Positions 1 through 64,000 of a stretch of 64,000 bases of DNA are shown one piece after another (the first letter of the stretch is position 1; each line of letters opens with the position of its first letter). The notes below the pieces were generated by a model. The model was given only the letters and a program-made list of their open reading frames with translations. It ran no database searches and was not told the DNA's origin. The DNA comes from an uncultured SAR86 cluster bacterium (GTDB taxonomy: Bacteria; Pseudomonadota; Gammaproteobacteria; Magnimaribacterales; D2472). A program made the position numbers and the translations under genes. The stretch lies in NCBI GenBank assembly GCA_902582355.1, contig CACHRR010000003.1, forward strand, positions 1-64,000, in the 5' to 3' direction.

Positions 1-31
1 ACCAGCCCTAATTTATCAAAAAAGGAAATAA
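1..31 (+). CDS. 3' end of an upstream gene, possibly nqrD (partial)
   Basis: One frame (starting at base 2) is open from the window edge and ends with TAA at 29-31, immediately before the nqrE start codon at 32. Only nine residues are visible (PALIYQKRK), too few to identify a family. In Na+-NQR operons nqrD normally lies directly upstream of nqrE, so nqrD is the expected identity by context alone. The segment also holds the AGGA-type ribosome binding site for nqrE. Confidence 0.3.
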   Translation, partial: PALIYQKRK

Positions 32-642
32 ATGTTTGAACATTATTTAAATATTTTTATTACGACAGTTTTTATCGAAAATATAGCTTTATCTTTGTTT
101 TTAGGGATGTGTACATTTATTGCGATCTCAAAAAAATTGATGCTGCCTTTGGTTTAGGAATTGCAGTTATAGTCGTTTGTTTGATAACGGTACCTTTAAA
201 TAATTTAATTTATAACTATATATTAAGAGAAGACGCATTAACTTGGATTGGTCTCGAAGGAACCAATTTAGAGTTTGTTGAATTAATAAGTTATATTGGT
301 GTTATCGCTGCAAGTGTTCAGATACTTGAAATGTTTTTAGATAAGTTTGTACCGGCTTTATATAATGCACTTGGGCAATTTCTTCCACTAATAACAGTAA
401 ATTGTGCAATATTAGGAGCCTCATTGTTTATGGTAGAAAAGGATCTTTTGTTTGGTGAAAGCATCGTTTATGGTTTTGGTGCTGGTTTCGGATGGGCTCT
501 AGCAATAGTTGTTTTGGCTGGTATCAGAGAAAAGTTAAAATATTCAGATATTCCAGATGGATTAAAAGGTCTTGGTATGACTTTTATTATTGTTGGTTTA
601 ATGAGTTTTGGTTTTATGTCATTTGGAGGAATTTCACTTTAA
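32..642 (+). CDS. nqrE: Na+-translocating NADH:quinone reductase subunit E, with apparent frameshift
   Basis: NqrE is a six-helix inner-membrane subunit of the Na+ pump that, with NqrD, holds an iron centre. From ATG 32 the frame reads a typical NqrE start (MFEHYLNIF..., [16 protein letters not shown]) but stops at TAG 155-157 after 41 codons. The rest of the protein ([45 protein letters not shown]) continues in the frame that is one base behind. The switch falls at a run of seven A (130-136); an eighth A would restore one continuous protein of about 203 residues, the normal family length. The 3' part is intact, so either the sequence has lost a base here, or the gene is mutated, or ribosomes slip -1 on the A AAA AAA heptamer. 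It is followed one base later by nqrF. Confidence 0.85.
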
Positions 643-643
643 T

Positions 644-1870
644 ATGAATATTGATTTAATACTGGGTGTTACTGCGTTTAGCGGAATAATTCTGATATTA
701 GTTCTTGTTATTATTTTTGCAAGGTCAAAATTAGTTTCTTCTGGGAATGTTTCTATCGAGATCAATGGAGATGCCACTAATCCAATTATTGTTCCTGCAG
801 GTTCTAAACTCCTTCAAACCCTTGCTGATAATAATATATTTTTAGCATCTGCTTGTGGTGGAGGTGGCACTTGTAGTCAATGTAAATGTCAAGTTTATGA
901 AGGCGGTGGGTCGATATTGGCTGCAGAAGAATCTCACTTTAATTCAACTCAACAAAAAGATGGCTGGAGACTATCTTGTCAAGTACCTGTTAAAAATGAT
1001 CTAAAGATTAGTGTTCCTGATGACGTATTTGGCGTTAAAGAATGGGAATGTGAAGTAATCTCAAATGAAAATGTTGCAACGTTTATAAAGGAGCTTGTTC
1101 TAAAGTTGCCTGAAGGAGAAAATGTAGATTTCAAGGCAGGTGGCTATGTTCAGTTAGAAGCTCCTGCATATAGTATTGATTATAAAGATTTTGACATTGA
1201 CAAAGAATATCATGAAGATTGGGACAGATTTAATATCTGGGAAAATAAATCTTCTACAAATGAACCTGTTATAAGAGCATACTCTATGGCAAATTATCCT
1301 GAAGAAAAAGGCATAATTAAATTTAACATAAGAATTGCATCTCCACCTCCTGGACAAGATGTACCACCTGGTTTGATGTCATCATGGACATTTGGGTTGA
1401 AACCTGGAGATAAAGTAAAGGTTTTTGGTCCTTTTGGTGAATTCTTTGCTAAGGAGACTGATGCTGAAATGGTATTTGTTGGAGGAGGAGCAGGAATGGC
1501 TCCAATGAGATCTCATATATTTGATCAATTACTCAGAATTAACACAAACAGAAAAATTACCTTTTGGTATGGTGCTAGAAGCTTAAAAGAAATGTTCTAT
1601 GTAAATGAATTTAATGATTTAGCAAAAAAATATGATAATTTTGAATGGCATGTTGCACTATCAGATCCTCTACCTGAGGATGACTGGAATGGTAAAACTG
1701 GTTTTATACATAATGTACTTTATGAAAATTATCTAAAACAGCATGATGCTCCAGAAGATTGTGAATATTACATGTGTGGCCCACCAATGATGAATAAAGC
1801 ATGTATCGATATGCTTATTAATTTAGGCGTAGAGCCAGAAAATATTGCATTAGATGACTTTGGTGGCTAA
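644..1870 (+). CDS. nqrF: Na+-NQR subunit F (NADH dehydrogenase, 2Fe-2S and FAD)
   Basis: NqrF takes electrons from NADH onto FAD and a 2Fe-2S cluster and feeds the Na+ pump; it faces the cytoplasm. The 408-residue protein (family about 407) has an N-terminal membrane helix (about 5-26), a ferredoxin domain with C71-x5-C77-x2-C80 and C112, an FAD site RAYSMANYP, an NADH-binding GGGAGMAP and CGPPMMN, and the invariant C-terminal DDFGG. I chose ATG 644, which lies just after the nqrE stop (640-642); GGAGG at 625-629 inside nqrE can serve as ribosome binding site. A longer in-frame start would place an extra leader before the membrane helix and is unlikely. Confidence 0.96.
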
Positions 1871-1882
1871 TTAAAACGAACT

Positions 1883-2875
1883 GTGTCAAGATTTTTTCTT
1901 TCTAAAATAATAGCTTTATTAGCTGGCTTAGTTTTAACATTAGTAGCTTATAACCACAATCAAAATTCTGTATATGTAATATCTGGTAATGCATATGGTA
2001 CATCATGGTCAATTTCTTCTTCAGAATATATTGCTGACAATCACAATGAAAAGATTAGACAAATTATTAAAGATATTGACTATATAGCATCAAACTATAA
2101 ATCCGAATCTGAAATATCACAGATTAATATGAATTACTCCCAATATCAGTCTATTTCAAAAGACTTATTTAAAATATTAAAAGTAGCTAAAGAGGTAGAA
2201 AATTTATCAAATGGTTACTACAACATTATGCTTGGTAAGATCTCAAGTAGCCTTGGTTTTGCACCTGATTTTGGCAAAAACACATTACAGGAAATTGCTA
2301 CATCATATGATCTTGATGAAAAAAATAATTCTTTAATTAGATATTCTAAAAACTGGTTCGATTTATCATCAATTGCTAAAGGATATGCTGTTCAAAAAGT
2401 ACATAACTATTTATCAAAAAATAATCTAAATAATCATCTAATAGACATTGGCGGTGAAATAATTATTAGTGGATCAAAAAAGGGTAAACCATGGAATATT
2501 GGTATTCAAAATCCATTATCTAAAATTGAAAGCTCAACAATTACAATCAATAACGGAAAGTATGAATTTCTTGCAATTGCCTCATCAGGTGAATATAGAA
2601 ATTTTATATATGACAATAGTGGTAATAAAATTACACATACTATAAATCCAAAAACTTTAACTTCTATTAATAATGATGTCTTATCTGTGACTGTAATTAG
2701 TGAAACCTCAGCAACTTATGCTGATGCATTTGCAACAGCATTTAATGCTATGGGGGTTGATAATGCAATGAAAGTCTCTAATGAAAATAATATTTCAACT
2801 ATGATAATTTATAGAGATAAAAATAATGTTAATACTATATATTCTGATAAATGGTATGATCTATTTTATGAGTGA
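1883..2875 (+). CDS. apbE: FAD:protein FMN transferase ApbE
   Basis: ApbE covalently attaches FMN to threonines of NqrB and NqrC, which fits its place 12 bases after nqrF. The 330-residue protein starts with GTG, has an N-terminal hydrophobic segment (about 5-23) without a lipobox cysteine, so it is probably anchored or exported to the periplasm. Family motifs seen are GNAYGTSWSI near 36-45, DLSSIAKGYAV, LIDIGGEI, ASSGEYRNF followed by HTINPKT, and the Mg/FAD-binding TYADAFATAFNAMG. Length is normal for the family. Its end overlaps the start of nqrM by eight bases, which suggests translational coupling. Confidence 0.93.
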   Translation: MSRFFLSKIIALLAGLVLTLVAYNHNQNSVYVISGNAYGTSWSISSSEYIADNHNEKIRQIIKDIDYIASNYKSESEISQINMNYSQYQSISKDLFKILKVAKEVENLSNGYYNIMLGKISSSLGFAPDFGKNTLQEIATSYDLDEKNNSLIRYSKNWFDLSSIAKGYAVQKVHNYLSKNNLNNHLIDIGGEIIISGSKKGKPWNIGIQNPLSKIESSTITINNGKYEFLAIASSGEYRNFIYDNSGNKITHTINPKTLTSINNDVLSVTVISETSATYADAFATAFNAMGVDNAMKVSNENNISTMIIYRDKNNVNTIYSDKWYDLFYE

Positions 2876-3044
2876 ACTAATACTATCATTTCTATTAATT
2901 GGTTTTGCTTTCACATGTTTGGCAATTGGTTTGATTTTTAAAAATCAACCTATTAAAGGTTCATGTGGAGGTATTGCTAATCTCGATAATGTATCAAAGT
3001 GTGAGATTTGTGGGAGATCTGATCCACAAAATTGCAAAGAATAG
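2868..3044 (+). CDS. nqrM: NqrM, Na+-NQR maturation protein (DUF539)
   Basis: NqrM is a small membrane protein needed to mature the NQR complex, thought to deliver iron to the NqrD/NqrE centre. I chose ATG 2868, overlapping the apbE stop by eight bases; this gives 58 residues. The protein is a single N-terminal membrane helix (about 3-24) followed by a Cys-rich tail: GSCGG with C33, then C45-x2-C48 and C56. This helix plus SCGG arrangement is the DUF539 signature, and the position after apbE is the usual one. It is a little shorter than the typical 65-80 residues, missing mainly a basic C-terminus. Confidence 0.9.
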   Translation: MSELILSFLLIGFAFTCLAIGLIFKNQPIKGSCGGIANLDNVSKCEICGRSDPQNCKE

Positions 3045-3058
3045 ATAGTATTTTCATA

Positions 3059-4270
3059 ATGTTAAAAGGTCATTGTGATGATAAATTTTCTGACCTTATG
3101 TTTATTCTTGATAAACAACTAAAATCAAATTACGAGTTAGGCGCTTCTGTTGCTGTTGAATTAGATGGTAAAGAAGTTGTGAACTTGTATGGAGGTTTTA
3201 AAGATGACACTAAAACTTCTGAATGGGATCAACATACTTTAGTAAATGTTTTTTCTGTAACAAAGGCCGTCTCAGGTATTTGTATTAGTAAATTAATCGA
3301 TAATGACAAACTTGATGTTAATGAGAAAGTAAGTTTTTATTGGCCTGAATATGGATGTAATGGAAAAGAGAATACTAAGGTAATTGACTTACTTACTCAT
3401 AGAGCAGGTATGTTTGGGTTTCAGGACGGAATACCTAAAACTTCGTGGAATGATTGGGATACATATGTTAAAGCTCTTGAAAAACAAAGGCCATATAGAG
3501 AACCAGGCTCATCTCAAGGTTATCATGCTGTAACTTTTGCATGGCTAATTGGTGAGTTATTTAAAAGGGTTGAAGGCCGAACTATTGGTAACTTTTTTAG
3601 AGATGAGATTGCAAAACCATTTAATATTGACTTTCATATTGGACTTAATGATGATCAAATCAAAAGATGTGCATCAATAAGTTCTTTTGATAGACTTGAT
3701 TCAATAAAACCTCCTATAGATTTTATAAAATTTATTCCTAATTTTTTATTAAATAAGCAATTAAAAAATTTAAAAAATTCTTTTAAATCACAGGACTTTC
3801 TAGAAGCTTTTATGCCTGAACCTTTTACCAATAATGGACCAAATTCTTATGATTATAGAACAGCTGAACTTCCTGCAGGAAATGGTCATGGAACAGCCTC
3901 AGGTCTGGCAAAACTATTTGGCATACTAGCTACAGGATGTAAAAGAAATAATTTAACTTTGTTAAAGAATAAAACTTTAGATAAGGCAATAGAAGTTCAT
4001 TCTAGTGGTCCTGACACTGTGCTTTTTGGTGTTAAATTAAATTTTGGTTACTGTTTTATGTTAGAAGGCAACAAAAATTCAAATATAAATTTCGCTCCTA
4101 TTTTTTATAAAGGTACTTTTGGTCATGCAGGTATAGGTGGCTCTGTTGCATTTGGAGATAGAATAAATAGACTTTCATATAGTTTTGTATGCAATAAACA
4201 ACATGGATCTAAGGATTTATATAAAACATCTAATATGCTAACAAAGGCATTATATGACTCAATAAACTAA
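3059..4270 (+). CDS. Serine hydrolase of the beta-lactamase (class C / EstB-like) family
   Basis: A 403-residue penicillin-binding-protein-fold hydrolase (PF00144). S66-V-T-K69 is the catalytic Ser-x-x-Lys motif, Y155 in GYHAVTF is the probable Tyr general base, and HAGIGG near 355 takes the place of the third (KTG) box. There is no signal peptide, so it is probably cytoplasmic and more likely an esterase or lactone hydrolase than a drug-resistance beta-lactamase. I chose ATG 3059 rather than a TTG inside nqrM. It follows nqrM by 14 bases and may be co-transcribed, but nothing links it to the Na+ pump. Substrate unknown. The stop codon shares bases with that of convergent aceA. Confidence 0.85.
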   Translation: MLKGHCDDKFSDLMFILDKQLKSNYELGASVAVELDGKEVVNLYGGFKDDTKTSEWDQHTLVNVFSVTKAVSGICISKLIDNDKLDVNEKVSFYWPEYGCNGKENTKVIDLLTHRAGMFGFQDGIPKTSWNDWDTYVKALEKQRPYREPGSSQGYHAVTFAWLIGELFKRVEGRTIGNFFRDEIAKPFNIDFHIGLNDDQIKRCASISSFDRLDSIKPPIDFIKFIPNFLLNKQLKNLKNSFKSQDFLEAFMPEPFTNNGPNSYDYRTAELPAGNGHGTASGLAKLFGILATGCKRNNLTLLKNKTLDKAIEVHSSGPDTVLFGVKLNFGYCFMLEGNKNSNINFAPIFYKGTFGHAGIGGSVAFGDRINRLSYSFVCNKQHGSKDLYKTSNMLTKALYDSIN

Positions 4271-5847
4271 AATTGATTCATTGTGTTGTCTTTACCTGCT
4301 GCCTTTAATGCAGCATCTCCAGCAAAATATTCTTTATGATCATCTCCCATATCAGATCCTGACATATTTTGATGTTTCACGCATGCAATCCCTTGACGAA
4401 TTTCCTTTCTTTGAACATTTACAACATAGCCCAACATGCCTTCAGTTCCAAAATATTCTTTTGCTAGATTATCAGTAGATAGTGCAGCAGTATGGTAAGT
4501 AGGCAATGTAATAAGATGATGAAAAATACCAGCTTCTTTAGATGCATCAGCTTGAAATGTTCTTATTTTATTATCAGCCATTATTGCTAAATCAGTTTCA
4601 TCATATTTTTCATTCATTAAGTCTTCTCTTTCATAACTTGAAATGTCATCACCATTTTCTGACATTTCATCAAATACTTGTTGTCTAAAATTAAGTGTCC
4701 AATTAAAGGAAGGGCTATTGTTATAAACAAGCTTTGCATTTGGAATAACCTTTTTGATTTCTTTCATCATTGCTGAGATTTGACCAATATGTGGTTTTTC
4801 TGTTTCTATCCAAATTAAATCAGCACCATTTTGTAGACTTGTAATTGAATCTAATATGCATCTCTCTTCTCCGGTACCTTTTCTGAATTGATACAAATTT
4901 GAAGGAAGCCTTTTAGGTTTTACTATTTTACCTTTTCTGTTAATCATGACATCGCCATGTTTCATATTACTTTCATTTACTTCATCAACATCTAAAAAAG
5001 AATTATATTTATCTCCAAGATCTCCTTCCTGATTAGTTATTGCAAGTCTTGCAGTTAATCCTGCACCTAAAGAATCAGTTCTAGCAACTATAATTCCGTC
5101 ATCAACGCCCAGTTCTAAAAATGCATATCTTACTGCATTTATCTTTGCTAAAAACTCAGCATGTGGAACAGTAACTTTTCCATCTTGATGACCACATTGT
5201 TTTTCATCAGATACTTGATTTTCAATTTGTATTGCGCAAGCACCTGCTTCAATCATTTGTTTAGCCATTAAATAAGTTGCTTCTTCATTTCCAAAACCCG
5301 CATCTATATCTGCAATAATAGGCACAATATGAGTTTCAAAATTATTTATTTTTTCTTGTATCTTTAATTTGTTTTCCTCTGGTGCATTATCTAAATCTCT
5401 AAACAAGCCTCCTAGTTCTCTTGCATCAGCTTGTTTTAAAAATGTGTATAGCTCATTAATTAAACTAGCTACGGAGGTTTTTTCATGCATCGATTGATCA
5501 GGTAATGGACCGAATTGTGATCTCAACGCAGCAATCATCCAACCAGATAAATATAAATATTTTCTTTTGTTTGTTCCAAAATGTTTTTTTATTGAAATTA
5601 GCTTTTGTTGACCGATGAATCCATGCCAACATCCTAATGATTGTGTATATGCAGATTTATCATTATCGTAATTCTCCATATCTTTTCTCATAACTGAAGC
5701 AGTATATTTAGCAATATCTAACCCAGTTTTAAAATTATTTTGCAACCTCATTCGAGCAACATAATTTGGATTAATTGAATCCCAATTTGATGAACTCATT
5801 TCAGATATTGAAGAAGCTTCTTCAACAAATTTATTATATTTAGACAT
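4267..5847 (-). CDS. aceA: Isocitrate lyase
   Basis: Cleaves isocitrate to glyoxylate and succinate, the first step of the glyoxylate shunt used for growth on acetate and fatty acids. The 526-residue length and the active-site loop KQCGH (216-220, catalytic C218) match the longer Pseudomonas-type isocitrate lyases rather than the 434-residue E. coli form. IIADIDAGFGNEEAT (about 177-191) supplies Mg-binding acidic residues. A GAGGGG ribosome binding site lies about eight bases before the ATG. Upstream, a TTGACA-like hexamer is present but no convincing -10. No malate synthase or AceK gene is in the window. Confidence 0.96.
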   Translation of the reverse strand: MSKYNKFVEEASSISEMSSSNWDSINPNYVARMRLQNNFKTGLDIAKYTASVMRKDMENYDNDKSAYTQSLGCWHGFIGQQKLISIKKHFGTNKRKYLYLSGWMIAALRSQFGPLPDQSMHEKTSVASLINELYTFLKQADARELGGLFRDLDNAPEENKLKIQEKINNFETHIVPIIADIDAGFGNEEATYLMAKQMIEAGACAIQIENQVSDEKQCGHQDGKVTVPHAEFLAKINAVRYAFLELGVDDGIIVARTDSLGAGLTARLAITNQEGDLGDKYNSFLDVDEVNESNMKHGDVMINRKGKIVKPKRLPSNLYQFRKGTGEERCILDSITSLQNGADLIWIETEKPHIGQISAMMKEIKKVIPNAKLVYNNSPSFNWTLNFRQQVFDEMSENGDDISSYEREDLMNEKYDETDLAIMADNKIRTFQADASKEAGIFHHLITLPTYHTAALSTDNLAKEYFGTEGMLGYVVNVQRKEIRQGIACVKHQNMSGSDMGDDHKEYFAGDAALKAAGKDNTMNQF

Positions 5848-5960
5848 AAAATATTCCCCTCTTTGTAGTGAAGTTAATAATACAATGGTAATTATGTCAA
5901 TACTTAGAATTAATGCTTTAAAAACTTGATTTTCTTGGTAGTTTTACTACAAAAAACGCT

Positions 5961-7307
5961 TTATAGCTTTTCAGATAAGCCTATATATGTTTTAGGCGAT
6001 AATTTAATTAATTTATTTTTTGCTTTAATGGAAATATTCAAGGACTTTACAAAATTAATATAAGATTTTTTATCAAGCTTTTTCCCCCTAGATAATTTTT
6101 TAAGTTGTTCATATGCATCATCAATTCCTTCATACCTCATTACCGTTTGAACAGCCTCTGTTAAGACTTCCCAATTATTGTCTAGCTCATATTCTATAAA
6201 TTGTTTATTAGGTGATATTTTATTTAAGCCATTAAATAATGAATTTATACCAACTTTTGTGTAACCAAAAGAGATTCCAATATTTCTTAAAACAGTACTA
6301 TCTGATAAATCTCTCTGAAGTCTTGATTTAGTTAATTTTGATGCAAAATAATTGTTTAAAGCATTTGATAAACCAAAATTTCCTTCAGCATTTTCAAAAT
6401 CAATTGGATTTACTTTATGAGGCATTGTTGATGAACCAACCTCATCCGGATTTAATTTAAGTTTAAAAATATCATTAGATATATACATCCAAGAATCAAT
6501 AGAAAGATCTAGACAAATATTATTTATTCTAGTAATTGTTTGAAGTAATTCAGCAATCCAATCATGTGGTTCAATTTGCGTTGTGATCGGATTTTGTTTA
6601 ATTTTAAATGTTTTTATAAATTTTTTTGTAGCTGATTCCCAATTAATCCTATCTGTAGCAATATTAAGCGCATGATAATTTCCAATTGCACCACTAAATT
6701 TTGCGAGAGGAGTTATTAAGTTTAATTTCGAAATTTCATTTTTTATCCTTAAAGAAAAAACTTTAATTTCTTTTCCTAAAGTTGTTGGAGACGCTGCTTG
6801 TCCATGAGTTCTCGATAACAGAGAGATTTTTTTCCATTTTACAGATAATTTATTTAACAAAGAATTAAGATTTTTAATATCTTTGAGATACTGCTTTAAC
6901 CCATCATTAATTATAATTGCATAGGATAATGAATTAACATCTTCACTCGTAAGACCAAAATGAATTAAATATATATAATTTTTTAAAATTCTATCTTTTT
7001 TAAAAAAATCTCTTATGAAATATTCGATGGCTTTTACATCATGATTTGTAGATTGCTCTATTTTTTTTATTTTAACTACGCTTTTATCATCAAATGATTC
7101 TCTAAATGATAAAATTTTCTTTTTTGATTGATTGCTTATTTTAGAAAAATATACAGGATATTTATCACATAAAAATAAAATCCAATTTATTTCAATTACA
7201 AATCTTGTTTTTATAAGATTATATTCAGAAAAGATATCGCTTTGATCTATCACTTTGAGCTTATACCTATTATCTAGCGGTGAGATATTATTATGATCAA
7301 ATTTCAT
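5961..7307 (-). CDS. purB: Adenylosuccinate lyase
   Basis: Acts twice in purine synthesis, releasing fumarate from SAICAR and from adenylosuccinate. The 448 residues include SRTHGQ with catalytic His168 and the fumarase/aspartase-superfamily signature GSSTMPHKVNPIDFEN (291-306), whose Ser293 lies in the mobile loop. TSEDVNSLS near 120-128 is also typical. It starts eight bases after mnmA and is surely in one operon with it. In E. coli hflD separates mnmA and purB; it is absent here. Confidence 0.97.
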   Translation of the reverse strand: MKFDHNNISPLDNRYKLKVIDQSDIFSEYNLIKTRFVIEINWILFLCDKYPVYFSKISNQSKKKILSFRESFDDKSVVKIKKIEQSTNHDVKAIEYFIRDFFKKDRILKNYIYLIHFGLTSEDVNSLSYAIIINDGLKQYLKDIKNLNSLLNKLSVKWKKISLLSRTHGQAASPTTLGKEIKVFSLRIKNEISKLNLITPLAKFSGAIGNYHALNIATDRINWESATKKFIKTFKIKQNPITTQIEPHDWIAELLQTITRINNICLDLSIDSWMYISNDIFKLKLNPDEVGSSTMPHKVNPIDFENAEGNFGLSNALNNYFASKLTKSRLQRDLSDSTVLRNIGISFGYTKVGINSLFNGLNKISPNKQFIEYELDNNWEVLTEAVQTVMRYEGIDDAYEQLKKLSRGKKLDKKSYINFVKSLNISIKAKNKLIKLSPKTYIGLSEKL

Positions 7308-7315
7308 GATTAGTA

Positions 7316-8401
7316 TTATGCGCTTTTAGTAATAATTCCTCCACCTAAACAAATATTTTTATTGTAAAAGACAGCAGATTGACCCTCAGCAACTGCTCTT
7401 ATTGGCTCTAAAAATTTAACATCATATATATTCTTTTTAATAGTTATTTCGCAATTAACTGGAGTATGTTGATGTCTAACCTGAACAGAACATTTTATTG
7501 GATATTTATAGTTATTCTCATTTATCCAAGATATTTTTTCACATTGTAAACTTTTTGCATAAAGAAGATCATTGTCTAAACCTTGGCATACATGTATTTC
7601 ATTTTTTTCTATATTTTTATCAAATACGTACCAAGGTAAATCTTCTTTACCTTTTACTCCTCCAATATTAAGGCCCTGTCTTTGACCTTTTGTATAGAGT
7701 GTAGCTCCATTATGCATTCCAACATTAACACCATATTCATCTAAAATAATACCTTTTTCTAAATTCATGAACCTGCTTAAAAAATTTTTCATATTTCTTT
7801 CACCAACAAAACAAATACCAACTGAATCTTTTTTTGATGAAACAGGTAGATTAATTTTTCTTGCAATGCTTCTAACATCATCTTTCAGAATATTTGATAA
7901 TGGAAATATACATTTTTTAAATTCTTGTTCGTTAACCTCGTGAAGAAAATATGTTTGATCTTTATTAAGGTCACTTGCTCTGCATAAGTATTTCTTTTTT
8001 TTATCATCAATAAGTGAAGCATAGTGTCCAGTAGCAATGAAATCAGCTCCTATATCAAAAGCGTAATTCAGAAATGATTTAAATTTTATCTCTCTATTGC
8101 AAAGAACATCTGGATTAGGAGTTCTTCCAAGTTTATGCTCATTTAAAAATTGCTCAAAAACTTTTTCCCAATATGTATCAGAAAAATTTGCTCTGTGGAG
8201 TGGAATATTTAACATATCACAAACTTTTGAGGCATCGGAAAAATCAATTTCAGATGTACAAACTTCTCCTGGCTCACTTTGCCAATTTTGCATAAATAGG
8301 CCTATTACTTTATAACCTTGTTCTTTGAGTAAATAAGCAGATACTGATGAATCAACTCCACCAGACATACCTACAACAACAGTATTATTTTTATTATTCA
8401 T
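7316..8401 (-). CDS. mnmA: tRNA-specific 2-thiouridylase MnmA
   Basis: Makes 2-thiouridine at wobble position 34 of Lys, Glu and Gln tRNAs, using sulfur relayed by the Tus proteins. The 361-residue protein shows the PP-loop GMSGGVDSSV (11-20), the first catalytic cysteine C101 in NPDVLCNRE, and the second C197 in SVGICFVGERN; the beta-barrel C-terminus has GQSAVFY. All key residues are present. It is divergent from icd across a 91-base gap and leads the purB operon. Confidence 0.97.
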   Translation of the reverse strand: MNNKNNTVVVGMSGGVDSSVSAYLLKEQGYKVIGLFMQNWQSEPGEVCTSEIDFSDASKVCDMLNIPLHRANFSDTYWEKVFEQFLNEHKLGRTPNPDVLCNREIKFKSFLNYAFDIGADFIATGHYASLIDDKKKKYLCRASDLNKDQTYFLHEVNEQEFKKCIFPLSNILKDDVRSIARKINLPVSSKKDSVGICFVGERNMKNFLSRFMNLEKGIILDEYGVNVGMHNGATLYTKGQRQGLNIGGVKGKEDLPWYVFDKNIEKNEIHVCQGLDNDLLYAKSLQCEKISWINENNYKYPIKCSVQVRHQHTPVNCEITIKKNIYDVKFLEPIRAVAEGQSAVFYNKNICLGGGIITKSA

Positions 8402-8416
8402 GTTAATTAAATACGT

Positions 8417-8444
8417 TCATTAATTAATAGATTAGGAGTATAAT
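8417..8444 (+). promoter_or_regulatory. Putative sigma-70 promoter of icd
   Basis: A perfect TATAAT (8439-8444) lies 48 bases before the icd ATG, with TTCATT (8417-8422) 16 bases upstream as a poor -35 match. It sits in the mnmA-icd divergent gap. AT-rich DNA gives such matches by chance, so this is tentative. Confidence 0.35.
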
Positions 8445-8492
8445 TACCAACGATTTTAACTGCAAACAAAGTTTTAAGAGAGTTAACATTCG

Positions 8493-9746
8493 ATGTCCTA
8501 TAAAAAAATAAAAATACCAAAAAAAGGCTCAAAAATTTCATACAAAGACGGAAAAATAATTGTTCCTGATAATCCAATAGTGCCATTTATAGAAGGTGAT
8601 GGTATTGGAGTAGATATAACTCCACCGATGATAAATGTTGTAAATGAAGCAGTTAAAATAGCTTATAACGGTAATAAGAAAATTGAGTGGATGGAAGTTT
8701 TTTGTGGTGAAAAAGCAACAAAAATTTATTCTAAAGATACATGGATGCCAGATGAAACAATTGAAGCATTAAAAGAATTTGCAGTTAGTATAAAAGGGCC
8801 GTTAACTACACCAGTAGGAGGAGGCATAAGGTCATTAAATGTATCCCTGAGACAACTTTTAGATCTATATGTATGTCTTAGACCGATTAGATATTTTGAT
8901 GGTGTTCCATCACCTATTAAAAATCCACAAGATGTAGATATGGTTATATTTAGAGAAAACTCTGAAGATATTTATTGTGGTGTTGAATTCGAAGGTAATT
9001 CTAAAGAAGCAAAAAGTCTTGTTAATACTCTTAAAACAGAATTTAATGTATCCAAGATTCGTTTTGATGAGAACGTAGGAATAGGCGTTAAACCTATTTC
9101 AAAAGATGGAACTTCAAGATTGGTAAAAAAAGCTATAGATTACGCTGTTGATAATAATCGAAGTTCTGTAACTCTTGTACATAAAGGTAATATTATGAAA
9201 TATACTGAAGGTGCATTTAGAGACTGGGGTTATGAATTATCAAAAACTCTTTATGGCGGTCTTGAAATTGATGAAGGCCCATGGCAAGAAATTATTAATC
9301 CAAATAACGGTAAAAAAATTGTAATAAAAGATGTTATCTGTGATGCATTCCTTCAGCAAATACTATTGCGACCTACAGAGTATGATGTCATTGCTACCAT
9401 GAATTTAAATGGTGACTATATTTCTGATGCTTTAGCTGCAATGGTAGGTGGAATTGGTATAGCTCCAGGAGCAAATATTTCTGACAAATATGCAGTTTTT
9501 GAAGCAACCCATGGAACAGCTCCAAAATATGCAGGACAAAACAGAGTAAATCCAGGAAGCTTAATTTTGTCTGCTGAAATGATGTTAAGACATATGGGGT
9601 GGATTGAAGCTGCAGATATAATTATGACAGCTATGGATAGAGCAATTAGTGCTAAAAAAGTAACATATGATTTTGCAAGAATGATGAATGATGCAGATCT
9701 TGTATCTTCATCAGGTTTTGCTGATGAAATGATTAAAAGAATGTGA
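8493..9746 (+). CDS. icd: NADP-dependent isocitrate dehydrogenase
   Basis: Oxidatively decarboxylates isocitrate to 2-oxoglutarate in the TCA cycle. At 417 residues it is the E. coli-type homodimeric enzyme. R113-S114-L115-N116 in [11 protein letters not shown] is the isocitrate-binding loop with the serine that AceK phosphorylates in E. coli; Y161 in YCGVEF is the catalytic Tyr; [11 protein letters not shown] carries the Lys-Tyr pair that selects NADP. Its stop overlaps the clpS start (TGATG), so clpS and clpA are probably read through from icd. Isocitrate lyase, which competes for the same substrate, lies 4 kb away. Confidence 0.97.
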
Positions 9747-10090
9747 TGAAAAAATTATCTCAGGATAATGATAATAATTCTACTTCTTCAGATTTAGGTG
9801 CAGTTGTTCTTGAAAAAGATCCTGAAGTAAAAGAACCTCCCTCATATCAAGTGATATTAATTAATGATGACTATACACCAATGGAGTTTGTTGTTTTTGT
9901 ATTACAAACAGTTTTTGGTCATAATCATCAAAAATCAACTGAAATAATGATGATGGTTCATACCAAAGGTAAAGGAGTATGTGGTATATTCTCTAAAGAA
10001 ATTGCAGAAATGATGTCATACGAAGTCAATACAATGGCTAAAGATCATGGTCATCCATTATTGAGTGAAATTGAACCTTTAACAGATTAG
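9746..10090 (+). CDS. clpS: ATP-dependent Clp protease adaptor ClpS
   Basis: ClpS hands N-degron substrates to ClpA and blocks other ClpA substrates. The 114 residues have an unstructured acidic N-terminus (about 1-30) and the core VILINDDYTPMEFVV, then FGHNHQKSTEIMM and VHTKGKGVCGIFSKEIAE, whose Asn-Asp-Asp-x-Thr-Pro and His residues form the N-end residue pocket. ATG 9746 overlaps the icd TGA by one base; a GTG three bases earlier is also possible. clpA follows after three bases. Confidence 0.96.
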   Translation: MKKLSQDNDNNSTSSDLGAVVLEKDPEVKEPPSYQVILINDDYTPMEFVVFVLQTVFGHNHQKSTEIMMMVHTKGKGVCGIFSKEIAEMMSYEVNTMAKDHGHPLLSEIEPLTD

Positions 10091-10093
10091 TTT

Positions 10094-12334
10094 ATGTTTA
10101 GTAAAGAATTAGAACTTTCAATTGCAACCTTATTTGATAAAGCTCATGAGGCTAATATTCAATATATTACGGTTGAACACCTTTTACTAATGATTCTAAA
10201 TGATTTTGACGTAAAGGAATTTTTTAAATCTAAAAGTAGTAGCATTGATAGCCTTAAAATAGATTTAGAGAATCACTTAAACAAAAATACAATATCTAAA
10301 ATTGATGAGCAAAAACCTGTACAACCTACATTAGGTTTTCAAAGAGTCCTTCAGAGATCTGTATTTCATATTCAATCATCAGGCAAGGGTGTAGTTAAAC
10401 CAATAAATATCTTAGTTGCAATTTTTTCTGAAAAAGAATCCCATTCAGTATTTTTATTGAATAAATATAAATTAAGAAGGCTTGATGTTGTAACCTATTT
10501 ATCTCACGGTCCAAAAAATAAAAACTCTAATGATGATTCGCCTGAAATTGATAACGGTGACAATGTAAAAGAAAGTACTAATGAAAATCCATATTTAATA
10601 AACCTAAATAATCAAGTTGCTAATAACAAAATAGATAAAATTATTGGCCGAAAAAAAGAAGTCGAGAGATTGATTCAAATTTTATCAAGAAGAAATAAAA
10701 ATAATCCATTATTGGTAGGTGAATCAGGTGTTGGAAAAACTGCTATTGCTGAGGGGTTGGCTTATTTAATTACTAACAATAATGTCCCATCAATCATGCA
10801 AAATAATGTTGTCTATTCATTAGATATTGCAGCATTAATTGCTGGAACTAAATATAGAGGAGATTTTGAAAAGAGACTAAAAGAAGTTTTAAGCTTTTTA
10901 TCTAAACAAGATAGTCCAATATTATTTATTGATGAAATTCATACTATTATTGGAGCTGGATCTGCATCAGGAGGATCTCTTGATGTATCCAATTTATTAA
11001 AACCTGCACTAGGTAAAGGCGAGATAAGATGCATTGGGTCTACTACTTTTCAAGAATATAGAGGAATATTTAATCAAAATCAGGCTCTTTCAAGAAGATT
11101 TCAAAAAATTGATGTTATTGAACCATCCTTTGAAGAGTGTGAAGAAATTCTATGTGGTATAAAAGATGTTTTTGAAGATTATCATAGTGTCAAATTTACT
11201 GATGAGTCAATAAAGTGTGCGATAGAGCTATCATCAAAATATATAAACGATAGATTTTTACCTGATAAAGCGATAGATGTAATTGATGAAACTGGAGCTT
11301 TGTTGAATATAAATCGTAAAAATGAAAAAGTTATTAAAGTAAATAAAGATGATATCGAAAAAACGATTTCCAAAATTACCAAAATACCTGAGCAATCAAT
11401 AACTAGGAATGATAAGAAAAGTCTCAAAAATATTGAAGATAATCTTAAAAGAGTAATTTTTGGTCAAGATAAAGCAGTAGAAACACTTTCAAATGCAATT
11501 AAGCTATCACGAGTTGGATTAAGAGATGAAAATAAAACAATAGGTTCTTTTCTATTTACCGGTCCCACTGGTGTTGGAAAAACTGAAATATCAAAACAAT
11601 TATCTGAGATTCTAGGTATAGATTTAGTTAGATTTGATATGAGTGAATATATGGAGAGACACACAGTTTCAAGATTAATCGGAGCACCTCCAGGTTATGT
11701 TGGTTTTGACCAAGGAGGCCTATTGACAGAGGCAATTGTTAAATCACCATATTGTGTTCTATTGCTGGATGAAATAGAAAAAGCTCATCCAGATATTTTT
11801 AATATTCTTTTACAAGTAATGGATGCAGGACAATTAACTGATAATAACGGAAGAAAGTCAGATTTTAGAAATGTAATTCTTATAATGACAACCAATATTG
11901 GTGCAGAATTATTGAGTAAGAGAAACATCGGCTTTTCAGAAACATCTAACGAATCTGATGCTATGAATTCTTTAAAAAGACTTTTTTCACCAGAGTTTAG
12001 AAACAGGCTTGATGAAACTATTCAATTTAATTATTTAGATAAATCTGTAATATTATCGATAGTTGATAAATTCTTAACTAAATTACAGGCTCAGTTAGAT
12101 AAAAGAAATGTTGAAATTGTTGTATCTAAGAAAGTAATAAACTGGATTGCTGATAATGGCTATGACAAAGAAATGGGTGCAAGACCAATGGAGAGATTTA
12201 TTTCACAAAACATTAAAAAACCTTTAGTTGATAAATTGTTATTTGGAAACCTAAAAAGTGGAGGAATCATTAAATTGGACATTGTAAAAGGTAAACTGAA
12301 ATTTGAAGATACTAACACCAAGATAAAAGTCTAA
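10094..12334 (+). CDS. clpA: ClpA, ATPase subunit of ClpAP protease
   Basis: Hexameric AAA+ unfoldase that feeds proteins into ClpP. The 746 residues comprise a Clp-N repeat domain (about 1-145), AAA domain 1 with Walker A GESGVGKT (209-216) and Walker B ILFIDEIH, and AAA domain 2 with GPTGVGKT (490-497) and VLLLDEIE. The ClpP-docking loop is present as I612-G613-F614, so it is a ClpA and not a ClpB. No coiled-coil M domain is inserted. It follows clpS by three bases and ends one base before the convergent infA stop. Confidence 0.97.
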   Translation: MFSKELELSIATLFDKAHEANIQYITVEHLLLMILNDFDVKEFFKSKSSSIDSLKIDLENHLNKNTISKIDEQKPVQPTLGFQRVLQRSVFHIQSSGKGVVKPINILVAIFSEKESHSVFLLNKYKLRRLDVVTYLSHGPKNKNSNDDSPEIDNGDNVKESTNENPYLINLNNQVANNKIDKIIGRKKEVERLIQILSRRNKNNPLLVGESGVGKTAIAEGLAYLITNNNVPSIMQNNVVYSLDIAALIAGTKYRGDFEKRLKEVLSFLSKQDSPILFIDEIHTIIGAGSASGGSLDVSNLLKPALGKGEIRCIGSTTFQEYRGIFNQNQALSRRFQKIDVIEPSFEECEEILCGIKDVFEDYHSVKFTDESIKCAIELSSKYINDRFLPDKAIDVIDETGALLNINRKNEKVIKVNKDDIEKTISKITKIPEQSITRNDKKSLKNIEDNLKRVIFGQDKAVETLSNAIKLSRVGLRDENKTIGSFLFTGPTGVGKTEISKQLSEILGIDLVRFDMSEYMERHTVSRLIGAPPGYVGFDQGGLLTEAIVKSPYCVLLLDEIEKAHPDIFNILLQVMDAGQLTDNNGRKSDFRNVILIMTTNIGAELLSKRNIGFSETSNESDAMNSLKRLFSPEFRNRLDETIQFNYLDKSVILSIVDKFLTKLQAQLDKRNVEIVVSKKVINWIADNGYDKEMGARPMERFISQNIKKPLVDKLLFGNLKSGGIIKLDIVKGKLKFEDTNTKIKV

Positions 12335-12335
12335 A

Positions 12336-12554
12336 TCACCTTCCTCTGAATGTAATTCTTCCGACTGAAAGATCATAAGGGGTCATTTCTACTTTAACCT
12401 TATCACCAGTAAGAATTCTAATATAATGCTTTCTCATTTTTCCAGATATGTGAGCGTCTATAATATGACCATTATCAAGCTTTACCTTAAATTTTGTATT
12501 TGGAAGTGTTTCTATAACTTCACCCTCAAATTCAAGTTGATCTTCTTTTGACAT
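12336..12554 (-). CDS. infA: Translation initiation factor IF-1
   Basis: Binds the A site of the 30S subunit during initiation. The 72-residue S1/OB-fold protein begins [11 protein letters not shown] and holds the family core [36 protein letters not shown] and [13 protein letters not shown]. The clpA-infA convergent arrangement is usual in gammaproteobacteria. Unusually, it sits 38 bases downstream of a membrane protein and a fumarylacetoacetase-family gene on the same strand; a TAAAAT box upstream may give it its own promoter. Confidence 0.97.
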
Positions 12555-12592
12555 ATCCTTATTTTACACGATATTGTTAAATTAGAACTGTA

Positions 12593-12994
12593 TCAGTTAG
12601 TTTTCTTTTTTAGCAGAATTAAAATTGAAATGAATTGAAGTGTACCAATTAGCATGAATAGAAAAATATTTGCTGGAATTCCAAAAGGATTTGGCTCTTG
12701 AATACCTTCTCCAATAGCTAAACCGTCATATAATGGCATTGAAATTATTGCAATAAAGAAACCGAATATAATACATGTACTTAAGATTGCAGGTAAAAAT
12801 GAGTAATTTTTGAACCATAATATATATAAACCAACAACCGCTATTGATAGATTTGTTACTAATCGCCAAACTTCGTGAACTCTAGAGTGCTCATCCCAAT
12901 CAACATTGAAAAGATGTGTATGACCGGTATCAACAATGATAGGAATAATTGAGCCTAAAATTAAACAAATTGTAGTTAAATACTTACTCGTCAT
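12593..12994 (-). CDS. Small four-helix membrane protein of unknown function
   Basis: I do not recognise this 133-residue protein. Four hydrophobic segments can be seen (about 5-22, 46-62, 66-88 and 108-128). The first loop is rich in His and charged residues (HTHLFNVDWDEHSRVHEVWR), which could bind a metal or haem; this is inference. The start overlaps the end of the fumarylacetoacetase-family gene by 11 bases, so the two are translationally coupled, and infA follows after 38 bases. It ends in a Lys-rich tail. Confidence 0.75.
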   Translation of the reverse strand: MTSKYLTTICLILGSIIPIIVDTGHTHLFNVDWDEHSRVHEVWRLVTNLSIAVVGLYILWFKNYSFLPAILSTCIIFGFFIAIISMPLYDGLAIGEGIQEPNPFGIPANIFLFMLIGTLQFISILILLKKKTN

Positions 12995-13889
12995 TTTTAG
13001 GCATTCTAGACTTTAGGAATTCTGGTAAAAATTCTGTATTTGAATGATCGTTCATCTTTACACACTTATTTTCAAGCGTTCCAAGGCCTTCAATTGATGT
13101 TTTGAGAATATCACCATCTTTGAGAAATTTACCTTGTGTTGCACCAACACCAGCAGGTGTTCCAGTAAAGATGACATCACCTGTATTTAAAGTAATAAAT
13201 TCTGATATGTATGATACTAAATAAGGGATATCAAATATTAAATCATCTGTTAGCGTTTCTTGTCTTAGTTCATCATTAACCCAACATTTAAGTTTTAATG
13301 ACTCTTTATTTTCTAAAAGATCTGTAGATACAATATATGGACCGATTGGCCCAAAAGTATCAAATGATTTACCAAGATTAAATTGTGGTGGTGTTGCATG
13401 AAACTGAACAGGTCTATCTGATATATCTTGACCAACACATAAACCTGCAACATGATCCCAGGCTTGATCTTTTGGTATATCTTTTCCAGATTTACCTATT
13501 ACAAATGCTAGCTCTGCCTCATAATCAACCATATCACTTTTCATTTCTATATCGGATTTTGGTCCAGATATACATGTAGAATGTTTTGTAAAAACCATTG
13601 GGAAGGGAGGTACAGGAAGATTGCTTTCTTCTGCATGTTTTTTATAGTTAAGACCAACAGCAAATACATTTCTTGGAATTACTGGTGGGTCCAAAACTAT
13701 ATCATCAATACTTCCAGCTGCTTCATTAACATTTACGTTTTTATACAATTCACTTAAACCATTTTCATTTTCCAATGCTTCTATAGAATTTGATGATATG
13801 GATGCATTTGATATTTCATTTACATCAAAGTACTTATCATCTTTAATTAATATAGCTTTTCCAGAATAACTGCCAAGTTTAAATCCCAT
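12984..13889 (-). CDS. Fumarylacetoacetate hydrolase family protein (hydrolase or hydratase)
   Basis: FAH-family enzymes hydrolyse or hydrate acylpyruvates and 2-oxo acids, often late in meta-cleavage of aromatics. The 301-residue protein has an N-terminal domain (about 1-70) and the FAH core with VGLNYKKHAEE, VDYEAELAFVIGK (metal-binding acidic residues) and CVGQDISDR. FTGTPAGVGATQG near the C-terminus is also typical. No signal peptide, so cytoplasmic. It is divergent from a TonB receptor and the gap contains an operator-like repeat also found before the MhpA-like monooxygenase. Exact substrate cannot be told; oxaloacetate tautomerase/decarboxylase activity is an alternative. Confidence 0.88.
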   Translation of the reverse strand: MGFKLGSYSGKAILIKDDKYFDVNEISNASISSNSIEALENENGLSELYKNVNVNEAAGSIDDIVLDPPVIPRNVFAVGLNYKKHAEESNLPVPPFPMVFTKHSTCISGPKSDIEMKSDMVDYEAELAFVIGKSGKDIPKDQAWDHVAGLCVGQDISDRPVQFHATPPQFNLGKSFDTFGPIGPYIVSTDLLENKESLKLKCWVNDELRQETLTDDLIFDIPYLVSYISEFITLNTGDVIFTGTPAGVGATQGKFLKDGDILKTSIEGLGTLENKCVKMNDHSNTEFLPEFLKSRMPKNDE

Positions 13890-13920
13890 ATTCCTAACTC
13901 CTATAATATTTATCTTATCT

Positions 13921-13934
13921 TAGTCAAGTGACTA
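13921..13934. promoter_or_regulatory. Operator-like inverted repeat between FAH gene and TonB receptor
   Basis: TAGTCAAGTGACTA has perfect 6-base arms (TAGTCA / TGACTA) around AG. It lies 32 bases before the FAH-family ATG and about 115 bases before the receptor ATG. The 11-base word TTAGTCAAGTG (13920-13930) recurs exactly at 22226-22236 in the monooxygenase-dehydrogenase divergent gap. Size and symmetry suit a TetR-type regulator; the regulator gene at 20029-20616 is the natural candidate. The last two points are inference. Confidence 0.55.
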
Positions 13935-14048
13935 GCAATAATCAATTATTAATGGGGCATTGATATGCTTTATTTGTTGGAAAATATATACAAATTATGT
14001 AAACTAACCAAACGGATAGTTAAAAATTTATACATATTGGGGGTATTT

Positions 14049-16451
14049 ATGTATCACATGTCATTATTAAAAAATGTATTAGCATTTTCGCTCTTACTTA
14101 GTCCTTTATATATATTTTCACAAGAAAGTGGTGGAATAGAAGAAATTGTTGTTACTGCTGAAAAAAGAGAACAAAATCTTCAAGATGTTCCTTCATCAAT
14201 AACAGCTTTATCTGGAAGTGAAATGGAGAGAGATAATTTTCAAAACCTAATGGATCTTCAAACTTCAATTCCAAGTGTCGTTGTAGGATCAGCTGGGGCA
14301 TCAAGACCTTTCTTATTCATAAGAGGTATAGGATCTCGTAAATTTGATCCAGGTACTGAAGGTGCAGTTGGTGTTTTTGTGGACGAGGTTTATAACACAA
14401 GATTTACAAATTCTATGATGGATATAGTTGATCTCGAAAGAGTCGAGGTTTTAAAGGGACCACAGGGTACTCTTTATGGAAGAAACACTATTGGTGGCGC
14501 AATTGCTTTATATACAAAAAAACCCACTACAGAACTTGAAGCAAAGCTAAAAGTTGGATTTGGAAACGATGGTTATCAAAAAGTTGCTGGAAGTTTTTCA
14601 GGTGGCTTTTCTGATTCTTTAGTTGGTAGATTAACTTTTTCTTCAAAGACAGATGATGGAAATGCAGTTCAAACAAGTACTGGCATTAATAACGGTGGCG
14701 ATAGTGACGCATTAAGATTATCTTTAATTAAAGATTTTGATGACGGTAGTGAATTATCATTAACATTACAAGATACTTCTTATAGCACAGATGCTCATTT
14801 AGCTGAGGCTCAACTTGAATGTGGACCATCAATTGATCCTAATGGATCACCAAACTTTATGGGTTTAGCATTTTTTCAAGTAAATCGAGCTGCAGGAGCT
14901 GCTGGAGTTGCTCAATTAACTGATGCTGGGATTGGACCAACAGACTGTTATAGCACAGGTCCTCCGTTACCTTTTTTTCCTTTTGGGCCACTTGCTGGAC
15001 AACCTAATGCAGCGGTTTTACCACTTATAGGTAGCGATGCATTTGTTAATAGTATTAGAGCAGATATGAATGATGGACCAAGTAAAATTGATAATGATCA
15101 TACTGGTTTCAATGAAATTGATAGCTCAATGGCAACACTTAAATATATTACAGATATTAATGATAAACTTAGCTTAACTGCTATTTATTCAACAAGTGAC
15201 GTTGATAATGCATCGAGCTTAGATTTCGATGCTACATCTATAAATGCAATTGTTAACTATGTTAATGAAGAAAGCGAACAATCTTCAGCTGAATTAAGAT
15301 TAAGTTATGAAGGTGATAATTTTTATTGGGTTGGGGGATTATATTTACTTGATGACGAAATTTATAGAAGAGATAATTTCACAACAGATATACAATCCCT
15401 AGTTGGATTTGTTCAATTAGGTATGCTTATGAATGGTATTCCACCAGTTGCTTCTAATAATAGTCAAACATCTTATGCAGATGTAACATCTCAAGCACTC
15501 TATTGGCAGGGTACTATTGAATTGAATGACAAACTAAATGCAACTTTTGGTGTAAGAAAAAGTGATGATGAAAGTGATTATAGAATTGTCATGGAAACTA
15601 CATCTCCTGGAGTGCCGTTTGTTCAAGTTCCAGATGATTGGACAGAAGTACTAGAATTTGGATCTACAGATCCAAAATTTGTTCTTGACTATACATTTAA
15701 TGAAAATTCAATGGGTTATGTATCAGTTTCGTCAGGATACAAAAGTGGTGGATTTTCATTTGCTTCATGGGCAAGAGCTGATTCACTAGGTGGCTTTGAT
15801 GAAGAGGATTTAAAATCAACTGAAATAGGCTATAAATATAAATCATCAGACAATAGATTATTAATTAATACAGCTTATTATCAATATGACTATACCAATC
15901 AACAACAACAGATCATTGTTGTTAATTCATCTGGTGCTTTAGCAGGACAAACTTTCAATGCTGGTTCATCTGATATGACAGGTTTTGAATTAGAAACAAA
16001 GTATGCAGTAACTGACAATGTTCAGCTCGATTTTAGTTATTATGGAGCTGAAACAGAATTTAAATCTTTTGAAATAACAGATACGCTTCCTCCATTAAGC
16101 TTTACAGGAAACAAAATGAATTATTCACCTGAGAGTTCTTATAATATTGGTTTAACTGTATTTTCTGATGATGATTCATCTGTATTCACTATGTCCTATT
16201 CACATAAAGATAGTTACTTCATGGATCCAAGTAATAGATTTGTTAGTGAACAACCATCTTATGGACTTTTAAATATGAGTTACATAAAAGACTTCAGTGA
16301 TAATTTACAAATGAAACTCTTCTGTACAAATTGTACTGATCAGCTTTATATCACTCAGGTTACAACTTTTGCAGTTCAATTTGGTGGTGGTGGCAGAAAC
16401 TATTATGCCAATGGTCAAAGAGTTGGCCTAGAGATGACTTATAGCTTTTAA
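14049..16451 (+). CDS. TonB-dependent outer-membrane receptor
   Basis: Outer-membrane beta-barrel that imports a ligand using TonB energy. From ATG 14049 (GGGGG ribosome binding site at 14039-14043) the protein is 800 residues with a signal peptide ending near SQESG, a TonB-box region EEIVVTAEKR, a plug domain (VPSSITAL, FIRGIGSRKFDPG, VEVLKGPQGTLYGRN), and a barrel ending in the usual aromatic residue (EMTYSF). An upstream in-frame ATG at 13965 would put 28 extra residues before the signal peptide and is rejected. The family is the CirA/FyuA-like type common in marine gammaproteobacteria. Ligand unknown; the neighbouring catabolic genes and shared operator suggest an organic substrate rather than iron. 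Confidence 0.93.
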   Translation: MYHMSLLKNVLAFSLLLSPLYIFSQESGGIEEIVVTAEKREQNLQDVPSSITALSGSEMERDNFQNLMDLQTSIPSVVVGSAGASRPFLFIRGIGSRKFDPGTEGAVGVFVDEVYNTRFTNSMMDIVDLERVEVLKGPQGTLYGRNTIGGAIALYTKKPTTELEAKLKVGFGNDGYQKVAGSFSGGFSDSLVGRLTFSSKTDDGNAVQTSTGINNGGDSDALRLSLIKDFDDGSELSLTLQDTSYSTDAHLAEAQLECGPSIDPNGSPNFMGLAFFQVNRAAGAAGVAQLTDAGIGPTDCYSTGPPLPFFPFGPLAGQPNAAVLPLIGSDAFVNSIRADMNDGPSKIDNDHTGFNEIDSSMATLKYITDINDKLSLTAIYSTSDVDNASSLDFDATSINAIVNYVNEESEQSSAELRLSYEGDNFYWVGGLYLLDDEIYRRDNFTTDIQSLVGFVQLGMLMNGIPPVASNNSQTSYADVTSQALYWQGTIELNDKLNATFGVRKSDDESDYRIVMETTSPGVPFVQVPDDWTEVLEFGSTDPKFVLDYTFNENSMGYVSVSSGYKSGGFSFASWARADSLGGFDEEDLKSTEIGYKYKSSDNRLLINTAYYQYDYTNQQQQIIVVNSSGALAGQTFNAGSSDMTGFELETKYAVTDNVQLDFSYYGAETEFKSFEITDTLPPLSFTGNKMNYSPESSYNIGLTVFSDDDSSVFTMSYSHKDSYFMDPSNRFVSEQPSYGLLNMSYIKDFSDNLQMKLFCTNCTDQLYITQVTTFAVQFGGGGRNYYANGQRVGLEMTYSF

Positions 16452-16460
16452 GCTAATTTT

Positions 16461-16487
16461 AAAACCCCCTTGTTTGGGGGTTTTTTT
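16461..16487 (+). terminator. Rho-independent terminator of the TonB receptor gene
   Basis: Nine-base stem AAAACCCCC / GGGGGTTTT (16461-16469 and 16476-16484) with loop TTGTTT, running into seven T in all. It starts ten bases after the stop codon. Confidence 0.9.
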
Positions 16488-16549
16488 ATATATTAAATAT
16501 AAATATTATTTTTAATTTTTTTATAATATTACTAAATTAAAATTATGCT

Positions 16550-17407
16550 ATGAATAATTATGTTTTATATGGTTATGGAGAATCTGTAGCATCAAATGAT
16601 GTTAGATTAGCTTTTGCAGAAAAAAATATACCTTATGATTATAATTTAGTCCGCCTGGAGTCTACTGGCGATCACTTAAAAGATGATTACAGAAAATTAA
16701 ATCCAAAAACAATAGTTCCAACATTAACGGTAAATGGAAAACCTATCTGTGAAAGCATAGATATCATGAAATTTATTGATAAGGAACATCCAGATGGAGG
16801 CAAATTACTTTTTCCTGATGATAGTGATAAATTTAATGAATTGTTAGATTATCTATTTTTGGATGACAAGAAAGATCTAGGCGATACTTTTGGAACTACA
16901 GGAGGTGGGATTTCAGTTCCTGTTCTTGCAAGATTATTATGTAAAAGACCATTTTTTGATGTCCTTAGAGATTATACAAAACATGGTGTCAAAAAAAGAA
17001 AACTAATATTTATAGTGGTGAGGCTTTTAGGTGGACCTCCACCTGGATTATATAAAAAAATGATGTATTTTTTAGCTAAACACCTAGTTTACACCGAAAA
17101 CTATTTAAAACATGGTAAAGAATTTATTTATGGCGATAAATATACAGCAGCTGATTGTCTTTTAACAGTATTACTTCATAGAGTTTATGAAATGAGATTT
17201 TATGATGTTTTTGATGGAAAAATGCTTCCAAATATATCAAAATATTGGAATACTGTATCAACAAGACCAAGTTATAAAGAAGCCATTATTGATTATGAAA
17301 CAGGGGAATGGAAACCTGAATTAGATGCACTATATGGAGATGGAGCAAATACATATAGTGAAATACTAATTGATAATATTAATAAAATTTTAAATAAGGA
17401 GAACTAA
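16550..17407 (+). CDS. Glutathione S-transferase family protein
   Basis: A 285-residue GST-fold protein, longer than the usual 200-220. The N-terminal thioredoxin-like domain (about 3-80) has YGYGESVASNDVRLAFAEK in the active-site position and the glutathione-binding cis-Pro and Glu-Ser motifs (TIVPTLTVNG, CESIDIMKFID). The all-helical C-terminal domain carries YTAADCLLTVLLHR and an insert near 105-165 with several basic stretches. It opens a three-gene operon: two bases before the extradiol dioxygenase. In that setting it could act in thioether formation, dehalogenation, isomerisation of a ring-cleavage product or ether cleavage; none can be chosen from sequence. Confidence 0.88.
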   Translation: MNNYVLYGYGESVASNDVRLAFAEKNIPYDYNLVRLESTGDHLKDDYRKLNPKTIVPTLTVNGKPICESIDIMKFIDKEHPDGGKLLFPDDSDKFNELLDYLFLDDKKDLGDTFGTTGGGISVPVLARLLCKRPFFDVLRDYTKHGVKKRKLIFIVVRLLGGPPPGLYKKMMYFLAKHLVYTENYLKHGKEFIYGDKYTAADCLLTVLLHRVYEMRFYDVFDGKMLPNISKYWNTVSTRPSYKEAIIDYETGEWKPELDALYGDGANTYSEILIDNINKILNKEN

Positions 17408-17409
17408 TT

Positions 17410-18519
17410 ATGACAGAACCTATATGCAAAGTAGCAGATATAATTTACGTAAGATTTCAACTTAAAGAATTTGAAGCACAAAAAAAATATCTTCATCATT
17501 TTGGGATGATGTTAGCTCATGAGGATGAAAATAGTATATTTTTTAGAGGAACTGGAACATCCCCTTATATTTATGTGGCGACAAAGGGTGATGAAAACAA
17601 ATACATTGGAACAGCTTATAAAGCAAATGATTTTTCTGACTTAGAGGCATTATCAAGAGAATTTAATGTAGATATTGTTGAAAATAATGATCCAGGTGGT
17701 GGCAATAAAGTAACCTTAACTGATCCAGATGGTATTGAGGTTGAAATATGTCATGGTATGACTCCTGCTGAACCTGTTGCAGTAGTATCTAAAGTCTTAA
17801 ATACTGGTCAAGCTAAAATTAGAGAAAAAAATGTTGTTCAAAGATTTGGTAATGCAGCTGATGAATGGCAACTTAAAGATGATAAATGGGTATATGAATT
17901 GTCATCTAAAGTTAAGCGATTAGGACATACTGCAATAAATTGTAGAGATCCAAAGGCATCAGTTGATTGGTATGCAAACGTAATTGGTTTCCTTGTAAGT
18001 GATAACTTAGTTGCTCCTGATGGAAATAGTATGGGTGCTTTTATGAGATGTAATCAAGGGGATAAACCTGTTGATCATCATACAATCAATAATATTGCTT
18101 TACCTGGAGATAATTATCCAGGAGCTTACGGGCATGCAGGATATGAAGTTTCAGACTCAGTTGATGATCTAATGGCTGGTCACTATCATTTAAAAACCAA
18201 TGGTGAATACTATCATGAATGGGGTATTGGTAGACATCTCCTTGGTAGTCAAATGTATGATTACTGGAGAGATCCACATGGATTTACACATGAACATTGG
18301 ACAGATGGCGATTTAATAGATGCTAGTGTTCCTTCCAATGATGTAAGTCTATTTGAATTTGGAAAAGCCCAATACGGGCCACCACCTCCAGCAACATTTG
18401 GTCATACTATGCCAGTTGAAGAAGTTGATAAAGTTCGTGCTCAAGTGCCTGATCTATATGAAGGTGTTTTAAAAGATCTTGCTAAAATGGAAAAAGAAAT
18501 GCAGAAAACTAATGATTGA
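17410..18519 (+). CDS. Two-domain VOC-fold extradiol ring-cleavage dioxygenase
   Basis: Type I extradiol dioxygenases use Fe(II) to open catechols next to the hydroxyls. The 369 residues hold two vicinal-oxygen-chelate domains (about 8-120 and 170-300). Candidate metal ligands lie in the second: H173 in KRLGHTAIN, H223/H224 in VDHHTINN, and E295 in GFTHEHW, the His-His-Glu set of BphC-type enzymes; GHAGYEV (about 241-247) matches the active-site His region. A 65-residue Pro-rich tail (YGPPPPATFG) follows, close to that of 2,3-dihydroxybiphenyl dioxygenase-like proteins. Shine-Dalgarno AAGGAG lies just upstream. Its end overlaps the nitroreductase start by eight bases. Substrate unknown; gluconolactonase or glyoxalase functions are less likely. 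Confidence 0.85.
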   Translation: MTEPICKVADIIYVRFQLKEFEAQKKYLHHFGMMLAHEDENSIFFRGTGTSPYIYVATKGDENKYIGTAYKANDFSDLEALSREFNVDIVENNDPGGGNKVTLTDPDGIEVEICHGMTPAEPVAVVSKVLNTGQAKIREKNVVQRFGNAADEWQLKDDKWVYELSSKVKRLGHTAINCRDPKASVDWYANVIGFLVSDNLVAPDGNSMGAFMRCNQGDKPVDHHTINNIALPGDNYPGAYGHAGYEVSDSVDDLMAGHYHLKTNGEYYHEWGIGRHLLGSQMYDYWRDPHGFTHEHWTDGDLIDASVPSNDVSLFEFGKAQYGPPPPATFGHTMPVEEVDKVRAQVPDLYEGVLKDLAKMEKEMQKTND

Positions 18520-19174
18520 ATTTACTGAAGAACAAAAAAAGGCAATTTCTGATGCTCAAGAAAAATTTTCAAGTATAAAAGATAATCCAGATTTATTGAC
18601 TGAATCTCAATTAGATCTTCTTTTTGGTCAGGCAAGAAGTATGAATGGCTGGAAAGACAAAGGTATAAGTGATGAGATGCTTCATAGTTTATATGAATTG
18701 GTTAAGATGGGACCCACCAGCACAAATTCCTGTCCTGCTAGATTTGTTTTCATTAAAAGCTCTGAAATGAAAGAAAAAATTAAAGATGCTCTTTTACCAA
18801 ATAATGTTGAAAAATGTATGACCGCACCAGTAATTACAATAATTGGATACGATTTAGATTTTTCTGATTATATGGGTAAATTATTTCCTCATATGGATGT
18901 TGCCCCAATGTATAAAGGTAATAGTGATATGAACTTTGCTACAGCTTTTAGGAACGGATCACTTCAAGGAGCCTACTTAATGATTATAGCTCGTGCAATG
19001 GGTCTTGATTGTGGTCCCATGTCAGGATTTAATAATGAGCTAGTTGATGAATTATTTTTTAAAGATACGAATATTAAATCAAATTTCTTATGTTGTTTAG
19101 GATATGGTGATCCTTCAAAGATATTTTTTAGATTACCAAGACTTGATTTTGATGAAGTTTGTGAGATTATTTAA
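18512..19174 (+). CDS. RutE/HadB-like nitroreductase family flavoprotein
   Basis: FMN/NAD(P)H oxidoreductase, 220 residues. LFGQARSMNGWKD (about 36-48), VKMGPTSTNSCPARFVF and GLDCGPMSGFNNELVDE closely follow RutE, the putative malonic-semialdehyde reductase of pyrimidine breakdown. ATG 18512 lies inside the end of the dioxygenase gene; an earlier TTG is unlikely. In this operon it might reduce a semialdehyde or quinone arising from ring cleavage (inference). No other rut gene is nearby, so a pyrimidine role is not supported. Its stop shares TTAA with the convergent GST gene. Confidence 0.88.
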   Translation: MIEFTEEQKKAISDAQEKFSSIKDNPDLLTESQLDLLFGQARSMNGWKDKGISDEMLHSLYELVKMGPTSTNSCPARFVFIKSSEMKEKIKDALLPNNVEKCMTAPVITIIGYDLDFSDYMGKLFPHMDVAPMYKGNSDMNFATAFRNGSLQGAYLMIIARAMGLDCGPMSGFNNELVDELFFKDTNIKSNFLCCLGYGDPSKIFFRLPRLDFDEVCEII

Positions 19175-20028
19175 TTAAAATCAACTAAATCAGTTACATA
19201 TTTCTTTCTAAGCTTATAAATTATTTTTAATATTTTGCTTGTGATTAAAAGTGGCAAGTCTATATTTATTTCTTTAGAAAAATTACTATTGTTATTTAAT
19301 TTATCAAACCATTTTTTTACATTTTTATATTTATATATTGGTATGCCTGAAGTTAATAATCTTTTAGTTGATACATACCAAGCAAGATCAACAACTGTAA
19401 AGTTATTTCCTTTTAAATAAGTTTGATTTGCAAGAATTTTATTAAATTCTTGATAAACTTTTTTAAATTTAGTTGCTGATTTAATTACTTCTTCATCAGT
19501 AATCCCATATTTGTAGTGATTCTTCCAAAAAGTAATTTCTTTATTTTTATGTGCATCTGGTAAGCCTTGAATGGTTCCCTTGGATTTTTCCTTCTTAGAC
19601 AGCATGTCAGGAGTCTTTTTACCTAAAGAATGAGGAATTATATATCTAAATGTTAATCTTCTTAGATCATGATGAAGACTATCTTCAAATTCAAGATCAT
19701 TAATTATTTCATCTATCATATGGACTGGAAATAATCTCTTTTCACTAAAAATTCCGTCTAAATATCTCATAATTTCATTACTTTCTATATGTACTTCTCC
19801 ATCGTGAACAAGTGTTGGAACAAGTCCCCTTGGATTTATTCCTAAAAACCACTCGGAGAATTGTTCTTGTTTTATTAAATTAATAATATGTGAATTCCAT
19901 TCTATATTTTTTATATTAAAAAAAATTCTTAATTTTTGTGAACATGCTGAACCACTAAAATGTAAAAGATGTATACCTTTCCAATCAAGGATTTCTTTAG
20001 TTGAAATATCAGATTTATTTAATTTCAT
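19171..20028 (-). CDS. Glutathione S-transferase family protein, beta-etherase-like N-terminus
   Basis: A 285-residue GST-fold protein. The thioredoxin-like domain (about 17-95) has HFSGSACSQKLRIFF with Ser/Cys at the active-site turn, INPRGLVPTLVHDG and ESNEIMRYLD. The INPRG-VP pattern resembles the Lig-type GSTs that cleave aryl ethers, but the family is broad and this is only a resemblance. The helical C-terminal domain has VVDLAWYVSTKRL. It is the last gene of the leftward operon FAD monooxygenase - tetR - GST, following tetR with no gap. Confidence 0.85.
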   Translation of the reverse strand: MKLNKSDISTKEILDWKGIHLLHFSGSACSQKLRIFFNIKNIEWNSHIINLIKQEQFSEWFLGINPRGLVPTLVHDGEVHIESNEIMRYLDGIFSEKRLFPVHMIDEIINDLEFEDSLHHDLRRLTFRYIIPHSLGKKTPDMLSKKEKSKGTIQGLPDAHKNKEITFWKNHYKYGITDEEVIKSATKFKKVYQEFNKILANQTYLKGNNFTVVDLAWYVSTKRLLTSGIPIYKYKNVKKWFDKLNNNSNFSKEINIDLPLLITSKILKIIYKLRKKYVTDLVDFN

Positions 20029-20616
20029 TTATTTACTAAGTACTTTATTAATTCCATGTTCTCTAACTTCATAAAAGTATTCCATAAAAACTTTTTTATC
20101 TTTTGCAGTCATTTCAAGTACCTCATTAATATATTCTTCCATAGCAGATAATCCAAATTCAACAACCATGGCTATTGCAATTGCAGATTTCATTTCTGAT
20201 GTTGGTTTATTTTGATTCTTTAACTTTGTCAATTGATTCAATGTTTCTCTAGACATAGATAATCCAGAGTCAATTTGAACTCTAACCAAGTACATTTGAT
20301 CGTCTAAAACAGCTCTAATTATTGCTTTGAAATAGTCTTCAGTAATTGATGATAGTGGTTCATCACCAAGATTGGTTGGAGATATATGTCTTCTCTCTAA
20401 TTGTTGAACATGCTCAAAAGCAAGTTGTTTGTATGTAGCTATTAATAGACCTTTCTTACCGCCAAAATAATGATGTATTTGCGCATGATTAACTCCAGCA
20501 TGATCTGCAATATCTCTAATTGTTAACTGGTTAGGCCCAACAGAACTGACCAAAAATGCTGCTGAATCTATTAAACGTTTTTCAACATTTTTTCTTCCTC
20601 TATGATTATTACTCAT
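20029..20616 (-). CDS. TetR family transcriptional regulator
   Basis: One-component repressor, 195 residues. The N-terminal HTH domain is clear: LTIRDIADHAGVNHAQIHHYF near 34-54, followed by GGKKGLLIATYK. The helical C-terminal ligand domain is not assignable. It lies between the MhpA-like monooxygenase (11 bases upstream) and a GST on the same strand, so it is expressed with the genes it probably controls. The operator-like repeats at 13921 and 22227 are plausible targets (inference), which would make it an autoregulated local regulator responding to a pathway substrate. Confidence 0.93.
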   Translation of the reverse strand: MSNNHRGRKNVEKRLIDSAAFLVSSVGPNQLTIRDIADHAGVNHAQIHHYFGGKKGLLIATYKQLAFEHVQQLERRHISPTNLGDEPLSSITEDYFKAIIRAVLDDQMYLVRVQIDSGLSMSRETLNQLTKLKNQNKPTSEMKSAIAIAMVVEFGLSAMEEYINEVLEMTAKDKKVFMEYFYEVREHGINKVLSK

Positions 20617-20627
20617 CTGGCTTTAAC

Positions 20628-22196
20628 TTATATTAATTCATCAATTAATTTATGTGTAAGTTTATCAATGTCATTGACAACGTTCTCATGTCCAACACAT
20701 CCATAAATATGTTGATCTGGTCTATATATTGTCGCAGCAATATTGTTTTCTGTTGACCATCTAGAAATTTTTTTATCTTTATTAAATTCATGGTCTTCAT
20801 CTATAAGATATATATGATCTTTAAATATTTTTGATGAATCTAATTTTTTAATTTCATCATATATATTATTAGTATTATCAAATACTAAGATCCCAAAGTT
20901 ATTACCAAGAAATTGATCAAATAGCTTGTTTTCAACTTTAATATTAAGAGAAGGGTGAGGAATAATCACACCATTAACATCATTAGGAAATAATTCTTTA
21001 TCAATTATTCCATTTTTAATCTTCCATGGTTTTTGAAATTTTAATGGTCTTAGAAGCCTTGGTATATAGCTGGCAATATTTAGGTAAATATCTCTTAAAG
21101 TTGCTGTAAACCAATCTTGGCTTCCAATTATATCACCTTGTTTCATTGCACCTTTTATTACAAAATCTACAATTCCTTTTCTTTCCACTGTATAAGTATC
21201 TAAGATTTTTTTGTTAAAAGTATTATTAATCACTCCAGATAATTTCCAACATAAGTTATATGAATCTTTTATGCCTTGGCATAGGCCTTGACCTAAAAAT
21301 GGTGGCATTTGATGAGCAGCATCACCTAAAAGATAGCAATTATTAAATCTAAAATTATTAGCTAATAGGCCATGAAATGTATAAGCACTAGATCGTAATA
21401 ATTTTCCACTATGCAACGGAATTTCTGGATTTAACCTCCAAAGATGTGGCTGCATCATTTTACGAATATTTTTCTCATCTTCTAATGTCTCTAAATTATC
21501 ATCAGAATTAACTTTAAATTCCCATCTAACATGTTGTCCTGTTATCGGAACAATTGTTGTTGGTCTTTTGTAGTCACATATCTGATATCTGTCTGTATTT
21601 ATTTTATATTTATCATCCACCTGATAATCTACAACAACCCAATCTTGGTCACATTTATAGTCAAAAGATTCTATATTTAATGCCTTCCTTACAAAACTAT
21701 TAGCGCCATCGCATGCTAAAACATAATCACAAGTGACATATTCTTCTTCGTTATTTGTATTTAATAAAATTAAGTTGTTAATGGATTGTCGTGCTTCTAT
21801 ATCAGTTAACTTATAGCCAAGTTTTATATCAATATTTTTATGTTTAATAGCTTCACTTCTTAAAAATCTTTCAAATATAGGCTGATTAAAGAAAACACTT
21901 TCATCATAACCATTAATTGGTTCATCTAGCTTAAGATTGATATTAACAATTGACTTGCCTTTATTATTTAAAAAATTTATCCCTTCCATTGGATGAATTA
22001 TCTTTGAAATTTCATCCATAAAACCCATTGATTGAAATATTCTTTGAGTTTGTCCATCAAAATGAACAGCTCTTGGAATATCCCAAATTTCCTCTTTTGG
22101 CTCTATAACAATAGTACTAAAACCTTTTTGTCCAAATAAATTTGCAGTTACAGCTCCGACTGGGCCATAACCAATTATTGCAATATCATAGTGCAT
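20628..22196 (-). CDS. MhpA-like FAD-dependent aromatic monooxygenase
   Basis: Class A flavin monooxygenases hydroxylate phenolic rings using NAD(P)H and O2. The 522-residue protein shows the FAD dinucleotide motif G9-Y-G-P-V-G14, the DG motif ACDGANSFVRK (161-171), and the second FAD motif GDAAHQMPPFLGQGL (291-305). WDIPRAVHFDGQT after the first motif and the overall length match 3-(3-hydroxyphenyl)propionate hydroxylase relatives, which convert a phenol to a catechol. The gene leads the leftward operon with tetR and a GST. An extradiol dioxygenase able to cut such a catechol lies 2.1 kb away. True substrate not determinable. Confidence 0.92.
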   Translation of the reverse strand: MHYDIAIIGYGPVGAVTANLFGQKGFSTIVIEPKEEIWDIPRAVHFDGQTQRIFQSMGFMDEISKIIHPMEGINFLNNKGKSIVNINLKLDEPINGYDESVFFNQPIFERFLRSEAIKHKNIDIKLGYKLTDIEARQSINNLILLNTNNEEEYVTCDYVLACDGANSFVRKALNIESFDYKCDQDWVVVDYQVDDKYKINTDRYQICDYKRPTTIVPITGQHVRWEFKVNSDDNLETLEDEKNIRKMMQPHLWRLNPEIPLHSGKLLRSSAYTFHGLLANNFRFNNCYLLGDAAHQMPPFLGQGLCQGIKDSYNLCWKLSGVINNTFNKKILDTYTVERKGIVDFVIKGAMKQGDIIGSQDWFTATLRDIYLNIASYIPRLLRPLKFQKPWKIKNGIIDKELFPNDVNGVIIPHPSLNIKVENKLFDQFLGNNFGILVFDNTNNIYDEIKKLDSSKIFKDHIYLIDEDHEFNKDKKISRWSTENNIAATIYRPDQHIYGCVGHENVVNDIDKLTHKLIDELI

Positions 22197-22225
22197 GTTT
22201 GTATTATATTTCTTGTTGATTTATT

Positions 22226-22249
22226 TTAGTCAAGTGGATAAAGTAGTCA
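22226..22249. promoter_or_regulatory. Operator-like repeats between FAD monooxygenase and mmsA
   Basis: TTAGTCAAGTG (22226-22236) is an exact copy of the word at 13920-13930. Here the second arm is degenerate (TGGATA instead of TGACTA), but a further TAGTCA half-site follows at 22244-22249. The whole lies in the 72-base gap between two divergent catabolic genes, where a repressor would control both. Confidence 0.5.
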
Positions 22250-22268
22250 ATAAATATAATTTATTATT

Positions 22269-23756
22269 ATGTATACAGTAGATAATTTTATAAACGGTAA
22301 GTCTGATTCAACTTCGTCTAAATCATCAAAAATTATAAATCCATCTTACGGAAAGGATATAGGTGAAGTTTTATATGCATCAAAAGAATCTGCTAATACA
22401 GCAATTCATGCTGCATCAGAAGCCTTTAAAACTTGGTCTAAAACTGGAATGAGTTACAGAGCTGAGTTAATTTTAAAATTTAGACAAGGAGTAATCGATA
22501 AATCCTCTGAAATTGTTGATATATGCATTAAAGAAGCAGGTAAAACTAAACCAGATGCAGAAGCAGAACTTGATCGTGCTATTCAGGCTTTGACACATGC
22601 ATCAGGTATTCAACATTTTTATCCTGCTCATATTAGTCGAAATGTTGCTGGAAATATTGATATAGCTGATATGAGATATCCAATCGGTGTTGTTGCAGGT
22701 GTAGGACCTTTTAATTTTCCAATATTAATTCCAATACTTCATAGTTCAATGGCTCTTGTTACTGGAAATACTCATATAGCTAAACCAAGCGAGAAAGTGC
22801 CATCTATATCAAGACTATATGCTGATATTTATAAAGATGTTGGATTACCAGATGGATGTTATAACGTTATTAATGGTGGTAAAGATATTGTCGAGTATAT
22901 TGTTTCACATCAAAAAGTTGATGGATTAGCATTTATTGGAAGCACTAACGCAGCAAGAAGCTTGAAATCTCTGGGTGTTAAAAATAATACCAAAGTACAA
23001 GCACTTGGCGGTGGAAAAAATCATATGATTGTTTTGCCAGATGCAGACCTTGACATGGCAGCTGATGCTGCAGTTTCAGCAAGTTTTGGTGCAGCAGGTC
23101 AAAGATGTATGGCTGTATCAGTTGTTGTTGCTGTAGGAGATATAGCAGATGAATTAGTTTCAAAAATTAAAGAAAGAATACCTAATATCAAAATGGGTGT
23201 TACAGATAATAATGATACAGAACTTGGTCCTGTTATATCAAAAGATAATAAAGATCGCATATGTTCCTTTATTGAATCTGCTGAACCTGAAGGTGCAACT
23301 GTATTAGTTGATGGAAGAAAAAAATCTGATTCACTAAATGGATGTTTTGTCGGCGCCACTTTAATTGATAATGTAAAACCCGGTATGTCTGTTTACGAAA
23401 ATGAAATTTTTGGACCCGTACTGTCATTTGTAAGAGCAAAAACATATGAGCAAGCAATGAATATTTTAGATAGTCATAAATTAGGGAACGGAGCTGCATT
23501 ATTTACTCGTGACGGTGGAGCTGCAAAAAAATGGGCAGATGAAGTTCAAGCTGGTTCTATTGGAATAAATGTACCAATTCCTTTACCAACATATGCACAT
23601 AGTTTTGGAGGATGGAAAGAAAGTGGATTTTCAGAAACAAAGGCTTTTGGACCCTCTTCAATAGATTTTTACACAAAGACTAAATCCATTGCAACAAAAT
23701 GGCCGGATCCAAAAAATAGTAAAGTTGACTTAGGCTTCCCAAAAAACGACAACTAA
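22269..23756 (+). CDS. mmsA: CoA-acylating methylmalonate-semialdehyde dehydrogenase
   Basis: Oxidises (methyl)malonate semialdehyde to propionyl- or acetyl-CoA with NAD and CoA. The 495-residue aldehyde dehydrogenase has the catalytic C280 in FGAAGQRCMAVS, the cofactor site FIGSTNAAR (about 222-230), and GGGKNH (247-252), where ordinary aldehyde dehydrogenases have a Glu and this CoA-acylating group has Asn. GPFNFPILIPILHSSMALV is also typical of MmsA/IolA. It is the first gene of the operon divergent from the FAD monooxygenase and is followed two bases later by an alpha/beta hydrolase. It may serve valine breakdown or the end of the local catabolic route. Confidence 0.93.
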   Translation: MYTVDNFINGKSDSTSSKSSKIINPSYGKDIGEVLYASKESANTAIHAASEAFKTWSKTGMSYRAELILKFRQGVIDKSSEIVDICIKEAGKTKPDAEAELDRAIQALTHASGIQHFYPAHISRNVAGNIDIADMRYPIGVVAGVGPFNFPILIPILHSSMALVTGNTHIAKPSEKVPSISRLYADIYKDVGLPDGCYNVINGGKDIVEYIVSHQKVDGLAFIGSTNAARSLKSLGVKNNTKVQALGGGKNHMIVLPDADLDMAADAAVSASFGAAGQRCMAVSVVVAVGDIADELVSKIKERIPNIKMGVTDNNDTELGPVISKDNKDRICSFIESAEPEGATVLVDGRKKSDSLNGCFVGATLIDNVKPGMSVYENEIFGPVLSFVRAKTYEQAMNILDSHKLGNGAALFTRDGGAAKKWADEVQAGSIGINVPIPLPTYAHSFGGWKESGFSETKAFGPSSIDFYTKTKSIATKWPDPKNSKVDLGFPKNDN

Positions 23757-23758
23757 TA

Positions 23759-25000
23759 GTGACAATTATTGGTAAATATATTGCATATTTTATATTTATC
23801 TTTATAGACTTATATATATATATAAAAATTTTTTTTCGTGAATATTTCTTTTACTCTCCAAAGATAAATAATATTGGATTTATTAAAAGATTTATAAATA
23901 TAGATGGACAAAATCATAAAATCTATGAATTTGGAAACATTAATGCATCAGATCAAAATACTTTACTCTTAATTGGTGGTATTCCAACAGATCCTATGGA
24001 CTCAATGACATGGTTAGCCAATGAAATATATTTAATTAACAAGAATTTGAGAGTCATCATTTTGAACATGCCATATTATGAAAAAAATTTTAGTATAGAT
24101 GCTGAAAATGAATACGCTATTTCAAATGGAAGAGATTTAATTACAGATAAAGTTATTGACTTTTCTGCTACAAGGGTTGATTGTAAATTTTCTCATGAAA
24201 ATCAAGGAAAAAAAATTAAACATTTTCTAGAAGCTTTAAATATTAACTCTTGCCATCTAGTAGGGCATGATAGGGGGGCTGTAATATTAGAATATTTTGC
24301 AATTAATTATCCTGAAAAAGTACTAAGCTTCTCTAGAGGCTCTCAGGTATGGAATTATTATGAATCAGAATGGGAGGCTCTTGCTCCAGATATTTGTGTT
24401 GGACCACCTCATTCAATTATGTCTACTTATCATCAAATTAGAATATTATTGTTTGCAGTTATTTTTTTAAAAAAACCACTAGATCTATTATCAGATACAT
24501 TTGATTTGAATGGTAAGAAAGCATTAAAAGGAACTCATTTATATGATAGATATACACACGTTAAATATAAATCACAAATATCTTATAAAAGTTACTTTTA
24601 TAAATTCAAACAGTCTCTCATTCAGGGTGGTAAGCATAGTGAGATTGATAATAGATCAAAACTTTTGGATACCAACTTTCCGATTATGCAATTTCAAGGC
24701 GAGGACGAATTTAAATATAATAAATCAGGTACTTTAATTTCAGATCAACCTTACTTTGGAAAATATAATTTATTCAGGAATGAAATTGAAGATCTTTATC
24801 CAGGTTGCGTTGGACAAGAATTTAACAAGTATCAAAGCCAATATGTTACAGAAAAGAATGCTTATAAAGAAATACAATTAAAGCCAAATGCTAGATTTTC
24901 TAAATTTTGTTTAATTCCAGATTCTGCTCACTTTAACGTAATAGAAAATCCCAATAGTTGCGCAAGTGCAATTGTAGATTTTATTGAAAAAATTAACTAG
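23759..25000 (+). CDS. Membrane-anchored alpha/beta hydrolase with Asp nucleophile
   Basis: A 413-residue alpha/beta hydrolase. The GTG start two bases after mmsA gives an N-terminal membrane helix (about 6-27). The nucleophile elbow is LVGHDRGAV with D171, as in epoxide hydrolases and haloalkane dehalogenases, not the Ser of esterases; the probable catalytic His is in PDSAHFNVIEN near 395. GGIPTDP near 73-79 is the oxyanion region. It lacks the Trp following Asp that haloalkane dehalogenases use to bind halide, so an epoxide hydrolase or another C-X hydrolase is more likely. Its stop overlaps the convergent sulfatase gene by eight bases. Confidence 0.83.
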   Translation: MTIIGKYIAYFIFIFIDLYIYIKIFFREYFFYSPKINNIGFIKRFINIDGQNHKIYEFGNINASDQNTLLLIGGIPTDPMDSMTWLANEIYLINKNLRVIILNMPYYEKNFSIDAENEYAISNGRDLITDKVIDFSATRVDCKFSHENQGKKIKHFLEALNINSCHLVGHDRGAVILEYFAINYPEKVLSFSRGSQVWNYYESEWEALAPDICVGPPHSIMSTYHQIRILLFAVIFLKKPLDLLSDTFDLNGKKALKGTHLYDRYTHVKYKSQISYKSYFYKFKQSLIQGGKHSEIDNRSKLLDTNFPIMQFQGEDEFKYNKSGTLISDQPYFGKYNLFRNEIEDLYPGCVGQEFNKYQSQYVTEKNAYKEIQLKPNARFSKFCLIPDSAHFNVIENPNSCASAIVDFIEKIN

Positions 25001-26555
25001 ATTTTAAAAAAAATCTTATAAATAAACCAAATAATACAATGGCCAAAATAGTCATAATAACTATTTCTTTATATGCCAAAATCATAATCCATATAAATAA
25101 CACTGAATTAATAAAAGGTGAGGGCGGTTCCTTTAGTTCATAATCTCTATCTAGCCAGGGATTTCCAATAAACCTAGTTTCTTCTGTAAATCTATCTCCC
25201 CATAAAAACATCATTACAGGATCAATTTTTGGCGGATTCATCCAAAGAGTCTGATTATCTATTGTGTTTTTCATTTCATTAAATACTTCTTTATATTGTT
25301 GGGATAAGTCTTGTGTTTCATATGGATCATTTAATATATCGTAAAGTTCATATGTTTTAGGACCATTTGCCTGTATATTTTGACTGTAGAATAGTTTCCA
25401 TTTTCCATTAAAAAGAGCTCTTTCGTCAGTTATAACTATATTGCCAGTGTGTACATTTATTGGTTCCTTAATATCATTATTGAGTAAATCATTCCATCGA
25501 TCGACACCTGTAAAAGGTGTGTCATTTAGTTCAATAGAGACTGCTGATAAAAGTGTTGGTAATAGATCTTGTGCGAAGAAAAATTGATCAGATTTTCCTC
25601 CCTCGAGGACGCCTTTCCAATAAATTACAGCAGGAACTCTAATACCTCCTTCATATGCTGAAAGTTTACTACCTCTTAATTTTCCTGAACTACCTCTTGC
25701 AGATAAAAGATCAGGAGCTATAACTTTTGCTATTGGATCAACGTCAAAAACAGGACCATTATCACTAAAAAATATAATAATTGTTTCCTCAAGAAGATTT
25801 GAATCTTCAATAGCATTAATAATTTTTCCAATTTCTCTATCTAAAGAAAAAATATTAGCGGCATATTTTTTATCGTAATCATTATCTATATTTTCAAACA
25901 ATTCAATATCACTTACCTCAGCCTGAATTGGCGTATGAGGTGCATTAAAAGCAACATATAAAAAAAGTGGTGCAGATGTATCTTTATTCTCAATTATTCT
26001 TACAGCCTCATTTGCAATTAAAGTAGTTGAATAACCATCTTCATATAAAACTTCTCCGTTTCTATGCCAATCTAATCTTCCTGAAAAACCATGATCAAAG
26101 TAACCAATACCTCCCATAAGATGTCCATAAGTTGAATCAAAACCTCTATTTATTGGTAAGAAAGCTTCTTCGGACATACCTAAGTGCCATTTTCCTGACA
26201 AAGCTGTAATATATCCTGCGTCTTTTAAAAATTCCGGCATAATTTTGTGCTCAAGTGGCATTCCAAATGATTCAACTCTTGGATTAGCAAAGGGGCGAAC
26301 AACTCCATTTGCAAAGTTGTTAATGCCTGTAAGCATAGATGCTCTTGTAGGGCTACATGAAGGATCAGCATAAAATCTATTCATCTCTAAACCTTTTGAG
26401 ACCAAACTATCAATATTAGGTGTTGGAATCGTGCCACCATGATATGAAACATCACCCCAACCAAGATCATCTGTTAATATAATTACTATATTAGGTTTTG
26501 AATTTAAAGTTGTAATATTGGATATTAAAACAAAAAAGATAAAGATAAATTTCAT
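24993..26555 (-). CDS. Type I (formylglycine) sulfatase, exported
   Basis: Hydrolyses sulfate esters with a formylglycine made from cysteine. I chose the start at 26555, which gives a clean signal peptide (about 1-18, MKFIFIFFVLISN...) and 520 residues; an in-frame ATG at 26600 would add 15 residues and overlap the divergent gene. Metal-binding NIVIILTDDLGWGD follows (D29, D30), then the modification site C67-S-P-T-R71 in CSPTRASMLTG, and GKWHLGM and SDNGP further on. A C-terminal hydrophobic segment (about 493-515) may anchor it. No maturase gene is in the window. Substrate unknown, arylsulfatase-like. Confidence 0.93.
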   Translation of the reverse strand: MKFIFIFFVLISNITTLNSKPNIVIILTDDLGWGDVSYHGGTIPTPNIDSLVSKGLEMNRFYADPSCSPTRASMLTGINNFANGVVRPFANPRVESFGMPLEHKIMPEFLKDAGYITALSGKWHLGMSEEAFLPINRGFDSTYGHLMGGIGYFDHGFSGRLDWHRNGEVLYEDGYSTTLIANEAVRIIENKDTSAPLFLYVAFNAPHTPIQAEVSDIELFENIDNDYDKKYAANIFSLDREIGKIINAIEDSNLLEETIIIFFSDNGPVFDVDPIAKVIAPDLLSARGSSGKLRGSKLSAYEGGIRVPAVIYWKGVLEGGKSDQFFFAQDLLPTLLSAVSIELNDTPFTGVDRWNDLLNNDIKEPINVHTGNIVITDERALFNGKWKLFYSQNIQANGPKTYELYDILNDPYETQDLSQQYKEVFNEMKNTIDNQTLWMNPPKIDPVMMFLWGDRFTEETRFIGNPWLDRDYELKEPPSPFINSVLFIWIMILAYKEIVIMTILAIVLFGLFIRFFLKSS

Positions 26556-26587
26556 ATACAATATTATATAAAAATATTCGGTATAAA

Positions 26588-27064
26588 ATGAAAGTTTCAA
26601 GTTATATAAAAATTAAGAAATCAGCTAATGAAGTTTTAAATCTTATTAAAAGTCCAAATAATTTAGAAAAATTTCATCCATATTGTATTAGTAATAAAGT
26701 AGATATTTGGGATCGTGAGAAATCAGTTGATTATGTTCATTATTACAGTGGAAAAATTTATAAAAGAAAATTTACTGAATGGAATAAGAATGGCTATGTA
26801 TTAGATATATATAATGAAGTAAAAACTGCAACTATTTCATGGATTGTAAAACCAGAAAAAACAAAATCAATCGTAATAATTGAAGCTGATGCTATTTTAC
26901 CTTTTAATAATGTATTTATTAGATATATAGTCTTTCATTTATATATTAAGTTTATGATACGAAATTATCTGAATAGCGTTTTAAAAGGTTTAAAGTATCA
27001 TTTAGAAAAAGATGAATTAGTTATTGAAGATCAATTTGGTAAACATGATTGGTATTCAGCGTAA
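26588..27064 (+). CDS. SRPBCC-fold (START/polyketide cyclase-like) protein
   Basis: A 158-residue protein of the helix-grip (SRPBCC) type, judged from the opening pattern KVSSYIKIKKSANEVLNLIKSPNNLEKFHP (about 2-31, beta strand then helix) and the closing long helix (about 125-150). Such proteins bind hydrophobic small molecules. No catalytic residues can be named. It is divergent from the sulfatase with only 32 bases between the start codons, so the two share a promoter region. Confidence 0.65.
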   Translation: MKVSSYIKIKKSANEVLNLIKSPNNLEKFHPYCISNKVDIWDREKSVDYVHYYSGKIYKRKFTEWNKNGYVLDIYNEVKTATISWIVKPEKTKSIVIIEADAILPFNNVFIRYIVFHLYIKFMIRNYLNSVLKGLKYHLEKDELVIEDQFGKHDWYSA

Positions 27065-27076
27065 TCAATTATTTAA

Positions 27077-27092
27077 CATAATATATATTATG
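27077..27092. repeat. Perfect 16-base AT palindrome in a convergent gap
   Basis: CATAATATATATTATG reads the same on both strands. It lies 12 bases after the SRPBCC gene stop in the 173-base gap before the glutaminase 3' end. It could fold into a weak transcript-end hairpin, but it is AT-rich and may have no function. The rest of the gap (27093-27237) shows only a weak AGATT/AATCT hairpin near 27150 and no gene. Confidence 0.35.
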
Positions 27093-27237
27093 CGAAACAA
27101 TACATATTTTCAATTATCTTAGATCTCCACTACTTTGGCTATAGTAAGCAGATTTTTTAGTAATCTAATAATAATATAGCTTTTAAAGGAATATAATATT
27201 TTATGAATTCAGTTAGCCGAATATAATCAATATAAAA

Positions 27238-29325
27238 TTATTTCATCAATTCAGTTAAAAATACATTAACAGAATCTCTTTTTTCTCTTTTAGCTTCATC
27301 TAATGGAGTTGCGCCCCATCGATCCCTAACATATAGAGGATGACCATGTGAAACTAAATATTTTACTGCATCTAAACTTCCCTCAGCAGCTGCAAGATGA
27401 AGAGCAGTTCTCGAATCATAGTCACCTGCATGAACAGGAACACCTTGTGCCACCAACTGTCGAATTCCGTTAACATCGTTCTCGGCAGCTGCAAAAAGTA
27501 ATTCAATAACTAATGATTCGTTTTCATAAACAGCAAATTCATCACTATTCCCATTTGGATCTTCTATATAGTGAAGAGGTTCAGTGTACTCAATATCAAG
27601 TTTACTAAATATATCAACAATTTCTTTATGATCATTATTTTTTGCATCAGATATAGGATAACCACCCCATCTATCAGGAATTGGTTTAACACCCTCATTT
27701 AATAGAAAATTTACAACCTCAATATGACCCTCAGCTGATGCTAGATGTAATGGTGTTCTTCTATCATAATCACCAACTTCTAAGTTTCTTTGACTACTTA
27801 CCAACCTTTCCAAGGTTCTTATACTTCCGTTGCTAGCTGCCCAAATTGCTTCAGCACAATTATTTGCTCTCCATCTTGCGATTGGTAATCTAGGATCAAT
27901 CCGTTTCGTATCAGTCATTGTTCCATCAAAAAGATGGACAAGATATCTTTCTGTTATTTCTTTTGCGACCTCAAGTCCTCTTATGCTATTTCCAACAAGA
28001 TCTAATCTAGGTGAGAAAATACAAATACCCATTAATTGAGGAACAACTAAAAATATTCCCCCTCCTACACCGCTCTTTGCGGGCAATCCAATGTCTTGAA
28101 AGAATTCACCACTGCCATTATACATACCAGCCATTTGCATTACAGGCAAACAACTTCTTACAGTTCTTTGGCTTAAAACACGATCTTGTGTAACTGGACA
28201 TACACCACTATTTGCAAGAGTAGCAGCAGCCATGGCAATATCTTTTGCAGTCATTTCTAATGAACATAAACTAAAATACAATTTCAAAGCATTTGTTACA
28301 CCTGGCTCTACATGAAAATCAAATTCATATTCACTATCTTTATGTTTATCCTCTTCGATTTCAGTTCCAGAATGAGGAAGATTTCCTGTAGCCATTAATA
28401 AAAAACCAGTTGCAATATTGTTATAACCTGTAAAATTCTCCTGCCTAGCAACGTTTTTATTAAATCTAGGCATATCAATATTAGATTTTTTTTCTATTTT
28501 TTGTCCTCGATAATATGATGCATTCTTTGGTTTAAACCAACCAATTAATCTGCCAAATTCTTCTCTTATGTATTGGAGTCTTTCAGTAGGAGTATCTTCT
28601 GGATTTATTAAACCCGTAGTCATAATTGCACCTGCATTTACCATTGGATTAAAAGGAACACGATCATTTGGTTTTAAACTACTACCACCCATATTCCTAG
28701 TCATCAAAGTTAAATCATCAAATTGTCTTCCAGAAGGTTCTGCACTAACATGATTGCTGACTTTTTCTAATCCTAATTTTTCTAAAGCAATACAATAGTT
28801 AAATGGTTTTACCATTGACTGAATTGAAAAATCCACATTTGACTCTCCGCGTTGATATACCTGACCATCAATTGTAACTATAGCGATACCAAATTGTTCA
28901 GGATCAACTTCTTTTAAAGGTGGAATATATGAAGCTAATTCACCAGACGTGTTTGGCTTTACTTTTTCATAAATTTTATCCATGTTTTGTGAAAAATCTT
29001 GAAAATCTGGAATGGCTAACTCACCTCTCAATGACTTTTGAACTAGCAGTGGTGATGTTCTAATAATACTTAAAAAATCTTCAAATGAAATATTATTTTT
29101 GTGATTGTGCAACTTATTAAAAAGAGATTCAAGCCTATCATCAGATTGTTGAAGACCACTATTAAAGATAATTTCTTTAAATCTTTCAACTTCTATAAAG
29201 TCATTATTATTCTCACATAGTGAAAAAAATAGATTCGCCTCCTTATCTGTAGCTTGTTCTTTTAGCTTATCAATTGTGGATCCATCGTTTATGGCAACTC
29301 CCCTATAAGTCACTTCATTTTTCAT
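27238..29325 (-). CDS. glsA: Animal-type glutaminase with EF-hand-like N-terminus and duplicated ankyrin modules
   Basis: Hydrolyses glutamine to glutamate and ammonia. The 695-residue protein has the domain order of vertebrate kidney glutaminase. An EF-hand-like four-helix region (about 20-105) comes first. The beta-lactamase-fold glutaminase core (about 125-465) follows, with S170-M-V-K173 as catalytic Ser-x-x-Lys, FNPMVNAGAI (225-234), Y402 in MYNGSGEF and GLPAKSGVGGG (413-423). Ankyrin repeats come last. Here the ankyrin part is doubled (about 487-580 and 603-695); both copies carry GDYD-R-T-LHLA and DRWG. An insert near 268-295 is extra relative to the animal enzyme as I recall it. The short bacterial GlsA has only the core. 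No signal peptide. Monocistronic. Confidence 0.93.
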   Translation of the reverse strand: MKNEVTYRGVAINDGSTIDKLKEQATDKEANLFFSLCENNNDFIEVERFKEIIFNSGLQQSDDRLESLFNKLHNHKNNISFEDFLSIIRTSPLLVQKSLRGELAIPDFQDFSQNMDKIYEKVKPNTSGELASYIPPLKEVDPEQFGIAIVTIDGQVYQRGESNVDFSIQSMVKPFNYCIALEKLGLEKVSNHVSAEPSGRQFDDLTLMTRNMGGSSLKPNDRVPFNPMVNAGAIMTTGLINPEDTPTERLQYIREEFGRLIGWFKPKNASYYRGQKIEKKSNIDMPRFNKNVARQENFTGYNNIATGFLLMATGNLPHSGTEIEEDKHKDSEYEFDFHVEPGVTNALKLYFSLCSLEMTAKDIAMAAATLANSGVCPVTQDRVLSQRTVRSCLPVMQMAGMYNGSGEFFQDIGLPAKSGVGGGIFLVVPQLMGICIFSPRLDLVGNSIRGLEVAKEITERYLVHLFDGTMTDTKRIDPRLPIARWRANNCAEAIWAASNGSIRTLERLVSSQRNLEVGDYDRRTPLHLASAEGHIEVVNFLLNEGVKPIPDRWGGYPISDAKNNDHKEIVDIFSKLDIEYTEPLHYIEDPNGNSDEFAVYENESLVIELLFAAAENDVNGIRQLVAQGVPVHAGDYDSRTALHLAAAEGSLDAVKYLVSHGHPLYVRDRWGATPLDEAKREKRDSVNVFLTELMK

Positions 29326-29438
29326 ATTTAAATTATATTTATTATTTCATTAGTTTATACGAACATTGTATTTAATTATTATACATTTTCTAACTTAAGG
29401 CCAATTTAAAATTAGATAAACAATAAGCTAGTATTTTT

Positions 29439-30479
29439 TTATGATGAAGAGCCTATAGCAACAGGTCTTATTGGTGATCCTGCACTTCCCTTAGATCTTA
29501 AAGGCAATACCATTGTACATGATACATAAACTGAATCATTAGCCAATTTTTTTAAATTAAGATTTTCAAGTGTATATACACCTACTTTTGTAAGAAAGTA
29601 GTCATGAACTGGAAAGCTTTGATTTGGTGGAGTTCCTACAGGTTGTTTAAAATCATTAGGATTATTAGGATCTGGTCTGGCGTCAACACAGCAAGTATCT
29701 AGCCCTACTCCAATTACTTTTTTTGATGCCAAATATTTAGCTGCACCATAAGATATCCCAGGTGCTGTAGAATAATAAATTTTATCAATGTCAGGATCTT
29801 GGTAGTAATCGCTCCATCCTGTATATATCATAACTACATCACCAGACATAATTCCTCTTTTGTTTAGCTTCGGTGATTTTTTTATAGCTTGTTTTATATG
29901 ATCTTCTGTTATAAATTCACCAGCCTTGAAGCTTTTGCCATTATTCGAGTATTTTTTAACATCAATTAATATACCTGAGGTAATAATTGGTGGTATAGAA
30001 TCAGCACCTAAATGAAGCAGTGGGGAGTCAGGTGTTGGTTTTACATCTTTTTGTGTAAGTCCGCCCAAGTATTTAATATCTTCTTGATTCAATTCGGACT
30101 TTCCATCCCATATTTCTTCAGTATAAGCAAAATGACCAAATGCATCCATCTGTGTTCCTTGATTGGCAGTATTAACGTCTTCATTTAAAACATCCATATT
30201 TGCGAGCTGAACTTCATTTGGAGTGGGACCTGTAGGAAGATACTTTGGCTCAAATTTACCAGCAAAAGGAGATAAAGGCATTGATCCTGACCTAATATAT
30301 GAAAGCTCATATATATTGGTCTCACTTGATATCATTTCTTTTGCACATCTTGACCATGTTTCGTTTCCAAGATGATTTGACATGCCTATTTGATACATTG
30401 CATCATCTGATGAATAGACTGAATTTATTATAAAGAAAGAAATGAATATTTTTTTATGAAGTTTTATTCCATAAATCAT
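29439..30479 (-). CDS. Exported cyclase family protein (kynurenine formamidase fold)
   Basis: Metal-dependent hydrolase of the PF04199 family, 346 residues. A hydrophobic N-terminus (about 10-22) ending near SVYSSDD suggests export. The metal-binding motif is present as NQGTQMDAFGHF (about 108-119; usual form HxGTHxDxxxH, so the first His is replaced). SGILIDVKKY, MIYTGWSDYY and GVGLDTCCVDA are further family-like blocks. The start overlaps the end of the quinol-monooxygenase-like gene by four bases, so the two form an operon. Relatives hydrolyse N-formylkynurenine, isatin or lactones; the substrate here is open. Confidence 0.85.
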   Translation of the reverse strand: MIYGIKLHKKIFISFFIINSVYSSDDAMYQIGMSNHLGNETWSRCAKEMISSETNIYELSYIRSGSMPLSPFAGKFEPKYLPTGPTPNEVQLANMDVLNEDVNTANQGTQMDAFGHFAYTEEIWDGKSELNQEDIKYLGGLTQKDVKPTPDSPLLHLGADSIPPIITSGILIDVKKYSNNGKSFKAGEFITEDHIKQAIKKSPKLNKRGIMSGDVVMIYTGWSDYYQDPDIDKIYYSTAPGISYGAAKYLASKKVIGVGLDTCCVDARPDPNNPNDFKQPVGTPPNQSFPVHDYFLTKVGVYTLENLNLKKLANDSVYVSCTMVLPLRSKGSAGSPIRPVAIGSSS

Positions 30480-30781
30480 ATTTCTTCATATTTTGGACCA
30501 CAAAGCGCTACTTTTATAGCTGCTGCGCCGCCCTCTAAAATTGGTTCTAATGCAGTTAAAAGACCTGTTTCTATTCTCCAATTAAGGTAGCTAGCTTGAT
30601 GTTCAAGAGACTCCCAATCTTCAATTAAATGAACGGTATTGGATGATTCATCAATAAATGTGTCTACAGAAATACATCCATCATATGATCTCGTATCTGG
30701 TAGAGCTTCTTTTAATGATTGTTTAAGGATTTCTAAAGTATCTGCCTTTGCAGGAAATGAGACTATCACTAAATTTTTCAT
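30476..30781 (-). CDS. Antibiotic-biosynthesis-monooxygenase domain protein (putative quinol monooxygenase)
   Basis: A 101-residue ferredoxin-like alpha+beta protein of the ABM (YgiN) type. It opens KNLVIVSFPAKADTLEIL, then DTRSYDGCISVDTFID and NTVHLIEDWESLEHQASYLNWR, the strand-helix-strand pattern with the family's conserved Trp and His. Such proteins act as cofactor-free oxygenases on quinols or as stress proteins. It leads a two-gene operon with an exported cyclase-type hydrolase and is divergent from a secreted protein gene across 144 bases. Confidence 0.82.
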   Translation of the reverse strand: MKNLVIVSFPAKADTLEILKQSLKEALPDTRSYDGCISVDTFIDESSNTVHLIEDWESLEHQASYLNWRIETGLLTALEPILEGGAAAIKVALCGPKYEEI

Positions 30782-30925
30782 AATATTCCTTAAGTGTTTG
30801 TATAATATTTAATAATATAACAAATTAAACCTTTTTCCGAACAATAAAAATTATTATCAATAAATATTGTATTATTTAAGATGATATATTTTAATTAAAT
30901 ATTACATTTCAAAGGAGATAAAAAA

Positions 30926-31651
30926 ATGCAAAAGTATGTATATTCTTTTTTAATAGTTTTTTCATTTAATTTATTGGCAGACGATCATAATAACGTTATG
31001 CCTGGTGATGAAACAGGTGAGTTTCATTATTTCAATGTAACAAATCCAGCTGGTTTCGTAAAAGCTATTGATAAACATTATGGCTCTGAATGTGCTGCTA
31101 ATTGGCAAAAGGAGTCAGGAGCAGAAGTTGTTTTAATGCAAATCCTTGGATCAAGAAATACTCATTTCATTTATGTAGGGTATAAAGATAATGAGATGCT
31201 AGAAAAAGGCAGAAATTTATTTTCTTCATGTCAAGAGACTGCAGAAATGATTAGGTCTTTAAATAAATACTCTTCCCCATCAGAATACGGAAGCCGACTG
31301 GGAGAGCAGTCACTTCAGGTTGGAGATTGGACAAAAGATAAATATTTTATGAAGTTTGATTTTGAAGTAGAAATTGGTCAAGCAGGAAAATATGCATCAG
31401 AATGGACAAAGATGAATAATTTATTAGATTTACCTAATTCTGCCGGTTTGGTAACTCATAGAGCAGGAAATGGATGGGCATCACATTTTGTTTATGTTGG
31501 AGCAAATTCTATAGATGAACTATATAGTACGTTTGATGATATTCAAAAAACTCCAGCATTTGTTGAATTTACAAAAAATGTTAACTCAATAAGGGAAGTT
31601 AAAAATGTTACGTTAATTCAACCTATAAAAGCTTATCCATCAACAAGATAA
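30926..31651 (+). CDS. Secreted protein with two related domains, function unknown
   Basis: I do not recognise the family. The 241 residues begin with a signal peptide (about 1-17, ending LLADDH). Two similar halves follow: about 28-105 (FHYFNVTNPAGFVKAID, HFIYVGYKDNEML) and about 128-215 (FMKFDFEVEIGQAGKYASEW, HFVYVGANSIDELYSTF). Each has a strand, a helix and an HF-YVG strand, which suggests a duplicated ferredoxin-like dimeric alpha/beta-barrel domain (inference). A strong AAAGGAGAT ribosome binding site and its own terminator mark it as a single, probably well-expressed gene. Confidence 0.8.
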   Translation: MQKYVYSFLIVFSFNLLADDHNNVMPGDETGEFHYFNVTNPAGFVKAIDKHYGSECAANWQKESGAEVVLMQILGSRNTHFIYVGYKDNEMLEKGRNLFSSCQETAEMIRSLNKYSSPSEYGSRLGEQSLQVGDWTKDKYFMKFDFEVEIGQAGKYASEWTKMNNLLDLPNSAGLVTHRAGNGWASHFVYVGANSIDELYSTFDDIQKTPAFVEFTKNVNSIREVKNVTLIQPIKAYPSTR

Positions 31652-31656
31652 TATTT

Positions 31657-31682
31657 AGGGGCTAATCTAAGCCCCTGTTTTA
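31657..31682 (+). terminator. Rho-independent terminator after the two-domain secreted protein
   Basis: Seven-base stem AGGGGCT / AGCCCCT (31657-31663, 31670-31676) with loop AATCTA, then GTTTTAA. It begins six bases after the stop codon. Confidence 0.85.
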
Positions 31683-31720
31683 ACATAGTTATAATATAAT
31701 CTTTAAATACAATAACTTTT

Positions 31721-34573
31721 ATGAACAAAAATATAACTTTATCAATTTTATTTTTTGCATCTTTTGTTTTGGGCTCATCTCCTTTGATGGAACCAACATC
31801 ACTATCAAAAGATTTATATAAACTGAAAATTCTTGATGGCATATATTCTGAAAATATAAGTCATCCAAATGAGTTTTTAGATTTTGAGTATGGAGATCGT
31901 GTAGCCTCACCAAGTCAAATAACAAATGCTATCAAATCATGGTCAGAGCAAACAGACAAAATACATGTAATTGAATATGCTAGGTCCCATGAAAACCGCC
32001 CTCTTCATGCAATTTTTATATCGTCTAGTAAGAATATTAATAATCTCGATAATATTAAAGAAAAACAAAGATTGCTATCAGATGCTAGAAATTTAAATGA
32101 TAGAGAGGCAAAAGAGATCATCGATTCCCTTCCAGCTATTGCTTGGATGGCATATTCGATTCATGGAAATGAAACATCGGGTGCAGATGCTGCTTTAGGG
32201 ATTCTATATCATTTAATTGCGAGTGAAGATGAAGACACTATAAAACTTCTTGATAATATGATTATTATTATTGATCCATTAATGAATCCTGATGGAAGAG
32301 CAAGATTTGTTAGATCTCTGGAACAATATCGGGGTACATCACCTAATTATGATGATCAATCGTTACTTCATACCGGTGAGTGGCCATATGGAAGGACAAA
32401 TCATTATTATTACGATTTAAATAGAGATTGGTATTATCTTACTCAACCAGAGACTATCGGTAGAGTAAAGTTAATAAATGAATGGAAACCTCAAATTTTA
32501 GTTGATGCACATGAGATGTTTTCTCAAGATACTTTTATGACAAGTCCACCCAGAGAGCCAATAAATAAAAATATCGACAAAGATATTATTAAATGGGGAA
32601 ATATTTTTGCAAAAGATCAAGGTGAAGAATTTGATAAAAGAAACTGGCGGTATTATACAGGTGAGTGGCACGAAGATTTATATCCCGGTTATTCATTCTA
32701 TGTTCAATTTAGAGGCACATTAGGTATTTTATATGAACAATCAAGAATGGCTGAAGACGGAGTAAAAAGACCTGAGGAAACAATTCAATCCTATAAAGAA
32801 TCTGTACATCATCAATATGTAAGTACATTGATAAATTTAAAAACTTTGCAAAATAACTCAAAATCAATGTATGAAGATTACTGGGAAGGAAGAAAATATA
32901 ATGTTTCAAAAGATAGTCAATATTCTAATCAGTCATTTGTAATATTGCCTACGAAAAACCTAGAGAGAGTAAATACTTTAACCGAAAAATTACAAATTCA
33001 AGGCATTGAACTTTTTAAAAATGAATCTCCAATTTATGTAAATAATGTATTGAAACAAAATGGTGAATATGAAGAAGAATATACCATTCCACCAAACAGC
33101 TTAATCATACCTAATAGACAACCTGAAGCTCCTTTAATTGCAGCAATTCTTGAATTTGACGCAGATATTGATAAAGAAGTTCTTATAAAAGAAAGGCAGG
33201 CTAGGTTACGAGATGGTTCATCAATTATGTATGACACTACTGCATTTAACTTTTCAATGATGTATGGACTTTCAGCAATAACAGTTCCAAAAAATATAAC
33301 TAATAATTTAACTAAATGGGAAGCTAAGAATTCAATAACTAAAATTGATGAGGATGCGATAATGTGGGCCGCTGACGGAGACGATGACAGATCAGTCGCT
33401 TTGGCTGCTCGCTTAATGGAATTAGGACTAAAAGTCAGAATAATTGATAAAAAATCTAATTTTTCTGGACATAATTTATCGAGAGGCAGCGTAGTTGTTA
33501 TCGCAATGGACAATCCAGAAAATGAGTCTATTGTTGAAATAATAAGTTTAGAATCACAAAGACTAGGATTACCAATAAAATCTCTAAATACAGGTTTTGG
33601 ACCAGATGAATTACCAGATTGGGGCGGTGAACATTTTAGGCTTTTAACAAAACCACAAGTTGCAATTATTAGTCATGAAGGATTTAACTCTTATGATGTT
33701 GGTGTTAGTTGGTGGTCTATTGATCATCATTTAGGAATAAGACATAGCCATATTAATAAATCCATAATTAATTATGCTGATTTAAGAAGATACAACACAA
33801 TAATTCTTCCTAGTGGATCACAATTTAATGAAAGTATTATTAAAGCCTTGAGTGATTGGACTCAACAAGGTGGGACTCTAATTGCACATAACGGAAGTTC
33901 CAGATTTCTTGCATCAGAAAAAGGCATTGGTACCGTTCATCAGATTCAAGACAGTTTTGAAAATAGTAATGAACTAAATATAGACTATTTAAAAGAAATT
34001 TTTTCTTTAGATACTGATATCAATAAAGATGAAATTTATGAGATAAAACTTGATGAAAAAATAATATATCCTTGGGAAAATGCTAATAATAAATTAAGTT
34101 CAGATGAGTTAACAAGCCGAGATAAATGGCAATCTCAATTCATGCCGTCAGGATCATTTCTTTCAGGAAGATCAGATCAAAAACATTGGCTTACATTCGG
34201 AACGAATGAAACATTACCTCTTCTCTACGCGAACTATCCAATTTTAATGACTCATGGTTCATCTGAGGCAATAATTAGAGTTGGTGAATTAATTGATAGT
34301 AATTCTGATAAAGAAGCTAGATATATAAACTGGTCAACTATCCCAGCAGGAAAAGATCTAAATGTTAGAATGAGCGGTCTTGTATGGCCTGAAGCCTCTC
34401 AAAGAATTGCAAATTCTGCATATTTAACTCGTCAAAAATATGGTAAAGGTCAAATAATATTATTTTCTGGAGAGCCTAATTTTAGAGGTTCAACATTAGG
34501 AACTAACAGATTATGGTTAAATGCAGTTGTATATGGATCTGGATTAGGAACGAACACTAAAATAAATCTCTAA
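31721..34573 (+). CDS. Exported M14-family zinc carboxypeptidase
   Basis: Removes residues from peptide C-termini using zinc. The 950-residue protein has a signal peptide (about 1-20). The zinc ligands are H148 and E151 in SIHGNETSG and H264 in LVDAHEMF; NPDGRARF (189-196) and DLNRDWYYL are further family marks. The catalytic Glu is probably in GILYEQSRM near 345. The C-terminal 500 residues are an extra region that includes a glutamine-amidotransferase-like stretch (about 640-740) of unknown role, common in large bacterial M14 proteins. A lipoprotein oligopeptidase follows after 17 bases, so this is a peptide-use operon. Confidence 0.92.
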   Translation: MNKNITLSILFFASFVLGSSPLMEPTSLSKDLYKLKILDGIYSENISHPNEFLDFEYGDRVASPSQITNAIKSWSEQTDKIHVIEYARSHENRPLHAIFISSSKNINNLDNIKEKQRLLSDARNLNDREAKEIIDSLPAIAWMAYSIHGNETSGADAALGILYHLIASEDEDTIKLLDNMIIIIDPLMNPDGRARFVRSLEQYRGTSPNYDDQSLLHTGEWPYGRTNHYYYDLNRDWYYLTQPETIGRVKLINEWKPQILVDAHEMFSQDTFMTSPPREPINKNIDKDIIKWGNIFAKDQGEEFDKRNWRYYTGEWHEDLYPGYSFYVQFRGTLGILYEQSRMAEDGVKRPEETIQSYKESVHHQYVSTLINLKTLQNNSKSMYEDYWEGRKYNVSKDSQYSNQSFVILPTKNLERVNTLTEKLQIQGIELFKNESPIYVNNVLKQNGEYEEEYTIPPNSLIIPNRQPEAPLIAAILEFDADIDKEVLIKERQARLRDGSSIMYDTTAFNFSMMYGLSAITVPKNITNNLTKWEAKNSITKIDEDAIMWAADGDDDRSVALAARLMELGLKVRIIDKKSNFSGHNLSRGSVVVIAMDNPENESIVEIISLESQRLGLPIKSLNTGFGPDELPDWGGEHFRLLTKPQVAIISHEGFNSYDVGVSWWSIDHHLGIRHSHINKSIINYADLRRYNTIILPSGSQFNESIIKALSDWTQQGGTLIAHNGSSRFLASEKGIGTVHQIQDSFENSNELNIDYLKEIFSLDTDINKDEIYEIKLDEKIIYPWENANNKLSSDELTSRDKWQSQFMPSGSFLSGRSDQKHWLTFGTNETLPLLYANYPILMTHGSSEAIIRVGELIDSNSDKEARYINWSTIPAGKDLNVRMSGLVWPEASQRIANSAYLTRQKYGKGQIILFSGEPNFRGSTLGTNRLWLNAVVYGSGLGTNTKINL

Positions 34574-34590
34574 AAAATAATCACCATAAA

Positions 34591-36690
34591 ATGAAATTAA
34601 GAAAAAATATATATACATCTATTATTATATTATTTGTTTTATCATGCAGTATGGAAAAATCTGATTTATATGTTATTGATAAGATTCCAGTTAAACACGA
34701 GGCTCATGGAGATGTAAGATTGGATAATTACAATTGGATGCGTGATGACACAAGATCTGATCCCAAAGTAATTGAATATCTAAAAAATGAGAATTATCTT
34801 GCTGATAAATGGTTTTCATCTAAAAAGAATTATAAAGATGAAATTGTTCAAGAGCTTTTAAATCAAGTACCTGATGAAACAACTTCATTTCCTCTTGAAA
34901 ATAATGATTACTTTTATTTTACTAAAACATCAAAGAATGATCAGCTGTCTCGTTATTATTTTAAAAAAAATGATAAGGAAGTTTTATTTCTTGATCCAAA
35001 TCAAAAATTACTTAATCAGAGCTATTATACAATTGGATCAATAAGTCCTTCTCCTAATAACCAAATGATTGCCTACTCTGAAGATAATAATGGACGAAGA
35101 GAGTATCAAACAAAGATTATTAATTCTAATTTATTAACAAACTATGAGGATATAATTACTAGAACTTCTAGAGAGATTTTTTGGTCAAATGACAATAAAT
35201 ATATAATTTATCTTAAAAAAGATCCTGTCACCTTAATATCTGATTCAGTTTATATTCATGAAATAGGAACATCAGAAAAAAAAGATCTTTTATTATTTAA
35301 AGAATCAGACCAAGAATTTAATATTGATTTGAGCATCTCTAAAACAAAACAATATCTTTTTGTTAATATAGAATCAACAAATGCAAATGAAATACGTCTT
35401 ATAAATTTAGATAAGCCTCTTAACACTCCAACAATTTTTATTAAAAGATCTACAGATCATTTATATTATTTAGAACATGTTGTAAATGAGGAGTTTATAA
35501 TCCGATCAAACAAAGATGCTCCAAACTTTAAATTATTAAAAAGTATATCTCTAAATGAAAACGACATTAATAAACCTATTGTCATTCTTAATCATAGTGA
35601 AAAAGTCTTTATTAATGATACTCTTCTTATTGGAAACAAGCTGATAATTGAAGTAAGAAAAAATGGTTTGCCTGAAATAAGTATTCTGAATTTAGATACA
35701 AATAATATAACGGATCTTGAATTTATTGATAATGCATATGATGTATCACTTGTAAAAGATAAAAAATATAGTGATGAAGGTTTTTACTATTATTACTCAA
35801 GTTTAACCACTCCACCACAAATTGTTTTCTATAATTTATCAACAAAAAATAAATCAATTGAATGGAAAAAAGATTTAAAAGCATTTGATGAAAATGATTA
35901 TATTGATAGTAGATTTTTTATAAAAGCTAGAGATGGTGTTCAAATACCTGTCGTAACAATTACTAAAAAAGATACAGATGTTACTAAAGCACCAATATTA
36001 TTTTATGGATATGGTTCATATGGCATAAACACTGATGCTCAATTTAGAGAGTCCATAATACCCCTATTAAAAAAAGGTTTTGTTTTTGCAATTATAAATA
36101 TTAGAGGTGGAGGTGAATTTGGTAAAAAATGGTATGAAGATGGAAGAATGTTTAATAAGATGAATACATTTAATGACTTTAATGATGGTGTAAAGGCTGT
36201 TTTGGAATTAAATATTGGAAATCCTAATAATGTTTTTGCTAGAGGTAGAAGTGCCGGGGGCTTATTAATGGGTGCGATAATTAACTTAGAACCAGAACTT
36301 TATACAGGAATTTTATCTGGAGTTCCATTTGTAGATGTATTAACTACAATGTCTGATCCATCAATACCCTTAACAACGTTCGAGTATGATGAATGGGGTA
36401 ATCCTGCTAAAGAAGATGAATATTTCTACATAAAAACTTATTCTCCGTATGACAATATAAAAAAATTAAACTATCCTTCTGTTTTTATTACGTCAAGTTT
36501 ATATGACTCTCAAGTTCAATACTTTGAACCAGCAAAATATACTGCAAAACTAAAAGAATATAATCAATCATCAAATCCTATATTAATGAAGATGAATTTA
36601 ATAGGTGGTCATGGAGGATTAAGCGGCAAAATTAATCAATTTAATGAAATTGCAGAAGAATATAACTTTATCCTAAACTTAATTAAGTAA
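34591..36690 (+). CDS. Prolyl oligopeptidase family serine peptidase (oligopeptidase B-like), lipoprotein
   Basis: S9A peptidases cut short peptides; oligopeptidase B cuts after Lys/Arg. The 699-residue protein has a lipoprotein signal with lipobox cysteine C19 (VLSCS). A seven-blade propeller region (about 75-420) precedes the alpha/beta-hydrolase domain. The catalytic triad is S554 in GRSAGGLL, D639 in LYDSQV and H674 in GGHGG. NWMRDDTR near 48-55 and GGGEFGKKWYEDGR are oligopeptidase B-like. A membrane-attached, probably periplasmic location differs from the cytoplasmic E. coli PtrB. It follows the M14 peptidase gene. Confidence 0.92.
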   Translation: MKLRKNIYTSIIILFVLSCSMEKSDLYVIDKIPVKHEAHGDVRLDNYNWMRDDTRSDPKVIEYLKNENYLADKWFSSKKNYKDEIVQELLNQVPDETTSFPLENNDYFYFTKTSKNDQLSRYYFKKNDKEVLFLDPNQKLLNQSYYTIGSISPSPNNQMIAYSEDNNGRREYQTKIINSNLLTNYEDIITRTSREIFWSNDNKYIIYLKKDPVTLISDSVYIHEIGTSEKKDLLLFKESDQEFNIDLSISKTKQYLFVNIESTNANEIRLINLDKPLNTPTIFIKRSTDHLYYLEHVVNEEFIIRSNKDAPNFKLLKSISLNENDINKPIVILNHSEKVFINDTLLIGNKLIIEVRKNGLPEISILNLDTNNITDLEFIDNAYDVSLVKDKKYSDEGFYYYYSSLTTPPQIVFYNLSTKNKSIEWKKDLKAFDENDYIDSRFFIKARDGVQIPVVTITKKDTDVTKAPILFYGYGSYGINTDAQFRESIIPLLKKGFVFAIINIRGGGEFGKKWYEDGRMFNKMNTFNDFNDGVKAVLELNIGNPNNVFARGRSAGGLLMGAIINLEPELYTGILSGVPFVDVLTTMSDPSIPLTTFEYDEWGNPAKEDEYFYIKTYSPYDNIKKLNYPSVFITSSLYDSQVQYFEPAKYTAKLKEYNQSSNPILMKMNLIGGHGGLSGKINQFNEIAEEYNFILNLIK

Positions 36691-36772
36691 CTAATAAATT
36701 GTCCTTAATCTTAAATAGATTTTAAAAAAAATTTAATGTATTATTTAAATTCATAATTAATAGGGAGACTTT

Positions 36773-37153
36773 ATGACTGAATATCAAATTTTAAATTTAA
36801 TGTATGTAGCTTTTATTTCAAATGCTATGTATTTTGTAGCAATGGTTTTATTAACTTGGCTTGGATTCAGGATGGCTAATAATGTTAGAAATACTGAAAA
36901 TCCACCTATGATGGGTAAAATATTTACATCTATATATTGTTTATTTGTTGGTTTCTTCTTTTTTAATATTAACCAAATTGGAGGAACTATATTAGATTCA
37001 TATGTAGCTCAACTAGTTGATATAGGCACAGCATCTGGAGAAAGATTATCAGTTTTATCAGATTCTGCTGCAGGTCCAGGCGGAGTTGTGCAAACTATTT
37101 TTAACGCATTCATTGTAATTTTCCAACTACTCTTAGTATGGGGAAATGAATAA
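36773..37153 (+). CDS. Small membrane protein of unknown function
   Basis: Not recognised. The 126 residues contain three likely membrane helices (about 8-29, 46-66 and 104-123) and a Gly/Ser-rich loop (about 85-103). A good AGGGAG ribosome binding site precedes the ATG and a strong terminator follows, so it is a single expressed gene. No enzyme motif is seen. Confidence 0.75.
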   Translation: MTEYQILNLMYVAFISNAMYFVAMVLLTWLGFRMANNVRNTENPPMMGKIFTSIYCLFVGFFFFNINQIGGTILDSYVAQLVDIGTASGERLSVLSDSAAGPGGVVQTIFNAFIVIFQLLLVWGNE

Positions 37154-37171
37154 TTAAAAATCCATTCATAA

Positions 37172-37196
37172 AAAAGAGGGCTATATGCCCTCTTTT
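37172..37196. terminator. Terminator after the small membrane protein gene
   Basis: Ten-base perfect stem AAAAGAGGGC / GCCCTCTTTT with loop TATAT (37182-37186). The T run ends the rightward transcript; the A run would allow it to work leftward as well, though no leftward gene ends here. Confidence 0.9.
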
Positions 37197-37257
37197 AGTT
37201 TACTCTTATTACATTGTATATATAATTTTATAGATTCTAATTCTAAAAAAAAATATT

Positions 37258-38283
37258 ATGATATATGACGATATATTAAAAACAGTCGGTAATACACCAA
37301 CAATAAAAATTAAAAATATTTCACCAGATGGTATAAATATTTTTGTTAAAGCTGAATACTTTAATCCTGCAAGCTCTGTTAAAGACAGATTAGCAAAAAA
37401 TATTATTGAAACTGCTGAAAAAAATAATATTCTTAAACCAGGACAAACTGTTGTAGAAGCTACAAGCGGTAATACTGGTATTGGTCTAGCTATGGTATGT
37501 GCCTCAAAAGGATATCCTCTTATAGTAACTATGCCAGATAGCGCATCGATTGAAAGAAGAAAATTAATGCGTTTTCTTGGAGCAAAAGTTTTATTAACCC
37601 CTGCATCTGAGGGAGGAACTGGTGCATATAATGCAGCTTTATCTCTTGTTAATAAAAATGGATGGTTTTATGCAAAGCAGTTTGAAAATGATGCTAATGC
37701 TGATATTCATGAAATGACAACTGGCAAAGAAATATTTAATGATTTTAAAGATATTGGCCTAGATTATTGGGTTTCAGGATATGGAACTGGTGGAACTTTC
37801 TCTGGTGTTGCCAGAATTTTAAAAAAAGAAATGCCAAATACTAAATTAATAATAACGGAACCTGATGTGGCTCCATTAGTATCTAGTGGTATTAAACAAA
37901 AAAGAGCAGATGATAATTCACCCTCTTCCTCTCATCCTAAGTGGAGTCCTCATCCAATTCAAGGATGGACAACAGACTTTATACCTTATGTACTTCAAGA
38001 AAGTATTGATAATAATTATTTTGATGAAAATATTCCTGTCAGTGGAAGTGATGGTATTAAGTACTCAAAGATATTGGCATCTAAAGAGGGAATAATTACA
38101 GGAATATCTGGTGGATCAACTTTTGCTGTAGCAATGAAAATTGCTCAAAAATCAAAAAAAGGTACTAACATATTATGTATGCTTGCTGATACTGCTGAAA
38201 GATATATGTCTAGTATTTTGTTTGATGATATTGATGCAGAGATGAACGAAGAGGAACAATCTATCCTAGATTCAATGATATGA
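37258..38283 (+). CDS. cysK: Cysteine synthase (O-acetylserine sulfhydrylase)
   Basis: PLP enzyme that joins sulfide to O-acetylserine. The 341 residues show the PLP lysine K42 in NPASSVKDR, the substrate loop TSGNTG (69-74), the phosphate-binding GTGGTFSG and a C-terminal Ser in ADTAERYMSS. Length is slightly above CysK (about 320) because of an insert near 215-235 (DDNSPSSSHPKW) and an acidic tail; it could equally be named CysM or cystathionine-type PLP synthase. Serine acetyltransferase cysE lies 2.7 kb downstream on the other strand. No clear ribosome binding site is seen before the ATG. Confidence 0.9.
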   Translation: MIYDDILKTVGNTPTIKIKNISPDGINIFVKAEYFNPASSVKDRLAKNIIETAEKNNILKPGQTVVEATSGNTGIGLAMVCASKGYPLIVTMPDSASIERRKLMRFLGAKVLLTPASEGGTGAYNAALSLVNKNGWFYAKQFENDANADIHEMTTGKEIFNDFKDIGLDYWVSGYGTGGTFSGVARILKKEMPNTKLIITEPDVAPLVSSGIKQKRADDNSPSSSHPKWSPHPIQGWTTDFIPYVLQESIDNNYFDENIPVSGSDGIKYSKILASKEGIITGISGGSTFAVAMKIAQKSKKGTNILCMLADTAERYMSSILFDDIDAEMNEEEQSILDSMI

Positions 38284-38308
38284 AAAAGGGAGCATCAGCT
38301 CCCTTTTT
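38283..38308. terminator. Bidirectional terminator between cysK and the TonB receptor gene
   Basis: Eleven-base perfect stem AAAAAGGGAGC / GCTCCCTTTTT with loop ATCA (38294-38297), overlapping the cysK stop codon's last base. The A and T runs let it end both cysK and the convergent receptor gene that stops at 38326. Confidence 0.93.
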
Positions 38309-38325
38309 ATTTTTATATAGTTAAT

Positions 38326-40779
38326 TTAAAAATTGTATTTAATACTAAATGTTGACATTTCTGGTCGTGCCATCATCATACCTTTAACACCACTTACTCC
38401 ACTATTTACAAGAACTAATCTTGTCCATGTTTCATCTGTAGCATTTTTAACAGAATATGCCATTTCTAAATTATCATTTCTCCAACCAATTTTAAGATTC
38501 ATATTTTCAACTTCTATTGGTTCACTCAACTCTGGATAACCAGGCGTTGCTGTCCATCTAGGACTTTCAATTGGTATTGAAGTATTTTGATAATTACCTT
38601 CATCATAAGAATAATCTATTCTAGCAAATAACATTCCTCCACTTAGTGGTTGATTAAATGATAGACCAACAGCATATGCATCATCTGGAGTAAATCTTGC
38701 AGCTGCATTTGCTTCAGGATCAGGATCATTATCATCAATTGATAAAACAGACGCATTGAACGAAATTTTAGGTGTTAGTTTAGCAATTAAACTAATATCA
38801 TAACCAAATCTCTCAGCTGGAACTGTCGCGTTATAAACAATAGTTCCTGTTCCAGTTGCTGATTGTGTTACACCTTGCTGACCCTCAGTTTCAAAATCAA
38901 AAATTGCAGCATTAAGTTGAACTCTATTATTTAAGAGTCTTGATTTAATACCTATTTCAAAATTTGTACTTTCAGTTTTGTCATATTCTCTTGCATCACC
39001 AGTGTCACCAGACGTTGAATTAAATCCGCCAGATTTATAACCTGTAGCTGCAGATGCATAAATCATAATATCATCAGCAATATCTTTTTGAACGCTTAGC
39101 GACCAAGATGTTGCTGAGTCAGTTCTTTCAAAAACGTCGTCGACATTTTGAAGAAAAGCACTTAGAGGCCAATTATCTCCTAGAACCAATTGTCTTGGAA
39201 CAGTTGAACCTGCTAACTGAGGTTGTCCAAGTAAACCTGCAATACCCGCAGATAAAATGGTAGTTCCTGGCAAAACAGTATTTGCATATAAATCTGCTGT
39301 CTTGTCCTCTGTTGTATATCTAAGACCAAATGTTGCTCTTGTAGTTTCGTTAAAATGTTTGGTTACCCTACCGAAAATAGCTTGTGTTTCATCGTGCCAA
39401 TTCATATCTTGAGCAATACCATCACCAGTAAGTGTGGTTTGAGCCAATGCACCTACTTGAGCTGCAGCACCTTGAAGAGCTGCCAGTGTACCTGCTTGCA
39501 ATGGAGTCAAGGTTCCGCCTTGAGCTTGAATTGTAACTAAACCAGTAATTTGAGTAGTTAATTGACCTAACCATGATTGTAAAATTGGATTATAGTGATC
39601 TCCAAAAATTATAGCCTCTTTATTAGGCCCAGTTCCTGCCTCACCATAATCAGCATCGAGAAAAAATGCTCCAACAGTGTATTCAATATCACCCATCATA
39701 TTAGATGAATAACGAATTTCATGAGTAGTACTTTCACCAGGTAATTTTCTTTCCAAGTCTAAGATTCTTAAAGATGTGAAATCTGCATCCCACTCTCTGT
39801 AAGCCATATAATCATTTCTAGCAACAATCATAGTTAATGTACCATTTTCCATTTCCTTATCAATTTTTAATGATGTTAAAGATGAATCTAATTCAAAACT
39901 TGGATATCCGGGAGTTGCTGCATACCTATAATTATTGAACTCAGTATCTTGAACAGCCACTAGTGGATCTGCAGCAAATAATTGGTGTCCTATTTGAGAT
40001 TGTGTACTCGTGTTTAAACTATCAACAGCACAACAGGTTGAATCTTTAGATATTTCAGTGTGACTGAAGAAAATATTTAAGTCGTCTTTATCATAAGATA
40101 GTTTTAGTGCAACAACTGAATCATCTACACCATTGGCTTTGCTGCCATCAACTATATTTGTCATATATCCATCCATCTCATTAACATTAGCACTAATTCT
40201 CAATGCTAAAGAGTCAGATAAACCAAAACTAGCAGCAGCAAGCATTCTTTGTTGCCCATAATCACCAGCTTCGTACTTAACATAACCATCAGTTTCGCCA
40301 GATATAGGTTTCTTAGTTATTATATTTACAACACCAGCATTAGTATTTTTTCCATATAAAGTACCTTGTGGTCCTTGCAGAACCTCAATTCTTTCTATGT
40401 CTACTAAATCATTAAGTGCTAATCCAGTTTTATTCAGGTAAACGCCATCGACTACTAGCGCAACATCAGACTCCAAAGCTGCGTCACTTTGACTGGTTCC
40501 AATACCCCTTATTCTCATAGATGAGTTCATCGGATCAACATTATAATTAACTATTAATGAAGGCATTTGAAATGCAATATCTCTAGCATTAAGTATGCCT
40601 CTATCTTCAATTTCACTTGCAGTGAAAGTTGTAATTACCATTGGCACATCTTGTGCATTTGATTCGGTTTTTGTAGCTGTAACTATAACTTCTTCTATTT
40701 CTGCAGTATCTTGCGCGACAATAGATGAAGATATAAAAAATAAAGATACAAAAAACGCTTTTGTTAAAATATTTTTCAT
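38326..40779 (-). CDS. TonB-dependent outer-membrane receptor
   Basis: Outer-membrane active importer, 817 residues. A signal peptide (about 1-22, ending VAQDT) is followed by the TonB-box region IEEVIVTATK, a plug with MRIRGIGTSQSD, IERIEVLQGPQGTLYGKN and NIITKKP, and a barrel ending MSTFSIKYNF with terminal Phe. Ribosome binding site GGGGG lies eight bases before the ATG, the same G-run type as at the other receptor in this window. Loop sequences share little with that receptor, so the ligands probably differ. It stands alone behind a 153-base gap after cysE; the gap holds AT-rich sequence with no gene. Confidence 0.94.
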   Translation of the reverse strand: MKNILTKAFFVSLFFISSSIVAQDTAEIEEVIVTATKTESNAQDVPMVITTFTASEIEDRGILNARDIAFQMPSLIVNYNVDPMNSSMRIRGIGTSQSDAALESDVALVVDGVYLNKTGLALNDLVDIERIEVLQGPQGTLYGKNTNAGVVNIITKKPISGETDGYVKYEAGDYGQQRMLAAASFGLSDSLALRISANVNEMDGYMTNIVDGSKANGVDDSVVALKLSYDKDDLNIFFSHTEISKDSTCCAVDSLNTSTQSQIGHQLFAADPLVAVQDTEFNNYRYAATPGYPSFELDSSLTSLKIDKEMENGTLTMIVARNDYMAYREWDADFTSLRILDLERKLPGESTTHEIRYSSNMMGDIEYTVGAFFLDADYGEAGTGPNKEAIIFGDHYNPILQSWLGQLTTQITGLVTIQAQGGTLTPLQAGTLAALQGAAAQVGALAQTTLTGDGIAQDMNWHDETQAIFGRVTKHFNETTRATFGLRYTTEDKTADLYANTVLPGTTILSAGIAGLLGQPQLAGSTVPRQLVLGDNWPLSAFLQNVDDVFERTDSATSWSLSVQKDIADDIMIYASAATGYKSGGFNSTSGDTGDAREYDKTESTNFEIGIKSRLLNNRVQLNAAIFDFETEGQQGVTQSATGTGTIVYNATVPAERFGYDISLIAKLTPKISFNASVLSIDDNDPDPEANAAARFTPDDAYAVGLSFNQPLSGGMLFARIDYSYDEGNYQNTSIPIESPRWTATPGYPELSEPIEVENMNLKIGWRNDNLEMAYSVKNATDETWTRLVLVNSGVSGVKGMMMARPEMSTFSIKYNF

Positions 40780-40932
40780 TTATGTGTCCCCCATATTGAA
40801 TTAAATATCTTTAAATACTCTTAAAGTAATAACAGTATTGTATATTAATATTCTCTATATAAGAAATTAATTAAAGTTCATTACCAGTTAAATATATAAA
40901 TATATTTATAATATTTATATAGAATTTTTTGG

Positions 40933-41658
40933 TTAGGATATTATTTTTGCAGGAATACCAGCAACTGTTACATTAGGCTCTACATCTTTCAAAACAAGAC
41001 TGCCTGCTGCAACAACAGAATTTTCACCAATAGTAATATTACCTAATAGTGTACTTGATGCATATATTGAAGCTCCTGATTTAATTTTAGGATGACGATC
41101 TCCAGCTTCGTTTCCTTTTCCACCAAGAGTCACTCCTTGAAATATTGAAACATTTGAACCGATTTCTGCAGTCTCACCAATTACAACACCTGTAGCATGA
41201 TCAATCATGACGCCACCCTTAATCTCAGCTGCAGGATGAATATCAACTCCAAAAACTTCAGATGCTCTATTTTGTAAAAATAGCGACATTGTATGTCTTT
41301 CCTGTTTCCATAAGCAGTTTGCGGCTCTATAGGTTGCTAATCCTTGATAACCTTTGTAGAAAAGTATTGGAGTTGAATAATATTTGCATGCAGGATCATT
41401 TTTTTTAAAGAAAATTAAATCATTTAATAAAGATTCCTCTAGACCGTCACAATTTTTATAAACATCTAATATAAAATTTTTAATATCTTTAGACGACAAT
41501 GCATCACTATTTAATTTTGATGATAGTATTGATGCAATTGCACTAATAAATGAGTTTTGTGATAGAACAAGCAAATTTAAATAAGGTGATAATGATGGTT
41601 CAGCTTTAATCCTAAGCTGTACTTCTTTTTTTATATCTGACCAAATGTTTTCTTTCAT
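40933..41658 (-). CDS. cysE: Serine O-acetyltransferase
   Basis: Makes O-acetylserine for cysteine synthesis. The 241-residue protein has the N-terminal helical domain (about 1-135) and the left-handed beta-helix of hexapeptide repeats. Active-site residues D139 (VDIHP) and H154 (MIDHATG) have the same 15-residue spacing as in E. coli. It ends AGIPAKIIS soon after the beta-helix, so it lacks the extended tail ending in Ile that inserts into CysK in the E. coli cysteine synthase complex. It follows the OadA-like gene by 42 bases on the same strand. Confidence 0.95.
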   Translation of the reverse strand: MKENIWSDIKKEVQLRIKAEPSLSPYLNLLVLSQNSFISAIASILSSKLNSDALSSKDIKNFILDVYKNCDGLEESLLNDLIFFKKNDPACKYYSTPILFYKGYQGLATYRAANCLWKQERHTMSLFLQNRASEVFGVDIHPAAEIKGGVMIDHATGVVIGETAEIGSNVSIFQGVTLGGKGNEAGDRHPKIKSGASIYASSTLLGNITIGENSVVAAGSLVLKDVEPNVTVAGIPAKIIS

Positions 41659-41700
41659 TGATAAAAATTAATAAAATATTTTCGCTAATGTAACTAAATA

Positions 41701-43104
41701 CTATTCAATATACAAACCAAAACCTTCCTGAAGACCTATAACGTCATCTGATGGTTTGTTATCTTGTGCAACATAATAATCTTTAGCTTCTTTAGGAAAT
41801 AATATGTAATTAAGTAAATCTAATTCATTAGAAGAAAGATCTATCATAGAGTTGTCATTAAAAAATTGTCTAAACTCTTGTTTATACATAGAAATACTTT
41901 TAGGATCTTCTGATTTAGATTCAACATATGTTTTTTCAACTTTTTTAAGCAAATTAGGGCATATCTTTCCTGGGATCTTACCATAATAACCCATAACGAG
42001 ATCCATGAATTCTTTTGTAAGAGTCTTATATCTTGAATTATCAAGAATATTCATAAGTGCTTGTGCGCCAACAATTTGTGATGATGGCGTTACAAGTGGT
42101 ACATAACCAATATCCTCTCTTATTTTTGGTATTTCATCTATTAAAGCTTTCAGCTTATTCTGTTTTTTTAAATCTAAAAGTTGTTTTTCAAGAATACTAA
42201 GCATACCGCCAGGGACTTGATTTACTAACATGTTTATATCAACACCTCTCATAGAGCCCTCGTATTTTTGATATTTAGGTCTTATCTTTTCAAAATAATC
42301 AGATATCTTTGTAAGAAGATTCATATCATAAGGATTTTTGTTATCTTCATAAATCATTGAAATAAAGCTTTCTGTGGCTGTATGCCCATATAAATTGCTA
42401 AATGATGAAATTGATGTATCTATATTATCTACGCCTGCTTCATATGCTTTAAGATTAGTTGCATCTGATAATCCTGTGGTTGCATGAGTGTGAAGATAAA
42501 CTGGTATTTTTAAATTTTTTTTGAGATTTTTTATTAATTCAAAGGCTTTTAGTGGTCTTAGTAAACCAGCCATGTCTTTAATAGCTAATGAAGTTGCTCC
42601 CATATCTTCAATAGTTTTCGCAAGACTTAACCAATATTTATCATTATGAACCGGACTTGTTGTATAACAAAAAGTTCCTTGGGAGTTTTTTTTAGCCTTA
42701 TTTACTGCATCAATAGAAGTCTTGATATTATTAACATCATTTAGTGCATCAAAAACTCTAAAAATATCAATTCCTTCTATGGAGGCATTTTTGATAAATA
42801 AGGAAATTATTTCATCATCAAATTTTTTATAGCCAACTAAATTACGTCCTCTTAAAAGCATTTGTAATTTTGTATTTTTAAAATACTTTTTAAATATTTT
42901 TAATCTATCCCAGGGATTTTCATTCAGAAATCTTAGACAGCAATCATAAGTAGCCCCTCCCCAAACTTCCAATGATGAATACCCTACTTTATCTAACATA
43001 GATAATACTGGAATCATGTCATCTGTTTTTAATCGTGTTGCGATTAAAGACTGCTGACCATCTCTAAGAACAACTTCAGTTATACCTAATTTTTTGTTTT
43101 TCAT
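41701..43104 (-). CDS. OadA/PycB-type carboxyltransferase subunit lacking the biotin domain
   Basis: The carboxyltransferase domain of oxaloacetate decarboxylase alpha and pyruvate carboxylase B moves CO2 between biotin and pyruvate/oxaloacetate. The 467 residues begin with the HMGL-like barrel (VVLRDGQQSL near 7-16; LEVWGGATYDCCLRF; LLRGRNLVGY; VYLHTHATTG) and the conserved C-terminal PYC/OADA region (PGGMLSILEKQL, VTPSSQIVGAQA). In OadA and PycB (about 590-610 residues) a biotinyl domain with AMKM follows; here the protein stops at GLQEGFGLYIE and there is none. The carrier must be supplied by another gene outside the window, or the domain was lost. Upstream of cysE. Confidence 0.88.
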   Translation of the reverse strand: MKNKKLGITEVVLRDGQQSLIATRLKTDDMIPVLSMLDKVGYSSLEVWGGATYDCCLRFLNENPWDRLKIFKKYFKNTKLQMLLRGRNLVGYKKFDDEIISLFIKNASIEGIDIFRVFDALNDVNNIKTSIDAVNKAKKNSQGTFCYTTSPVHNDKYWLSLAKTIEDMGATSLAIKDMAGLLRPLKAFELIKNLKKNLKIPVYLHTHATTGLSDATNLKAYEAGVDNIDTSISSFSNLYGHTATESFISMIYEDNKNPYDMNLLTKISDYFEKIRPKYQKYEGSMRGVDINMLVNQVPGGMLSILEKQLLDLKKQNKLKALIDEIPKIREDIGYVPLVTPSSQIVGAQALMNILDNSRYKTLTKEFMDLVMGYYGKIPGKICPNLLKKVEKTYVESKSEDPKSISMYKQEFRQFFNDNSMIDLSSNELDLLNYILFPKEAKDYYVAQDNKPSDDVIGLQEGFGLYIE

Positions 43105-43190
43105 TTCATTAATAAAAGAAATAAATTTAAATATATTTTAACATATCGATAATTTCACCTTTATGGAATATTTATAGATAATGGTATCAG

Positions 43191-44069
43191 ATGAATTTTA
43201 GCAACTTACTTAAGAATAAATTTTTTAGTCTAACTATATGTCTATTAATATATATTTTTGTCTTTTGGATTTCATATAATTTATTGCCAACATCAATCAA
43301 TTCAATTTGGATAAAAATTACCATATGGCATTTATATGCAACCTGTTTCATATATTTGTTTAGTGTTTTATTTAATAATTCTAGTCTTTATGATCCATTT
43401 TGGTCGGTTGCACCAATACCAATAGTTTTATATTTGTCATTCAACTTTACGAACTCTGTTGAAGTATTGTTGCTTGTTTTAACACCAGTTTTGTTTTGGG
43501 CATTGAGATTAACTTATAACTGGGCGTTAAATTGGAATGGATTTCATCATGAAGATTTTAGATACGTTGATCTAAAAGATACTAATTTAATTAAGGCTCA
43601 ATTTAACAACTTTTTTGGTATACACATAATTCCAACTCTTATCGTTAATATTTCGCTTTATCCAATACTTTTTATTTTATCAACCAAGGCTGTCGGAAAT
43701 ACTTATTTATATATTGCATCTATATTTACATTAAGTGCGATTATTCTTGAAACAATTGCAGACAATCAAATGAGATTTTTTAGATCTAATGAAGATAATA
43801 AAAGAAAAACAATGCGTTATAAATTATGGAAATACTCCAGACATCCAAATTATTTAGGAGAGCTTATGTTTTGGTTTGGAATTTATTTTATGGGGATTTC
43901 ATCTTTAACTGCACCAACAATTTTAATCATATGTCCATTAATAATGCTATTCCTATTTGTTTTTATTTCATGTCCAATGATGGATAAAAGAAGTTTAAAA
44001 AATAGAGATGATTATGAAGACTACATGCGTAATACCTCACAATTATTTTTATACCCTCCAAAATCGTAA
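43191..44069 (+). CDS. DUF1295 membrane protein (steroid 5-alpha-reductase-like fold)
   Basis: A 292-residue membrane protein with about seven hydrophobic segments. The C-terminal pattern KLWKYSRHPNYLGELMFWFG (about 220-239) is the conserved core shared by DUF1295, isoprenylcysteine methyltransferase and steroid 5-alpha-reductase proteins, which bind SAM or NADPH through it. DPFWSVAPIPIVLY near 66-79 is another DUF1295 mark. Function in bacteria is unsettled. It is divergent from the carboxyltransferase gene across 86 bases and is followed by a PsiE-like gene. Confidence 0.85.
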   Translation: MNFSNLLKNKFFSLTICLLIYIFVFWISYNLLPTSINSIWIKITIWHLYATCFIYLFSVLFNNSSLYDPFWSVAPIPIVLYLSFNFTNSVEVLLLVLTPVLFWALRLTYNWALNWNGFHHEDFRYVDLKDTNLIKAQFNNFFGIHIIPTLIVNISLYPILFILSTKAVGNTYLYIASIFTLSAIILETIADNQMRFFRSNEDNKRKTMRYKLWKYSRHPNYLGELMFWFGIYFMGISSLTAPTILIICPLIMLFLFVFISCPMMDKRSLKNRDDYEDYMRNTSQLFLYPPKS

Positions 44070-44105
44070 ACTGGTAAAAATTATTTAAAAATGTAAACTT
44101 AAAAT

Positions 44106-44513
44106 ATGAATGAACAAAAAATAATATTAATTGCAGAGAAATTAATTTTATTATTAATAGCTGTTGCTACGATTTTTGCAACAGCATTTGAAGTAATTAG
44201 AATAATTGATGTTAAAGCTGTAAATTTAAGTGATTTATTTCTTTTATTTATATACGCAGAAGTTTTAGGTATGGTTGCTTCCTTTTATGCAAATAATAGA
44301 ATACCTGTAACACTACCTCTTATTATCGCAATGACAGCCTTAACAAGAATGATTATTCTTCAAAGCAAAGACCTTAATGCTATTAATATTATTTATGAGG
44401 CAACTGGAATATTGATTCTTTCAATAGCTGCATACATTATGACTCTAAAAGATAAAATAAGTTTAGATAAAATAATAATGAGAGAAAAGATTGAAGATTC
44501 CCCTGATCAATAA
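44106..44513 (+). CDS. PsiE-like membrane protein
   Basis: A 135-residue protein with four hydrophobic segments (about 8-27, 37-57, 65-82 and 95-115). Length, helix layout and the blocks LSDLFLLFIYAEVLGMV and RMIIL match the phosphate-starvation-inducible PsiE family, whose role is unknown. It follows the DUF1295 gene by 36 bases. No Pho box is visible. It ends four bases from the convergent nitronate monooxygenase stop. Confidence 0.72.
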   Translation: MNEQKIILIAEKLILLLIAVATIFATAFEVIRIIDVKAVNLSDLFLLFIYAEVLGMVASFYANNRIPVTLPLIIAMTALTRMIILQSKDLNAINIIYEATGILILSIAAYIMTLKDKISLDKIIMREKIEDSPDQ

Positions 44514-44517
44514 ATTC

Positions 44518-45444
44518 TTAAAAACTAGTATTACCTAATTTGTTGCAGATCATATTAAATTCACTAATTATTTCCTCAATAATTTGTTTTACTGGCTTAA
44601 TCTCATCAATAAGACCTACTGATTGTCCTGATAATGCAGGCGCAGCTTCCATATTTCCATCAAAGTATAATTCTTGAATTTTCATAAAATCAGCCATATC
44701 CATGATCCCTTTTTTATCAATACTATTTGTAAGATCAGATTTTAATGCTCTGATTACAGGTTTTGAGGATTTATTTAACATTAAAGTTCCGTCAATATCT
44801 GACTCTAGTATTTTATTTTTAAAATTTACATGAACCGGACTTTCTTTAGACGATACAAATCTTGTTCCCATCTGAATACCATCAGCACCTGCAGCAAATA
44901 CTGCGGCCATACCAGCACCATCGACTATTCCACCGGCTGCAATAATTGGAATATCTGAGTTTTTTCTTATAGATTGAATAAGAACTAGTAACCCAACCTC
45001 TACAGGACTCTTGAATCCACCTCCTTCAGTGCCTTCAACAACAAGGCCATCAATACCTGCATTTATTGCTTTAATTGCACCATCTAAACTAGGGACAGCA
45101 TGATAGACTGTTATACCAGCTTCTTTTAAAACAGAAACATATTTAGAAGGATCTCCTGCTGATGTAGTTACAAATTTAACGCCTGCATCAACACAGAATT
45201 TAACCATCGAATCGTCCTTTAGAAATAACAATGGCAAATTAACACCAAATGGTTTATCAGTAAGTTTAGGCATTTTTAAAATTTCTTCTTTACAGTTATC
45301 TATTTCTCCAGAAGATGTTTCAATAATTCCCATACCTCCTGCTTCACATACAGATGAGGCTAATTGACTTCTTGCAATCCACCCCATAGGTGCTTGAATG
45401 ATAGGATATTTAGCACCGGTGTGCTCTGTAACACGATTATTCAT
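44518..45444 (-). CDS. Nitronate monooxygenase (2-nitropropane dioxygenase family)
   Basis: FMN enzymes of this TIM-barrel family oxidise alkyl nitronates; some members act on other substrates. The 308 residues contain the N-terminal YPIIQAPMGWIA (about 13-24), the phosphate-binding VEGTEGGGF and the C-terminal IIAAGGIVDGAGMAAVFAAG, with GADGIQMGTRFV after it. No signal peptide. Its start overlaps the end of the exported haloalkane dehalogenase gene by eight bases; the pair is divergent from a TetR-led operon of detoxification-type enzymes. Confidence 0.92.
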   Translation of the reverse strand: MNNRVTEHTGAKYPIIQAPMGWIARSQLASSVCEAGGMGIIETSSGEIDNCKEEILKMPKLTDKPFGVNLPLLFLKDDSMVKFCVDAGVKFVTTSAGDPSKYVSVLKEAGITVYHAVPSLDGAIKAINAGIDGLVVEGTEGGGFKSPVEVGLLVLIQSIRKNSDIPIIAAGGIVDGAGMAAVFAAGADGIQMGTRFVSSKESPVHVNFKNKILESDIDGTLMLNKSSKPVIRALKSDLTNSIDKKGIMDMADFMKIQELYFDGNMEAAPALSGQSVGLIDEIKPVKQIIEEIISEFNMICNKLGNTSF

Positions 45445-46510
45445 AAAGCTCTCCTTTAATAAATTGATCTAGTAAAATCGCCAATTCCTCTCCTGCTTCT
45501 TCTTGACAAAAATGACCTACTCCTTCTAATGTAACATCAATTGGATCTGGTATTCTATCAATGAAATCTTTTTTAAATCCAATAGTTGTTCTTTCATCAC
45601 TTCCATAAGCTACTAAAAATGGTTTATCCCATTTTTCAAATACATTATTCCAATAATATTCATTTTCACTAAGCTGTGTTGGGATAAGATATGGAAAAAC
45701 ATGAGCACCTGATTTATATTCACCAGAGGGATACGGAGCATTGTATGCCCTCAGTTCCTCATCTGAAAGATCTAATCTACCAGACATTTGAATGATGCCT
45801 GTTACATCCATATCATCTTCATAAAAGGAATGAGCAATCCATTTTATAAAAACTATTGCTCCATCAAATGGTGATGCATCTGGATTATTTGAAACTTCAA
45901 TACCTGCTGTTCTTAATTCATCAAAAGTAACTGGTCCAAACCACCATACGAGAAATTTTACTATGTTTTCAATTAGCCATGCATTTATACCCTCTGCTGC
46001 AGGCAAACCAGTATTTGAAACAGCAATATTTGAAAATCGATCTGGCATTTCAGCAACAACTCTTAATCCAACTAGTCCGCCCCAATCTTGTCCAAAAAAT
46101 GTAATTTCATTTAAATCTAACTGTTTTATTAATTCCTTCATAGTATGTATATGATGTTCATAGCTATAGTCATTTTTACTTAAAAATTTATCAGATTTTC
46201 CAAAACCAACCATATCAGGAACAATTACTCTGTATCCTGAATCTACTAAAATTGGAATCATTTTTCGATAAAGATAACTCCAGGTTGGTTCACCATGAAG
46301 TAAAAATATAATTTCTCCGTTGGAAGATCCTTCATCTAAGTAATGAATACGAAGTCCGTCAACTATTACGTAGTTTGGATTAAATGGGTAATCTTGAAGA
46401 TTTTCGAATCTACTATCTGGTGTTCTTAAAATATTAGATATTGTTGTTGTATCACTCTCAACTATTGATATCGATATAAAAATTTGAAAGATTAAAAATG
46501 TTCTTATCAT
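45437..46510 (-). CDS. Haloalkane dehalogenase (HLD-I type) with signal peptide
   Basis: Alpha/beta hydrolase that replaces a carbon-bound halogen by hydroxyl. The 357 residues show E74 in HGEPTWSYLY, nucleophile D142 with halide-binding W143 in FGQDWGG, acid D305 in GSDERTT and base H333 in GVGHFCQE; the order and sequences are close to Xanthobacter DhlA as I recall it. The N-terminus (about 1-18, MIRTFLIFQIFISIS...) looks like a signal peptide with no lipobox, so the enzyme is probably periplasmic, unlike the well-studied cytoplasmic ones. It is co-transcribed with the nitronate monooxygenase gene. Confidence 0.9.
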   Translation of the reverse strand: MIRTFLIFQIFISISIVESDTTTISNILRTPDSRFENLQDYPFNPNYVIVDGLRIHYLDEGSSNGEIIFLLHGEPTWSYLYRKMIPILVDSGYRVIVPDMVGFGKSDKFLSKNDYSYEHHIHTMKELIKQLDLNEITFFGQDWGGLVGLRVVAEMPDRFSNIAVSNTGLPAAEGINAWLIENIVKFLVWWFGPVTFDELRTAGIEVSNNPDASPFDGAIVFIKWIAHSFYEDDMDVTGIIQMSGRLDLSDEELRAYNAPYPSGEYKSGAHVFPYLIPTQLSENEYYWNNVFEKWDKPFLVAYGSDERTTIGFKKDFIDRIPDPIDVTLEGVGHFCQEEAGEELAILLDQFIKGELYE

Positions 46511-46522
46511 TTAAATAAGATA

Positions 46523-46541
46523 ATATATTGTCACAATATAT
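46523..46541. promoter_or_regulatory. Perfect 19-base palindrome, probable TetR operator
   Basis: ATATATTGTCACAATATAT has 9-base arms around a central C. It lies in the 52-base gap between the divergent dehalogenase and tetR starts (46511-46562). A related half-site word ATATGTCAATATAT follows at 46539-46552. Position and symmetry fit an operator bound by the adjacent TetR protein that controls both transcripts. The core TTGTCACAA is not AT-only, which argues against chance. Confidence 0.65.
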
Positions 46542-46562
46542 GTCAATATATATAATTAAGGC

Positions 46563-47129
46563 ATGCCTCAAGAAGATGGAAGGATTCTCAGAAGTCAAAA
46601 AAGTCAAAATATTATTTTAGAATCAATTATAAGTTTAATTATAAGTGGAAATTTTTATCCAACAGCTGAAGAAGTAGCAAAGCAATCGGGCATTGCAATT
46701 AGAACTGTCTTTAGGCAATTTGCTGACATGGAATCATTATTGATGAAAGTTGATGAATATATCAATAATAAATTAATTACTGAACAGAAAGAAATAAAAT
46801 TAAATACGCCTTTGCTAAAAAGATTAAATGAAATATTAAAAGAGAGGCTATATCTATATAATAAATATCAAAATATTATGATCTCTACAATTACACAATT
46901 GCCAAAATATACATATTTGCAAAAAAGATATCCTCAATATCAAAAATTACTCAGGGCAAGAACTGAAAAAATAATTCCAGAGATTATTAAGTTAGATAGA
47001 AATAATCAAGAATTACTTGATGCTACATTATCATTTATTTTTTTTCAGAGATTAAAGCTGCAAGGTATGAGTCAAGAAAATATAAAAAAATCTCTTTTAT
47101 CAGTCTGTAGAAAAATATTAAATATCTAG
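46563..47129 (+). CDS. TetR family transcriptional regulator
   Basis: A 188-residue regulator. The HTH is seen as TAEEVAKQSGIAIRTVFRQF (about 38-57) followed by ADMESLLMKV. The C-terminal ligand domain is helical and basic. It is the first gene of a rightward operon of ten genes and divergent from a dehalogenase pair, with a 19-base palindrome between, so local autoregulation is likely (inference). Confidence 0.9.
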   Translation: MPQEDGRILRSQKSQNIILESIISLIISGNFYPTAEEVAKQSGIAIRTVFRQFADMESLLMKVDEYINNKLITEQKEIKLNTPLLKRLNEILKERLYLYNKYQNIMISTITQLPKYTYLQKRYPQYQKLLRARTEKIIPEIIKLDRNNQELLDATLSFIFFQRLKLQGMSQENIKKSLLSVCRKILNI

Positions 47130-47139
47130 GAGTAAAGAT

Positions 47140-47544
47140 ATGAAAGTCGAAAATAAGATTGCACCGAATGAAAATCAAATAAATGGCTTTTTGGAGAGTC
47201 CTGAGCTGGGACCAATATCAATGGTAAATTTACTTAAATTTAAAAATACAGCAGTTTATGAAGATAATCGTAAAACAGATCTTTCCGGAAAAGCAGCTTA
47301 CAATATTTACGCAAAAGATGTCATTAACTTAATTCAAAAGTATGGCGGCAACTTTTTATTTTATGGAAAAGTTAGTAGATTGATGCTTGGCGAAGTTGAG
47401 GATTTGTGGGATGCCGTGGCAATTGCTAAGTATCCTAACAGAAAAGCAATGATGAATATGACTTTAGATCCCGAATATCAAAAAATTCATATTCATAGAG
47501 AAGCCGGACTAGAGGGACAACTTAATATCGAGACTATAGATTAA
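47140..47544 (+). CDS. DUF1330 domain protein
   Basis: A 134-residue protein of the ferredoxin-like DUF1330 type. MVNLLKFK (about 28-35) at the first strand, YNIYAKDVINLIQKYGGNFLFYG in the middle and AVAIAKYPNRKAMMNM with DPEYQKIHIHREAGL near the end are the typical blocks. Relatives are small dimeric proteins of unknown or isomerase-like function, often found near catabolic genes. Spacing is ten bases from tetR and two bases to the next gene. It has a good AGGAG ribosome binding site. Confidence 0.85.
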   Translation: MKVENKIAPNENQINGFLESPELGPISMVNLLKFKNTAVYEDNRKTDLSGKAAYNIYAKDVINLIQKYGGNFLFYGKVSRLMLGEVEDLWDAVAIAKYPNRKAMMNMTLDPEYQKIHIHREAGLEGQLNIETID

Positions 47545-47546
47545 AT

Positions 47547-48602
47547 ATGAAAAATATAATCAAAATTACTCTAGCATTAATATTTTCATTATTAGTAATT
47601 GGATATGCCTCTTTAAACCTCAATTTTGTTCAAGACAAAGTATTTACTTTTGGCATAAATAATTTAGTCGGTGTGAATTCAACTTTTTTAGATGATGAAG
47701 ATTCTTTAAAGGTTGTTGTTTGTGGATCAAGATCTCCACTTCCGTCACCTGGAAGAGCTGAGGCTTGTATTCTTGTAGAAGCTGGTGATGATATCTATAT
47801 ATTTGATATCGGCAATGGAAGTGTAGCAAACTTGCAACAGTATCAAATTCCATTTATAAATATCAAAGGAGTTTTTATAACACATATGCACTCTGATCAC
47901 ATAGCAGAGTTACCTGAACTTCATCTTCAGTCATGGGTTCAAGGAAGAGATGCACCATTAAGTGTATATGGGCCCGAGGGAATAAATCTTGTTACAAAAG
48001 GATTTGAGTTAGCATATTCTGCTGATTACTCTTATAGGAATGAGCATCACGGAGATGATCTTATGCCCTTAAATACATCAGGATTTGAAGCAATTGTTGT
48101 GAAGGATAAACGATTAATTAAAACAGAAACTGATGGTCTTGAAATTATTCCATTTGTTGTTGATCATCATCCTGTTAATCATGCTTTTGGATTTAGAGTT
48201 AACTATAAGGGACGTTCAGTAGTAATAAGTGGAGATACTATAAATGATGGTAGTGTTCAACAATATGCAAAAGATGCAGATTTATTAGTTCATTCAGCAA
48301 TAAATATTGATGTTTTAGAAAAAATTAGAAAAGTGTCACATAATGAAATTTTAAATAAAATATTTTTAGATATACAAACCTATCACACGCCTATAAAAGA
48401 GGCAGCAAAAATTGCTAAAAATGCAAATGTAAAACATCTTCTCATTTATCATGCAATACCAACACCAACAAATGACATTTTTGAAGATGTATTTTACAGA
48501 GGTGTTGATGACATTTTTCCAAACTATACGCCTTCGGTAGATGGAACAATAGTAGTTCTTCCGATTGGATCTAACGAAATAATATTAGATGAACTGAATT
48601 AA
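47547..48602 (+). CDS. Membrane-anchored metallo-beta-lactamase-fold hydrolase
   Basis: A 351-residue hydrolase with an N-terminal membrane helix or signal (about 5-24). The metal motif is THMHSDH (about 112-118), followed by further His in VDHHPVNHAFGF and Asp in VVISGDTIND; LIYHAIPTP near the end gives the last His. The order resembles the RNase Z-like group that also contains alkyl/aryl sulfatases of the MBL type, so a sulfate- or phosphate-ester hydrolase outside the cytoplasm is plausible, not proven. It is the third gene of the TetR-led operon, which also encodes a type I sulfatase. Confidence 0.88.
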   Translation: MKNIIKITLALIFSLLVIGYASLNLNFVQDKVFTFGINNLVGVNSTFLDDEDSLKVVVCGSRSPLPSPGRAEACILVEAGDDIYIFDIGNGSVANLQQYQIPFINIKGVFITHMHSDHIAELPELHLQSWVQGRDAPLSVYGPEGINLVTKGFELAYSADYSYRNEHHGDDLMPLNTSGFEAIVVKDKRLIKTETDGLEIIPFVVDHHPVNHAFGFRVNYKGRSVVISGDTINDGSVQQYAKDADLLVHSAINIDVLEKIRKVSHNEILNKIFLDIQTYHTPIKEAAKIAKNANVKHLLIYHAIPTPTNDIFEDVFYRGVDDIFPNYTPSVDGTIVVLPIGSNEIILDELN

Positions 48603-48607
48603 TTGAA

Positions 48608-49066
48608 ATGTTTAAAAATATTTTACCAAAACAAATTAATAATAATTATAAAGGTTCAAAAATAGCTATATACGGATTTTATCCTATTATGGCGATGTGG
48701 TTATTCAGATCATTTACGCATTTTTTATCTGAAAATGCAGGTTTAGTGAAAATTGCAAGTATTAACAAATTACCAATAACAAATAATATTGATCCAAATA
48801 ATCTTGTATATCTTTTTGCATCACTTTGGGGCGCATCTCAATTAATAATAACGTTACTAACAATATTATTTTTTTTTAAATATAGATCTTTATTGCCTTT
48901 GTTATGGTTAATTGTGATATTTGATATCTTATTGCGTTTCATTAGTGGATTTCTTCACCCTCTGACACCTGAATATTATATAAATGTCCCACCAGGAAGT
49001 CTTGCTCAAATTCCTCTATTAATTTATGGAATTCTAATGTTTACTATTTCAATTAAAAAAATATGA
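48608..49066 (+). CDS. Four-helix membrane protein of unknown function
   Basis: Not recognised. The 152 residues contain four hydrophobic segments (about 22-42, 73-93, 97-115 and 131-149). No catalytic motif is seen; the loop after the third helix has FLHPLTPEYYINVPPG. It sits between the MBL-fold hydrolase (five bases upstream) and the sulfatase, whose start overlaps its stop by four bases. Confidence 0.78.
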   Translation: MFKNILPKQINNNYKGSKIAIYGFYPIMAMWLFRSFTHFLSENAGLVKIASINKLPITNNIDPNNLVYLFASLWGASQLIITLLTILFFFKYRSLLPLLWLIVIFDILLRFISGFLHPLTPEYYINVPPGSLAQIPLLIYGILMFTISIKKI

Positions 49067-50697
49067 AAAAATTATTAATATTGTTAATAACTATTACATT
49101 TTTAAGTGTTATTTGGATTTATAAAAAAGACATTGTGGTTGCATTAATGCCAAAAATTATCAATCTTATAAACCCAATCTCTGAAAATAGAGAAATTTCT
49201 TGGCCAGAAGGTGCAATAATTGAGTCCGACAAACCAAACATCATTATTATATTAACTGATGATATGGGTTTCAATGATGTCTCTTATTATAACGGTGGCG
49301 CAGCTGATGGATCTTTGCAGACACCGAATATTGATAGATTAGCTAAAGAAGGCGTTGCCTTTTTAAATGGTTATGCTGCGAGTCCTGTTTGTTCTCCTTC
49401 AAGGGCAGCAATAATGACAGGAAGATATTCCAGCAGATTTGGATTTGAATTTACTCCATATCAAAAAAGTGCAGCGTTTATAACAAATTTGCTACGAAAA
49501 GATGATGGTTTAAATTCAATTCAATTAGACAATGTTGAATGGGATGAATATGGTTTAGATGTTTCAGGACTCCCATCAGATGAAATTACGGTAGCAGAAA
49601 TTCTTCAGGACAATGGTTATTACACAGCACATGTTGGTAAATGGCATTTAGGAGGTTTGAATAAAGGAATGAGGCCTATTGATCAAGGTTTCAATGATAG
49701 CCTGCAATTAACCAACGCATTGTATTTACCCAAAAATCATCCTGACGTTGTTAATGCAAAAATTGATTCAACAATAGAAGATATGGTTTGGGCATCTGCT
49801 CAATATTCAGTTACTTTTAATGGATCTGAGGATTTTTTTGAACCAGATGGTTATATTACAGATTACTACACAAATGAAACCATCAAGATTATAGAAAACA
49901 ATAAAGATAGGCCTTTTTTTATATATTTAAATCATTTTGCTCCACACAATCCCCTTCAATCATTAAAAAGTGATTATGAAAAAAATAGTCATATGAACAA
50001 TCATGTACTTCAAGTATATTCAGGAATGATTGAAGCCATCGATAGAAGTGTTGCTAAAATTTTAGATACGCTGGAGAAACTAAATCTTTCAGAGAATACA
50101 CTAATAATTTTTACATCTGATAATGGAGGCGCTGGATATATTTCACTTGATAATATCAATAAACCATATCGCGGATGGAAACTTACACATTTTGAAGGTG
50201 GGGTACATGTTCCTTTTTTTGCCAGATGGCCAAGAGGGATAAAAGCAAATACTGTTTATAAAGAAAGAGTTCATCATACAGATATATTTTCAACAATTCT
50301 TGGTGCAGCAAACATTGAAATACCTAATTCATTATATTTAGATGGGGTAAATTTATTACCTTATATAAACAATATAAAAAAACAAATTCCTCATGAGACT
50401 ATATTCTGGAAAAATAGTACATATCAAGCAATAATTCACAAAGATTGGAAGTTAATGAGAGAATCTGAGTTAATAGAACAAGAATTTCTTTTTGATCTAA
50501 AAAATGATCCGTATGAGACTAATAATGTTATTAAAGAAAATATAGCAGTGGCAAAATTATTAAACAAAATGTTAGATGATCATGTTGCCTCTCTTCCAGA
50601 TCCTATATGGCCTCAATCTGTTATTAAGCCTGTGAGTGTTGACTCAACAGAAACAAAATATAAAGTAGGCGATCAGCTAATTTATTGGCCTAATTAA
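49063..50697 (+). CDS. Type I (formylglycine) sulfatase, membrane-anchored or exported
   Basis: A 544-residue sulfatase. An N-terminal hydrophobic segment (about 2-18) leads it out of the cytoplasm. Metal ligands are in NIIIILTDDMGFND (about 60-73); the modified cysteine is in VCSPSRAAIMTGRYSSRFG (about 109-127), a C-x-P-x-R site; HVGKWHLGG and FTSDNGGAG complete the active site. It shares family motifs, but not close identity, with the sulfatase at 24993-26555. The formylglycine-generating enzyme is not in the window. It follows the membrane protein gene with a four-base ATGA overlap. Confidence 0.93.
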   Translation: MKKLLILLITITFLSVIWIYKKDIVVALMPKIINLINPISENREISWPEGAIIESDKPNIIIILTDDMGFNDVSYYNGGAADGSLQTPNIDRLAKEGVAFLNGYAASPVCSPSRAAIMTGRYSSRFGFEFTPYQKSAAFITNLLRKDDGLNSIQLDNVEWDEYGLDVSGLPSDEITVAEILQDNGYYTAHVGKWHLGGLNKGMRPIDQGFNDSLQLTNALYLPKNHPDVVNAKIDSTIEDMVWASAQYSVTFNGSEDFFEPDGYITDYYTNETIKIIENNKDRPFFIYLNHFAPHNPLQSLKSDYEKNSHMNNHVLQVYSGMIEAIDRSVAKILDTLEKLNLSENTLIIFTSDNGGAGYISLDNINKPYRGWKLTHFEGGVHVPFFARWPRGIKANTVYKERVHHTDIFSTILGAANIEIPNSLYLDGVNLLPYINNIKKQIPHETIFWKNSTYQAIIHKDWKLMRESELIEQEFLFDLKNDPYETNNVIKENIAVAKLLNKMLDDHVASLPDPIWPQSVIKPVSVDSTETKYKVGDQLIYWPN

Positions 50698-50716
50698 TAA
50701 TAATGGTGATTTTAAT

Positions 50717-51364
50717 ATGATTGATTTTTATTTCTCTTATAGAAGTCCATACTCTTATCTTATCCTTCCAAGAATGCTGAAATTAAAAAATGATCATGGA
50801 ATAAATATAAACTTTAAAATTGTGTATCCAATTGCCATTAGAATGCCAGAATGGTTTGATAATAAAAATATTTTTTTCTTTATTCCTTTTGTAAGAGACT
50901 TTAAAAGAAAAGCAAAGGATTTAAATATGCCATTAAATATGCCTATTAAACCAGATCCAATAAGACAAAATACTATTACTGGGAAAATTTCAAAACATCA
51001 ACCATATATTTTTGATATATGTCACATAGGTCAACTTATGTCTCAAAGAGGAAAAGGTATCGAGTTTGCCTTCGAACTTTCTACGCTGATATGGAGTGTA
51101 AAAAATTGGAATGATGATAAGTTGCTTGAAAAGCTTTTAAGTGACTTTGGTGAAGATCTGAATGAAGTTCGAGAAGCTATAAAAATTAATGAAAAACAAA
51201 TAATTGAAGAAATAAAACTTAATCAGGATGATCAAAAAAATGCTGGTCATCATGGAGTACCTTTGAATGTTTATAAAGGAAAGTATTATTTTGGACAAGA
51301 CGATCCATTTAATGATTTAATAAATGAACTAATAAAAGATAATATAATTAATGACTTCAAATGA
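50717..51364 (+). CDS. DsbA-like / 2-hydroxychromene-2-carboxylate isomerase family protein
   Basis: A 215-residue thioredoxin-fold protein of the kappa-GST/HCCA isomerase kind. The active-site turn is SYRSPYSYLI (about 7-16), with Ser in place of the DsbA cysteines, as in glutathione-dependent isomerases; the helical insert is about 85-175, and GHHGVPLNVYKGKYYFGQD (about 175-193) carries the cis-Pro. HCCA isomerase acts in naphthalene breakdown. No signal peptide. Its stop overlaps the dehalogenase start by four bases. Confidence 0.85.
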   Translation: MIDFYFSYRSPYSYLILPRMLKLKNDHGININFKIVYPIAIRMPEWFDNKNIFFFIPFVRDFKRKAKDLNMPLNMPIKPDPIRQNTITGKISKHQPYIFDICHIGQLMSQRGKGIEFAFELSTLIWSVKNWNDDKLLEKLLSDFGEDLNEVREAIKINEKQIIEEIKLNQDDQKNAGHHGVPLNVYKGKYYFGQDDPFNDLINELIKDNIINDFK

Positions 51365-52422
51365 TAATACTAAGGACACCTGATAAATATTTTAAAAATA
51401 TTAAAGGATACCCTTTTAAACCTATATATACAGACATCTCTGCACAAGATGGTTCTTCAATAAGAATTCATCATATTGATGAGGGTCCAACAGATGGTCC
51501 AATTCTATTAGCAATGCATGGTCAACCTGTTTGGAGCTATCTGTATTCAAAAATGATTCCAATTTTAAATAGTTATGGAATAAGAGTGATTGCTCCAGAT
51601 TTAGTTGGATATGGAAAATCTGATAAGCCATCTCGAAGAGAAGATTACAGTTACCAATTACAAGTTGATTGGATGAATAAATGGTTAATTAAAAATAATC
51701 TCAAAAATCTTACATTTTTTGGACAAGATTGGGGAGGTTTAATTGGACTTAGAATGGTTGCTGATAATCCAGAAAAATTTATTAAAATTTCAATGGGGAA
51801 TACAGGTCTCCCATATAGTCCTGAAACACCTACTGATGTCCTTGATAAAATTAAAGAATTTAGAGACAGTAAATTAAAACTAACTCCAATGACTATGGCA
51901 AAAGAAGTTTCAAAGATGGATTCAAAGAAAACACATCCTGCACTTAAGTTCATGTACTGGCAGAAATTTTGTTGGGACACAAAAGATCTTCCAGTTGGAT
52001 TAGTTAGCTCAACTATGATGGAAAAATTATCTAATACAAAATTATCAATGCACTATTTCATGCATAGCTTAGGATTATCAAAAATTTCTCCTTTTATGAG
52101 TGATTTAATGAAAGCTTTTGAAGCACCCTTCCCTTCACCAAAATATAAAATGGGTTGTCGTGCTATGCCGAGCCATGTACCTATTATAAAAGATCAATCC
52201 TTAGAAGCTGTTGCTAAAGCAAGAAATTTTTTTAAAAATACAGATAAGCCATTTCTTTCTGTATTTGCTGGAAATGATCCAGTCACTAATGCAATGGAGA
52301 AAGATGTTTTGAAAATGGTACCTAACGCAATAAAAGCACCTCATATTGGAGGAGGACACTTCTTTCAATGGACTAAACCAAAAGAATTATCTAAAGTATT
52401 ATCAAAATTTATTAAAAGTTAA
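51361..52422 (+). CDS. Haloalkane dehalogenase (HLD-I type), cytoplasmic
   Basis: A 353-residue alpha/beta hydrolase without signal peptide. Nucleophile D123 and halide-binding W124 lie in FGQDWGG, acid D306 in GNDPVTN, base H333 in GGHFFQW; the oxyanion region is [10 protein letters not shown] (Gln where the paralogue has Glu). It starts with LRTPD as the exported paralogue at 45437-46510 does after its signal, and the two share most of the core, so they are paralogues in one gene cluster. The cap (about 150-250) differs, which suggests different substrates. Part of the ten-gene operon; the next GST begins one base after its stop. Confidence 0.9.
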
Positions 52423-52423
52423 A

Positions 52424-53110
52424 ATGATTAAGTTATTCACTGCCCCCACCCCAAATGGTCACAAAGTTTCATGCACTCTTGAGGCATTAAATCTTGATTA
52501 TCAAGCACATCTGGTTAATTTATCAGAGGGTGAGCAAAAAAAACCTGATTTTTTAAAAATATCACCTAATGGAAGAATTCCTGCAATTATTGATACATCT
52601 AATAATTTATCTGTTTTTGAATCAGGAGCTATAATGATTTATCTTGCTGATAAAGCAAACAAATTAATAAGCCAAGATCCTATAAAAAGATCAAAAGTAA
52701 CTGAATGGCTTATGTTTCAAATGGGTGGAGTTGGTCCAATGATGGGTCAAGCTAATGTCTTCTTTAGGTATTTTCCAGAAAAGATTCAGCCTGCGATTGA
52801 TAGATATCAAAATGAATCAAGGAGATTATTTGAGGTTTTAAATAATCACTTGCAAGAAAATGAATGGTTAGCTGGAGAATATTCAATAGCTGATATTGCC
52901 AATTGGTGTTGGGTTAGAACACATAAATGGTCAGGAGTATCAATTGATGGTTTAGAAAATTTAGATAGGTGGAAAAACGCTATGTATAATCAACCCGGAA
53001 TGTTAAAAGGTATAAAAGTTCCAGTTGAAATTGACATGGAAAAAAACCTAAAGGATAAAGACAAAACAAAAGAGTTTATAAAAAATGCTCAAAAAATGGT
53101 TAAAAAATAA
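52424..53110 (+). CDS. Glutathione S-transferase, YfcG/YghU-like
   Basis: A 228-residue GST. The start [12 protein letters not shown] (about 4-15) with Thr/Asn at the active-site turn, [12 protein letters not shown] and [13 protein letters not shown] are the pattern of the Nu-class disulfide-bond oxidoreductases YfcG and YghU, which bind two glutathiones. The C-terminal helical domain has [19 protein letters not shown] chose ATG 52424, one base after the dehalogenase stop; an upstream in-frame start would overlap that gene heavily. Second-last but one of the operon's GST trio. Confidence 0.9.
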
Positions 53111-53120
53111 GGAGTAACCT

Positions 53121-53756
53121 ATGATAAAGCTGTATTTAACACCAGGAACAAGAGCAGGAAGAGTGGCATGGCTTCTTGAAGAGCTTAATATTCAGTATGA
53201 TTTAGAAATACTTCCATTTACGAAAGAAGGGCTAAAATCTCCCGAGCATAGGTCTAGGCATGCTTTAGGTAGAGTTCCAGTTATTGAAGATGGAGATATT
53301 ACAATTTTTGAATCTGGCGCAATTATTCAGTACATAATTGATAAATATGGTGATGATAGGCTTAAACCGGATGTAAATTCTGATCAATATCCATACTATC
53401 TTCAATGGTTTCATTTCTGTGAAGGCATGGTGATGCCTCCAATGAATCAAATAGTAGTTCAAACTGTCCTACTACCTCCAGATAGAAGAGACGAAACGGT
53501 TTTAAATCAAGCAAGAAATTTACTTTCAAAATCTTTATCTCCAGTAAATAATTTTTTAGATGATAAGGATTATTTAATTGGAGAGTTTTCTGCAGCCGAT
53601 TGTATGCTGGGTCATTCATGTTATATGGCAAATAGATTGGGCTGTGTAAATGATGAAATGACTAACATAAAAAAGTATGTAGCAAATATTGAGTCTAGAA
53701 AAGCATTTCAAAAAGCAATTAAACTTGGTGAAGAAACAGGCAATCCTATTGGATAG
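53121..53756 (+). CDS. Glutathione S-transferase
   Basis: A 211-residue GST of ordinary length. N-terminal domain: LYLTPGTRAGRVAWLLEEL (about 4-22), LGRVPVIEDGD and FESGAIIQYIIDKYG. C-terminal domain: DKDYLIGEFSAADCMLGHSCY (about 149-169) with the usual N-capping box. A GGAG ribosome binding site precedes it and spacing is ten bases from the previous GST. Substrate unknown; glutathione-dependent removal of halogens or electrophiles would suit the operon (inference). Confidence 0.9.
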   Translation: MIKLYLTPGTRAGRVAWLLEELNIQYDLEILPFTKEGLKSPEHRSRHALGRVPVIEDGDITIFESGAIIQYIIDKYGDDRLKPDVNSDQYPYYLQWFHFCEGMVMPPMNQIVVQTVLLPPDRRDETVLNQARNLLSKSLSPVNNFLDDKDYLIGEFSAADCMLGHSCYMANRLGCVNDEMTNIKKYVANIESRKAFQKAIKLGEETGNPIG

Positions 53757-53762
53757 AGTCTA

Positions 53763-54872
53763 ATGTTAGATCCTATAAAAGTATTTGGTAATGTAGGATC
53801 TCCATATACTCAAAAAATATTATCGCTTCTAAGATATAGAAATATCCCATATACAGTTTCATGGGGAGATGTTGTTCAAAATTTGTCTTTTCTAAATATA
53901 GAACCTCCAAAGCCTGTTTTGTTACCTACAATGGTATTCAAAGATAATAATGGTTCAAATATTTGTAAAACTGATACAACTCCAATAATAAGATATCTAG
54001 AGGAAATATATAGAGAAAAATCTGTGATACCACCCTCTCCTATTTTAAATTTTCTTAATTACTTACTAGAAGATTTTGCAGACGAGTGGACTACAAAATA
54101 TATGTTTCATTACAGATGGTATTTTAATGAAGATGCTGAAAATGCAAAAAAAATGTTAGTACTTCAACATAAAATAGATATTGATGATGACTCAATGAAT
54201 AAATTTGGTGACATTATTGCAGATAGACAAATTAATAGGTTGTGGGTTGTTGGATCAAATGACGATACAGCAAGTCTTATTGATCAAAGTTATAAACGAT
54301 ATTTATTATTAATGGAAAAACATTTAAGATTTTTGCCTTTTATGTTTGGACAGCGTCCTTCATCATCAGACTTTGGTTTATACGGACAACTTACCCAACT
54401 TGTTGGATTTGATCCTACACCAAGAAATATTGCATATAAAAATTCGCCTAGAACAATTTCTTGGGTAAATATAATGTCTGATTTGTCTGGCTTACATGAT
54501 AGTGGAGGAATTGGTGAATTTTTTGGAGTGAGTGATAATGAAAAGGAAAATAAAAGTAAATTAAATTACTTTAGAGATCATAATTATGGCTGGATCGATA
54601 TAGATAATATGCCTAAAACATTAATAGAAATATTTAATGAAGTTGGTAAAGTTTATATTCCATGTCTTATTGCAAATGCAAGGGCATATGAAAGTGGCGA
54701 TGAGATTTGGGAAACATCAATAGATGGCTCAGTTTGGAAACAAAAAACATTTCCTTATCAAGTAAAGTGTCTAAATTGTATAAAGGATGAATTTAATAAA
54801 TTATCAACTAATGACAAAAAAACTACTATAAATTTGATAAACGGTAGTGGTTGTGAAGAAATATTAGGCTAA
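53763..54872 (+). CDS. Long GST-like protein with N-terminal thioredoxin-fold domain
   Basis: A 369-residue protein, much longer than normal GSTs. The N-terminal domain has VFGNVGSPYTQKILSLLRYR (about 9-28) with Ser-Pro-Tyr at the turn, PVLLPTMVFKDNNG and DTTPIIRYLEE. A helical GST-C-like domain (about 95-250) has MFGQRPSSSDFGLYGQL. A further C-terminal segment of about 110 residues (from RDHNYGWIDID) is not typical of GSTs and ends in a Cys-rich tail. Last gene of the TetR-led operon; its stop overlaps the convergent ceramidase-like gene. Confidence 0.82.
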   Translation: MLDPIKVFGNVGSPYTQKILSLLRYRNIPYTVSWGDVVQNLSFLNIEPPKPVLLPTMVFKDNNGSNICKTDTTPIIRYLEEIYREKSVIPPSPILNFLNYLLEDFADEWTTKYMFHYRWYFNEDAENAKKMLVLQHKIDIDDDSMNKFGDIIADRQINRLWVVGSNDDTASLIDQSYKRYLLLMEKHLRFLPFMFGQRPSSSDFGLYGQLTQLVGFDPTPRNIAYKNSPRTISWVNIMSDLSGLHDSGGIGEFFGVSDNEKENKSKLNYFRDHNYGWIDIDNMPKTLIEIFNEVGKVYIPCLIANARAYESGDEIWETSIDGSVWKQKTFPYQVKCLNCIKDEFNKLSTNDKKTTINLINGSGCEEILG

Positions 54873-55823
54873 TTTTTCTGATCTATAATGATAAAAGAAA
54901 AATATTGTAGATATAGCTGTCAATAAATGCCAAATTCCATGAGCTTGAATAAATGAATCTGGATTACAAAACTCTGAATTTGGATTGATGGTTAAATTTC
55001 CTTGAAGCCATATTAACCATGCGGCAATGTATGCAGTCATACCTGCAAAATACCATATATATGTTCTTGATCTGTTTGGTTTCTTATTTGCAAGAAGTCC
55101 TGGCAGCCAAAAAAAGATTATCCACCAATACTGATCAATATTTTCAAATACTTCAGAAGGAAATATTCCAAAAATCATCATTACCAAGAAACCAACAAAA
55201 CCTGAAATAAATCTCATGCTTGGAGACCAAAATCTATATAAGAACTCACTTATTACCCACAGACCTATCGAAACACCAAATAAATCTAAACCAATACCCA
55301 TACCATGACCAAACAATCCTCTCATAACAGCATAAAATATGACTATTAAGACATATACATTTAAAAATGTATTTATAGACCAATCTGACATTCTATATAA
55401 GTTATATAACCATGGAATAATTATGTACATAACCATACTTAAGTTATCAGCCCAACCTCCCCATTCTGTATTTGTTCCATGCATCATCATGGAGCCAGGA
55501 CCTAAATAGACTACTGTTACACCATAAAGAATAGTAATTTTGTTCAAACCAGAAAAATCATTAAAAGACGATTCATTTGATACTGTATATAAGATGAAAA
55601 GACCAGCAATCATAAAGCCCAAATTTGTTAATGTATTTATGGGCTCTCGAAAGACTCCAGCACTTATTCTTTCGCACCACCTAGATGCTTCACCAATAAA
55701 ACTCAGTGATTCATCAGATTGAATAAGTTGAAAATAACTTAGTAGATAAAATACTACAAGAAATATAATACTTATTGATAAAGTTATTATAAATACGTTT
55801 TCTTTTTTTAAAATATTTAACAA
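54864..55823 (-). CDS. CREST/alkaline ceramidase-like membrane hydrolase
   Basis: A 319-residue membrane protein with seven or eight helices. The residues that bind zinc and catalyse in human ACER3 (S77, H81, D92, H217, H221) have exact spaced counterparts: S111 and H115 in GPGSMMMHGT, D126 in WADNLSM, and H295 and H299 in AHGIWHLL. The N-terminal WCER (49-52) and EPINTLTN (60-67) match the other conserved block. The family hydrolyses amide bonds of lipids such as ceramides. Known bacterial members are few and mostly unstudied; the substrate here may be another N-acyl lipid. It is leftward, ten bases from etfA's end on the same strand but downstream of it. Confidence 0.8.
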   Translation of the reverse strand: MLNILKKENVFIITLSISIIFLVVFYLLSYFQLIQSDESLSFIGEASRWCERISAGVFREPINTLTNLGFMIAGLFILYTVSNESSFNDFSGLNKITILYGVTVVYLGPGSMMMHGTNTEWGGWADNLSMVMYIIIPWLYNLYRMSDWSINTFLNVYVLIVIFYAVMRGLFGHGMGIGLDLFGVSIGLWVISEFLYRFWSPSMRFISGFVGFLVMMIFGIFPSEVFENIDQYWWIIFFWLPGLLANKKPNRSRTYIWYFAGMTAYIAAWLIWLQGNLTINPNSEFCNPDSFIQAHGIWHLLTAISTIFFFYHYRSEKLA

Positions 55824-55832
55824 TTAATTATT

Positions 55833-56762
55833 TTATAAAGCGCCTTCAAGTTCAGGTAAGGCATTAAATAAATCTGCAACGAGTCCATAATCAGCAACCT
55901 GAAATATTGGGGCATCTTCATCTTTATTAATAGCAACAATTACTTTTGAGTCTTTCATACCGGCAAGGTGTTGAATAGCACCTGAAATGCCAACAGCAAT
56001 ATATAAATCCGGAGCAACTATTTTACCAGTCTGACCTACTTGATAATCATTAGGAACAAAACCTGCATCAACTGCTGCTCTTGATGCTCCTACAGCTGCA
56101 CCAAGTTTATCAGCTATGGAATCTAATAAATGGAAGTTATCTCCAGACTGCATACCTCTTCCACCAGAAATTACAATATTAGCAGCAGTAAGTTCTGGTC
56201 TGTCACTTTGAGCTAATTCTTCGCCTACAAATTTACATATATTTGATGAACCCTCATCATTAATTTCAATCACATCAACATCTGTATTATTTTTTGTAAC
56301 GGCATCAAATGCGGTAGACCTTACTGTTATTATCTTTACACTATCATTTGATTTAACGGTAGCTATACAACTTCCAGCATAGATTGGTCTTTTGAAAGTA
56401 TCATCTGATTCAACAGAGATAATATCTGATATCTGTTGTGAATCTAATTTTGCAGCAATTCTTGGCATAAGATTTTTACCAAACGTTGAGGCAGGAGCAA
56501 GAATATGTGTAAATCCATCACAGTTTGCGAGAACTAATGTTGAGAAATCTTCTGCAATTGCATTTAAATAGGTTTCACTGTCACACTTTAAAATCTTGGA
56601 TACATTATCAAGTGTTTGACACTCACTAACAACAGCATCAATATTTGAACCTGCGACTAATATTGAAATTTCACCAGTAAGTGATGTTGCTGCTGTTACT
56701 GTGTTTAGTGTAGATCCTTTTAAGGAAATGTTATCATGTTCTGCTATAACTAAAATACTCAT
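55833..56762 (-). CDS. etfA: Electron transfer flavoprotein alpha subunit
   Basis: With EtfB carries electrons from acyl-CoA and other dehydrogenases to ETF-QO. The 309 residues hold the N-terminal domain (LVIAEHDN near 4-11) and the C-terminal FAD domain with VISGGRGMQSGD, VGASRAAVDAGF, VGQTGKIVAPDLYIAVGISG and AINKDEDAPIFQVADYG. All are standard. It follows etfB with a four-base ATGA-type overlap. Confidence 0.97.
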   Translation of the reverse strand: MSILVIAEHDNISLKGSTLNTVTAATSLTGEISILVAGSNIDAVVSECQTLDNVSKILKCDSETYLNAIAEDFSTLVLANCDGFTHILAPASTFGKNLMPRIAAKLDSQQISDIISVESDDTFKRPIYAGSCIATVKSNDSVKIITVRSTAFDAVTKNNTDVDVIEINDEGSSNICKFVGEELAQSDRPELTAANIVISGGRGMQSGDNFHLLDSIADKLGAAVGASRAAVDAGFVPNDYQVGQTGKIVAPDLYIAVGISGAIQHLAGMKDSKVIVAINKDEDAPIFQVADYGLVADLFNALPELEGAL

Positions 56763-57511
56763 TGAATCACCTTTGCTTCATTTTTTAACTTATCAATTAA
56801 ATCATCTACTGTTTCAACCATAATACCAGCTTCCCTTGAAGGTGGAAGTTCTACGGACAATAGTTCTGTTCTTGAGCTTAAATCAAGGCCAAGATCAACT
56901 ACGGGTATAACATTTAATTCCTTTTTCTTAGCTTTCATAATATTTGGTAATGAAGCATATCTTGGTTCATTTAATCTAAGGTCTGTAGTTACTATTGAAG
57001 GAATTTTAAGATCAAGTGTTTGCAAACCTCCATCAATTTCTCTAGTAACAGTAATAGATGAATCACTAATTGAAACTTCAGATGCATTTGTGGCTTGAGG
57101 ATAATCTAACAATGCTCCTAACATTTGACCTGTTTGATTATTGTCACCATCAATAGCTTGTTTGCCTAATATAATTAAATCTGGTTTTTCATCTTCGATA
57201 ATTTTTTGAAGAACTTTAGCAATTGCAAGAGGCTCAAGAAGTGAATCAGTTTCAATTAAAGTTGCTCTGTCAGCTCCAAGTGCTAATGCTGTTCTTAGCT
57301 GCTCTTGTGTTTCTAATTTTCCTACTGAAACAGCAATAACTTCAGATGCCCGTCCAGCCTCTTTAATTTTGACTGCTTCTTCTAATGCAATTTCACAAAA
57401 TGGATTTACTGCCATTTTTACATTATTGAGTTCTACTTGAGTATTATCAGCAGTAGGTCTAACTTTTACGTTATAGTCGACAACTCTTTTTATTGGTACT
57501 AAAATTTTCAT
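56759..57511 (-). CDS. etfB: Electron transfer flavoprotein beta subunit
   Basis: AMP-binding partner of EtfA. The 250 residues begin MKILVPIKRVVDYNVKVR and include AVNPFCEIALEEAV, LGADRATLI and the EtfB signature ending GQMLGALLDYPQ with ASEVSI after it; the recognition loop SLPNIMKAKKKEL (about 190-202), which docks on dehydrogenases, is intact. It heads the etfB-etfA operon and is divergent from the ETF-QO gene across 154 bases of AT-rich DNA that holds several TATAAT-like boxes (57611-57626) but no distinctive operator. Confidence 0.97.
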   Translation of the reverse strand: MKILVPIKRVVDYNVKVRPTADNTQVELNNVKMAVNPFCEIALEEAVKIKEAGRASEVIAVSVGKLETQEQLRTALALGADRATLIETDSLLEPLAIAKVLQKIIEDEKPDLIILGKQAIDGDNNQTGQMLGALLDYPQATNASEVSISDSSITVTREIDGGLQTLDLKIPSIVTTDLRLNEPRYASLPNIMKAKKKELNVIPVVDLGLDLSSRTELLSVELPPSREAGIMVETVDDLIDKLKNEAKVIQ

Positions 57512-57665
57512 AAAGGTTTAATAATTTTTAACTTGTAAATTGTACTTATTTATATGTATATTTAATATAAGAATTGATTATTTTTATATATTTTTAATAT
57601 AAATAGCATTTATAATATAGTATAATTATAATGTATTTTTAAATACTATTACAATAACTAATCTT

Positions 57666-59288
57666 ATGCACAGAGAAGAAATGGAGTATGACGTTGTAAT
57701 TGTTGGAGGTGGTCCGTCAGGCCTTGCTACAGCAATACAATTTGCTCAACTAAATAAAAAAAATAATACAAATTTATCAATATGTTTGCTTGAAAAAGGT
57801 TCTGAAATTGGTGCTCATATCCTTTCAGGCAATGTTTTTCAACCTAATGCACTAGATGAATTAATTCCTAATTGGAAAGATCTGGGAGCACCTTTAAATG
57901 TTCCAGTGAAGAAAGATAAAATTATGTATCTTCTAAAGAGTATTGGTATACCTGTTCCTGCTTTTTTTATGCCAAATATGAAAAATCATGGTAATTATAT
58001 TATTAGTCTTGCCAACTTATGTAGGTGGCTAGGAACTCAAGCAGAAAATTTAGGTGTTGAAGTTTTTCCTGGTTTTCCTGCAAGTAAATTATTGTTCGAA
58101 GATAATAGAGTTATCGGCGTTCAAACTGGCGATATGGGTGTATCTGAGTCTGGCGATCTAAAAGATGGACACGAGCCTGGAATAAACATAAAAGCTAAAT
58201 TAACTATTTTAGGTGAAGGATGCCGAGGTCATTTAGGTAAGCAAATTATAGAAAAATTTAAATTATCTGAAGGTAAAGATCCACAACATTATGGTATTGG
58301 TTTCAAAGAAGTATGGAAACTAAAGCCTGAACTTCATGATGAGGGTCTAGTAATCCATACAAATGGATGGCCGACCACAGATATGGCAGCTGGTTCGTAT
58401 TTTTATCACGGTGAAAATAATGAAGCTTATATTGGTTTTGTCGTTCCTTTAGATTATAAAAATCCGCATTTAAGTCCATTTGATGAATTTCAAAGATGGA
58501 AAACACATCCATCAATTAAGAAATATCTTTTGAACGGTGAAAGAATTTCATATGGGGCAAGAGCGTTAATTAAGGGTGGAATTCAGTCACTACCTCAGAT
58601 GGAGTTTCCTGGTGGTTTATTAATTGGCTGTAATGCAGGTACATTAATTTTTTCAAAAATAAAAGGTTCACATACTGCAATGAAATCGGGTCAACTGGCT
58701 GGAGAATATGCTTATGAAAAACTTAATGGAGCTCAAGTCGATTCATATGATAAAAAAATACAAAAATCATGGATACACAAAGAGCTTTATAAATCTAGAA
58801 ACTTTGGTCCCCTTTTCCATAAATACGGAGCTTTGTTTGGTGCTGCTTTAAATGTTATTGATCAATTTATCTTTAGAGGAAATCTTCCTTTTACTCTTAA
58901 TCATCCAATACCTGATCATGCATGTTTAAAGAAATCAGAAGAAATGCCAAAAATTGATTACCCTAAACCAGACGGAGTCATATCATTTGATAAACTTTCA
59001 TCTGTATATCTTTCAAATACTAATCATGAAGAAGATCAGCCATGTCATTTACAGCTAAAAGATCCAACTATACCAATTAATATAAATCTTCCAATGTATG
59101 ATGAACCTGCGCAAAGGTATTGTCCTGCAGGTGTTTATGAGGTTGTTGAAAAAAATAATGAAAAGAAATTTGTAATAAATGCTCAAAATTGTGTTCACTG
59201 TAAAACATGTGATATAAAAGATCCTTCACAAAATATAACATGGGTCTCACCTGAGGGACCTGGTGGTCCAAATTATCCTAATATGTGA
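57666..59288 (+). CDS. Electron transfer flavoprotein-ubiquinone oxidoreductase
   Basis: Membrane-associated enzyme that passes ETF electrons to ubiquinone. The 540 residues contain the FAD motif VVIVGGGPSGLATAIQFA (about 10-27), LEKGSEIGAHILSGNV, GCNAGTLIFSKIKGSHTAMKSG, and a C-terminal 4Fe-4S domain with C in RYCPAGVYEV and the cluster NCVHCKTCDIKDPSQNITW (about 508-526). Length and domains match the mitochondrial and bacterial enzyme. Divergent etfB-etfA supply its partner. A peptidase lipoprotein gene starts three bases after its stop. Confidence 0.96.
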   Translation: MHREEMEYDVVIVGGGPSGLATAIQFAQLNKKNNTNLSICLLEKGSEIGAHILSGNVFQPNALDELIPNWKDLGAPLNVPVKKDKIMYLLKSIGIPVPAFFMPNMKNHGNYIISLANLCRWLGTQAENLGVEVFPGFPASKLLFEDNRVIGVQTGDMGVSESGDLKDGHEPGINIKAKLTILGEGCRGHLGKQIIEKFKLSEGKDPQHYGIGFKEVWKLKPELHDEGLVIHTNGWPTTDMAAGSYFYHGENNEAYIGFVVPLDYKNPHLSPFDEFQRWKTHPSIKKYLLNGERISYGARALIKGGIQSLPQMEFPGGLLIGCNAGTLIFSKIKGSHTAMKSGQLAGEYAYEKLNGAQVDSYDKKIQKSWIHKELYKSRNFGPLFHKYGALFGAALNVIDQFIFRGNLPFTLNHPIPDHACLKKSEEMPKIDYPKPDGVISFDKLSSVYLSNTNHEEDQPCHLQLKDPTIPININLPMYDEPAQRYCPAGVYEVVEKNNEKKFVINAQNCVHCKTCDIKDPSQNITWVSPEGPGGPNYPNM

Positions 59289-59291
59289 TTA

Positions 59292-61103
59292 ATGAAAAAT
59301 AATATTTTATTAATATTATCTTTTGCTATTACATCATGTGTAACATCTGAAAAACTGGATGATAAAGTAATAACCATTACAGATGAAAGTAATGTTATCC
59401 AAAAAATAATAGAAGTTAACGAAAATGATGAATTTCTAGAATTTCTTGATCAAGATTGGAATAAAAATCTAAATGAAAATCCACTATTTGCTTCTTATAT
59501 AGGAGATAAAAGATTAAATGATAAGATTAATCCAAATACTATTGAGCAATATTTAGTAGAAAGAAGATCAAAGATTGCATCATTAAATCAATTACAAAAG
59601 ATAGATATTTCAAAATTAAGTAAAGAAAACAAACTAAATTATAAATTAAAAGAATTTGGACTTTCTTCTAGCATTGGTCTTACAAATTTTCCTACATATT
59701 ATTTGAGATTGAATCAAAGGGGTGGTATACAAAGTTTCTATGAAACAGGGAATAGATTAGTCTATTCATCAAAACAAGATTACTTAGATTGGTTTTCAAG
59801 ATTAAGTCAATTCCCAAAAAATATTTATACCGCCTTAGAAATAAATAAAGAAGGATTAACCAAAGGCATAACACAACCAAAAATAATAACTGAAGGTGTA
59901 ATTAAACAAATTGACGCAATATTGAATGTAGATATAGATAAAAATCCATATTTAAAAGTTTTTATTGATGCAGACGAGTCACTTTTTACATTAAATGAAA
60001 AAAGACAACTAATTGATAAAGTAAAAGATTTAATAATTAATGAAATCAATCCAGCATACAAAGCATTGAATAATTTTTTAAAAAACGAGTATATAGTTAA
60101 TTCTAGAAAAACAATTGGAATTAGTAATGTGCCTAATGGAAAAGAATATTACGAATATCTAGCAAAATACTATACAACAACAAATCTTACCCCTAATGAG
60201 ATCCATGGAATAGGCCTGATTGAAATTAAAAGAATCAGATCTGAAATGGAAGACATTATCAAACAATTAAATTGGGACGGTGACTTTAATTCATTTTTAA
60301 ATTATCTCAGAACAAGTCCTAGATTTTATTATGATAATTCAGAGGACCTTTTAAATGCTTATTTAATTATGTCGAAGACTATAGATCCGCTTTTAACAAA
60401 AATTTTTAAGGTATTTCCAAGAGCTCCTTATGGTGTTATTCCTATTCCAGATGAATCAGCTCCTTTCACCACAACTGCTTATTATAATAGTCCAAGTCCA
60501 GGAAGGCCTGGCTATTTTTATGCAAATTTATATAAACCAGAGTCAAGACCTAAATACGAGATACCTGTACTAACAGTTCACGAAGCTGTTCCAGGTCATC
60601 ATTTTCAAATATCCATTGCTCAGGAACTAGAAAATGTTCCAATGTTTAGAAAATATCAAGGCATAACTGCATTTATTGAAGGTTGGGGACTTTACAGTGA
60701 AGAACTAGGTGAATATATAGGTATATATGAAGATCCATATGATAAATTTGGCCAACTTACTTATGATATGTGGAGAGCCATAAGATTGGTTGTAGATACA
60801 GGAATTCACTACATGGATTGGTCAAGAGAAGATGCCATAAACTTATTTATAGAAAATTCTGCAAAATCAATTCTTGATATAAATAATGAAGTAGATAGAT
60901 ATATCGGATGGCCAGGTCAAGCGCTGGCGTATAAGATTGGACAATTAAAAATACTGGAGCTTAGAAAAAGAGCAGAAGATAAATTAGGTGAAAAATATGA
61001 TATTAAAGACTTTCATCATGAAGTACTAAAAAGAGGATCACTCCCCCTAGATATACTTGAAAATTATATAGATGAGTGGATTGATGAGACTATGAATTCT
61101 TAG
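59292..61103 (+). CDS. DUF885 family lipoprotein, probable zinc peptidase
   Basis: A 603-residue protein with a lipoprotein signal: lipobox ITSC, cysteine about residue 16. The DUF885 zinc motif is intact as H430-E-A-V-P-G-H-H437, with the second Glu expected in [13 protein letters not shown] (about 457-469). The rest is helical, like M3/M32-type oligopeptidases. It begins three bases after ETF-QO and is probably co-transcribed, with no evident functional link. Its 3' end overlaps a small convergent gene by 14 bases. Confidence 0.9.
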
Positions 61104-61227
61104 ATCTTCTACATCGATCACTGCAATAAATTACATTATCCCAATCCTTTTTCCATTTCTTTCGCCAAAAAAATGGTCTATTGCAAACTGGACATGTTTT
61201 TTTAGCTAAATTTATTTTTTTATGCAA
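61090..61227 (-). CDS. DUF2256 small zinc-ribbon-like protein
   Basis: A 45-residue protein read from a TTG start (61227-61225) to TAG (61092-61090). [15 protein letters not shown] (11-25), then [14 protein letters not shown] (28-41) match the DUF2256 family, with its two C-x2-C / C-x3-C type cysteine pairs (C12, C15, C34, C38) and Trp-Arg-Lys-Lys-Trp core. An AGGT box precedes the TTG by five bases. The start overlaps the stop of the DUF1285 gene by eight bases (TTGCATAA), so it is translated by coupling. Family function unknown; in other marine bacteria it often neighbours photolyase/cryptochrome genes, none of which is here. Confidence 0.82.
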
Positions 61228-61750
61228 TTTTACCTATTATGTGGTTATGCTTATTACTGGGAATGTAGAGTGAATCATTATCAATATAATTATTTTCAAG
61301 TGCAATATCTATCATTTTATAATAGGTATTTCGATTAAAAAAACCTTCTAAATTTTTTCTAACAATTACAAGTGGAATCATTGTTTTGTCATAACGAATT
61401 AACCGTGTTGAATTATTTTTATCCAAAAAAAATTCATAGTTAAGATTGGTTATTAATTTTACATTGTTATCACTAAGATCAAAATCAACTATTTTGTATG
61501 GAGCTAATTCAACTTTAACTAGAACTTTTTCAAAAGGTGTAATCAAATAATATTCATCAATATCTTTTCTTAAAACTGTTGAAAATAAATTAACAAGTTT
61601 ATTATTTTTTATTGGCGAGTTATTGTAAAACCATTCACCTTCCCTATTTATATAGAACTCTTGACCTTCACATAATTTAGGATTCCATGAATCAACTGGT
61701 GGAAAACTTTTCTGATTTTTTAAATCATTCGCTATTTTAGAAATATTCAT
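61220..61750 (-). CDS. DUF1285 domain protein
   Basis: A 176-residue protein matching DUF1285: [20 protein letters not shown] (about 17-36), [23 protein letters not shown] (about 38-60) and [19 protein letters not shown]. The family forms a SufE-like/PH-like fold of unknown function in proteobacteria and is widely conserved. No membrane segment or signal. Overlaps the LysE-type gene by 14 bases upstream and the DUF2256 gene by eight bases downstream in one leftward operon. Confidence 0.87.
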
Positions 61751-62345
61751 AAAGTGATCTTAAGATTATATATAAACCAATTGAACATAATATAAATGAC
61801 AATATTGGTGTAATAAATTTATTCAAAAGTACATTATATTTATTAAAAACAGGGAATGTTAAAAAATAACTAATAAATATAAACCAAAGAGTTGAAGTTA
61901 TTGAAAAATATATTGGAAACAACAGATAATATATGCCATACAAAGTTTCAACCAGAATACTAAATAGTGATACAAAGAATAAAAATGCCTTAATATTAAA
62001 AATATTTGTAATTAGTCCAACCCTGAAACTATTTCCTGAGTATTTTATGTTTTTAGGGGATAAATTGCTTTGTGGTTCAGAATAAAAAATTACAATACCA
62101 AGATACAGAATATATGTTCCACCAATAAAGGTTATTAGAAATTTATAAAGATCATTTCCTAATATAATTAAGGATATTCCACTTATAGCAAGCATACAAT
62201 GTAAAAAGATACCAGCTCCAATACCAACGGATGCTTTAATACCCTCTGTTCTTCCATAAAGTGAAACTTGTCTAATAATAATTGCTGTATCAGGACCTGG
62301 ACTAGTTAATGCGATAAGATGAGCAATTGCTGACCAAATAAACAT
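61737..62345 (-). CDS. LysE/RhtB family amino-acid exporter
   Basis: Inner-membrane exporter, 202 residues with about six helices. The N-terminal signature is ALTSPGPDTAIIIRQVSLYGR (about 12-32) and GIKASVGIGAGIFLHC (about 35-50), typical of the RhtB branch that exports homoserine, threonine or similar compounds. Its ATG shares one base with the murB stop (TAATG), and it overlaps the next gene by 14 bases. Confidence 0.9.
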   Translation of the reverse strand: MFIWSAIAHLIALTSPGPDTAIIIRQVSLYGRTEGIKASVGIGAGIFLHCMLAISGISLIILGNDLYKFLITFIGGTYILYLGIVIFYSEPQSNLSPKNIKYSGNSFRVGLITNIFNIKAFLFFVSLFSILVETLYGIYYLLFPIYFSITSTLWFIFISYFLTFPVFNKYNVLLNKFITPILSFILCSIGLYIILRSLYEYF

Positions 62346-63349
62346 TAATTAAAAATTATTGATGGTTCAATTTCTAATGAAATATTAAAATTTTCATAAA
62401 CCTTATCAATGATGTGTCTAGCAAAATCTATGATATCCTCTTGTGTTGCGTTATCTTTAGCAATCAATACTAATGAATGATGTTCATATATTTCTACGTT
62501 TTCAAAATTATCAAGTTGATCTTTTATTAAATCTATCAATCTCGCAGATCCAATTTTTGATTTGTCATTATCAGCATTCCAAATTATTAAATCATCTAAC
62601 GAAAATCGATCTGTTTTAATAATATTTTTATTTACAATACAATTTTTAAAAAAACTTCCTACATTTGGTATTTTAATTGGATCAGGTAATGTTTTAGATC
62701 TTATTTTTGTGATAATTTTTGAGACATCCATGGCATTGATGCTATTTAAATCAATTTTATTTGAATCTATGAATTTTTGAACCGTGGAGTATCTAAGATT
62801 GAAATTATTGTAAGAATTTGTTGTAAAATCTATGTTATAAATTATATAGTTTTTATTTTTAAAAATAGAATTTCTATATGAAAAATTGCAATCTATATTT
62901 TTAAATGTAATAAATTCATCTTCAATATAGTCATAACAATCAACACTTTCTATTAAATCTGAGACTTCTCGTCCATAAGCACCAATATTTTGGATTGGAG
63001 ATGCTCCAACACTCCCTGGAATTGATGACAAGTTTTCGTAACCAATAATATTATTTTCAATCATTTTCAAAACAAATTCATGCCAATTTATTGATGATCC
63101 AACAGCAACAGTCTTTTGATCTTCGTTAAAAATAAATTGATTAAAAATAGGTTTAACAATGATTCCATTATAAAAATCTGGCAAAACAATGTTCGTTGCC
63201 TCGCCAATTATCAATATAGGTACTTTTTCTTTTTTAATAAATGAGTGAAATGAATTGAAGTCTTTTTTATCATAAAGCTCAACATAATATTTTGCTTTTG
63301 ATTTTATATTTAAGGAGTTTTTGATTGAGTAATTTTTAAAAATCTTCAT
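62345..63349 (-). CDS. murB: UDP-N-acetylenolpyruvoylglucosamine reductase
   Basis: FAD enzyme that makes UDP-N-acetylmuramate for peptidoglycan. The 334 residues are the E. coli-type (type I) form: SIPGSVGASPIQNIGAYG (about 114-131), SYRNSIFKN (about 165-173), the catalytic serine in NVGSFFKN (about 225-232) and catalytic Glu in LEIEPSIIF at the end. The C-terminus is a little shorter than in E. coli, ending soon after that Glu. The start overlaps the kdsB stop by 14 bases. Confidence 0.95.
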   Translation of the reverse strand: MKIFKNYSIKNSLNIKSKAKYYVELYDKKDFNSFHSFIKKEKVPILIIGEATNIVLPDFYNGIIVKPIFNQFIFNEDQKTVAVGSSINWHEFVLKMIENNIIGYENLSSIPGSVGASPIQNIGAYGREVSDLIESVDCYDYIEDEFITFKNIDCNFSYRNSIFKNKNYIIYNIDFTTNSYNNFNLRYSTVQKFIDSNKIDLNSINAMDVSKIITKIRSKTLPDPIKIPNVGSFFKNCIVNKNIIKTDRFSLDDLIIWNADNDKSKIGSARLIDLIKDQLDNFENVEIYEHHSLVLIAKDNATQEDIIDFARHIIDKVYENFNISLEIEPSIIFN

Positions 63350-64000
63350 TTTCTTCTATAAATTTTATTGCCGCTAATACATCTTCTTCAGTATCAATAC
63401 CATTAGGTATCATATTATTGAAATGGGAGACATAAATTGAATAATCATTTTCTAGAAACCTTAATTGTTCTAATTTAAGGTTTTTTTCGTTATCAGTTGG
63501 ATTTAAATTTACTAATTTATTTAAAGTTTTCAATGAATAGCCATATATCCCAATATGTCTTTTTGGATTTTTGATTTGGCCACTTCTTAAAAAATCTAAG
63601 GCAAAATTTTTATCATTTGTTTCGACTAGAACACAATTTGGATTAGCTAATTGATCATTTGAGGTTAATTCAGTTGAGACTGTAATAACATCGCATTCAT
63701 TTTTCTTAAAATCATTTACAACTTGGTAAATTAAAGAAATTGGTATGAAAGGTTCATCGCCTTGAAGATTTAAAATAAATATATTTTCATGAAGATTTAA
63801 TTTATTTGCTGCTTCGCAAACTCTATCAGTCCCGGATATATGCATTGAGCTTGTCATTATTACATTTTTAGATATTTCATTTATGTTATCTTTTATTTGA
63901 TCTGAATCAGTAGCCACATATGCATTTGGAGTTACTTTAAGTGCATTTATAATAACTCTTTGAATTAAAGTTTTATTTTTTAATTTAATCAAAGGTTTAT
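63336..64000 (-). CDS. kdsB: 3-deoxy-manno-octulosonate cytidylyltransferase (5' end beyond window)
   Basis: Activates KDO as CMP-KDO for lipopolysaccharide. The visible frame runs to the window edge, opening KPLIKLKNKTLIQRVI, so about 18-22 residues holding the PARxxSxRxPGKPL start are missing outside. Seen are YVATDSDQIKD, ISGTDRVCEAA, NLQGDEPFIP and HIGIYGYSL, all typical KdsB blocks, and the C-terminal GIDTEEDV. murB follows with a 14-base overlap. It proves a Gram-negative host. Confidence 0.95.
   Translation of the reverse strand, partial: KPLIKLKNKTLIQRVIINALKVTPNAYVATDSDQIKDNINEISKNVIMTSSMHISGTDRVCEAANKLNLHENIFILNLQGDEPFIPISLIYQVVNDFKKNECDVITVSTELTSNDQLANPNCVLVETNDKNFALDFLRSGQIKNPKRHIGIYGYSLKTLNKLVNLNPTDNEKNLKLEQLRFLENDYSIYVSHFNNMIPNGIDTEEDVLAAIKFIEENEDF

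Follow-up and report, generated by a model that had tools for sequence, protein, structure and literature searches.

The window analysed here, a stretch of 64,000 nucleotides from an uncultured SAR86 cluster bacterium, carries an ankyrin-bearing glutaminase gene at 27238..29325 on the minus strand. What is a protein with the domain order of the vertebrate kidney-type enzyme (GLS) doing in a marine bacterium, and what does it say about the origin of this architecture and about the control of glutaminase filaments? With a probability of roughly 0.78, we read the window protein as a working, probably cytoplasmic glutaminase from a divergent lineage of the ankyrin-bearing GLS family, which would lack the phosphate-filament switch of animals and is carried as mobile cargo.

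Domains, active site and inserts of the window protein

The gene is an intact single open reading frame of 695 amino acids. A second genome, G874, carries a copy with 95% amino-acid identity (overall dN 0.030, dS 0.459 between the two), so neither chance nor misassembly explains this real, conserved gene. Pfam places an EF-hand_14 domain at residues 31-106 (29008..29235, minus strand; 29.5 bits against a cut-off of 23.7), and the Glutaminase family PF04960 covers the catalytic core at residues 128-466 (27928..28944, minus strand; E 4e-88, 295.6 bits against a curated cut-off of 27). The protein also passes the NCBIfam model of glutaminase A, TIGR03814, with 268.2 bits against 255.4. Two Ank_2 stretches follow; ankyrin module 1 lies at residues 489-570 (27616..27861, minus strand) and ankyrin module 2 at residues 606-686 (27268..27510, minus strand). 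This order of EF-hand_14, glutaminase core and ankyrins is the GLS-type architecture. The preliminary description had read the vertebrate domain order and a doubled ankyrin module (residues 487-580 and 603-695) from the letters of the DNA, and both readings hold. The EF loop of the window protein, CENNNDFIEVER, is not a canonical calcium loop.

Among PDB sequences, the window protein matches human kidney-type GLS (5uqe, E 5e-95) and liver-type GLS2 (8szl) best. The AlphaFold model of the window protein has a pLDDT of 83 and a pTM of 0.85, and in fold it comes closest to human KGA 8gwr and 5uqe, with TM-scores by target of 0.84-0.86 for the best chains; the best structural match of this predicted model is near full-length human KGA. 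Thus, the human enzymes 5uqe, 8gwr and 8szl share with the window protein the domain order, the fold and the active-site residues that we checked. These are Y133, S170, K173, N230, E296, N303, Y350, Y402 and V420, and all nine, which comprise the catalytic Ser-x-x-Lys, the tyrosines and the substrate contacts, are identical to those of human GLS. The short GlsA/GlsB enzymes, such as B. subtilis YbgJ and E. coli YbaS, share the catalytic core with the window protein but have no EF-hand and no ankyrins.

The window gene is under strong purifying selection. Between the two genomes, dN is 0.007 in the glutaminase core (dN/dS about 0.02) and 0.007 in ankyrin module 2, where dS is 0.65 and dN/dS about 0.01. 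We infer that the protein converts glutamine to glutamate and ammonia, probably in the cytoplasm, and that catalysis most likely relies on the Ser-x-x-Lys pair of the family together with the tyrosines. By analogy with what has been reported for GLS2 and KGA (PMC10912226), the EF-hand-like domain and the ankyrin modules would most likely serve as assembly or restraint domains around a tetramer. No second glutaminase was found in the genome of the window, which is 80% complete.

The core is nevertheless unusual among its relatives. Seventeen of 79 near-invariant positions are changed in the window protein, against at most 10 in every other member; L062, a locus close to it in the core tree, retains 77 of the 79. 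The changed sites include R387, S380, C463 and D467, which lie near catalytic residues in the sequence. R387 and C463 are constant also in all seven short enzymes compared, and R387 is changed in the window protein alone among all long and short forms compared. Judging from these changes, the enzyme may act on a different substrate or be weakly active, and it may be retained for some other task, such as hydrolysing another amide or supplying ammonia in special conditions. The nine catalytic and substrate-contact residues are all kept, the TIGR03814 cut-off is passed, and the dN of the core is very low, so we regard this explanation as rather improbable and favour an ordinary glutaminase.

The preliminary description had noticed an insert near residues 268-295. 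It is present at about residues 263-282 (insert 2; 28480..28539, minus strand), and it turned out that there are two more. Insert 1 lies in the activation loop at about residues 208-218 (28672..28704, minus strand), making it 11 residues longer than in human GLS, and insert 3 lies at about residues 321-342 (28300..28365, minus strand). Model confidence is low at all three (low pLDDT at 196-222, 267-282 and 320-336, respectively). Between the two genomes, insert 2 differs by three amino acids; inserts 1 and 3 differ by none (no change throughout residues 320-343). This indicates that inserts 1 and 3 are probably functional, and, taken together with the low dN of ankyrin module 2, that these parts matter.

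Bacterial relatives and the filament interface

The preliminary description treated the animal-type architecture as a rarity in bacteria. Genome contigs were scanned with a profile of the ankyrin part, which gave 238 confirmed stretches, and 80 loci were kept; since they were chosen via the ankyrin motif and many are MAGs, they are not a random sample. The 80 bacterial loci span at least 11 named phyla. Among the 47 members whose domains were scanned, all have the glutaminase and ankyrin domains and 46 have EF-hand_14, so the notion of a rarity has to be dropped. The full architecture is found, as in the window protein, in Francisella (L010), Nannocystis (L027), Salinispora (L031), Pedobacter (L069) and Leptolyngbya (L059). 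Exactly two ankyrin modules occur in 15 of the 80 loci and one in the remainder. The window protein is therefore a divergent member of a known ankyrin-bearing GLS family that is widespread in bacteria. Scans of the class and of a phylum sample found few EF-hand_14 genomes (5 of 369 and 2 of 398), which shows that the form is patchy and not universal. In plasmid and phage collections, the only matches were short glutaminases and generic ankyrin proteins, and a scan of viral contigs gave no relative. The origin of the human glutaminase ankyrins is reportedly the subject of a 2017 paper by Pasquali.

Several members of the family show features of their own. Canonical calcium-binding EF loops are present in the N-terminal regions of L006, L020, L026, L059, L073, L082, L085 and L088 and absent from the human and window proteins; these loops raise the possibility that some bacterial glutaminases are controlled by calcium. 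L093/L100 (G083:C6:167296-169137) has two glutaminase matches in what seems to be one 682-residue frame, possibly a tandem fusion. The ankyrin-bearing frames of L041 and L081 (1005 and 1052 residues) have several hundred extra residues ahead of the usual domains. L109 (G976:C573) has a long-type core in which no ankyrin module was found, possibly by secondary loss, as in animal GAC.

The preliminary description also proposed the window protein as a case of filament control. Mammals are the sole group in which the filament interface is defined. We took the mammalian phosphate-site and interface positions from PMC13142944 (section 4) and PMC10912226 and mapped them onto the window protein. The phosphate site R317/K320/R387 reads Q/D/N, so none of its three residues is kept. 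The interface F355/F373/F378/D412/Q416 reads L/F/A/K/S, with F373 as the sole residue kept. Thus, in comparison with human GLS and GLS2, the window protein has two ankyrin modules and three inserts and lacks the phosphate site and most interface residues. Together with the 11-residue insert in the activation loop, this suggests that the window lineage most likely does not use the phosphate-triggered filament switch of animals; the switch is probably absent from the protein. With four of five interface residues and the checked phosphate-binding residues missing, the window protein does not serve as a model of filament control. Its use is that of an out-group.

Contacts other than the mammalian interface could substitute in the window protein. 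Regulated filaments might form through a rebuilt interface in which the second ankyrin module and the inserts provide new contacts, and the constancy of inserts 1 and 3 speaks for this. We consider it unlikely, as four of the five known interface residues are changed and the ankyrins of GLS2 and KGA hinder both activity and filament formation (PMC10912226). The reading as a glutaminase without the animal switch is preferred.

Of greater interest is how the window protein contrasts with its bacterial relatives, which appear to have the interface residues without the animal phosphate site. Unlike the window protein, nearly all bacterial ankyrin-glutaminases retain F355, F373, F/Y378, D/E412 and Q416. 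In the 75 other bacterial long forms, these residues are kept at 91-100% (F/Y and D/E allowed); the seven short forms keep them at 14-71%. At position 317, 8% of the 75 have R or K, and none has K320. L062 lacks F355, F378 and Q416, and F355 and F378 are changed in both L062 and L108. When compared to random five-column sets, the interface gave values of 0.035 for conservation and 0.016 for the long-short difference; because this enrichment is modest, we treat the conservation of the interface as a lead. A recent review, which takes its bacterial examples from the short enzymes of Bacillus, states that the filament interface is absent from bacterial glutaminases (PMC13142944).

Phylogeny and the link with type II glutamine synthetase

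The core tree (58 rows, 318 columns) is unrooted, and its eukaryotes are human sequences only. In this tree, the ankyrin-bearing proteins, the window protein included, separate from the short GlsA forms sampled with a support of 99/98. Human GLS and GLS2 form a clade with all the other bacterial long forms (99/98), from which the window pair and L062/L108 are excluded. The window protein thus branches outside the clade of the human enzymes, and in the unrooted tree it adjoins the short GlsA. The node between the window protein and L062 has a support of 85/59, and a single clade of the window protein with L062/L108 is compatible with the data (p 0.40). The window branch is long, and therefore its exact placement is uncertain. 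With a root between the short and the long forms, the window and L062 lineages would be the first to diverge.

The preliminary description found in the protein phrases closely recalling the animal enzyme. When the human and window sequences are forced into one clade, the log-likelihood falls by 23 units (AU p 0.08), and the human proteins fall with other bacteria, so that a special closeness to animal GLS is disfavoured and this part of the description finds no support. Since the window protein lies apart from the clade of the human sequences, towards the short GlsA, it appears less animal-like than most of its bacterial relatives. The outcome opposite to that description, a grouping with the short GlsA and an independent gain of ankyrins, was not seen either: the long and short forms are split at 99/98, and in the ankyrin tree the modules cluster with those from other bacterial glutaminases.

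The nearest known relatives outside the genus are L062/L108 (MAG Deltapro3 PKDJ01000347; G999), with 46-48% identity by tblastn. They share with the window protein the two ankyrin modules and the linker motif ARWRA or RWRA. Unlike it, they are without inserts 1 and 2, their insert 3 is small, and they adjoin a type II glutamine synthetase gene. The two ankyrin modules of the window protein are 30% identical to each other. In the ankyrin tree, each module sits with its counterpart in L062/L108, with a support of 94/91 for the first copies and 99/86 for the second. This one-to-one pairing indicates that the doubling predates the split of these lineages; the alignment of 95 columns is too short for an exact count of duplications across the family. 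Acquisition of an animal or other eukaryotic GLS gene by the marine bacterium is very improbable, for although the domain order is the same and human GLS tops the PDB matches, these matches included no bacterial long glutaminase and so say little, human GLS groups with other bacteria apart from the window protein in a tree whose eukaryotes are human sequences only, and the doubled ankyrins match those of bacterial L062/L108 copy by copy. The window protein does bear on the origin of the domain architecture, as had been proposed.

A type II (eukaryote-type) glutamine synthetase lies within flanks of up to 5 kb in 33 of the 80 loci, for example L010, L027, L031 and L062. In 31 of the 33, it is on the same strand as the glutaminase, and these loci belong to seven named phyla. 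This linkage suggests joint regulation of the two enzymes in many bacteria. In contrast to these loci, the window has no type II glutamine synthetase beside the glutaminase gene. The only glutamine synthetase found in the genome of the window is a short type II form, L141 (G000:C2:107997-108428), which adjoins an NtrB-like histidine kinase gene.

We tentatively put forward, as a doubtful but possible scenario, that the animal filament is a bacterial inheritance. On this view, the interface residues would be younger than the branching-off of the window and L062 lineages and would have arisen among other bacterial ankyrin-glutaminases. Many bacteria would have coupled the enzyme to type II glutamine synthetase in a module for glutamate and glutamine, and phosphate control would be the only later addition, made in animals. 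If this is true, the window lineage is a living out-group from before the interface. Nearly all bacterial ankyrin-glutaminases keep the interface residues without the phosphate-site lysine, and most of these interface residues are missing from the window and L062 lineages; owing to this contrast, the timing of the origin of filament control can be tested with a few purified bacterial proteins.

Movement of the glutaminase gene

Of the 203 genomes of the order, two have the gene, and the second of them, G874, belongs to the same genus as the window. A comparison of gene order in relatives showed that the gene lies in a variable cargo region (12335..31720), bordered by a conserved 746-residue gene (10094-12334) on one side and an M14 peptidase gene (31721-34573) on the other. 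In both genomes the glutaminase gene occupies the interval next to the M14 peptidase gene, and in the five relatives read, the matching interval holds other genes and no glutaminase. That two genomes have both the gene and its setting in common argues against contamination. The GC3 of the gene resembles that of its neighbours, and hence a recent transfer from a distant genome is not obvious.

Between the two genomes, the glutaminase gene is far more alike than its surroundings. Its two copies are 75% identical at fourfold sites, whereas five genes of the neighbourhood reach 36-43%; dS is 0.46, against 1.3-2.0 for the same five. The two copies thus parted later than the adjacent genes did, which indicates that the gene moves between species. 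Apparently, the glutaminase in this genus is an optional cargo gene passed from one species to another.
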